In this document: positions 1-37,810 of the stretch, piece by piece
How the letters are laid out: each line of letters starts with the position of its first letter
Position numbering within the stretch: position 1 is the first letter of the stretch
Source of the DNA: Lactobacillaceae bacterium
GTDB lineage: Bacteria > Bacillota > Bacilli > Lactobacillales > Lactobacillaceae
DNA: 37,810 bases
NCBI GenBank assembly: GCA_031289615.1
Contig: JAITPD010000026.1
Span: forward strand, 1 to 37,810
Direction: 5' to 3'
Position numbers and translations under genes: made by a program
Notes under the pieces: generated by a model
Told to the model about the DNA's origin: nothing
Database searches by the model: none
What the model saw: only the letters and a program-made list of their open reading frames with translations

Positions 1-30
1 AAATCATTGACGTTGACTTAAACAATTATA

Positions 31-94
31 GATTAGCCATTTGGCTAATCAAAAACAAAAATGGAACCAATGAATAACAAACAAATGTTATTCA
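31..94. repeat. two short perfect inverted repeats upstream of pezAT
   Basis: Two hairpin-forming inverted repeats stand side by side. The first has 9-base arms (GATTAGCCA / TGGCTAATC) with a 2-base gap at 31-50. The second has 9-base arms (TGAATAACA / TGTTATTCA) with a 6-base loop at 71-94. No ORF covers them. They could be the structured part of a small RNA or the 3' end of a gene outside the window; the sequence does not decide. Confidence 0.5.
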
Positions 95-111
95 TCAGTC
101 CCAAATATTAT

Positions 112-140
112 AGAACCCAGAAATGGAGGGTCCTTTTTTT
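112..140 (+). terminator. weak rho-independent terminator-like hairpin
   Basis: AGAACCC pairs with GGGTCCT with one mismatch and is followed by a run of seven T. It could end a short transcript covering the two hairpins before it. The stem is short, so this is tentative. Confidence 0.35.
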
Positions 141-165
141 GGTCTTCAAAATTTAGTGAATTTAT

Positions 166-182
166 GTTACCATATTGGTAAC
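166..182. promoter_or_regulatory. palindromic operator of the pezAT operon
   Basis: GTTACCATATTGGTAAC has perfect 7-base arms around a TAT centre and lies about 40 bases before pezA. PezA-type antitoxins repress their own operon by binding palindromes overlapping the promoter, so this is the natural candidate operator. Binding is inferred from position and symmetry. Confidence 0.6.
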
Positions 183-220
183 TAGAGAAGAGTTATCTAT
201 CCCAAATTAGAGGAATCGAC

Positions 221-709
221 ATGACTAAATTTGCAAGTGAATTAATGCGAAAGACCCGCGAAGATAAAAACATGACAGCTGAACAACTCGGTGAAATGAT
301 TGGTACATCTAAGGCGACAATTTCTCGTTATGAAAACGGCAAAAGATTGCCTAATTTGGAAATGATAGGCGAAATATCTAATGCTTTGGGGTTGGAAACT
401 GTGCAATTAATTAAGGGGGATCAGATGACACTTAGTCAAACTTATCAATTAACGTTGCGTCAAGAGGTATTAAGGGAGATTGCTGCGGGGATTCAAGCAA
501 AACTAATCAAGGTTATTTTGATGCAAAGAAATGATTCTGAAAAAAGTACGCTTAAATTACTGCGCAGTCAAATGAGCCGAGTTAAAAATGATACTATTTT
601 GGATGCTGAAAATCAGCAAGAGTTGGATAAAATCGATGGCTACCTAACTATGATGGGAGAACTGGTAAATAATTTATTTGAAGAAATGAAAAACGGGGTA
701 GCTAAGTGA
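221..709 (+). CDS. pezA: PezA-type antitoxin, XRE-family HTH repressor
   Basis: The 162-residue protein has an N-terminal XRE/Cro helix-turn-helix (about residues 5-65, with the core TAEQLGEMIGTSKATISRYE) and a helical C-terminal half. The length is close to that of pneumococcal PezA (158 residues), whose N-terminal part binds DNA and whose C-terminal part neutralises PezT. An AGAGGA ribosome binding site precedes the ATG. The stop codon overlaps the GTG start of the zeta-like kinase gene, so the two are translationally coupled. A 17-base palindrome upstream fits autoregulation. The family call rests mainly on the partner gene; the HTH itself is clear. Confidence 0.85.
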   Translation: MTKFASELMRKTREDKNMTAEQLGEMIGTSKATISRYENGKRLPNLEMIGEISNALGLETVQLIKGDQMTLSQTYQLTLRQEVLREIAAGIQAKLIKVILMQRNDSEKSTLKLLRSQMSRVKNDTILDAENQQELDKIDGYLTMMGELVNNLFEEMKNGVAK

Positions 710-1542
710 AAATTGAAGACTTTTCTGAAACTGAATTTAATGATGCGCTTAGTGAATTAATTGATGATTTAATTGAAAACAGAACAAAAGTTGAGAATCC
801 AAAGGCATATTTACTTGGTGGACAAAGTGGTTCAGGCAAAACAACCATTCATGAGATTATTCGAGAGTCATTGAACAAAAATATTATAGTGATTGATGGC
901 GATACATTTCGTAAACTACATCCACGTTCAGAAGAAATCACAGAAATTTATGGAGTAGAAGATACGAAATATACAAGTTATTTTGCCGGTAAGATGGTTG
1001 AGGCGTTAGTTGAACATTTGAGCAAACACAATTACAATCTAGTTATTGAAGGCACGTTACGTACGACAGATGTTCCGCTCGAGACGGCAAAATTATTAAA
1101 AATTAAAAAATATAATGTGTCTTTATACGGAATGGCAGTTAAACCAGCAATGTCTTATCTGAGTACTTTACAAAGGTATGAAGAGATGTATGTCCTAAAT
1201 ACATTATTAGCGCGTGCAACGCCAAAGGAACATCACGATTTAATTGTTGCAAATTATGCGCAAAACCTTGATCAAATTCAAGAATCAATTTTAATTTCAA
1301 ACGTTCGATTAGTTAGTAGATATAAAGAAATAGTCTATGATGATTCAATAATACCGCACGTGCTTCCCTCAGAATTCATTAATGCGTATTGGAAGAAAAC
1401 ATGGTCGCAATCTGAAAAAGAAATGCTGGAGGATATTTATGAACGGACACACGATTTAATGATGGATAGAAATGCTGCCGAGTTGGCACAACTAGAAGAC
1501 TGGTATCTTGAAACAGTTCTGAGTCTTCGAAATATAGAATAA
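706..1542 (+). CDS. pezT: PezT / zeta-family toxin (UDP-GlcNAc kinase-like)
   Basis: The 278-residue protein has a Walker A motif GGQSGSGKTT (residues 38-47, Lys45) and the following IDGDTFRKLHP segment with Asp66. These match the ATP-binding lysine and catalytic aspartate of PezT/zeta toxins, which phosphorylate UDP-N-acetylglucosamine and so block peptidoglycan synthesis. It is slightly longer than pneumococcal PezT (253). Translation starts at a GTG inside the pezA stop codon (GTGA overlap). Catalytic motifs look intact, so the toxin is probably active and held in check by the upstream antitoxin. There is no transposase or phage gene beside it. Confidence 0.9.
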   Translation: MKIEDFSETEFNDALSELIDDLIENRTKVENPKAYLLGGQSGSGKTTIHEIIRESLNKNIIVIDGDTFRKLHPRSEEITEIYGVEDTKYTSYFAGKMVEALVEHLSKHNYNLVIEGTLRTTDVPLETAKLLKIKKYNVSLYGMAVKPAMSYLSTLQRYEEMYVLNTLLARATPKEHHDLIVANYAQNLDQIQESILISNVRLVSRYKEIVYDDSIIPHVLPSEFINAYWKKTWSQSEKEMLEDIYERTHDLMMDRNAAELAQLEDWYLETVLSLRNIE

Positions 1543-1649
1543 AATCATTATAATTTAATAGTTCGCCCTCAAAAAATCAAGCCTTCCATTATTTAATATT
1601 GTCTAAAGGAATTTCAGTTATCTATAAAGCTCAGTGGTTTCGCGTGGGC

Positions 1650-1677
1650 TTGCGGGTTTTACGTGTTACATTAGAAT
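1650..1677 (+). promoter_or_regulatory. putative ezrA promoter
   Basis: TTGCGG and TAGAAT are separated by 16 bases, followed by an AT-rich stretch and then ezrA. This is the best sigma-A-like site in the gap between pezT and ezrA. Confidence 0.45.
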
Positions 1678-1735
1678 TAAATAATTCGATGTAAAAGGAG
1701 TGTGAGCGTGTGTCAGCACGTTTCAGTGAAATTAA

Positions 1736-3466
1736 ATGACCCAAATTGGACATATCATCATTGGATTAATCGTAGTTGCCGCAGCCATTTACCTGTTTAT
1801 TTTTGTGTCACAACGTCTTACAGCGCGTAAAGTAGCTAAATTGACGGTGCGTCGGCAGGAATTAAAAGATATTCCAATGCGGGATCGATTAGTAAATGGT
1901 CGGAAAATGAGCTTGACCGGTAAATCTTTGAAGCAATTTCAGGCACTGGAGGCGATTTATAGCCAATTAGAGTCGAAGGGTTTTGATGATGTCCAAGAAC
2001 AGGCCAACAAGGTTTTGTTTGAATCGCAGGGCATTAATTTCTTCAAGTCGAATCTGGAACTCAAGAAACTTAAGACGGATATTGATTTGCTTGCTAAAGA
2101 CATTGACACTGTGATGCAAGGGCTTAATGATTTGGAACAGTTGGATCATGCGCACAAGGCCGCGGTTGGTGAGCTTGAGGAAAAATACAAGGCTTTGCGT
2201 AAAGTTTTGTTGTCGCAAAGTTTCACATTTGGAAATGCGCTGGACAAGCTGGAAGAGGTTTTGGGAAATCTGGAAGATGATTTTTCAGAATTCGCCCGGC
2301 TGACAGAAGAAGGCGATCATGCTTCAGCTGCCGATATTTATGAGACGTTGGCCATGGAAACGAACCAGCTTGAGGAACGGATTGAACAAATTCCGGCATT
2401 GTATGAGGAATTGGATGTTAAGATTCCGGCTCAGCAAACTGAATTGCAAAATACGTACGTTCAAATGTCAGAGGCTGGCTTCAGGTTTGCCGAAGACTTT
2501 ATTCCAACGGCGCTGGCAGAAATTGAAAAGCAACGCAAGATTACGCTGGATTTGTTGAAAGAGCTCACGTTGAAAAAGGTGAACGAGCAACTGACTTCGG
2601 TGCATAAGCAAATTGATTTCATCTATGAAGCGTACGAAACAGAGTACCAAGCGTCAACGGAAGTGCAAGAAAAGATTGAGAGTCTTCGCAAATATTTGGA
2701 TCACACGCAACGTCAAAATCATGATTTGTTGATTGAACTAGATCGTTTGACGCAGGATTACATCTTTACTAAGGACGAAACAGCGACGATTAAGAACTGG
2801 GAAATGATGCTGTTTAAGGTTGAGAAACATTTGGATGAGGTTCAACTTGGAATCACCAATCACGCGGTGGTATTTACGACGCTGGGCAATGCTTTGATTG
2901 AAGATAATGCACGCTTGGGCATGGTTGAAAAAGAGCAGATGGCCTTGTGGCAGAGTTTGCAAGACTTGCCAGGAATTGTGAAGGCCTCACGTAACAAAGT
3001 GGAACTATTTATCGAAGGTGTTCGTGCAATCCAGCGGAAGGTTGAGCGCCAAGGCTTGCCAGGAATTCCAGAGCGCTATCTAGTTTTCTTTAACCAAGTG
3101 ACTGATATGCTGGGCAAGTTGGAGCAACAAATTAATTCAACCCGGATCAATGTCGACGATGTTCAACGGCAGGTTAGCATTGTTGGATCGGACTTGGATA
3201 ATTTGCAGGCCGAGACGGATAAAATGCTGGAAGCTGCTGCTGTAATGGGGCGTCTGGTGCGCAAGGCAAATCAACTGCGCGAGTATCCAGAAATTATGCG
3301 GGCGGTTCAAGCGGCGCAACAACAGTATAATCAAACGTTTGATTACGAGCGCGCTGTGCAAATTTTGGGAACAACGGTTGATCGCTTTGAAGCAAATGCA
3401 ACAGGCAATATTCGCCAGCAGTATCGTCAAGAAACGGCGAACTTAGGACAGGAATTTACATTTTAG
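1736..3466 (+). CDS. ezrA: septation ring formation regulator EzrA
   Basis: The 576-residue protein has one N-terminal membrane segment (about residues 5-25, IGHIIIGLIVVAAAIYLFIF) followed by a long, charged, heptad-rich helical region to the C terminus. This is the EzrA layout: an inside-facing, spectrin-like coiled-coil protein that binds FtsZ and limits Z-ring formation. Length matches the family (about 560-575). An in-frame TAA lies directly before the ATG, so 1736 is the earliest possible start. The local ribosome binding site is weak, while a strong AAAAGGAG at 1693-1700 sits too far upstream and serves another frame (see findings). A hairpin terminator follows, so ezrA looks monocistronic. 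Confidence 0.9.
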   Translation: MTQIGHIIIGLIVVAAAIYLFIFVSQRLTARKVAKLTVRRQELKDIPMRDRLVNGRKMSLTGKSLKQFQALEAIYSQLESKGFDDVQEQANKVLFESQGINFFKSNLELKKLKTDIDLLAKDIDTVMQGLNDLEQLDHAHKAAVGELEEKYKALRKVLLSQSFTFGNALDKLEEVLGNLEDDFSEFARLTEEGDHASAADIYETLAMETNQLEERIEQIPALYEELDVKIPAQQTELQNTYVQMSEAGFRFAEDFIPTALAEIEKQRKITLDLLKELTLKKVNEQLTSVHKQIDFIYEAYETEYQASTEVQEKIESLRKYLDHTQRQNHDLLIELDRLTQDYIFTKDETATIKNWEMMLFKVEKHLDEVQLGITNHAVVFTTLGNALIEDNARLGMVEKEQMALWQSLQDLPGIVKASRNKVELFIEGVRAIQRKVERQGLPGIPERYLVFFNQVTDMLGKLEQQINSTRINVDDVQRQVSIVGSDLDNLQAETDKMLEAAAVMGRLVRKANQLREYPEIMRAVQAAQQQYNQTFDYERAVQILGTTVDRFEANATGNIRQQYRQETANLGQEFTF

Positions 3467-3498
3467 AAGCCTTAGGTTCAGAGAGATAAATTGGATGG

Positions 3499-3527
3499 GC
3501 GCTGACGTTTTGAACGTTGGCGCTTTT
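3499..3527 (+). terminator. rho-independent terminator of ezrA
   Basis: An 11-pair stem (GCGCTGACGTT / AACGTTGGCGC, two G-T pairs) with a TTG loop is followed by TTTT. Confidence 0.85.
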
Positions 3528-3590
3528 ATCGTGTTGATTGATTATGTTAGGTTTTTGTCGCTTAGATATTAAAAATTGACAATAATAGAG

Positions 3591-3612
3591 CAGATAATGC
3601 CCACGTTATCTG
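3591..3612. promoter_or_regulatory. inverted repeat in the promoter region of the rhuM-like gene
   Basis: CAGATAA and TTATCTG are perfect 7-base arms around an 8-base centre, ten bases after a consensus -35 box TTGACA (3576-3581). This is a typical place for a repressor site. No -10 box stands at the usual distance, so promoter details are uncertain. Confidence 0.4.
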
Positions 3613-3697
3613 GTAAACTTAAAAAAGGAAATGTAAAAGGAAGCAGACAATTATTTTGGATGAATTGAGAATATTTTTAATGGGGAGGGACCTACTA

Positions 3698-4711
3698 ATG
3701 AATGAAGAAGTGTTGATTTATGACACAGATGATGGAAAGACTAAAGTTGAGTTGCATTTGAAAGATGGTGAAGCTTGGATGTCACAAGCTGAAATAGCAG
3801 TATTGTTTGAGACGTCGAAGCAAAACATTAGTAAACATATTAAGGCTATTTTTGATGATGGGGAGTTGAATGAAAATGTGGTTGTAAACTATCAGTTGAC
3901 AACCACTCATCATGGGGCAATGGCGGGCAAAACTCAGTCTCATCAAGTTGCATTTTATCATCTCGACATGATTTTAGCGATTGGTTATCGAGTTCGTTCG
4001 GCGCGTGGAATTCAGTTTCGGCGTTATGCATCAACGGTCCTCAAAGAATATCTTCAAAATGGCTTTGTTATTAACGATGAACAAGTTACAGAAAATACTG
4101 ATTATTATAAACGACTTCTTCGCCGAATCCGGGACATTCGGTCAAGTGAGCGTTTGTTCTACCAACAAGTATTAGATATTTTTGCAACCAGCATTGATTA
4201 TGATGGTAAAAGTCAAACCGCACATGAATTTTTCCAGACAGTCCAAAATAAAATGTTATATGCAGTTACTGGTAATACAGCACCAGAATTAATTTATGCA
4301 CGAATTGATGCGGGCAAACAAAATCTTGGATTAACTACATTTAAAGGTGGATTTCCACATAAATCAGACTTGAAAATTTCTAAGAATGTCTTATCAGAAA
4401 AAGAAATAAATAGGTTGAACTTAATTGTTTCAGGTTATTTAGATACAGCGGAATACCAAGCTGAAGTTCAAGAATCGATGACCATGAGCGATTGGCAAAA
4501 TGAACTAGACAGATATTTAACTTATCAAAGGGCTGATATTTTACAAAGCAAAGGGCAAGTGTCACGCGAACAAGCTAATCAAAAGGTTGAAGATGAATAT
4601 GAAAAGTTTAAGCAAGAAAATCATGAGGTTACATTAGTTGATCAGGCTTTTTTTCAGGCATTAGAACAGCAGTATAAAAAGATCAAGAAGCAAAACAAAG
4701 AAACTGATTGA
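3698..4711 (+). CDS. RhuM family protein
   Basis: The protein has 337 residues from the ATG at 3698. That start is chosen because GGGAGGGA lies seven bases before it, while the upstream in-frame TTG at 3656 has no good site. The sequence matches the RhuM family (named from a Salmonella pathogenicity-island gene): an early W-M-S-Q-AEIA-LF segment followed by SKQNISKHI, then QSHQVAFYHLDMILAIGYRVRSARG and FRRYAS near residues 80-120. The first part looks like a DNA-binding or antirepressor-like fold; the C-terminal third is charged and helical. Molecular function is unknown. No partner gene is adjacent: a terminator stands before it and a T-box leader after it, so it appears to be a single-gene insertion, typical of mobile accessory genes. 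Confidence 0.8.
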   Translation: MNEEVLIYDTDDGKTKVELHLKDGEAWMSQAEIAVLFETSKQNISKHIKAIFDDGELNENVVVNYQLTTTHHGAMAGKTQSHQVAFYHLDMILAIGYRVRSARGIQFRRYASTVLKEYLQNGFVINDEQVTENTDYYKRLLRRIRDIRSSERLFYQQVLDIFATSIDYDGKSQTAHEFFQTVQNKMLYAVTGNTAPELIYARIDAGKQNLGLTTFKGGFPHKSDLKISKNVLSEKEINRLNLIVSGYLDTAEYQAEVQESMTMSDWQNELDRYLTYQRADILQSKGQVSREQANQKVEDEYEKFKQENHEVTLVDQAFFQALEQQYKKIKKQNKETD

Positions 4712-4767
4712 TTTTATAGTTGGTTTGAATCATTCTCAAAAAAACTATATGAAAACATTTTAAAGCA

Positions 4768-4776
4768 TGTTACAAT
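4768..4776 (+). promoter_or_regulatory. extended -10 promoter of the tyrS leader
   Basis: TGTTACAAT is an extended -10 element (TG, one base, TACAAT). A transcript starting about seven bases later would begin just before stem I of the T-box. No convincing -35 box is seen, which is usual for extended -10 promoters. Confidence 0.5.
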
Positions 4777-4783
4777 TAAACGC

Positions 4784-5000
4784 ATAGAGGCCTGTGAGAC
4801 AGTAGGATTTAGAGCGGACAAACAGAAACATGGTGGTGATGCGAGCCATGCAAGCTTTAGATGCGAATTACAATCACACACAAATAGGCCCCGTGTCATC
4901 CGGCGTTAACGGATACTGAGTGACAGCAACTTGCTGTAATTTAGGTGGTACCGTGCTTAAACTAGCACCCTAATTTTTAATAATTGGGGTGCTTTTTATA
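4784..5000 (+). ncRNA. T-box riboswitch, tyrosine-specific
   Basis: The conserved T-box AGGTGGTACCG lies at 4943-4953, after a small ACAGCA/TGCTGT hairpin (stem III). The terminator follows: GCACCC (4965-4970) pairs with GGGGTGC (4986-4992), then TTTTT. In stem I, GGCCT near 4798 pairs with AGGCC near 4887, and GAAT followed by TAC (4869-4871) and A fits the specifier loop with a tyrosine codon. Uncharged tRNA-Tyr would stabilise the antiterminator and allow tyrS transcription. The tyrS gene starts 18 bases after the T run. Confidence 0.92.
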
Positions 5001-5017
5001 TTTTAGGAGGAAACAAC

Positions 5018-6298
5018 ATGGCTTTAGATGTATTAAACGAACTCGCATGGCGTGATGCAATTAATCAGCAAACGGACGAAGATGGCTTGCGTGACATTAT
5101 TACCAAGGAACAAATTGGTGCATACGTTGGGATTGATCCAACTGGTGATTCAATGCACATTGGACACTTGATCCCATTTATGATTTTGAAGCGGTTCCAA
5201 ATGGCTGGCGTGCGTCCGGTGATTTTGATCGGTGGAGCAACTGGTTCAATTGGTGATCCATCTGGTAAGAAGCAGGAGCGGCAATTGCTTGACCAAGGTG
5301 CGATTGATCAAAACGTCGCAAAGATGACTCGCCAAATGGAAAAGTTGTTTGGCAAAGACGGTTTCACGGTGACCAACAACAATAATTGGTTGGGACAAAT
5401 GTCACTTGTCGATTTCTTGCGTGACTTTGGGAAGCTCTTCCCGATAAACGTAATGCTAGCCAAAGATGTGGTGGCATCGCGTTTGGAAGCTGGAATTTCA
5501 TTTACTGAATTCACGTACCAAATTCTACAAGCCATCGATTTCCATCACTTGTGGAAAGATGAACACGTTCGTTTGCAAATTGGTGGTTCTGATCAATGGG
5601 GAAATATCACTGGCGGAATTGACTTGATTCATCGCCTAGAAGGGAGTGATGCTCCAGCCTTTGGATTGACTGTGCCATTGTTGCTCAAGGCTGATGGGAC
5701 AAAGTTTGGTAAGACTGAAGGCGGGGCTGTTTGGCTTGACCCAGCAAAGACGACGCCATTTGAGTTCTATCAATTCTGGTTGAATACTGCGGATACTGAT
5801 GTTGAAAAGATGTTGAAGTATTTCACATTTCTGACTCAAGAAGAAATTGCTGGCTTGGTGCAAGAAATGGAAACGGACGCAGCTGCACGTAAGGCACAAA
5901 AGCGTTTGGCCGAAGAAGTGACCAAGTTTGTCCATGGTGAGCAAGCTGTTAAGACCGCTGAGTTAATGACGTCTGTGTTGTTTGGCAATGGGGATGTCGC
6001 TAGTTTGAAGGTTGATGAAGTGGCTGCTTTGGCTGGTAATGTCCCAAGTTTTGAATTCGACGGACAAGCTGTTGGAATTTTGGATTTGATTGTAAAGTCA
6101 GGTCTGGAAACTTCAAAGACGGCAGCGCGTAAGTCAGTTGCTGATGGTGCGATTCGTGTGAATGGTGAGCAGATTAAAGATGTTGAAGCCATTATCGATC
6201 CAACAAAAAAGTTTGATGGGCAATACGTCATTATCAAGCGCGGTAAGAAGAAGTGGGCGATTGGAAAGATTGCACAAGACATTATTTTCTTTAGCTAA
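5018..6298 (+). CDS. tyrS: tyrosine--tRNA ligase
   Basis: The 426-residue class I aminoacyl-tRNA synthetase charges tRNA-Tyr. The HIGH signature is at residues 47-50 within PTGDSMHIGHLIPF, and the KMSKS-type loop is KFGKT at about 229-233. The middle holds GGSDQWGNI, typical of bacterial TyrS. The C-terminal 70 residues form an S4 RNA-binding domain. Length fits the bacterial enzyme (about 420). AGGAGG lies seven bases before the ATG. Expression is controlled by the T-box just upstream. The terminator after the stop codon, and the first bases after it, reappear at two other places in the protease array. Confidence 0.97.
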   Translation: MALDVLNELAWRDAINQQTDEDGLRDIITKEQIGAYVGIDPTGDSMHIGHLIPFMILKRFQMAGVRPVILIGGATGSIGDPSGKKQERQLLDQGAIDQNVAKMTRQMEKLFGKDGFTVTNNNNWLGQMSLVDFLRDFGKLFPINVMLAKDVVASRLEAGISFTEFTYQILQAIDFHHLWKDEHVRLQIGGSDQWGNITGGIDLIHRLEGSDAPAFGLTVPLLLKADGTKFGKTEGGAVWLDPAKTTPFEFYQFWLNTADTDVEKMLKYFTFLTQEEIAGLVQEMETDAAARKAQKRLAEEVTKFVHGEQAVKTAELMTSVLFGNGDVASLKVDEVAALAGNVPSFEFDGQAVGILDLIVKSGLETSKTAARKSVADGAIRVNGEQIKDVEAIIDPTKKFDGQYVIIKRGKKKWAIGKIAQDIIFFS

Positions 6299-6317
6299 TC
6301 TGAAATTTAAAGTAGCG

Positions 6318-6343
6318 AGCAGAATTAATTTTCTGCTTTTTTC
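6318..6343 (+). terminator. terminator of tyrS (first copy of the repeated module)
   Basis: AGCAGAA and TTCTGCT enclose TTAATT and are followed by a T-rich run. The same hairpin arms recur at 9899 and 15122. Confidence 0.85.
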
Positions 6344-6498
6344 TTTGCAAAGAAGTGAGCTTGAGCGGCTGATAATCTTCCTGTATATTATGATTTTTTT
6401 AATTTGTGACAAGTTGTTTTCTTTATCGGGGCAAAAAGAATAAAAAATGTAATTTTGTCACTGAAATACGAAATAAAACACTTCTGGTTCTAAAATTG

Positions 6499-6559
6499 TT
6501 CACATATTTAATGATTTAAAGTCTAATTCAAAGTCCATAATTCGTTTTATCCGATAAAA
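6499..6559 (+). promoter_or_regulatory. A1-B1 promoter and palindromic operator
   Basis: TTCACA (6499-6504) and TCTAAT (6522-6527) are 17 bases apart and form a plausible -35/-10 pair; the same pair with the same spacing is present in all three module copies. Downstream, TTTTATCCGATAAAA (6545-6559) has perfect 7-base arms around one C. It would lie in the early transcribed region, a repressor-like position, or be an RNA hairpin. CATAAT (6536-6541) is an alternative -10 box. Confidence 0.55.
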
Positions 6560-6591
6560 AGGACAAAAATCAAATAAGGTTGGATGAGTTT

Positions 6592-8187
6592 GTGAATAAA
6601 AAAGTAAGTAAGATTTTGCTAGTGTGTGGTGCGGTAGTTTTGACGAGTGGAAGCAGTGTGGGTGTCGTAACCCAAGCTGCAAATGCGTGTCCGAATCAGG
6701 TTGGCAATGTTGCCAATAGCTCGTTGCCAGTTAAATATGATCCTCGGCCATGGTCGACGCCGATTCGCAATCAGCATGGAGTAAATGGAGAAGATCCTCA
6801 ATATATATGCTGGTCTTATTCTGGAAATGACATGTTGACGTACGCCAAGCAAAAGACGTTTGGTATTACGACGGTATATTCGCCTAATTATACGAATTTT
6901 GCGACGGCAACAAATGCCTTGACTGAGGGTGTTAATGCGACAAATAATCAAGAACACCGCCTAGATGGTGGAGGCCACCTTGCAGCAGCTTCTGTTTTTG
7001 CATTCATGGGTAATAATCCTGTTCGTGAATCTGATTTTTCTAGTGTTGATGCTGAAGGATTTGCAACTGGAAAGATTGCTTCAACACCAATTAGTTCTGC
7101 AGAATTAGATGTAGCACGGGCCAAGGCGGATAATTCGTATACAGTAACGGATATTGAACGCGTGGGTTATGAGAGTGGAGATGTTACACATACTGAGCAC
7201 ATCAATACATTGAAGGAAAGTATTTTAAAGTATGGTAGTGTTGGTTATGCCTATAATGCATATACCACACATGTTGGTCTGGATGATTATCTTTCTGGTT
7301 ATTTTGATGAAGAAAATAACGCGTTGAATACTGTTGCAGAAGGATACAATGGTATTCGCATAAGCACAATTAATCATGCGACATTAATTGTGGGATATGA
7401 TGATAATTATTCGAAAGATAAGTTTAATCCAGAACATCAGCCACAAAATAACGGAGCGTTTCTGGTTCGTAATTCTTGGGGGACTGAATTTGGAGAAAAT
7501 GGTTACTTCTGGGTGAGCTATGAAGATTATTATATTAAAGCATCAGTGGGTGCGTCGTCAGTTAAATTAGGAGTGAAACAAAGAGGATTTGAACAAAGCC
7601 TACATCAATCATCTCCCCGTAATGCACCATTTTATGTTGCTTATCCAGATGATTATTTGGGTGGAGGGAATCAAACAAACTACTCAAGTGGTAAAAACAG
7701 TGATATTGTCCTTGGAACTTATTTTCCAGCCAAAGATCATCAGCTGACCTTGAATTCCATTGCCATTGATACAGATTTGGATAAAGTTGACTATGAAGTG
7801 TATTTGGTGAATGGATCATTTTGCCAATCGACGACTTTGGAAGATTTAAAAGCGCAGGGAAAGTTGATTAAAAAAGGAATTGAAACTAAGCAAGGATTGC
7901 ATCGTAAGTCGATTAAACCTGTTGATATCCCAGCAAATCAAGACTATTCCTTGGTTATTGTCGAACGAGCTCCTGACAAGACAATTAACAATATGGCAGC
8001 TAGTTTGTTCGTTTCATGTAATGCGGTTGATACTTTTAATGTGAAAAATTCTTGGATTGGTTATATAAATAGTGACGAAATGATTACTTGGAATAACTTT
8101 GCTAATGTATCAACTCAAAATCCTTCCGGTGGAGCAAGAACTGGTTCTGTCATTCCATATCTCTTCGCCTTCAGCACCACCAAATAA
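6592..8187 (+). CDS. secreted papain-like cysteine protease A1 with lectin-like domain
   Basis: The protein has 531 residues from the GTG at 6592; all class A genes align at this MN(K/N)K start, and the upstream TTG at 6580 sits inside the ribosome binding site. A signal peptide (1-31) ends near QAANA, leaving Cys33 at or near the mature N terminus. The C1A peptidase domain runs from about 45 to 320: oxyanion-hole Gln61 (PIRNQ), nucleophile Cys73 (CWSYSG), His262 (NHATLIVGYDD) and Asn294 (NSWG). A beta-rich lectin-like domain follows (about 350-525; SDIVLGTYFPAKDHQLTLNS, DYEVYLV). There is no inhibitor-type propeptide and no wall-anchor signal. It is the first gene of a two-gene unit; B1 begins 12 bases after its stop. 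Its position beside tyrS suggests it is the founding A locus. Confidence 0.88.
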   Translation: MNKKVSKILLVCGAVVLTSGSSVGVVTQAANACPNQVGNVANSSLPVKYDPRPWSTPIRNQHGVNGEDPQYICWSYSGNDMLTYAKQKTFGITTVYSPNYTNFATATNALTEGVNATNNQEHRLDGGGHLAAASVFAFMGNNPVRESDFSSVDAEGFATGKIASTPISSAELDVARAKADNSYTVTDIERVGYESGDVTHTEHINTLKESILKYGSVGYAYNAYTTHVGLDDYLSGYFDEENNALNTVAEGYNGIRISTINHATLIVGYDDNYSKDKFNPEHQPQNNGAFLVRNSWGTEFGENGYFWVSYEDYYIKASVGASSVKLGVKQRGFEQSLHQSSPRNAPFYVAYPDDYLGGGNQTNYSSGKNSDIVLGTYFPAKDHQLTLNSIAIDTDLDKVDYEVYLVNGSFCQSTTLEDLKAQGKLIKKGIETKQGLHRKSIKPVDIPANQDYSLVIVERAPDKTINNMAASLFVSCNAVDTFNVKNSWIGYINSDEMITWNNFANVSTQNPSGGARTGSVIPYLFAFSTTK

Positions 8188-8199
8188 AGAGGAAACCTC

Positions 8200-9828
8200 A
8201 TGAAGCAATTATATGTAAAAAAAGTGTTAGCGACAATCATGATTACCACAAGTCTTTCCGGATGTGTGGCATCAGCGGACGTGACAACAATCTCGGCTGG
8301 AAGTCATCCACAATTCGGCCAAAAGACAGGTGAATTAGTTCAGCCGGCGCGTAAAATTGATAATGTTAATTTGAAGAACTGGCATTATCACCAAAATCAA
8401 AGTACTCTACCAGCTAAATTTGATCCTAGAGGTACGAACAAAGCCACGCCAATTCAAGATCAATTTGAAACGGGATTATGCTGGAGTTATGCGGGGTCAG
8501 ATATTTTAGCAATTAACAAGCTTAATAAAACTGGCATTCAAAGTCTATTTTCAACCAACTATTATAATTACATGTTTGCTAGCAATGCTTTTAAAGATTT
8601 AGAAAATCCGTTTGGTATTGAATATCGTGGATTAGGTGCTGGTGGCGTTGAAAGTTGGCCAACAATGGCGGCTTTGATGGGTTATAACCCCGCCAAGGAA
8701 AGTGATTTTGCGAGCTTGAATGAATCAGGTCAAGGCTCACAAGACTTGGCTACTCAATACGATGTGACTTCGGATGCGTTTTATCAAACACCAACTGATC
8801 AGTCATTTTCAGTCAATGGTTTCTTGCAAAATGATGGTGCTTATGATGACGCGTCAGCCCAGGCGGTCGTTGATAATACCAAAAAGTTAATCAAGGAAAA
8901 TGGGTCAGTTGGCTATCACTTTGATGGTGACATGCTATTCGCTGATCAACTAGATTACGGACAAGCAGTTTACAATACGGAAACGAGTGCCATCAATTTA
9001 CCGATGGATTATCCAAAATACGTAAGCTATACGGTCAAAGAATCTGGCGAAACAGGTATGTTTACTGCCCGTGAAGCTAACCATGCTGTGACAATCGTTG
9101 GTTGGGATGATAATTACAGTAGAGATAATTTTGTGGATGGTGCCAAGCCAAATCAAAATGGAGCCTTCATAGTAAAAAATTCATGGGGAACTAGCTGGGG
9201 TGAAAAGGGCTATCTCTACGTTTCATATGAAGACTACTTTATATTAGAAGGATTGCTGACGACGGCTAAGATTGCCGCACCAACAGCAGATACTCTAATT
9301 ACTTCAGCAGATGCACCAGCTTCATCGGATTGGTCATTTGAAACTGACTCGCTCTACACTGGAGCACAGGTTGTATTAGCAAACGTTGTTGAGGTGCCTG
9401 AAGATAGTTCAGCAACGAAACTTTCTGCGATTAGCTTGGCAGCGATTAGCAATAATGCTCAATATACAGTTTATTATGTTGATCACGAAATCGATGCGCA
9501 AACCTTGACCACGCCTGAACAAGTGGCGGAAGTTGGTACGATGCTAAATAGTGGCATCGCATCAAATCATGGTCAAATCAAAATTAACGTGCCGAAACAA
9601 GATGTTGTTGCTGGTCAAAAGATTACCTTAATTGCGGTAGAACAAGATCCGAATGGCTTAGTTGATGATGGGGCTGGATTCCAAATTCAACGCGAGGGAG
9701 CTCGGACCGCGACTATCGCGGATAAGGGACATAATTTGGTAGCTTGGCAACAGGCTGATGGAACCTATTCATGGCTGGATCTTGCACGACGAGGGTTCAA
9801 AACGTATCTGGGTGGTTATATCCATTAA
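8200..9828 (+). CDS. papain-like cysteine protease B1 with lectin-like domain, possible lipoprotein
   Basis: This 542-residue class B protease has catalytic residues Gln88 (PIQDQ), Cys94 (CWSYAG), His295 ([11 protein letters not shown]) and Asn327 (NSWG). The lectin-like domain occupies about 380-540 and ends with the class B signature AWQQ-DGTYSWLDLARRG-KTYL. The signal peptide differs from the other B proteins: residues 19-22 read LSGC, a good lipobox, so Cys22 may be lipid-modified; a signal peptidase I site (VASA, then Asp27) follows close behind and competes. AAAGAGGAAA lies before the ATG, 12 bases after A1, so the two are surely co-transcribed. It is the most divergent of the five B proteins, consistent with an old A1-B1 pair. 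Confidence 0.88.
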   Translation: MKQLYVKKVLATIMITTSLSGCVASADVTTISAGSHPQFGQKTGELVQPARKIDNVNLKNWHYHQNQSTLPAKFDPRGTNKATPIQDQFETGLCWSYAGSDILAINKLNKTGIQSLFSTNYYNYMFASNAFKDLENPFGIEYRGLGAGGVESWPTMAALMGYNPAKESDFASLNESGQGSQDLATQYDVTSDAFYQTPTDQSFSVNGFLQNDGAYDDASAQAVVDNTKKLIKENGSVGYHFDGDMLFADQLDYGQAVYNTETSAINLPMDYPKYVSYTVKESGETGMFTAREANHAVTIVGWDDNYSRDNFVDGAKPNQNGAFIVKNSWGTSWGEKGYLYVSYEDYFILEGLLTTAKIAAPTADTLITSADAPASSDWSFETDSLYTGAQVVLANVVEVPEDSSATKLSAISLAAISNNAQYTVYYVDHEIDAQTLTTPEQVAEVGTMLNSGIASNHGQIKINVPKQDVVAGQKITLIAVEQDPNGLVDDGAGFQIQREGARTATIADKGHNLVAWQQADGTYSWLDLARRGFKTYLGGYIH

Positions 9829-9898
9829 GAATGGCAATGAAAATTTAATATTGTACAAGATAGGATTGGCCTTAGCTAATCTGAAATGTAAATGAACG

Positions 9899-9928
9899 AG
9901 CAGAATTTAGGTTCTGCTTTTTCTTTTT
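9899..9928 (+). terminator. terminator after B1
   Basis: AGCAGAA and TTCTGCT enclose TTTAGG, followed by TTTTCTTTTT. It closes the A1-B1 unit and is a copy of the tyrS terminator. Confidence 0.85.
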
Positions 9929-10078
9929 GCTCAAAAACACGGTGATTTGATTGTTTTAACTGTATATTGTGATAATTTTAATTTGTGGCAAGGAGTTTTC
10001 TTTTATGAGACAAAAACAGAAGATAGTGTAATAAACATTAGTTAATTATGAAATAATCGGCATTAAATTCTTAAACAC

Positions 10079-10139
10079 TTCACATATAACCGCTTTTATT
10101 TTCTCATTTACAGCTCATAATTCGTTTTATCCGATAAAA
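10079..10139 (+). promoter_or_regulatory. A2-B2-A3 promoter and palindromic operator
   Basis: TTCACA (10079-10084) and TCTCAT (10102-10107) are 17 bases apart. The palindrome TTTTATCCGATAAAA is at 10125-10139, identical to that before A1, while much of the surrounding spacer differs, so the boxes look selected. Confidence 0.55.
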
Positions 10140-10173
10140 AGGAAAAAAATAAAAAGCAAGGTTGGATGAGTTT

Positions 10174-11793
10174 ATGAATAAGAAGATGAGTAAGATGTTG
10201 CTTGCGTGTGGTGCGTTAGTTTTGACAAGTGGTAGTGGAGGAATTCTTTCACAAACTGTTCAGGCGTGTTTGAATCCAGCAACGAATATTGCAAATAGCA
10301 AACTACCCTCCAAATATGATCCTCGTCCTTGGTCGACGCCGATTCGCAATCAGCATGCTCCTAATGGCGATAACCAAAATTTGTGTTGGAGCTATTCTGG
10401 TAACGATATGTTGACGTATGCCAAGCAAAAAACGTTTGGTATTACGACGGTGTATTCACCAAATTATACGAATTATGCGACGGCATGGGATGCCATGGAA
10501 TATGAAGATAGTACACCTAGTAGTCGGCATTATGTTACTAATCCAACAAGTAATCCTGAACATCCCTTGAATTGGGGAGGTCATGTTGCAGCTGCTTCTA
10601 TCTTTGCCTTGTTAGGCAATAATCCGGTTCGTGAATCTGACTTTTCCAGTACTGATGAGAACGGATTTGCAACTGGAACTGTTGCTTCAACGCCAATCAG
10701 TTCCGCAGAGCTAGATGCTGCTCGATCTAAGGCAGATAATTCGTATAGTGTGACTGATGTTAATCGGGTTGGGTATGAAGATGGAATTACAACCCACGAA
10801 GGCCACATTAAAGAACTAAAAAAAGCAATTATCAACAATGGAAGCGTTGGTTATGCTTTCAATGCATTGACTCTTCACGTTGGTCAAGAAGACTATATGC
10901 CTGGATATTATGATGAAAAAAACAACGCGCTTAACACTATTGAGGATGATAAAAATGAGATTGAATATATTAATCATGCGACGTTAATTGTGGGATATGA
11001 TGATAATTATTCGAAAGACAAGTTTAATCCAGAACATCGCCCACAAAATAATGGAGCATTCTTGGTGCGGAACTCATGGGGCACTGAATTTGGAGAAAAT
11101 GGGTACTTCTGGGTCAGCTATGAAGACTATTATATTCAAGTATCGGTTGGGGCATCATCTGTTGAAATTGGGCAAAAGTTAAGTGGTATTGCACAAAGTT
11201 TACAAAAAACGACCCCACAAAATAATCCATTTTATGTGGCTTATCCTGACTGGAGTAAATATAAAGATTTTGAAAATCAAAGTGAGATTGAAAAAAATCA
11301 AGACAGTGATATTGTTCTTGGAACTCATTTCCCAGCAAAAGATCACAAGTTGATTTTAAATTCAGTTGCGATTGATACTGATTTAGATGACGTGGATTAT
11401 GAAGTGTATTTGGTTGATGGCGCATTTAGTCAATCTGAAAAGTTGACTGAACTAAAGACGCAGGGGCAGTTGATTAAAAAAGGGCATGAAGTTAGGCAAG
11501 GAATCCATCGAAAAACTATTAAACCCGTTGACATTCCAGCAGATCAAGATTACTCATTGGTAGTCATTGAAAAAGCGACTGATAAGAGCATCAATAATAA
11601 AGCAGCATCATTATTTGTTTCAAATAACTCTAAGGGAAGTTATCGACAAAATTCATGGATGGGTTACTTGCAAAGCGATGAGAAAATTAAATGGATTGAT
11701 TTAGGTAGTGTGGCTACTCGATCAACAGGTGGTGCTTCTGCAACCTCATCTGGCGTTCTCCCTTACATCTTTGCCTACAGCACCGCAGAATAG
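10174..11793 (+). CDS. secreted papain-like cysteine protease A2 with lectin-like domain
   Basis: This class A protease has 539 residues from the ATG at 10174. AAGGTTGGA precedes it; the in-frame TTG twelve bases earlier lies within that site. The signal peptide (1-31) ends TVQA before Cys32. Catalytic set: Gln60, Cys71 (LCWSYSG), His268, Asn300 (NSWG). It carries the longest insertion of the class after the TNYATA segment (about residues 107-127, rich in Ser, Thr, Pro and Asn) and a distinct loop in the lectin-like domain (WSKYKDFENQSEIEKN) just before DSDIVLGTHFPAKDH. It is first in the A2-B2-A3 unit, with 32 bases to B2. Confidence 0.88.
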   Translation: MNKKMSKMLLACGALVLTSGSGGILSQTVQACLNPATNIANSKLPSKYDPRPWSTPIRNQHAPNGDNQNLCWSYSGNDMLTYAKQKTFGITTVYSPNYTNYATAWDAMEYEDSTPSSRHYVTNPTSNPEHPLNWGGHVAAASIFALLGNNPVRESDFSSTDENGFATGTVASTPISSAELDAARSKADNSYSVTDVNRVGYEDGITTHEGHIKELKKAIINNGSVGYAFNALTLHVGQEDYMPGYYDEKNNALNTIEDDKNEIEYINHATLIVGYDDNYSKDKFNPEHRPQNNGAFLVRNSWGTEFGENGYFWVSYEDYYIQVSVGASSVEIGQKLSGIAQSLQKTTPQNNPFYVAYPDWSKYKDFENQSEIEKNQDSDIVLGTHFPAKDHKLILNSVAIDTDLDDVDYEVYLVDGAFSQSEKLTELKTQGQLIKKGHEVRQGIHRKTIKPVDIPADQDYSLVVIEKATDKSINNKAASLFVSNNSKGSYRQNSWMGYLQSDEKIKWIDLGSVATRSTGGASATSSGVLPYIFAYSTAE

Positions 11794-11825
11794 AAAACAG
11801 AAATTAGAAAACAGAGGAAAATTAT

Positions 11826-13475
11826 ATGAAAAAGCATCAATTACAAAGGTTGGTTGCCGGAATGATGGTAACCACAATTCTTAGTAGCACAGTTGCATCA
11901 GCCGACGTGACTACCAATTATCTCGATAAGTCACCAGTGATCGGTGAACAAAATAGCGGATGGGTCAAGCCTGCGCGAAATGTTCATCAGAAGTTTAATT
12001 CAAAGAAGTGGCACTACAAGCGTCAACAATCTGCTTTGCCTGCCACTTATGACCCACGAAACACCAATCAAGTGACTCCAGTTCGTGATCAATATGAAAC
12101 GGAGCTTTGTTGGAGTTACTCTGGAACTGATGTTTTGGCAATGAGTAAGTTGAAGAAGACCGGAATTCAAACCGCGTTTTCACCAAATTATTTCAACTAT
12201 ATGTTTGCTGAGAATGAATATACAGATGCAACTAATCCACTCCAGGTTCAGTTTCGTCTATTAGGAGATGGTGGTTATGAAAATTGGCCAATCATGGCAG
12301 GGCTGCTTGGTCATAATCCTGCAACTGAAGAAGCATTTCCATCACTTGATGCAAATGGTCATGGGACACAAGAATTGGCAACCGCACCGATTACTCAGAC
12401 TGCGTTTAATCAAATTCCAACTGATAAGTCGTTTACGGTCGAAGGTTACGTCCAAAATGATGGAGCGTTCTCAGATGAATCAGCTCAAGCCATTGTGGAT
12501 AACACCAAGCAAATGATTCATGATAATGGCGCTGTTGGCTATCATTACAATGCATACTTTGCCATGTCAGATCAACTTGATTATGAAACCCCAGCATATA
12601 ATCCAGAGACGTATGCTTTGAATATTCCGTTTGATTTCCCAAATTCTGTGAATGCCACTGTTAAGAAGACAGGTGATAAAATCAGTATTAGTCCTTGGGG
12701 CGCCAACCATGCCGTGACGATTGTTGGATGGGATGATACCTTTAGTAAAGACAAGTTTGCTGATGCGGTTAAGCCAGCACAAGACGGAGCGTTCTTGGTG
12801 AAGAATTCATGGGGAACCACTTTTGCTGATAACGGTTATTTCTGGGTTTCTTATGAAGATTTCTACATTTTGGAAGGAATGATCGCATCTGCCAAAATTG
12901 GAACACCAACAAATGAGAAGCTGGCTACTTCTGCTAGTTCACCTGCTTCATCAGATTGGACGTTTGAAACTGATAGCGAATACACTGGAAAGCAAGTTGT
13001 CTTGGCAAATCAAGTTCAAATTCCAGCGGATGCAACCAACCCCAAGATCTCAGCAATTAGTTTGCCTGCAATTACAAAGGGTGCCAAGTATTCAGTATAT
13101 TATGTTGATCATGCATTTAATATTGATGAGGAAGAAGGAAATTTGCAGACTGAGGCTCAAATTAAAGCAATTGGAAAGAAGATCAAAAGTGGCGTTGCAG
13201 TTGATCACGGTCAAATCAAGGTGAATGTTCCAACTCAAAAGGTGACAGCTGGGCAAACAGTGACATTGATTGCGGTTGAACAAGATCCAAATGGGGATGT
13301 TAATGACGGAGCTGGGTTCCAAATTCAATTGGTTGGTGGAACAGATGGCAGTCAAGCAACCAAGGCTAATCAGTATCAAAACATGGTGGCTTGGCAACAA
13401 GATGATGGAACTTACGAGTGGTATGATTTGGCTCATCGTGGGTATAAGACTTACCTTAGCGCATATGTAAAGTAG
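11826..13475 (+). CDS. secreted papain-like cysteine protease B2 with lectin-like domain
   Basis: This 549-residue class B protease is the longest of the nine, owing to a short acidic insertion ([12 protein letters not shown]) in the lectin-like domain after YYVDHAF. The signal peptide [21 protein letters not shown] ends at VASA before Asp27. A stretch of about 50 residues then leads to [15 protein letters not shown], where the peptidase domain begins. Catalytic set: Gln89, Cys95, His295, Asn327. There is no wall anchor. Together with A3 behind it, the gene forms a B-A block that resembles B5-A4, including the linker between the genes. Confidence 0.88.
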
Positions 13476-13511
13476 TTATTACAAAATAAAAAAATAGGAT
13501 TAGATGAATTT

Positions 13512-15107
13512 ATGAATAAGAAGTTGAAAAAAGGTTTGTTAGCGTGTGGCGCGCTAGTCTTGACGAGTGGAAGTGGTGTGGGTCTTGTTGCTCAAACGGC
13601 TCAAGCTTGTTTGTTTCCGCCAATGGATATAAATGTAAATTGGTTGCCAGCTAAGTATGATCCTCGGCCATGGTCAACACCGATTCGCAATCAACATGGT
13701 AATAATGGAGTTGATCCTCAACAATTATGCTGGAGTTATTCTGGTAACGATATGTTGACGTATGCCAAGCAAAAGACGTTTGGGATTACAACGGTGTATT
13801 CACCAAATTATACGAATTATGCGACTGCAAATGATGCGTTGACGGATGGACACAATCCGACAAGAAATCAGGAGCATGTTTTGAACGATGGAGGCCATAC
13901 CGCAGCAGCTTCTGTCTTTGCATTCATGGGTAACAATCCAGTTCGTGAATCTGATTTTTCTAGTGTTGATGCTAACGGATTCGCAACAGGAACGGTTGCA
14001 ACCACTAAGATTACTTCTGCAGAATTAGATGCAGCACGAGCTAAGGCTGATAATTCATATACTGTAACGGACATCGAGCGTGTTGGATATGAATATGGCG
14101 ACGTGACACATGCTGAGCACATCAAAGCATTAAAGGAAAATATTTTAAAGTATGGTAGTGTGGGATATGCTTTTAATAGTTATTCAGTTACTACTAGCGG
14201 GTCAAAGTATTTTGATGAAAAAAATAGTGCTCTAAATACGTCTGCTAATAAATTATCAGAATCGGATGGGACAGGGGATGTACCTATTTCTTTGAGTTCT
14301 ATAACCCACGCAACATTAATTGTTGGTTATGATGATAACTATTCCAAGGAAAAATTTAATGCTTATCAACGACCTGAAAATAATGGTGCGTTCTTGGTCC
14401 GTAATTCATGGGGCACTGATTTTGGAGAAAATGGCTATTTTTGGGTGAGCTATGAGGATTACTTTATTGCTGCTTCTGTTGGTGCTGCCTCTGTTAAATT
14501 GGCTCCTAAACAATCAGGGGTTGAACAAGGTATCCAAAAATCTTCGCCAAGGAATGATTTATTTTATGTTTCGTATCCTAATGGTAAGGCTAACCGTGAA
14601 GAGTATGCTAATAATCAAGACAGTGATATTGTACTTGGAACTCATTTTCCAGCAAAAGATCACCAGTTGACTTTAAATTCAGTTGCGATTGATACTGATT
14701 TAGATGATGTGGATTATGAAGTGTATTTGGTTGATGGTGCATTTAGTCAATCAGAAACTTTGATAGATTTAAAAGCACAGGGTAAGTTGATTAAAGAAGG
14801 ACATGAAGCTAAGCAGGGGCTCCATCGTAAAGCAATTAAGCCTGTAGAAGTTTCAGCAAATCAAGATTACTCATTGGTAGTCGTTGAGAAAGCTAAGGAC
14901 AAGACGATCAATAACAAAGCGGCAAGTTTGTTTGTTTCAAGTAACGCTGATGAAGGATATTTGCGTGAAAATTCCTGGATTGGTTATCTAAAAAATGATG
15001 AGACGATCACTTGGAGTAACTTTTATTATGTGTATACACGTACTTCCATAGGACGTAATTCTTCTGGCGTTATCCCTTATATCTTCGCTTACAGTACCAC
15101 AGAATAA
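13512..15107 (+). CDS. secreted papain-like cysteine protease A3 with lectin-like domain
   Basis: This 531-residue class A protease starts at the position that sets the class A start by alignment. The signal peptide ends AQTAQA before Cys33, followed by LFPPMDINVNWLPAKYDPRPW. Catalytic set: Gln61, Cys73, His266, Asn298. The residue before the catalytic His is Thr (ITHATLIVGYDD), where the other A proteins have Asn. The loop before it (about 228-262) is unlike the other A copies, lacking the HVG(L/Q) segment and containing Ser/Thr-rich sequence. The linker to B2 contains TTATTACAAAATAAA, also found after B5. It is last in its unit; a terminator follows within 45 bases. Confidence 0.88.
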   Translation: MNKKLKKGLLACGALVLTSGSGVGLVAQTAQACLFPPMDINVNWLPAKYDPRPWSTPIRNQHGNNGVDPQQLCWSYSGNDMLTYAKQKTFGITTVYSPNYTNYATANDALTDGHNPTRNQEHVLNDGGHTAAASVFAFMGNNPVRESDFSSVDANGFATGTVATTKITSAELDAARAKADNSYTVTDIERVGYEYGDVTHAEHIKALKENILKYGSVGYAFNSYSVTTSGSKYFDEKNSALNTSANKLSESDGTGDVPISLSSITHATLIVGYDDNYSKEKFNAYQRPENNGAFLVRNSWGTDFGENGYFWVSYEDYFIAASVGAASVKLAPKQSGVEQGIQKSSPRNDLFYVSYPNGKANREEYANNQDSDIVLGTHFPAKDHQLTLNSVAIDTDLDDVDYEVYLVDGAFSQSETLIDLKAQGKLIKEGHEAKQGLHRKAIKPVEVSANQDYSLVVVEKAKDKTINNKAASLFVSSNADEGYLRENSWIGYLKNDETITWSNFYYVYTRTSIGRNSSGVIPYIFAYSTTE

Positions 15108-15121
15108 AATGTAAATGAACG

Positions 15122-15150
15122 AGCAGAATTTAGGTTCTGCTTTTTCTTTT
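15122..15150 (+). terminator. terminator after A3
   Basis: AGCAGAA and TTCTGCT enclose TTTAGG and are followed by a T-rich run. It is the third copy of the tyrS-type terminator. Confidence 0.85.
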
Positions 15151-15301
15151 TGCTCAAAAGAACGGTATTTTGATTGTTTGACCCGTATATTGTGATAATT
15201 TTAATTTGTGGCAATGATTTTGCTTTTGTGATACGAAAATAGAAGAATATGTAATAAATACTACTAAATTGTGAAATAATACACGTTAAATTCTTAAAGG
15301 A

Positions 15302-15360
15302 TTCACAGATAAACATATTTAAATTCTCATTTGTAGCTCATAATTCACGTTATCCGATAA
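15302..15360 (+). promoter_or_regulatory. promoter and operator ahead of the third protease group
   Basis: TTCACA (15302-15307) and TCTCAT (15325-15330) are 17 bases apart. The operator is shortened to TTATCCGATAA (15350-15360), with 5-base arms. With the A gene behind it broken, this promoter would drive B3-B4-B5-A4 through a leader of about 300 bases. Confidence 0.5.
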
Positions 15361-15395
15361 AAAGGACAAATAAAGAATTGGAGTAAGGTCAATTT

Positions 15396-15626
15396 ATGAA
15401 CAACAAGATAGTGAAAAAAATACTAGCGTGTGGTGCGCTGGTTTTGACTGGTTAGGTAGTGCAAGAGTTTTATCTAAGGCTAAATAATGCTGTTTATTTC
15501 CAATAATTGATTCAAATGTGAATCATTTATCAAATACACATTACTTTAGATTGTGGTAAATTTTTACACTTAATCAATCGGCATTATGTTGAGATTCATC
15601 CCTATATCATCGCAAACAGAACACAA
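15396..15626 (+). pseudogene. decayed class A protease gene (start and end remnants only)
   Basis: The ATG at 15396 opens MNNKIVKKILACGALVLTG and then a stop, matching the class A signal peptide MNKKLKKGLLACGALVLTSG. Out of frame, the sequence continues as CLFPIIDSNVNHLS, matching CLFPPMDINVNWLP of A3. About 100 bases later, ATCCCTATATCATCGCAAACAG matches the class A tail IPYIFAYSTTE with small deletions and a lost stop codon, followed by AGAGG as before B1. Roughly 1.3-1.5 kb, including the whole catalytic domain, is missing. The gene behind it keeps its own ribosome binding site and start. Confidence 0.85.
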
Positions 15627-15639
15627 AGAGGAAAATAAA

Positions 15640-17274
15640 ATGAAAAAGCATCAATTACAAAAGTTAGTCGCCGGAATGATGGTAACCACCATTCTTAGCA
15701 GTGGTGTTGCATCTGCCAGTGTCACTACAGGACATTTTGAAAAAGTTCCAACTCCTACTGGGCAACAGAGTGAATGGGTTACGCCAATTCGAAATGATCA
15801 TCAATTTAATTCAAAGAAGTGGCAATACAAGCATCAGCAGGTAGCGTTGCCAGCAGCATATGATCCACGTAATACTAATCAAGTTACTCCAATTCGTGAC
15901 CAATATGAAACAAGCATGTGCTGGGATTATACTGGGACGGATCTTTTGGCAATGAGTAAGTTAAAGAAGACTGGAATTCAAACGGCATTTTCACCAAACT
16001 ACTTTAATTATATGTTTGCTGAGAATGCATTTACTGATAATACGGTTAATCCATTTTCAGTATTGAATCGTCAATTAGCAGCGGGTGGAATGACTAAGTG
16101 GCCAATTATTGCCGGCATTATGGGATATAATCCGGCGACTGAGGATGATTTCCAAACGGTTGATGCCGATGGTCACGGGACAATGGAACTTGCAACTAAA
16201 GAAATTACCCAGACTGCATTTAATCAAACTCCAACAGATCAGTCATTTGCTGTTGAAGGATATGTGGAAAACGAAGGTGCATTTTCAGATGAATCAGCAC
16301 AATCAGTTATTGATAATACAAAGCAATTAGTTAATGACTACGGGGCGATTGGATATGATTTTAATGCATATTTCGTACTTCCAAATCGAGTTACATTTAA
16401 AAACCCAGCCTACAATCCTGAAACTTTCGCTTTAAATGTCCCATCTGATTATCCAGATTCTGTAGATGCCATTAAAACTGCGACTGGCGAGGATGTCACG
16501 ATCAGCACTTGGCGCGCTAATCATGCTACAACTATTGTCGGTTGGGATGATAATTTCAGCAAGGACAAGTTTGCCAAGGATGTTCAACCGGCTCAAGATG
16601 GTGCCTTCTTAGTTAAGAATTCATGGGGAACTGTTTGGGGCGATGATGGTTATTTCTGGGTTTCATACGAAGATTTCTTTTTGCTAGAAGGCTTAGAAGG
16701 AACAGCTAAGATTGGTCAACCAACGAACGAAAAGTTGATTACTTCAGCCGATGCGCCTGCTTCATTTCACTGGGAGCTCGAGGATGACGAACAATACACT
16801 GGTAATCAAGTTGTATTTTCAAATGTGTTAGACATTCCAAGTACTAGTGAAAATGCAAAGTTCTCAGCAATTACTTTGCCAGCTATTGCTAACGACGCAA
16901 AGTATTCCGTTTATTATGTAGATCATGAAGTTGACGCAAAGACTTTGACGACTGAGGACCAGGTTAAACAAGTCGGAACGAAAATCAAGAGTGGTGTTGC
17001 TGAAAATCATGGTCAGGTAAAGGTAAATGTTCCAACACAAAAGCTTCCAGCTGGACAGAAGGTTACGCTGATTGCGGTTGAGCAAGATCCAAATGGTGCT
17101 GCAGAAGATGGGGCTGGTTTCCAAGTTCAACGTCCTGGAGCAAGTTCGCCAACTGAAGCGGATGCCGGAAAGAACATGGTAGCATGGCAACAAGAAGATG
17201 GCACATACGAATGGTTGGATTTTTCAACTCAAGAAGAAGGATACAAGACGTATTTGGGTCTCTATTTGAAGTAA
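15640..17274 (+). CDS. secreted papain-like cysteine protease B3 with lectin-like domain
   Basis: This class B protease has 544 residues from the ATG at 15640. Reading further upstream in frame to 15586 only adds translated debris of the decayed A gene, and AGAGGAAAATAAA stands before 15640. The signal peptide ends VASA before Ser27. Catalytic set: Cys94 (MCWDYTG, with Asp after Trp, unlike the Ser/Thr in the others), His295, Asn327, with Gln in PIRDQ. The lectin-like domain is nearly the same as in B4 ([41 protein letters not shown]). B4 follows after 37 bases. Confidence 0.88.
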
Positions 17275-17311
17275 TTTTGGTTATTACAAAACAAAAAATT
17301 GAGGAAATTAA

Positions 17312-18940
17312 ATGAAAAAGCATCAATTACAAAAGTTAGTTGTCGCACTGATGTTAACTACAATTCTTAGCAGTGGTGCTACATCCGCCAATGTTGTTCC
17401 AGGGCATGTTATAAAAGATCCAATTCTTGGGGGGCAGCAAAGTGAATGGGTCACACCAGCGCGAAATGTTCATCAATTTAATGCAAAGAAGTGGCAATAT
17501 AAGCATCAACAAACGGCTTTGCCAGCCACTTACGATCCGCGTAATACTAACCAAGTTACACCAATTCGCGATCAATATGAAACTGGATTATGCTGGACAT
17601 ATTCTGGAACTGATATTTTGGCAATGAGCAAGTTAAAGAAGACCGGAATTCAAACAACCTTCTCGCCAAATTATTTCAACTATTTGTTTGCTGATAATGC
17701 ATTTACTGATAACCCAATTAATCCGCTTGCAGTAAGTGGGCGAAAGTTAGCACAGGGTGGAACGTCAAGTTGGACAATCATGGCTGGTGTGTTAGGTTAC
17801 AATCCAGCAACTGAAGATGATTTTCAAACGCTTGATGCTGACGGGCATGGAACAAAAGAACTTGCTACTAAAGAAATTACCCAAACAACATTTAATCAAA
17901 CTCCAACAGATCAGTCGTTTTCGGTCGAAGGCTACGTTCAAAATGATGGAGCTTTCTCAGATGAATCTGCTCAAGCTGTCGTTGATAATACAAAGAAACT
18001 GATTTCTGAAAATGGAGCAGTGGAATATAGTTTCAATGCATATTTCTTGTTGGCGGATCGACTTACGTTTGAAAAACCAGCCTATAATGTTGAAACTGGT
18101 GCGTTGAATCTTCCATCTGATTATGAAAGTTCTATCACGGCGACCAAAAATTCGAACGGCGAAGATATTAAGATTAGTACTTGGAGTCACAATCATGCTA
18201 CGACAATTGTCGGTTGGGATGATAATTTCAGCAAGGGAAAATTTGCTAAGGATGTTCAACCAGCACAAGACGGCGCTTTCTTAGTTAAGAATTCATGGGG
18301 CACAGAATGGGGCGAAGACGGCTATTTCTGGGTTTCATATGAAGATTATTACTTGTTAGAAGGTTTGCTTGGAACTGCCAAGGTTGGTCAACCAACAAAC
18401 GAAAAGTTGATTACTTCAGCCGATGCACCTGCCTCATCTGATTGGGGTCTTGAAACTGACGATCAGTATACTGGTAAGCAAGTGGTCTTAGCAAACGTGT
18501 TGGACATTCCAAATACTCAAACAAATGCAAAGTTCTCAGCGATTAGTTTGCCGGCCATTTCAAATGGAGCAAAGTATTCAATTTATTATGTAAATCATGA
18601 AGTTGATGCAACGACTTTGACGACTGAGGACCAAGTTAAACAAGTTGGGAAGAAGATTAAGAGTGGTGTTGCTGAAAATCATGGTCAGGTTAAGGTGAAT
18701 GTCCCAACTCAAAAGCTTCCAGCCGGACAGAAGGTGACATTAATTGCAGTTGAGCAAGATCCAAACGGTATTTCAGAAGATGGAGCAGGGTTCCAAATTC
18801 AAATACCAGGAGCAAGTTTGCCAACTGATGCGGATGCTGGAAAGAACATGCTGGCATGGCAACAAGAAGATGGCACATACGAATGGCTTGATATTGCAAC
18901 TGAGGGAGTTAAAACTTACTTGGGTCTCTATTTGAAGTAA
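17312..18940 (+). CDS. secreted papain-like cysteine protease B4 with lectin-like domain
   Basis: This 542-residue class B protease is the closest relative of B3 across most of its length, so the pair looks like the most recent tandem duplication. The signal peptide [21 protein letters not shown] ends near ATSA before Asn27. Catalytic set: Cys94 (LCWTYSG), His295, Asn327, with Gln in PIRDQ. The mature chain starts with about 45 residues ending [19 protein letters not shown], which all B proteins except B1 share closely. TTGAGGAAA stands before the ATG. The linker to B3 again holds TTATTACAAAA. Confidence 0.88.
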
Positions 18941-18970
18941 TTCTAGCTATTACAGAATAAGGAAAATAAA

Positions 18971-20605
18971 ATGAAAAAACACCAATTACAAAAATTAGTT
19001 GCCGGGATGATAGCAACCGCAATTTTTAGTAGCAGCGTTGCGTCAGCTGATGTAACGCCTGGTTATCTCGATAAGTCACCAATGATCGGTGAACAAAATA
19101 GTGAATGGATCAAGCCCGCGCGAAATGTTCACCAACAATTTAATTCAAAAAAGTGGCATTACAAACATCAACAATCTGGGTTGCCGGTAACTTATGATCC
19201 ACGTAATACTAATCAGGTAACACCAATTCGTAATCAATACGAGACAAATCTTTGCTGGAGTTACACTGGGACGGATCTTTTGTCTATGAGTAAACTGAAG
19301 AAGACGGGAATTCAAACCATCTTTTCACCAAATTACTTCAACTATATGTTTGCGTCAAATTCATTTACTGATGCTACTGAAAATCCATTTTACGTAAAGG
19401 GACGCAGACTAGGTTCTGGAGGATTGGAAAATTGGGCAATCACGGCAGGTCTACTTGGTTATAATCCAGCAACAGAAGAGAATTTCCAAACGCTTGATGC
19501 AACCGGTCGTGGAACGCAAGAGTTGGCAACGCAGCAAATTGCATTGGATGCATTTAATCAGGTTCCAACAGATCAATCATTTACCGTTGAAGGTTACGTA
19601 CAAAATGATGGGGCGTTTTCTGATGAATCAGCTCAAGCCATTGTAGATAATACAAAACAAATGATTCATGAGAACGGCGCTGTTGGTTATGATTTTAATG
19701 CAGAATTTGTAGTGCCAGATCTCCTTGATTACGATACTTCAGCCTACAACGGAGATACCTTTGCTTTGAATATTCCATTTGGTTTTAAAAGTGTGGTCAA
19801 TGCCACGGTTAAGAAAACGGGAGAAGAGATTCAACTTAATACGTGGAGTTCTAATCACGCAGTTACCATTGTTGGTTGGGATGACACATTTAGCAAAGAG
19901 AAGTTCGCTAAGGATGTAGAACCAGATCAAAATGGAGCATTCTTAGTTAAAAATTCATGGGGAACTGATTGGGGTGATAATGGTTATTTCTGGATTTCTT
20001 ATGAAGACTTCTATCTATTGGAGGGTTTGTCTGGAAGTGCTAAAGTTGGAACACCGACAAATGAAAAATTACTCACTTCAGCAAATGCACCTGCTTCATC
20101 AGATTGGACGTTTGAAACTGATGAAAAATATACTGGAAAACAAATTGTCCTAGCAAATCAAATCGATATTCCAGCGGATGCAACAGATCCAGAAATATCA
20201 GCAGTTAATTTGCCTGCAATTACTAAGGGTGCAAAATATTCAGTTTATTATGTAGACCAAGCAATTGATGCGGCAACTTTGACAACTGAAGATCAGATTA
20301 AAACTGTTGGAAAGAAGATTAAAAGTGGAGTTGCAAATATTCACGGTCAAATCAAGTTGAATATTCCAAATCAAAAAGTGACAGCTGGACAAAGGATTAC
20401 ATTGATTGCAATTGAACAAGATCCAAATGGTGATGAGCAAGATGGAGCAGGATTCCAAATTCAGTGTGTGGGTGGAAGTAATGCAACTAAGGAAGATGAT
20501 CAGTATAGGAACATGGTGGCATGGCAACAAGATGATGGAACGTATACGTGGTTTGATTTAGCTCGGAAACAATATAAGACGTATTTTGGAGCTTATGTAA
20601 AGTAG
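18971..20605 (+). CDS. secreted papain-like cysteine protease B5 with lectin-like domain
   Basis: This 544-residue class B protease resembles B2 most in its N-terminal part ([16 protein letters not shown]) and in its lectin-like domain ([15 protein letters not shown]). The signal peptide ends VASA before Asp27. Catalytic set: Cys95 (LCWSYTG), His296, Asn328; the segment before the cysteine reads PIRNQYETN, with Asn where most B proteins have Asp. AAGGAAAATAAA precedes the ATG. A4 starts 36 bases after the stop, joined by the same linker as between B2 and A3. Confidence 0.88.
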
Positions 20606-20641
20606 TTATTACAAAATAAAGAAATGGGGTTAGATGACTTT

Positions 20642-22246
20642 ATGAATAATAAGCTCGGTAAAGTGTTGCTAGCGTGTGGTGCGCTAGTCTTGATGAGTGG
20701 CAGCAGTGTGGGGCTTGATACTCAAACGGCTCAAGCTTGTTTGTTTCCGGCAATTGAAGTGAATGCAAATTGCTTGCCAGTTAAGTATGATCCTCGGCCT
20801 TGGTCGATTCCAATTCGTAATCAACATGGTAATAATGGAGAAGATCCACAGCAATTATGCTGGAGTTATTCGGGAAATGACATGTTGACGTATGCCAAGC
20901 AGAAGACCTTTGGAATTACGACTGTGTATTCGCCAAATTATACGAATTATGCGACGGCAGTGAATGCGTTGACGGATGGAGCTAATCCGACAAGTAATCA
21001 GGAGCATGTTTTGAATGGTGGTGGGCACATTGCTGCTGCTTCTGTCTTTGCATTCTTAGGGCATAATCCGGTTCGTGAATCAGATTTTTCTAGCGTTGAT
21101 ACTGACGGATTCGCGACAGGAACAGTTGCTTCAACGCCAATCACTTCAACGGAATTAGATGCAGTTCGGGCTAAGGCTGATAATTCATATACTGTAACGG
21201 ATATTGAACGGGTTGGATATGAATATGGTGAAGTGACCCATGCTGAGCACATTAAAGCGTTGAAGGAAAATATTTTAAAGTATGGTGGTGTCGGATATGC
21301 GTTTAACGCCAAGACACTTCATGTAGGTCAAACGGATTATAAACCTGGGTATTTTGACGAAAAAAATAATGCATTAAATACTGTTCAAGGATTCGTCGAT
21401 AGTCAAGGCAATAATCCAATTGTGCTGAGTAACATTAATCATGCGACATTAATTGTTGGTTATGACGATAATTATTCAAAAGATAAATTTAATCCGGAGC
21501 ATCAGCCACAAAATAACGGAGCGTTTCTGGTTCGTAATTCTTGGGGAACTGAATTTGGAGAAAATGGGTACTTCTGGGTGAGCTATGAAGATTATTACAT
21601 TCAAACATCTATTGGCGCTTCGTCAGTTAAATTGGGAGCAAAGCAAAATGGGTTTGAGCAAAGTTTGAACCAATCATCAACACGTAATACACCGTTTTCT
21701 GTTGCTTTTCCAAATGACGCTTCATTGGAAAGGCCAATGTACTATTCAAAAGACCAAGACAGCGACATTGTCCTTGGAACTCATTTTCCGGCAAAAGATC
21801 ATAAGCTGACTTTAAACTCAGTAGCAATTGATACGGATTTAGATGACGTCGATTATGAGGTTTACTTGGTTGATGGAGCATTTAGCCAATCGGAAACGTT
21901 GACAGATTTGAAAAGCCAGGGTCGGTTGATTAAAAAAGGACATGAGGCTAAGCAAGGTCTTCATCGTAAAGCAATTAGGCTCGTTGATGTTCCAGCCAAT
22001 CAAGATTATTCACTTGTAGTCGTTGAGCAAGCTAAGGACAAGACGATCAACAACAAAGCGGCAAGTTTGTTGGTTTCAAGTAATGCTGTTGATCATTATC
22101 AGGCATCAAATGCATGGATGGGCTATTTACAAAATGATGAAAATATCGTGTGGAATAATTTCTATAATGTAAAAACTCAAATTCCGCTTGGAAAAGATTC
22201 CGTTAACGTTCTCCCATATCTTTTCGCATACAGCACCACAGAATAA
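20642..22246 (+). CDS. secreted papain-like cysteine protease A4 with lectin-like domain
   Basis: This class A protease has 534 residues from the ATG at 20642, the position matching the other A genes; an in-frame ATG at 20624 lies in the ribosome binding region (ATGGGGTTAGATGA). The signal peptide ends AQTAQA before Cys33; a second early cysteine (Cys44) is unique to this copy. Catalytic set: Gln61, Cys73, His267, Asn299. The N-terminal third resembles A3, while the stretch around the catalytic Asn is almost identical in DNA to A1, a mosaic pattern. It is last in the array and is followed by a strong terminator. Confidence 0.88.
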   Translation: MNNKLGKVLLACGALVLMSGSSVGLDTQTAQACLFPAIEVNANCLPVKYDPRPWSIPIRNQHGNNGEDPQQLCWSYSGNDMLTYAKQKTFGITTVYSPNYTNYATAVNALTDGANPTSNQEHVLNGGGHIAAASVFAFLGHNPVRESDFSSVDTDGFATGTVASTPITSTELDAVRAKADNSYTVTDIERVGYEYGEVTHAEHIKALKENILKYGGVGYAFNAKTLHVGQTDYKPGYFDEKNNALNTVQGFVDSQGNNPIVLSNINHATLIVGYDDNYSKDKFNPEHQPQNNGAFLVRNSWGTEFGENGYFWVSYEDYYIQTSIGASSVKLGAKQNGFEQSLNQSSTRNTPFSVAFPNDASLERPMYYSKDQDSDIVLGTHFPAKDHKLTLNSVAIDTDLDDVDYEVYLVDGAFSQSETLTDLKSQGRLIKKGHEAKQGLHRKAIRLVDVPANQDYSLVVVEQAKDKTINNKAASLLVSSNAVDHYQASNAWMGYLQNDENIVWNNFYNVKTQIPLGKDSVNVLPYLFAYSTTE

Positions 22247-22260
22247 AATAATTACAAAAG

Positions 22261-22289
22261 CACTGCTGAAAATTTTTGGCAGTGTTTTT
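22261..22289 (+). terminator. terminator of the protease array
   Basis: CACTGC pairs with GCAGTG around an AT-rich loop and is followed by TTTTTCTTTT. It differs from the tyrS-type terminators after B1 and A3. Confidence 0.85.
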
Positions 22290-22422
22290 CTTTTAATATT
22301 TCCATTTCATGTCAGGTTTATTAAAATAAGCACGACTTTATGACTATTAATTCACAAATGAAAACTTAGCGGCAAAAAGGCATCCGTAATTCCGGACTAA
22401 ATTCATAAATTAACGAGAAATG

Positions 22423-22480
22423 TACGATAAAACGGACAAAAACAAATCAAAGCGACAATAAATGTCCGGCATAATGGACA
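22423..22480 (+). promoter_or_regulatory. motif shared with the protease promoters, upstream of the LRR gene
   Basis: CGATAAAACGGACAAAAAC (about 22424-22442) closely matches CGATAAAAAGGACAAAAATC before A1. The palindromic first arm (TTTTATC) is missing. A TGTCC/GGACA inverted repeat with an 8-base centre follows (22463-22480). This suggests, without proving, that the LRR gene and the protease units share a regulator. Confidence 0.4.
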
Positions 22481-22481
22481 A

Positions 22482-22495
22482 TGTAAACGGTTACA
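22482..22495. promoter_or_regulatory. cre site (CcpA binding)
   Basis: TGTAAACGGTTACA fits the cre consensus TGWNANCGNTNWCA at every position. It ends five bases before the -35 box of the LRR gene, so carbon catabolite control by CcpA is likely; from position alone either activation or repression is possible. Confidence 0.8.
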
Positions 22496-22500
22496 AATAT

Positions 22501-22528
22501 TTGAGTAGGTTACTTTGGTTCTTATAAT
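22501..22528 (+). promoter_or_regulatory. promoter of the LRR protein gene
   Basis: TTGAGT (22501-22506) and TATAAT (22523-22528) are 16 bases apart, followed by AGAAAGG and the ATG at 22548. The -10 box shows that an upstream in-frame start at 22515 cannot be used. Confidence 0.75.
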
Positions 22529-22547
22529 AGAAGAAAGGTTGTTTATT

Positions 22548-24275
22548 ATGAATATATTGAAGCATGTTAAGAAGAGTTGTCTCATTGCGGGCGTGGTAGT
22601 ACTGGGCCTAGGCGGATTCGGAGTAATTCAGAATCAGTCAGCTCACGCAACAACGCTAAATCCTTCAACAATTTCAATTGCTGATACTGAAACTGATGCA
22701 GCAGCTGGTTATGATATTAGCCAGTTCGTGAAGATCAACGACGGCCACACATACCTCGGTGCGCCGGTTCCGAGCCAAGCAATTAGTTACAACATGAATG
22801 ATTGGTGGCACAACTATTGGGCAACTGGATGGAGCATTCAGAATAATTCGTTCGTTATTGGGTATATCAACAATGACACTGATTTACCAGCGTTGAAAGC
22901 CATGATCACCAAGCAGATTAATTTGCAGGTTCATTCGTTAACCGATGTCGTTTGCTGGGATTGGTCAGGCTTGAACGTATTGCACGGACGTAATTACGGT
23001 AGCGGTGTTAGCGTGATGTTGAATGTGCGTGGAACGTTTATCTATCAGCCTCTCACAATCTTCATCGCGACAAGTGGAAACGTGAAGACACCGACATTGG
23101 CTGACAAGACACCAGACGTTGAACCAAACCCACCAGTTTCACATAATTATGTTGGAGCATTGACGGCAACAAATGACCTTTCTTATATGGATGGACGTAA
23201 TATTGGAAAGCAGACAAAGTACAAAAATGAAGCAATTGAGTTTTTCACCGAGTATCAAGGTAGCGTCGACGATCAAGAACCTAGTGATGCTGGCGTTCCT
23301 TTTGATAAGGGTGATAGTGAATATCCTGTTGCTGTTTCGAGTGCTACGGCTACTTTTAGAGGAGAGTTATGGTTTGATCTCCGTGAAGAAGCTGGTCTTC
23401 AACAGTTAAGTCAAGAAAATAGTAATGATGAATATTTGAATGAAATTAAAATTAATGGATATGCTCGTAGCGACGAGGGTGCTGCCGTTGCATATGGTCT
23501 GAGAGGACGTACTAATTCTGTTGATGTTGAGGGTGACATTGTGCATATCAGTAGCAAGGGCCTTGTTATTCCATTAGATGCAAAGTACCTTGAAGTGACT
23601 TTCCCAGCAGAAGTGACTGGATTTGATCGAGATGTGACTGTTCACGTGCCGGTGACGTATACTAATAATGAAAGCGACTTTACGTATGAGTTTAATGACG
23701 TTGATGGAACAGCAATCTTGACAGCTTACGATTATGTTAATGGTGGTAAAAATGTCGATATTCCAGCAATGGCAGTTGATGATTATGGATATAAGTATGT
23801 GGTGACGGAAATTGGTACCAGAGCTATTTCGTATGGAAACGCACATGTTGACTTTAATGGTGAAATGATTGGTATTAGTCGGATTGAGTCATTGAAGTTA
23901 CCTGATACTATTCAAAAAATTGGAGCTTATGCATTTGCAAGTAATAAGTTTACTAAAGAGAATTCTTCAATTATCTTACCAGATAGTTTAACTTATATTG
24001 GTGAAGGTGCATTTTTCGACTGTTATGTCGAAGATGTTAATTTCCCAGATAAATTAGAAACAATTGAAGCATATGCATTTATGAGAACTTATATTAATGG
24101 TTCATTGTATTTCCCAGATAGTGTTAAATTTATTGGGTATGAGTCATTCTATGGAGACCATATGAATATACCGGAGCTTTCTATTGCATATGACTGTGAT
24201 ATTGATAAATATGAAGTAGCAGTGAACCTTGGTAGTAAGTCACAAGTTACTCGTCGACCTCAAATCGCAGAATAA
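22548..24275 (+). CDS. secreted leucine-rich-repeat (BspA-type) protein
   Basis: The 575-residue protein has a signal peptide (1-34, cleavage after SAHA). Residues about 40-170 form a Trp-rich region I do not recognise (DWWHNYWATGWSIQ). A Pro-rich link and a middle region (200-350) follow. BspA/LRR_5-type repeats occupy about 385-545, with repeating (L/F)PD-(T/S/K)-(I/L/V)--IG-(Y/G)AF units such as LPDTIQKIGAYAF and LPDSLTYIGEGAF. Such repeats usually bind proteins or host surfaces. There is no LPXTG or WxL motif, so attachment to the cell is unclear. AGAAAGG precedes the ATG. It has its own promoter with a cre site and a motif shared with the protease promoters. Confidence 0.75.
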   Translation: MNILKHVKKSCLIAGVVVLGLGGFGVIQNQSAHATTLNPSTISIADTETDAAAGYDISQFVKINDGHTYLGAPVPSQAISYNMNDWWHNYWATGWSIQNNSFVIGYINNDTDLPALKAMITKQINLQVHSLTDVVCWDWSGLNVLHGRNYGSGVSVMLNVRGTFIYQPLTIFIATSGNVKTPTLADKTPDVEPNPPVSHNYVGALTATNDLSYMDGRNIGKQTKYKNEAIEFFTEYQGSVDDQEPSDAGVPFDKGDSEYPVAVSSATATFRGELWFDLREEAGLQQLSQENSNDEYLNEIKINGYARSDEGAAVAYGLRGRTNSVDVEGDIVHISSKGLVIPLDAKYLEVTFPAEVTGFDRDVTVHVPVTYTNNESDFTYEFNDVDGTAILTAYDYVNGGKNVDIPAMAVDDYGYKYVVTEIGTRAISYGNAHVDFNGEMIGISRIESLKLPDTIQKIGAYAFASNKFTKENSSIILPDSLTYIGEGAFFDCYVEDVNFPDKLETIEAYAFMRTYINGSLYFPDSVKFIGYESFYGDHMNIPELSIAYDCDIDKYEVAVNLGSKSQVTRRPQIAE

Positions 24276-24328
24276 TACCCTTGTTAAAGCGCATTAATTC
24301 CTACTTCAGCATAAAAAGTAACTTTATG

Positions 24329-24357
24329 TTGAGAACGCTCCTTTGTTATGGTAAAAT
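24329..24357 (+). promoter_or_regulatory. secG promoter
   Basis: TTGAGA and TAAAAT are separated by 17 bases, 38 bases before the secG ATG. Confidence 0.7.
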
Positions 24358-24395
24358 ATACCAATAGATTAAACGTCTAAAGGAGGCGCCGGATA

Positions 24396-24635
24396 ATGTA
24401 CAGTATCTTACTAACTGCTATGATCATTGTTGGCGTGTTGATTATTTTAGCCGTGTTGATGCAACCATCAAAGCAGCAAGATGCTTTATCTGCTTTGTCA
24501 GGTAGTGGTGGTGGTGACTTGTTCGCTACCCAAAAAGCACGTGGTTTTGAAGCTGTAATGCAACGTATTACAGCAATCCTAGGCGCAATTTGGTTCATTC
24601 TCGGATTAGCTTTGGTTTATCTTTCAGCACACTAA
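24396..24635 (+). CDS. secG: protein translocase subunit SecG
   Basis: The 79-residue protein has two membrane segments (about 2-20 and 55-75) joined by a loop containing SALSGSGGGDLFATQKARGFE, the hallmark of SecG. It joins SecY and SecE in the membrane channel and helps preprotein export, so it is relevant to the many secreted proteins encoded just upstream. AAAGGAGG lies before the ATG. In related genomes secG is followed by rnr and smpB, as here, though a terminator and 500 bases of repeats separate them in this window. Confidence 0.95.
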   Translation: MYSILLTAMIIVGVLIILAVLMQPSKQQDALSALSGSGGGDLFATQKARGFEAVMQRITAILGAIWFILGLALVYLSAH

Positions 24636-24648
24636 AAATAGCGCATTT

Positions 24649-24680
24649 CCCTCTCGTGATACGTTGCGAGAGGGTTTTAT
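24649..24680 (+). terminator. terminator of secG
   Basis: CCCTCTCG and CGAGAGGG form an 8-pair stem followed by TTTTATTATA. Confidence 0.88.
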
Positions 24681-24710
24681 TATAAGTAACGTACTGTGCT
24701 AGTTGTACAA

Positions 24711-24945
24711 TATTGGCCTTTGTTTAATCAGCTTCGCTAAAGATTCTTTACGTTTCGGATTTGCCCTGCACGATTCATGGCGAATGGCAAAATAATTTGC
24801 CAATTTCACGGCACTAAAGCACGCGTGAAAAAATTTTCGCCTAGATTCGGCAAGGGCTGGCCATCCGACGACAGAATCGCTTCGCTGATTAATTCAGGGC
24901 CGATATTATAATGTAAAGCCTTGGTCATTTTATTTAAAGCGTGAT
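24711..24945 (+). repeat. intergenic repeat element, copy 1
   Basis: The segment 24761-24890 matches the complement of 37675-37810 with about ten differences by eye, and weaker similarity extends to about 24940. The ends are imperfect inverted repeats of about 26 bases (left ACAATATTGGCC near 24714 and TTAATCAGC; right GCTGATTAA near 24886 and GGCCGATATTAT). An inner hairpin GGCAAA/TTTGCC lies at about 24786-24801. It has no ORF. It looks like a mobile or repeated non-coding element of MITE or REP type, but no target-site duplication is visible. Confidence 0.75.
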
Positions 24946-25100
24946 GGTTTGAAATGATGATAGTGGGTGATTGAGCGAGGTAGCGGCACCAATTCGACTA
25001 AATTTCGGTTTTCCGAAATTAAAAGTCGAATGGGACCGTGTCGCCACTTACTATCTTCATTGAAAAGCCATCACGTAAGTGAAAAATGACTAAGGCGTTT
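24915..25100. repeat. long imperfect palindrome between secG and rnr
   Basis: The two halves of this stretch are imperfect complements. AAGCCTTGGTCATTTT on the left matches AAAATGACTAAGGCGT on the right, and GTGATGG matches CCATCAC. At the centre, AATTTCGG (25001-25008) and CCGAAATT (25013-25020) form a perfect stem with a TTTT loop, flanked by ATTCGACT/AGTCGAAT. An RNA from either strand would fold into a hairpin of about 90 pairs with bulges. It has no ORF. Confidence 0.75.
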
Positions 25101-25168
25101 CACAGCTAGTACTACGCGTTAAACAGAATGATAGTTAATTCTGCTTTCAGAAAAAGGACATGGAAAAA

Positions 25169-27523
25169 ATGGACGCACAACAATTACAGTTACAACTTTT
25201 TGGTTTCTTGAAAGCCAATAATACACAAGCTTATTCGGCACAATCTTTGACAGACGGATTACGCTTAGACGACGCGAACGGCTTTACCCAAGTGGTGCAA
25301 GCATTGGCAGTTTTGGAGCGCGAAGAAAAAGTTAAAGAAGTCGACGGCGCTTTTCAGTATAATGCAGCTAGCCAAGGCTTTATCGGGACATTCCGCTCGA
25401 ACGCAAAAGGTTTTGGTTTCGTAGCAGCTGAAGGATTAGACGATGATGTGTTCGTCAATCCAGACAACACCAAGCTTGCTTTAAATTTGGACCAAGTGCG
25501 CGTGTCATTGCTAACGAAGGGCGATGCTGCGACTGGCAAGGGACCTGAAGGAAAAGTCGAAGAAATTATCACGCATGACTTGAATCAAGTTGTGGGTGAA
25601 TTTAAGCTTGGTAGCGATTACGTTGGTTATATTGGAACGATTAATATCACTGACAAGAAGAACGCCAACTATGCTTTCTTGGTTGAGGATGGCGGAATCA
25701 AGGCTAACGATGGTGAAGTGGTTGTTGCGACCATTAAAAATTATCCAACGCCAGCGATGCCAAAGCAAATGTCAGGCCTAATTACTGAAACGATTGGTTA
25801 TAAGGACGAGCCCGGCGTTGACATCATGGCGATTGTGCACCGACATAAAGTTCCGGCGACGTTCCCAGAAGACGTTTTGGAGCAAGCTAAAAAAATTTCA
25901 GATACAGTGTTGGAGTCAGAGCGTGAGGGCCGTGAAGATATTACGGACCAGCCTTTGGTGACAATTGACTCAATTGAATCAAAGGACTTGGATGATGCGG
26001 TTGTAGTTTGGAAGATGGACAATGGGCATTTTCACTTGGGCGTGCACATTGCGGACGTTTCAAACTATGTCGTTGAAGGAACGCCACTCGATAAGGAAGC
26101 TTATAACCGTGGAACTTCTGTTTATTTGACGGACCGGGTGATTCCAATGTTGCCACGGAATATTTCAAATGGAATTGCTTCGTTAAATCCTAGCGTTGAC
26201 CGTTTGGCAATGTCAGCTGAGATGGAGTTTACGGCCAATGGTGACTTGGTCGATTACCGTTTGCATACTTCGGTCATGAAGTCACATGCGCGGATGACGT
26301 ATAAGGCTGTCAATGCAATTTTGGCGGGGGATGAAGAGTCTCGTTCAGAATACGCAGAACTAGTTCCGATGTTTGAAGAGATGGAGCAGTTGCATAATGC
26401 TTTGGCGCAAAAGCGGGTTGACCGTGGTGCGATTGAATTTGATGCACCTGAAGCCAAGATTATTGTGGACGAAAAGGGTAAGCCTACAGATATTCAGATT
26501 CGCGAACGTGGGTTGTCAGAACGTATGATTGAATCATTTATGTTGGCAGCTAACGAAACTGTGGCGATGCATTTTGATAAGTTGAACGTGCCATTTTTGT
26601 ACCGTGTCCACACGACGCCAGATACAGAAAAGAGTGTGCGCTTCTTTGAGTTTGTGAAAGCGCTTGGTGGTAAGGTTGCTGCTGATCCAAATGATGTGAA
26701 GCCAATGGATTTCCAAAAGATTCATGATGAATTTATGGGCTTGCCTTCAGAACAAATGGTTTCGACGATGATGCTACGGTCAATGCAACGAGCTGAATAT
26801 TCAAATGAACCTTTGGGCCACTTTGGCTTGGGTGCAGAATATTATACACACTTTACGTCGCCAATTCGCCGGTATCCGGACTTGACGGTGCACCGTTTGA
26901 TTAAGTGGTATGAAAAGCATGGTGTTGGTGAAGAAGCCCAAGCACAATATCGTTCACAGTTGCCAGAAATTGGCAAGGATACGTCTATGCGTGAACGGCG
27001 GGCGATTGATACCGAACGTGATACTGATGCCATGAAGAAGACTGAATTCATGGAAGACAAGGTTGGCGAAGAGATTGATGCTGTTGTCAACGGTGTGATG
27101 AAATTTGGGATGTTCGTTTCATTGCCAAATACGGTTGAAGGGCTGATTCACACGTCGAATTTGACGGATGATTATTATGCGTATGATGAAAGTCATTTGG
27201 CTTTGATTGGACGACGGTTCCATCATATTTACCAAATCGGGCAAGCCGTAAAGGTGAAGTTGATCCGGGTTGACAAGGAACAGAGCGCATTGGACTTTGT
27301 GCTGGTTGATCCGTCAGCTGCGCCAATTACAGATATTAAGGTCGCTGACGATCGCCGAGGAAGTTTTGGTGGTCGTAGTGGCGACAACAAGCGTGGTAAT
27401 AAGAACAACAATTCTAGTAAGGGAAGCAAGACCCATAATTCTGGAAAGCCGTTTGGAGCGCCAAGCGATAATCGTAAGCCAGAATCAAAGCACGGTTCAT
27501 TTAATCATAAGGGCCGCAAATAA
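25169..27523 (+). CDS. rnr: ribonuclease R
   Basis: The processive 3'-5' exoribonuclease degrades structured RNA. The order is an N-terminal winged-helix region (1-60), cold-shock/OB domains (about 65-220), the RNB catalytic domain (about 260-590) with the metal-binding aspartates of IDSIESKDLDDA, an S1 domain (about 640-715) and a basic Gly/Asn/Lys-rich tail. The product has 784 residues from the ATG at 25169; AAAAGGA is ten bases from it but only one base from the ATG at 25160, which would add three residues. It works with SmpB-tmRNA in rescue-linked mRNA decay, which fits smpB being next. Confidence 0.95.
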   Translation: MDAQQLQLQLFGFLKANNTQAYSAQSLTDGLRLDDANGFTQVVQALAVLEREEKVKEVDGAFQYNAASQGFIGTFRSNAKGFGFVAAEGLDDDVFVNPDNTKLALNLDQVRVSLLTKGDAATGKGPEGKVEEIITHDLNQVVGEFKLGSDYVGYIGTINITDKKNANYAFLVEDGGIKANDGEVVVATIKNYPTPAMPKQMSGLITETIGYKDEPGVDIMAIVHRHKVPATFPEDVLEQAKKISDTVLESEREGREDITDQPLVTIDSIESKDLDDAVVVWKMDNGHFHLGVHIADVSNYVVEGTPLDKEAYNRGTSVYLTDRVIPMLPRNISNGIASLNPSVDRLAMSAEMEFTANGDLVDYRLHTSVMKSHARMTYKAVNAILAGDEESRSEYAELVPMFEEMEQLHNALAQKRVDRGAIEFDAPEAKIIVDEKGKPTDIQIRERGLSERMIESFMLAANETVAMHFDKLNVPFLYRVHTTPDTEKSVRFFEFVKALGGKVAADPNDVKPMDFQKIHDEFMGLPSEQMVSTMMLRSMQRAEYSNEPLGHFGLGAEYYTHFTSPIRRYPDLTVHRLIKWYEKHGVGEEAQAQYRSQLPEIGKDTSMRERRAIDTERDTDAMKKTEFMEDKVGEEIDAVVNGVMKFGMFVSLPNTVEGLIHTSNLTDDYYAYDESHLALIGRRFHHIYQIGQAVKVKLIRVDKEQSALDFVLVDPSAAPITDIKVADDRRGSFGGRSGDNKRGNKNNNSSKGSKTHNSGKPFGAPSDNRKPESKHGSFNHKGRK

Positions 27524-27597
27524 TAGAGCATGAAGGGCTGGTTTTGTGTGAAACACTTGGTTATTTAAACCGCATACCCTAGCAAAGGAGGGGCAAA

Positions 27598-28062
27598 ATG
27601 GCAAAAAAGCAAAAGAAGACCAACGACGCATTAGCAACCAACAACAAAGCGCGCTACAATTATGCGATTGGCGAAACGTTTGAAGCTGGGATCGAGCTGA
27701 CTGGAACCGAAATAAAATCAGTTCGCGCAGGGCAAATTTCAATTGCAGACGGGTTCATCCAGGTTCGCAATGGACAAGCTTGGCTGGACAATGTCAACAT
27801 TGCCCTTTTTGCGCAAGGAAATCAGTTTAATCATGAACCGTTGCGAACTCGCCGTTTGTTGTTGCATAAGAATGAAATCACAAAGCTAGGGAAAGAATCA
27901 TCCGTAGCAGGTGTGACAATTGTACCGCTCAAGGTCTATCTCAAGCATGGCTTTGCAAAGGTTTTGCTCGGGATTGGAACCGGAAAGCACAGTTACGACA
28001 AGCGCGAAACGATTAAGAAGCGGGATCAGGAACGTGAATTACGGCGTTCTGTGAAAAGATAA
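27598..28062 (+). CDS. smpB: SsrA-binding protein SmpB
   Basis: The 154-residue basic protein has the SmpB core: [23 protein letters not shown], the [13 protein letters not shown] stretch and the KDKR-like C-terminal tail ([25 protein letters not shown]). It binds tmRNA and brings it to stalled ribosomes. AAAGGAGG lies just before the ATG. It follows rnr by 74 bases and is probably co-transcribed. A terminator follows. No tmRNA gene was seen in this window. Confidence 0.96.
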
Positions 28063-28077
28063 TTGATTTATTTTAGG

Positions 28078-28117
28078 ACTCAAAGTCGGAGAAAAATGCC
28101 GAATTTGAGTTTTTTAT
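28078..28117 (+). terminator. terminator of rnr-smpB
   Basis: ACTCAAA-G-TCGG pairs with CCGA-A-TTTGAGT (eleven pairs, one mismatch) and is followed by TTTTTT. Confidence 0.88.
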
Positions 28118-28248
28118 TTGGTCAAGTTATCACAAGCTTGTAATTAAAAATTAAACCTTACATGAGGGAAGACAAACAGTGTTTTTTCGTGCTAAACTTA
28201 GACTAATATTTTAAAAAATACCGTTGAGGTTTTAAGGGAGAAAACAGA

Positions 28249-29703
28249 ATGCGAAAATGGTTCTTTAGTTTAGCAATCTTAGTTGTAACAATTATGGGGA
28301 GTGTCGGGCTAACACAGTCGCACGCAATTGAAGCAGCAAGCAAGCCACATTATACGATCGTGACTGATTCAACTTATCCGCCATTTGAGTGGAAAACCAG
28401 CGATGGTAAATACGTGGGAATTGACCTTGACATGTTGAAGGCTATTTCTAAAAAAGAGGGCTTCACTTATGATTTGAAGCCAATGAGTTTTAATGCTGCA
28501 GTTCAGTCAGTGCAAGCTGGGCAAGCTGATGGTATTTTAGCCGGAATGTCGATTACTGATGAACGAAAAGAGTCATTTGATTTTGGAACGCCGTACTACG
28601 AATCAGGTGTGGTGGTTTCAGTGGCTAAAAACAGCAAGATCACAAAGCTGAGCCAGTTGAAGGGCAAGACTGTTGCGGTTAAGACTGGGACGGCCGGCTA
28701 CACGTTTGCGCAAAGTATTCAAAAGAAGTACGGCTTCAAAATGGTGTCGTACAATGATTCAAGCATGATGTATGACGTTGTTTCGACTGGAAACGCGTCT
28801 GCTGCGTTTGAAGATTTGCCCGTGATGGCCTATGCAATCAAGCAAGGGGTGGATTTGAAGATTATCACCAAGCCTGCATCAACTGCTTGGTATGGCTTCG
28901 GTGTGAAAAAGGGTACAAATGCCGCGCTGCTTAAGTCTTTTAATGCTGGTTACAAAGATTTGGTGGCCAGTGGCGAATACGACAAGATTGTCAAAGAATA
29001 CCTTGGTAACACTGGGAAGAAGTACGCTGAAGACATGAAGACCACCGGAAGCAATCACACGTTTGGTGGAATCATCAAAGAAAATTCGAGTTCGTTTATT
29101 GACGGTTTGTGGATGACGGTGCAGATGACGATTTTGGGAATTGTCTTGGCATCAATCTGGGGCTTGTTGCTTGGAACGATGGGAATTGCGCCATCTAAGT
29201 TTGTGCGTGGAATTTCAACGACGATTATTTATATTTTCCGTGGGTTGCCAATGCTAGTTTTGGCGTTCTTTATCTATATCGGAATTCCGAACTTGACTGG
29301 ACAAAAAGTGCCTGCGTTTACTGCTGGAATTTTGACGCTGGTGCTAAACGAAGGTGCATATATTGGTTCGTTCGTCCGTGGTGGCTTCCTCTCAGTCGAT
29401 GGTGGTCAGTTAGAAGCAGCTCGTTCGCTTGGTCTACCATATGGTAAGGCGATGCGTAAGGTCATCATGCCACAAGGAATTCGTCTGACGATTCCAAGTT
29501 TTGTTAATCAATTCATTATCACGTTGAAAGATACATCAATTTTGTCAGCAATTGGCCTGGTCGAATTGACGCAAACAGGAACGTTGATTATTGCCCGGAA
29601 TCTGCAAGGGTTTAAGGTTTGGCTTATCATTGGTCTGATGTATGTGACCGTTATTACGTTGCTCACATGGCTTTCAAACTGGGTAGAAAAGAGGATGAAG
29701 TAA
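28249..29703 (+). CDS. amino-acid ABC transporter, substrate-binding protein fused to permease
   Basis: The 484-residue protein has a signal or anchor segment (1-28), a family 3 extracellular solute-binding domain (about 34-265, opening YTIVTDSTYPPFEW) and then a HisM-type permease domain (about 285-480) with the EAA loop EAARSLGLPYGKAMRKVIMPQ, which contacts the ATPase. Such fusions are known in lactic acid bacteria (GlnP of Lactococcus, for glutamine/glutamate). The substrate here is a polar amino acid; the exact one cannot be read from the sequence. AAGGGAG precedes the ATG. The ATPase gene starts on the base after its stop codon. Confidence 0.92.
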   Translation: MRKWFFSLAILVVTIMGSVGLTQSHAIEAASKPHYTIVTDSTYPPFEWKTSDGKYVGIDLDMLKAISKKEGFTYDLKPMSFNAAVQSVQAGQADGILAGMSITDERKESFDFGTPYYESGVVVSVAKNSKITKLSQLKGKTVAVKTGTAGYTFAQSIQKKYGFKMVSYNDSSMMYDVVSTGNASAAFEDLPVMAYAIKQGVDLKIITKPASTAWYGFGVKKGTNAALLKSFNAGYKDLVASGEYDKIVKEYLGNTGKKYAEDMKTTGSNHTFGGIIKENSSSFIDGLWMTVQMTILGIVLASIWGLLLGTMGIAPSKFVRGISTTIIYIFRGLPMLVLAFFIYIGIPNLTGQKVPAFTAGILTLVLNEGAYIGSFVRGGFLSVDGGQLEAARSLGLPYGKAMRKVIMPQGIRLTIPSFVNQFIITLKDTSILSAIGLVELTQTGTLIIARNLQGFKVWLIIGLMYVTVITLLTWLSNWVEKRMK

Positions 29704-30462
29704 ATGGAAAACAAGACGCTAGGTAAAAAGCATGTTGTTGAAGTGCGCGATTTGCACAAGAGCTACGGTGACAATGAAGTGCTTAAAGGGATTTCGTTGG
29801 ATGTGGCTGAAGGTGAAGTGGTCGTAATGATTGGCCCATCTGGTTCAGGGAAGTCGACGTTTTTGCGTGCGCTCAACAAATTAGAAGAAATTAACTCTGG
29901 CCAAATTGTGATCAACGGCTGGGATTTGAAGAACCCTAAAAATAATATCAATAAGACGCGTGAGACAATTGGGATGGTTTTCCAACATTTTAATCTGTTT
30001 CCACATTTGACGGTCCTTGAAAATATGATCTTGGCACCGGTCGAGCTTGGCAAGAAAAGCAAAGAAGAAGCAACTGCGACGGCTTTGCAACTGCTAGAAC
30101 GCGTGGGTCTTTCTGACAAGGCTAACGTAAAGCCCAACACACTTTCAGGTGGACAAAAACAACGTGTGGCGATTGCGCGTGCTTTAGAGATGAATCCTAA
30201 GATTATGTTGTTTGATGAGCCGACTTCTGCTCTGGATCCTGAAATGGTTGGGGATGTCCTTGGCGTGATGAAGGATTTGGCCGCTGATGGAATGACGATG
30301 ATTGTGGTGACACACGAGATGGGCTTTGCAAAACAAGTTGCTGATCGGGTCGTTTTCTTTGCAGAGGGTTTGATTCAAGAAGAAGGCGTTCCAGGTGAAA
30401 TCTTTGACAATCCACAAAATGCTCGGACAAAGGATTTCTTGGATAAGGTTTTGAACGCTTAA
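29704..30462 (+). CDS. glnQ: amino-acid ABC transporter ATP-binding protein
   Basis: The 252-residue ATPase powers the transporter encoded upstream. Walker A is GPSGSGKST (44-52), the Q-loop is VFQHFN (92-97), the ABC signature is LSGGQKQR (147-154), Walker B is IMLFDEP with Asp171-Glu172, and the switch histidine is His204. All are intact. The ATG directly follows the stop codon of the fusion gene, with GAGGATGAAG as ribosome binding site, so the two are one operon. The sequence belongs to the GlnQ/HisP polar amino acid group; the symbol reflects family, not proven substrate. Confidence 0.92.
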
Positions 30463-30493
30463 GTTGCGGTTTTAAGTGAGGGAGGTTGTGACA

Positions 30494-31549
30494 ATGTTGA
30501 AAATTGCTTATGTCGGGTTTGGAAAAAGTACAAATCGGTATCATTTACCATACTTGAAGTTACGAACGGACAAGTTCCAGGTCGCACGAATTGTGACGCC
30601 AACTTTAGGCAAACGTCCACTTGAACAGAGTGCACTGGAAGCAACTGGAACGATTTTCTCAACAGATATTACAACAATTGTAGATGATGACACGATTGAT
30701 TTAGTAGTCGTTGTAACGCCTGCGCCATCACATTTTGCATTAGTCAAACAACTCCTTGAAGCAGGCAAAAACGTGTTAGTCGATAAGCCAATGGTGACTT
30801 CGATTGAGGAAGCCAAAGAATTGTTAGCACTAGCGAAGCAGAAGAAGTTATTCGTGATGCCGTTTCAAAATCGACGGTTTGACTCAGACTATCTAACGTT
30901 AAAACACGTTTTGGAAACAGGATATGTTGGCCGGCCCGTTGAATTGGAGCTCCACATGGATCATTACCGACCTGAAGATGGCCGTGCAAAGGGTGCGCCA
31001 ATCGATGGTTCTTGGTATGGGCATGGAGTGCATTTAGTAGATCAAATTGTTGCTTTGTTTGGAATGCCCGAAGCTGTAACGTATGATTTGCGAGCAACGC
31101 GCTTAAAAGTGGCAGAAATTGATGATCAGTTTGAAGTTAACTTGCATTATCCGGATGCATTTAAGGCCACAGTGCAATCAACAGAGCTTGCGTCAGTAGC
31201 CTATCCAAAATGGATTTTGCATGGTACAAAAGGAACCTTCATCAAACAAAATATCGACCAACAAGAGTATGATTTGAAGACTGGAATCATGCCTGGAACA
31301 CCAGGGTTTGGAGATGACGCTCCGCAAGATTTTGGCAAGGTTGTTTACTATAATCAAAATGGTGATCGCATTGAAAAAGTGATTCCGACCGTGCATGGTG
31401 ATTATGGAATGGTTTATGATACTATCTATGAAAGCTTGGTTAATGGCGCACCTAAGTTAGTGACGGACGAGCAAATTATTTCCGATATTACACTGCTTGC
31501 TGCTGGATACACAAATAACGGGCCACACGTGGTCAATTTTAATAAGTAA
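30494..31549 (+). CDS. Gfo/Idh/MocA family NAD(P)-dependent oxidoreductase
   Basis: The protein has 351 residues from the ATG at 30494. GGGAGG stands eight bases before this ATG; the in-frame GTG at 30476 lies upstream of that site. The N-terminal Rossmann fold opens IAYVGFGKSTNRYHLPYL, very like the YhhX branch of the family. The cofactor and substrate-site motif is DKP (Lys98), the counterpart of the EKP motif. The family oxidises or reduces sugars and inositols; the substrate is not evident. It follows glnQ by about 30 bases and could be read through from the transporter operon. A terminator follows. Confidence 0.88.
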   Translation: MLKIAYVGFGKSTNRYHLPYLKLRTDKFQVARIVTPTLGKRPLEQSALEATGTIFSTDITTIVDDDTIDLVVVVTPAPSHFALVKQLLEAGKNVLVDKPMVTSIEEAKELLALAKQKKLFVMPFQNRRFDSDYLTLKHVLETGYVGRPVELELHMDHYRPEDGRAKGAPIDGSWYGHGVHLVDQIVALFGMPEAVTYDLRATRLKVAEIDDQFEVNLHYPDAFKATVQSTELASVAYPKWILHGTKGTFIKQNIDQQEYDLKTGIMPGTPGFGDDAPQDFGKVVYYNQNGDRIEKVIPTVHGDYGMVYDTIYESLVNGAPKLVTDEQIISDITLLAAGYTNNGPHVVNFNK

Positions 31550-31555
31550 AGCTGA

Positions 31556-31587
31556 AATGAGATCTAATATTAGGTCTCATTTTTTTA
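31556..31587 (+). terminator. terminator after the oxidoreductase gene
   Basis: AATGAGATCT and AGGTCTCATT form a stem with one T-G pair around AATATT and are followed by TTTTTT. Confidence 0.85.
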
Positions 31588-31625
31588 CGGATTTAAAATT
31601 TTAATGCAGATTTTAAATTCTGTTG

Positions 31626-31631
31626 TATAAT
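31626..31631 (+). promoter_or_regulatory. -10 box of the lacto-usp RNA
   Basis: A perfect TATAAT lies about ten bases before the expected start of the structured RNA. The -35 region is AT-rich with no clear consensus. Confidence 0.55.
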
Positions 31632-31639
31632 TTAGATAT

Positions 31640-31869
31640 AGCGAATTCCTTAGACGTACGCGTGATTCAACTTATCATTATGTTGCTTTACAACTTTCTT
31701 AAAAGGGAATAGCGGAAAGCCGGCGGAGCATACCTTTACATTTGGTAGCTGCAATCGCTGTCTTAGTACCCACTTTCTTATATTAGGAGCCAACTATGAC
31801 GGATCTACCAACGGCGCCATACAAGTGTTCGCGGCCTACTGCAGCTCTTTAGCTCAGTGGGCCATTTTT
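31640..31869 (+). ncRNA. lacto-usp RNA (probable 6S RNA)
   Basis: An ORF-free, GC-richer stretch of about 230 bases stands between a TATAAT box and a strong terminator (31833-31863, GGCC-ACTG-AGCT stem, then ATTTTTA). It is followed by a gene for a small hypothetical membrane protein and then by usp. The lacto-usp motif is known only from Lactobacillales, only at this place (before an operon of a hypothetical gene and usp), and has been proposed to be the 6S RNA of these bacteria. The terminator inside the leader supports a free-standing RNA. I matched it by context and layout, not by covariance search. Confidence 0.75.
31833..31869 (+). terminator. terminator of the lacto-usp RNA
   Basis: GGCC, ACTG and AGCT on the left pair with AGCT, CAGT and GGCC on the right around CTTT, followed by ATTTTTA. 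The right arm resembles a tRNA D-arm by chance. Confidence 0.8.
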
Positions 31870-31902
31870 ATTGTTAATTTTGATTAGTAAAGGAATGAAA
31901 AA

Positions 31903-32178
31903 ATGATTATTGCCGTAGAAATACTGTTTGCCCTTTTGATTATTGGAATTGGAAGTGTATTGTTAAAAAAGCGCTCTGGATTTATGGGATTGACTGAAAA
32001 ACAAGTTCGTTTCACCGCCACGAGCTTTGGAATTTGGTTTATTTTGTTAGGAATCGGAACTTTGATTTGCATCTTGATTTGGGGTGGCGCACCGTGGCCA
32101 GCGACGGGATTCCTAGTCGTAGCAACGCTTTCAACCACTCTTTTAGCAATGATTATCAGCAAAAAAATATTCAAGTAG
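31903..32178 (+). CDS. small membrane protein of the lacto-usp locus
   Basis: The 91-residue protein has three predicted membrane segments (about 3-21, 40-60 and 68-86) and a short basic tail (SKKIFK). I do not recognise a named family. It occupies the place of the hypothetical gene that always stands between the lacto-usp RNA and usp. AAAGGA lies before the ATG. It may be expressed by read-through of the RNA terminator. Function is unknown. Confidence 0.8.
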   Translation: MIIAVEILFALLIIGIGSVLLKKRSGFMGLTEKQVRFTATSFGIWFILLGIGTLICILIWGGAPWPATGFLVVATLSTTLLAMIISKKIFK

Positions 32179-32221
32179 ATAATTTTTCATATATCGTTCA
32201 TGAAAAGGTTTCCAAATGCTG

Positions 32222-32227
32222 TATAAT
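32222..32227 (+). promoter_or_regulatory. -10 box of usp
   Basis: TATAAT lies 43 bases before the usp ATG and after the stop of the membrane protein gene, suggesting that usp also has its own promoter. No clear -35 box is seen. Confidence 0.45.
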
Positions 32228-32269
32228 AATAATATACAAACTATTGCATCACTCATGGAGGGTAATATT

Positions 32270-32713
32270 ATGGCAACAGATTTGAACTACAATCACATTA
32301 TGGTACCAGTTGACGGATCAAAAGAAGCAGAAGCAGCATTGGAAAAGGCTATTGCGGTAACAAAGCGTAATAACGGCTTCTTGCACATCTTGCACGTTAT
32401 CGATACTCGCGCATTCCAAAATGTGGCAGATTTCAAGACAACCATGGTTGAGCAAGTGGCAGAAACTGCTAAGAAGACTTTGGATGTTTACTTGAAGCAA
32501 GCTAAAGATGCTGGTGTTGAAAATGTTGAATATACTATTGAGTATGGTTCACCAAAGGATATTATTGGGCACCAAGCTGTTGAAAAGTTGAATATTGATT
32601 TGATTATGATGGGAGCAACTGGATTGAATGCAATCGAGCGTCTCTTGATTGGGTCAGTTACTGAATATGTAACACGCTCAGCAAAGGTTGATACTTTGAT
32701 TATTCGTGCATAA
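32270..32713 (+). CDS. universal stress protein, UspA family
   Basis: The protein has 147 residues from the ATG at 32270. GGAGGG lies just before it; extending the frame upstream runs into a -10 box. The fold opens YNHIMVPVDGSKEAEAALEKA, and the ATP-binding signature is MGATGLNAIERLLIGSVTEYVTRSA (G-2x-G-9x-G(S/T) pattern) near residues 113-137, so it is probably an ATP-binding Usp. These soluble proteins accumulate under stress; the exact action is unknown. Confidence 0.93.
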   Translation: MATDLNYNHIMVPVDGSKEAEAALEKAIAVTKRNNGFLHILHVIDTRAFQNVADFKTTMVEQVAETAKKTLDVYLKQAKDAGVENVEYTIEYGSPKDIIGHQAVEKLNIDLIMMGATGLNAIERLLIGSVTEYVTRSAKVDTLIIRA

Positions 32714-32890
32714 CATCACTTAAAAGTTGGTTTTAATATTAAAATTAATTAAATTTAACTAAAGAAAGTAAGGGGAAGGGTAAAAATTTGCCACTTCCTT
32801 TTATTTATGTGCAAAAAAATGCAATTTATTCTATGATAGAAGTATATAAACGGAGTAAAGGCGTGAAGACACGCAAAACGAGGCAGTATT

Positions 32891-33958
32891 ATGGAGATAC
32901 CTTTAACAGCAACAGCATTAAATAAACGAAACGGAATTACCGTAATTGGATCAGTGGGCGACCCTGAAGCAATTGTGACGATCAATTTGACAGATGATTC
33001 AACGGTGCAACCTAATGTCGATGAGAACGGTTCTTTCATCGCGCAATTGGAACGTAAAAAAGCGCTCGGTGAAATTAAAGTGGTGGCGATGCTTCGCGAT
33101 GATGTGAATAGTCGAACAGAGACGATTTTGCACACGGTAGCACAAAAGCCAATTGTCACGGCGGTTTTGTCAACACAAGGAATTATGCGCAAGCTGACTG
33201 GTTCGGTTAATCAGCCAGGCTTGTTCATTGAAGTGCATACTCCTGAAAATGCGCATCCAATTGAAGTGTTGGTTGACGATAATTTTGAATTTGAGTTACA
33301 GATTCCAATTGCGTTGCGTCCAGAAGATATTCGCGTAACGGCGTTGAACCCTTTGACTGGTGAACATCTAGAAGTACCAGTTGAACTAGGTGTGACGACC
33401 AAGACGATGACGATTCCTATTTTAACGGATGAAATGATCACGAGCTATGCGGCCGAAGCAGAACACCGTCGGGCAGCCGAAGAAGCACATGATCAAGCTT
33501 TGATGGAAAAGGTAGCTGCATCGGAAGCGTTTGTAACTTCGATCGTTGAAACGTTGCAACCGCCAGCTAGTGAAGAAATTGTTGAGCCGGAGTCAAATGC
33601 GTCAGAAGCTGATCTTTCAGAGCCTGAGACAGCAACAAGTGCAGCACCTGTCTTTAAGCCTGAAGAACAAGTAGTTGTTGAAACTTTGGAGCCAGTCGAA
33701 GATGAAACAGCTACTGAAACTGAAGCGGTTGAAGAAGACTCAACTTCAGAAGCAGACGCAACTGAAGATTCAAAAGCTGAAGTGGTAGAAGATTCACAAG
33801 CCGAAGCGACAGCAGAGCCCGCAACGGAAGCAACAGAAGAAGTTGAAGCTTCACAAGCAGAAGAAACAGACGACACAACACAGGTTCATTCACGTTCAGA
33901 ACGAAAGGAAAAGCGTGGAATCGGAGCGTTCTTCCGATGGTTGTTTGTACGAAACTAA
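32891..33958 (+). CDS. acidic protein with Ig-like N-terminal domains and a basic amphipathic tail
   Basis: The 355-residue protein is of unrecognised function. Residues about 1-180 look like two bacterial Ig-like beta domains (GITVIGSVGDPEAIVTINL and a second unit from about 97). A charged helix follows (about 185-215). Then come about 120 residues very rich in Glu, Thr, Ser, Ala and Asp with loose repeats, probably disordered. The last 23 residues are basic and hydrophobic (RSERKEKRGIGAFFRWLFVRN), fit for membrane contact. There is no signal peptide, so it may be cytosolic and tethered by its tail. ACGAGG precedes the ATG. It is monocistronic, with terminators after it. Confidence 0.7.
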   Translation: MEIPLTATALNKRNGITVIGSVGDPEAIVTINLTDDSTVQPNVDENGSFIAQLERKKALGEIKVVAMLRDDVNSRTETILHTVAQKPIVTAVLSTQGIMRKLTGSVNQPGLFIEVHTPENAHPIEVLVDDNFEFELQIPIALRPEDIRVTALNPLTGEHLEVPVELGVTTKTMTIPILTDEMITSYAAEAEHRRAAEEAHDQALMEKVAASEAFVTSIVETLQPPASEEIVEPESNASEADLSEPETATSAAPVFKPEEQVVVETLEPVEDETATETEAVEEDSTSEADATEDSKAEVVEDSQAEATAEPATEATEEVEASQAEETDDTTQVHSRSERKEKRGIGAFFRWLFVRN

Positions 33959-33973
33959 TTAAATCATTTTATG

Positions 33974-34001
33974 ACCTCATCTAATTTGGTTGAGGTTTTT
34001 T
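33974..34001 (+). terminator. terminator after the Ig-like protein gene
   Basis: ACCTCA and TGAGGT enclose an 11-base loop and are followed by TTTTT. Confidence 0.75.
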
Positions 34002-34008
34002 GCATGCT

Positions 34009-34046
34009 AAAAAGATCCGGACAAATGCAAGCCGGATCTTTTGTTT
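34009..34046. terminator. bidirectional terminator between convergent genes
   Basis: AAAGATCCGG and CCGGATCTTT form a perfect 10-pair stem, with T-rich sequence on both sides when read on either strand. It serves the minus-strand gene that ends at 34076 and backs up the terminator before it. Confidence 0.8.
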
Positions 34047-34075
34047 TTGGTGTAGGTGAGTGATGAAAAAATTCA

Positions 34076-34897
34076 TCAGTTTAGTGATTTACTTGAGCTA
34101 GACGAACTTGAACTTGATGAACTGCTAGATGTATTTTTTGTGATTGAACTAGCAATCCAGTTGTTAAAGTCTTGGTTATCATCACCATTTCCACCACTGA
34201 TATGACTCTTGTACGCGTTCTTTTGGTCCTGACTTAGCGACGACCAAATTGCTCCACCAAGGGTGTAACGGGTTGACTTAGTTGCAAAATCTGCTGCGTT
34301 AATCGTACTTGCATCAAAATTTTTAGCATCATTGAGTTGATCACCAGTCCAAAGTGTTGCAATTGCGAATTGTGAACCGTTTTGCAAGGCAACTTGGCGG
34401 GCAATTCGTAATGTAGTAATGTCTTCAGTCTTGGCATGTAAAGCTGCTTGGAGCGCGATTGTTCCAGCTTGAGCGTAAGAGTCCAAATATTTATTCAAAT
34501 CATTTTGCGCAGGGTCGTCTTGGAAGATAATCGTTGCAACGTGATCTTTAATCAAAAGCGTTTGAACCTTGATGTTTAATTTCTTAGCAGCGAGGTTTTT
34601 ATTAAATTCATCTGTGAAATTACTCTTTTGCACGATTTGTTGATCTGTTGAAGTTGCTGTTGCATCAGGATCCTTAATTGCTGAGGCTACTGCAGCTGAA
34701 GATGAACTTGCAGACGATTGCTTAGATGTGATTTTAGCTGATGAAGTTGATTGTGAACTTGCCTTAAGCGCCTTTTTAGCAGCGTGATGGGCCGTATTTG
34801 TATGATGTGTAATCAGTAAACTTGCGCCAACTAAAACTAAAATGATGGCCAATGTAGCAATACCGGTTATGAAAAAGCGTTTATATGCGTTAAACAT
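34076..34897 (-). CDS. membrane-anchored extracellular protein with Ser-rich segments
   Basis: The 273-residue protein is not recognised. A single N-terminal membrane segment (about 8-30, FFITGIATLAIILVLVGASLL) is followed by a His/Lys stretch, a Ser/Ala/Thr-rich linker (about 45-80), a compact region of about 160 residues and a poly-Ser tail near the C terminus (about 14 Ser in a row before KSLN). The topology suggests an outside-facing domain on a flexible stalk. On the minus strand GAGGAGG stands just before the ATG. It is the only minus-strand gene in the window. The poly-Ser run is encoded by mixed Ser codons, so it is not a simple slipped repeat. Confidence 0.75.
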   Translation of the reverse strand: MFNAYKRFFITGIATLAIILVLVGASLLITHHTNTAHHAAKKALKASSQSTSSAKITSKQSSASSSSAAVASAIKDPDATATSTDQQIVQKSNFTDEFNKNLAAKKLNIKVQTLLIKDHVATIIFQDDPAQNDLNKYLDSYAQAGTIALQAALHAKTEDITTLRIARQVALQNGSQFAIATLWTGDQLNDAKNFDASTINAADFATKSTRYTLGGAIWSSLSQDQKNAYKSHISGGNGDDNQDFNNWIASSITKNTSSSSSSSSSSSSSKSLN

Positions 34898-35028
34898 GAA
34901 GCCCTCCTCGTGAAACTTATCTTTTTAATTGTACCAAAAAATTATGACAGTCGCTTTTAATTTGTGCTTTAAAGGTTACAAGTAGTACAATTTATTAAAA
35001 TGAAGTCAGGAGGTGTTAGTCACGTCGC

Positions 35029-35727
35029 ATGTTGATATGGCTGAAAATTATGAGTACAGTTATTAATCGTGGTCCAGTTCACGAACGCCTGCAGATCGGG
35101 CTCTTACTAGCTTTGAATTCAGGATTTGTGGATTCTTACACATTTCAATATCATGGAGAACGTTTTGCTAGTTTGCAAACAGGAAACGTGATTCAAGCTG
35201 GGTTCAATGTTGCGCACGGAAATTTTTCAACAGCATTGACTTTCTTTTGGCCAATCTTATTTTTCGCAATTGGTGCAGCATTTAACGTGGTGATGAAAAA
35301 AATCATGCCGGCCAAGCGTTTATCGCAACAACAGCACAGTGTTCTAGTTGAGTTAATCGGAATTGCAGTTGTTGTATTATTTGCCGAACAATTGCCAAAC
35401 GCATTCTTCACAGGATTCCTATCATTTTTCTTAGCTATCCAGCTCGACGCGTTCCCAAAGATTCAAGGATTGCCATTTATGAGTGTGATGTCGACAGGTA
35501 ATATTCGCAATGTTGGAACCAACTTAATGAATTTTGTCTACACGCGCGATCGTAAGTTCCTGCGCGATGGTGGATTATTCTTGGTCATCGTCTTGTTCTT
35601 CTTTGTTGGAGCTTTCATTTCGGCATTGCTGGTGAAAGTCATGGGCTCGATGACGTTGCTTGGCTCGAGTGTGATTGTCTTTGTGATCTTTATGCTACTG
35701 TTTGAACACAAGGAAGCGCAAGTTTGA
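35029..35727 (+). CDS. YoaK/DUF1275 family membrane protein
   Basis: The 232-residue protein has about six membrane segments and the family features GFVDSYTFQYHGERFASLQTGNVIQAG near the start and FMSVMSTGNIRN in the middle. The function of the DUF1275 (YoaK) family is unknown; a transporter-like role is often supposed. The AGGAGG site at 35008-35013 is 15 bases before the ATG at 35029, farther than usual, and the other in-frame ATG at 35050 is farther still; a TAG blocks earlier starts. Confidence 0.88.
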   Translation: MLIWLKIMSTVINRGPVHERLQIGLLLALNSGFVDSYTFQYHGERFASLQTGNVIQAGFNVAHGNFSTALTFFWPILFFAIGAAFNVVMKKIMPAKRLSQQQHSVLVELIGIAVVVLFAEQLPNAFFTGFLSFFLAIQLDAFPKIQGLPFMSVMSTGNIRNVGTNLMNFVYTRDRKFLRDGGLFLVIVLFFFVGAFISALLVKVMGSMTLLGSSVIVFVIFMLLFEHKEAQV

Positions 35728-35827
35728 TCAGGATAAAGGTGTTCGTTGGAAGTTCCATAAATTCTCCTAATATCATTTCAGAGCAAATGAGGTTATAATG
35801 GCCTTAGGAATGAACGGAGGAAACCAA

Positions 35828-36478
35828 ATGTTTGATAACGTACAAACTAGTCGGCGCGCTTTAATTACCTTTGAAGTATTGAACAGTGTCACCCATGGCC
35901 TTGGGTTTATTTGGGCAGTGATTGCGTCTGTCATCTTGGTCGTCCGGGCTTCAATTATGCAGGTATCAACCTTTGAGAAAGTTGCGATTGTTTTATATAT
36001 CATTGGCTTGATGGGGTTCTTGCTTGCTTCAACGCTTTTCCACGCATTGATTTTTACAAAGGCAGCCAAGCTGTTCCAAATTTTTGATCACTCTGGAATT
36101 TACCTTGTGATTTTGGGAACATACACGCCTTTCACTTGGATTGCGATGCATAATGCAGTCGGCTTTACCATTTGGGGCATTCTGGCTGCACTTACAGTTG
36201 GCGGAATTATCTATGACGTCTTTTTGGTTGGCCGATTCAAATGGCTATCAACGACTATCTATCTTGTGATGGGTTGGATGATGGCAGTGGCCTTTCCAAC
36301 GATTTGGCACGCCATTCCACATTCTGCATTCTGGCTATTAGTCGCCGGCGGAATCACCTACTCAGTTGGGGCAATGGTTTACATGTCAAAGCGCCCATCT
36401 AGTCACTTGATTTGGCACTTCTTTGTCCTTGCTGCAACAGTGTTGATGTATGCAAGTGTCTATATTAGTCTATTTTAA
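35828..36478 (+). CDS. hemolysin III-type (PAQR/TrhA family) membrane protein
   Basis: The protein has 216 residues from the ATG at 35828. CGGAGGAAACC stands before this ATG; the earlier in-frame ATG at 35798 lies upstream of that site. It has seven membrane segments with the conserved family marks: NSVTHGLGF near the start, STLFHAL (His), FDHSGIYLVILGTYTPF and a late SSHLIWHFFVLAA with two histidines. These residues bind zinc in related PAQR proteins. Members are linked to membrane fluidity homeostasis; the name hemolysin is historical. A terminator follows. Confidence 0.92.
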   Translation: MFDNVQTSRRALITFEVLNSVTHGLGFIWAVIASVILVVRASIMQVSTFEKVAIVLYIIGLMGFLLASTLFHALIFTKAAKLFQIFDHSGIYLVILGTYTPFTWIAMHNAVGFTIWGILAALTVGGIIYDVFLVGRFKWLSTTIYLVMGWMMAVAFPTIWHAIPHSAFWLLVAGGITYSVGAMVYMSKRPSSHLIWHFFVLAATVLMYASVYISLF

Positions 36479-36485
36479 TCAATTA

Positions 36486-36524
36486 AGAATTCACATTTTT
36501 CAATGATGTGGGTTCTTTTTCTTT
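36486..36524 (+). terminator. terminator after the hemolysin III-type gene
   Basis: AGAATTCACAT pairs with ATGTGGGTTCT (two T-G pairs) around a short loop and is followed by TTTTTCTTT. Confidence 0.75.
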
Positions 36525-36595
36525 GGAGGAGTAAATAATCAGGCGCCAAATGTTATACAATTAGAATTAGTACAGAGCATATAAGGGGGTATCAA

Positions 36596-37300
36596 ATGTT
36601 AGTCACAAAAGAAATTCAAGAATATTTTGATCAGGCCAACCAAATTGTGTTTATGACGGGAGCGGGAGTTTCAACTCTTTCGGGGATTCCAGATTATCGG
36701 TCGAAGGGAGGAATCTATGACGGAGTAAGTTTGCAGCCAGAGTATTTATTGAGTGCAACGGCTTTTAAACGCGAACCGGAAAAGCAATATCAGTTTATGC
36801 TGGACAATATGTATTTTCCAGATGCAAAGCCAAATATTGTGCATGAAAAAATGGCGATTTTGACGCAACAGAAACGGGCTAAGATTATTACTCAAAATGT
36901 GGATGACCTCCATGTGAAGGCGGGTGGTGATCCAGAGCGGTTAATTAGTTTTCACGGGTCGTTGTATGATATTTATGCGCCGGTGGATGGAGAGCGCGAA
37001 CCATATCAAAATTATTTAGAGTCAATGTATCGGCAAGATGGAGCAATTTTGCGGCCGAATATTACCTTTTACGAAGAGATGCCTTTTGAGATTGAGAAAT
37101 CGGCGCAATGGGTACAAGAGGCGGATTTAATTGTGGTTGTTGGGACAAGTTTTCAGGTGTATCCTTTCGCAGGAATGTTACGGTATGCTCATACGCAGAC
37201 GCCAATTATCGGAGTCAATCTAGAAGAAATCAAAACTAGTTTTGCAGTTGAGCAAATAATCGGTGATGCGGGCGAATTCTTTTCCGAGTTGAAAATTTAA
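36596..37300 (+). CDS. Sir2 family NAD-dependent protein deacylase lacking the zinc site
   Basis: The 234-residue sirtuin removes acyl or ADP-ribosyl groups from proteins using NAD. Visible motifs are GAGVSTLSGIPDYR (22-35), TQNVDDLH (99-106), catalytic His120 in FHGSLYD and VVGTSFQVYPFAGM late in the chain. The protein contains no cysteine at all, so the four-cysteine zinc module of typical sirtuins is missing; the segment where it should lie (about 125-155) reads APVDGEREPYQNYLES. The rest looks intact and the gene is in frame. AAGGGGG precedes the ATG. It is followed by a separate promoter and T-box. Confidence 0.88.
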   Translation: MLVTKEIQEYFDQANQIVFMTGAGVSTLSGIPDYRSKGGIYDGVSLQPEYLLSATAFKREPEKQYQFMLDNMYFPDAKPNIVHEKMAILTQQKRAKIITQNVDDLHVKAGGDPERLISFHGSLYDIYAPVDGEREPYQNYLESMYRQDGAILRPNITFYEEMPFEIEKSAQWVQEADLIVVVGTSFQVYPFAGMLRYAHTQTPIIGVNLEEIKTSFAVEQIIGDAGEFFSELKI

Positions 37301-37319
37301 GAGTGCATGAATAAAACAC

Positions 37320-37348
37320 TTGCCAATTGAATGGGTTAAACGTACAAT
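37320..37348 (+). promoter_or_regulatory. promoter of the second T-box leader
   Basis: TTGCCA (37320-37325) and TACAAT (37343-37348) are exactly 17 bases apart. Confidence 0.75.
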
Positions 37349-37354
37349 AAACTC

Positions 37355-37591
37355 ATGGCAATGTACTAAAGAGTAGCCTGTCAGGGTTGTTTAGCGAGTG
37401 TGCGAAATGGTGAGAGCGCATCGGCCCAGCAGTTGAAAGTAGCTAGTACGTCGAATCGGTGAAAATAAGTAGTCGGTTCCGTTTTCCGCGTTAAGGAAGT
37501 TGAGATAGTGGATTTATTCCGCTAATTCAGGTGGTACCGTGATTAAGTCGCCCTGATGAATGCATTTAATGTGTTCGTCGGGGCGTTTTTT
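37355..37591 (+). ncRNA. T-box riboswitch, probably valine-specific
   Basis: The T-box AGGTGGTACCG is at 37529-37539. The terminator CGCCCTGATGAA / TTCGTCGGGGCG (37549-37584) is followed by TTTTTT. Stem I can be drawn with GTACT near 37363 pairing with AGTAC near 37455. The specifier loop reads GAA-A-GTA-G (about 37428-37435), by analogy with GAA-T-TAC-A in the tyrosine T-box of this window; GTA would mean valine, suggesting valS or a valine-related gene downstream. The controlled gene lies beyond the window. Confidence 0.85.
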
Positions 37592-37643
37592 AATTCAGTA
37601 GCGCAATACTGTTGTAAGTTATGACACTGTGTAGGTTATGAAA

Positions 37644-37810
37644 TGCTTTCAATTAAATGACCAAAATTTTCATAATTCAGGTGATCAGCGGAGCGATTCT
37701 GTCGTCGGATGACCAGCCCTTGCCGAATCTAGGCGAACCTTTCCACGCGTGCTTTAGCGCCGTGAAATTGGCAAATTATTTTGCCATTCGACGTGACTCG
37801 TGCAGGGCCA
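37644..37810 (-). repeat. intergenic repeat element, copy 2 (inverted, cut by window edge)
   Basis: On the minus strand this matches the copy between secG and rnr. Identical runs include the GGCAAAATAATTTGCC hairpin, CGCCTAGATTCGGCAAGG and CATCCGACGACAGAATCGCT. Beyond that, TTGGTCATTT-ATT-AAAGC is also shared. It sits directly after the T-box terminator with no ORF, between that leader and whatever follows. Confidence 0.75.

Follow-up and report, generated by a model that had tools for sequence, protein, structure and literature searches.

Nine Cwp84-type cysteine proteases of two classes encoded in one array of a Lactobacillaceae genome

Nine protease genes and one relic in three units

The DNA analyzed here, called the window, is a stretch of 37,810 nucleotides from a Lactobacillaceae genome (G000). 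Between positions 6592 and 22246 its plus strand contains nine intact open reading frames, which encode proteins of 531-549 amino acids with the starts chosen here. All nine proteins matched Peptidase_C1 (PF00112) above the Pfam cut-off (lowest score 32.4 versus 20.7 bits). The catalytic residues Cys, His and Asn are present in each of them, the oxyanion Gln is invariant, and the charged and then hydrophobic stretch at each N-terminus was judged by eye to be a signal peptide. A cell-wall anchor domain or CWB2-type cell-wall-binding repeats gave no Pfam match at E values up to 0.05 in any of the nine proteins, and NCBIfam has no name for any of them. The length, the shared architecture and the purifying selection described below rule out that the array is a product of chance.

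The genes belong to two classes, A and B, and are arranged in three units. Unit 1 consists of A1 (6592-8187, GTG start, PF00112 score 37.4 bits) and B1 (8200-9828, 53.2 bits). Unit 2 consists of A2 (10174-11793, 41.9 bits), B2 (11826-13475, 47.5 bits) and A3 (13512-15107, 32.4 bits), and unit 3 contains B3 (15640-17274, 45.8 bits), B4 (17312-18940, 55.6 bits), B5 (18971-20605, 53.5 bits) and A4 (20642-22246, 33.8 bits). Class assignment rests on the tree described below; B5 was in addition modelled and matched to Cwp84. At the beginning of unit 3 lies the relic of a class A gene (15396-15455, plus strand, family D10). It consists of MNNKIVKKILACGALVLTG, i.e., 19 codons of a signal-peptide start, followed by TAG, and it is in register with the four A starts. 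The preliminary description, made from the sequence alone, had proposed nine intact genes and one relic in the order A1-B1, A2-B2-A3, (relic)-B3-B4-B5-A4. The open frames, the PF00112 matches, the catalytic residues and the relic sequence confirmed the genes, and the unit plan holds.

A 28-base promoter-like or operator-like element, CATAATTCGTTTTATCCGATAAAAAGGA, was found on the plus strand upstream of all three units, and none is expected by chance (0.00). The element is exact at 6536-6563 (unit 1) and 10116-10143 (unit 2), and it has three mismatches at 15339-15366 (unit 3), where a 17-base core is exact. Genome-wide, the exact core occurs at the three unit sites only; 13 further matches have two or three mismatches, and two of these are the unit sites themselves on the opposite strand. 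The spacers between intact neighbours within the units are 12-37 bases long and contain no terminator-like site on the plus strand. Terminator-like hairpins were found on this strand at the end of unit 1 after B1 (9898-9919), with the same sequence at the end of unit 2 after A3 (15121-15142), and at the end of unit 3 after A4 (22256-22289); single sites are weak evidence, because the scan yielded 17 sites versus 12.8 (sd 4.3) in shuffled sequences. Based on the shared element, the spacing and the hairpins, the three units are probably under common control, and co-transcription within the units would be expected. The shared element may instead have been copied along with the units.

A start context TTGGATGAGTTT or similar lies just 5' of the class A starts (6580-6592, 10162-10174, 13500-13512 and 20630-20642), and the ribosome sites of class B genes are of the GAGGAAA or AGGAAA type. 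Because the start contexts differ, A and B may be translated differently.

Two protease classes and their likeness to Cwp84

A tenth, divergent A-like gene is present on contig C5 of the window genome (5083-6669, minus strand). Its product is 42% identical to A2 over residues 46-540, and no B gene is present on this 14-kb contig. A tree of 27 proteins, rooted at the midpoint, also included class A and class B proteins of a second genome, G007. The six class B proteins (support 100/100) were separate from the seven class A proteins including that of C5 (100/99), so the proposal of two classes holds. As both classes occur in G007, the split between A and B is older than the two species. Both classes together with L051, a protein of Streptococcaceae bacterium Pc512_bin8, form one group (97/99). 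Within class A, A1-A4 cluster together (99/97), as do G7A1 and G7A2 of G007 (100/98), a grouping that could reflect either separate duplications or homogenisation.

The two classes have distinct signatures. In all seven class A proteins the stretch from the oxyanion Gln to the catalytic Cys is five to six residues longer than in class B. They also have an additional Cys, located 6-12 residues ahead of the LPxKYDPR motif, and are without a long pro-region. In A2, A3, G7A1 and G7A2 this N-terminal extra Cys and the catalytic Cys are the sole Cys residues past the signal stretch. In all six class B proteins the signal peptide is separated from the protease domain by a pro-region of roughly 45 residues, in which N, K, W and Y are invariant (NxKxWxY); a zymogen stage may be expected for B but not for A. 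L051 is the nearest protein outside class A in the tree (90/90) and has a pro-region and a short Gln-Cys spacing, as does class B; class A therefore probably lost the pro-region and gained the insertion. The L051 gene is cut by the contig end, and a second, truncated relative is present elsewhere in the same genome. Other Pc512 bins are given in PMC11707648 as coming from the termite Prorhinotermes canalifrons.

A further difference concerns the substrate pocket. The legend in PMC4089489 gives Thr317 of Cwp84 among the residues of the S2 pocket. At this position, mapped by sequence alignment, Glu was found in all six class B proteins and Ala, Val or Thr in six of seven class A proteins; the Glu of G7A2 counts against a class A pocket rule. 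Class B would thus have an acidic S2 pocket and a preference for basic P2 residues, and class A a small or neutral S2 pocket. It is very doubtful that class A represents a novel type of C1A protease that has given up its long propeptide, in which the active site is controlled by the class-specific Gln-Cys loop and an N-terminal Cys able to form a disulfide, and which, beside class B, makes A-B-A a portable, self-regulating two-protease unit moving between genomes. A lipoprotein nature of class A was rejected: by eye, the Cys past the signal stretch is without a good lipobox in six of seven proteins, and only G7A2 fits.

For every gene a signal peptide, the C1A residues and a lectin-like domain had been proposed. 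The first two stood, the signal peptide as judged by eye, and the lectin-like domain needed other support. The Lectin_like family PF18560 missed its cut-off everywhere (best score 23.9 versus 27 bits) and was listed at E values up to 0.05 for B1, B3 and B4 only. The model of B5, the modelled protein of the array, has a two-domain fold of protease and lectin-like domain, and a comparison with VIA revealed a structural match to Cwp84 of Clostridioides difficile (PDB 4ci7, 4d59), which supports the domain in B5 and bears out the earlier likeness to Cwp84. A profile comparison of the C-terminal domains of class A and class B (probability 95, E 3e-8, 134 columns) extends the lectin-like domain to class A. 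The calcium-site residues of the Cwp84 lectin-like domain are named in PMC4089489.

The identity between B5 and Cwp84 is about 24% over the aligned residues, and several features differ. The array proteins are without cell-wall-binding repeats, unlike Cwp84, and they have the canonical Asn of NSWG where Cwp84 has SSWG. Moreover, the array has nine copies in two classes, and class A has the loop insertion and is without a long pro-region. Among the Cwp84-type C1A-lectin-like proteases, the nine proteins form a new variant with two classes that has been multiplied into three probably co-regulated units. C1A-lectin-like proteins of Listeria, Enterococcus-like genera (this genus name is a guess), Lactococcus and Clostridia were matched by the A3 profile in the protease domain, several over most of the profile, and their copy numbers are lower bounds. 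The ones included in the tree lie outside the group of A, B and L051, and several are extended at the C-terminal end (open frames of 700-1589 codons).

Growth, probable insertion site and occurrence of the array

Units 2 and 3 have a common 271-base leader (83%), and the pair B2-A3 corresponds to the pair B5-A4, the spacings being 7145 and 7130 bases. Unit 3 appears to be a duplicated A-B-A unit, of which the first A is now the relic, with B3 and B4 in addition. The dN/dS ratio was 0.10-0.20 in all 16 within-class pairs of the window, while the whole-gene dS ranged from 0.82 upward and was often near saturation. The nine genes have thus long been retained under purifying selection. A recent duplication or an assembly duplication is ruled out by the whole-gene dS of 0.8 or more between window pairs. 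The divergence of paralogues reaches 54% identity (B1 versus B5), and the loop before the catalytic His belongs to the most variable stretches.

Exchange among the A genes is suggested by third-position sites. Columns 357-436 of A3 follow A2 and not A4 (20 of 23 sites versus 56 of 163 outside), and columns 283-398 of A4 follow A1 and not A3 (34 of 45 versus 50 of 140 outside), each with 0 of 200 permutations. Among the 14 mosaic tests, four gave 0 of 200, two gave 3 of 200 and eight gave 26 or more of 200 (without correction for multiple testing). GC3 was 0.28-0.34 for the nine array genes; for six other window genes it was 0.40-0.47 in five cases and 0.26 in one.

The array lies between tyrS and a short gene in front of rnr (24396-24635) that we take to be secG. 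An RNase R tree was calculated with 27 of the 28 genomes of the genus sample, G004 being omitted since its gene was recovered in fragments. It groups G000 with G015, G006, G009 and G011 (100/100), and G007 with G018 (95/94). The comparison of the tyrS-secG loci (L236-L239) revealed that in G006, G009 and G011 tyrS is directly followed by secG and then rnr. An 18-kb island made up of the array and an LRR_5 gene separates tyrS from secG in G000 (6298-24396). In G015 (L236) other genes are present, and the 3' end of tyrS is directly repeated (4263-4368 and 5915-6007). Judged by gene order, this interval, which is empty in three relatives and filled in G000 and G015, is an insertion hot spot, and the array would have been inserted there or repeatedly lost. 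An integrase was not recognised.

The LRR_5 gene (22515-24275) lies directly 3' of the array. Its product is secreted-looking and has BspA-type leucine-rich repeats; the gene has its own start and no terminator in common with unit 3. A 127-base stretch before rnr (24763-24889) recurs inverted at the contig end (37684-37808, 91% identity) and probably represents a dispersed repeat at which the assembly broke off.

The combined profile of A and B had matches in three of the 28 genus genomes, namely G000 (ten genes), G007 (three) and G015 (one distant relative), and no C1A match to this family was found in the other 25. The relative in G015 (L033:432-2334) is spread over two reading frames, with the catalytic Cys in one and the His in the other. 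With G000 counted, matches were found in 9 of 397 genomes of the family (four of them just fragments, E 1e-4 to 1e-3), 14 of 395 of the order and 12 of 398 of the class; copy numbers in these samples are lower bounds, as at most three candidates were scored per genome, and other genera may also have arrays. In G007 the three genes form an A-B-A unit (L048:5421-10347) amid unrelated genes. A contig scan with an alignment of the family yielded 71 loci, of which only L050 (= G007) has both classes, and a scan with A2 alone found no relative; such scans may leave out records of the window's own genome.

G007 corresponds to JAITQG010000046.1, "Lactobacillaceae bacterium isolate Pq454_bin64". Pc512_bin108 and Hm464_bin179, isolate names in the same style, are termite-gut genomes according to PMC11707648. 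By analogy, Pq454 would likewise come from a termite gut; among the matches listed, no paper ties it to a termite.

Plasmids and phages were rejected as vehicles: tblastn with B5 matched 4 of 72,556 plasmid and 5 of 50,697 phage records, and query coverage stayed below 80% in every case. Six of these nine matches had 25-30% identity, and three were short patches of 43-58%. The preliminary description knew of no such array in lactic acid bacteria, and none was described among the literature matches listed, subscription journals being mostly outside the scope of the search.

Possible functions of the two classes

The preferred explanation, which we judge could about equally well prove right or wrong, is that the array is a co-regulated module of secreted Cwp84-fold endoproteases that breaks down external proteins, with the two classes cutting complementary sites and the paralogues being diversified. 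The nine proteases would be secreted and proteolytic on external proteins. Their differing predicted S2 pockets and differing activation would give A and B complementary cleavage sites, and within each class the paralogues would have diversified. The resulting peptides could be taken up by Opp-type transporters, and the array would have been gained by insertion at the tyrS-secG hot spot.

Extracellular protein digestion is favoured because the three genomes with C1A relatives are the three with large Peptidase_S8 genes, although this association comes from few, related and thus non-independent genomes. Peptidase_S8 was found in five of the 28 genus genomes, i.e., G000 and G007 with six genes each and G015, G009 and G013 with one each (short in the last two), and in none of the other 23. 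The open frames are 1360-1806 in length for the six of G000, 1350-1779 for five and 909 for one of G007, and 1559 for G015. PF06280 (fn3_5) was present in all six S8 genes of G000 and a PA match at E up to 1e-3 in five, two of them above the cut-off; by eye, no LPXTG was seen in the last 60 residues of the six proteins. Lactocepin-type cell-envelope proteinases (Peptidase_S8 with fn3_5) likely serve the same purpose of extracellular protein digestion, but are unrelated to the array proteins in fold and catalytic type. Opp-type peptide-binding proteins number three in G000 and six in G007, and they do not discriminate, because 24 of the 28 genus genomes have them.

It had also been proposed that A and B act together, and this claim stood in part. 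The linked module recurs, as A-B-A is present at a different locus in G007, the sole other genome found with both classes, and the predicted pockets differ. However, these are two genomes only, the A-like gene on C5 of G000 stands without B, and the co-occurrence of the classes in every unit is in part inherited, because the units seem to be duplicates of an A-B-A block that already existed. The two classes most likely stand for complementary specificities, and an A-B complex or mutual processing is possible. An obligate partnership, in which the two classes assemble into a complex or one of them activates its counterpart, would be in line with A-B-A at two unrelated loci in two species, with the pro-region that is long in B and absent in A, and with the close spacing in probable operons. 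Yet tandem duplication explains the adjacency, the ratio is not fixed (three B and one A in unit 3), and the solitary gene on C5 has no partner on its contig, so that we regard such a partnership as quite unlikely.

The closest solved relative, Cwp84, cleaves the S-layer precursor SlpA according to PMC4089489. In analogy, the array could mature surface proteins of the cell itself, with particular ones matched to each paralogue or class, and the adjoining LRR_5 surface-type gene would fit. However, no CWB2-type anchor was found in any of the nine proteins (Pfam), and a housekeeping role is hard to reconcile with nine diversified copies that most of the genus does not have, which makes surface maturation unlikely. 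We give the same low probability to targets other than food, i.e., host gut proteins, host defence peptides or competing microbes. The termite-gut style of the G007 isolate name, the patchy presence, the position in an insertion hot spot and the variable loop before the catalytic His speak for such targets, and the lack of a recognised toxin, immunity or delivery gene beside the array and the mainly purifying selection on whole genes speak against them. Lastly, redundant copies could simply raise the amount of enzyme without a division of labour, as block duplication and mosaic exchange among the A genes might suggest; this is highly improbable, since class-specific signatures are kept in two species and paralogues have diverged to 54% identity (B1 and B5).

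If the preferred reading of exoproteolysis is true, the array adds a cysteine-type route as the second one next to that of lactocepin-like proteinases. Unrelated loci of two species contain the linked two-class module, and the array is a natural panel of diverged paralogues for changes in papain-like specificity and activation. In total, the window genome has ten C1A and six subtilase genes. The latter lie on contigs C4, C21, C22, C36, C37 and C53 (L182-L187); G007 also has six, and the other 26 genus genomes have none or one.
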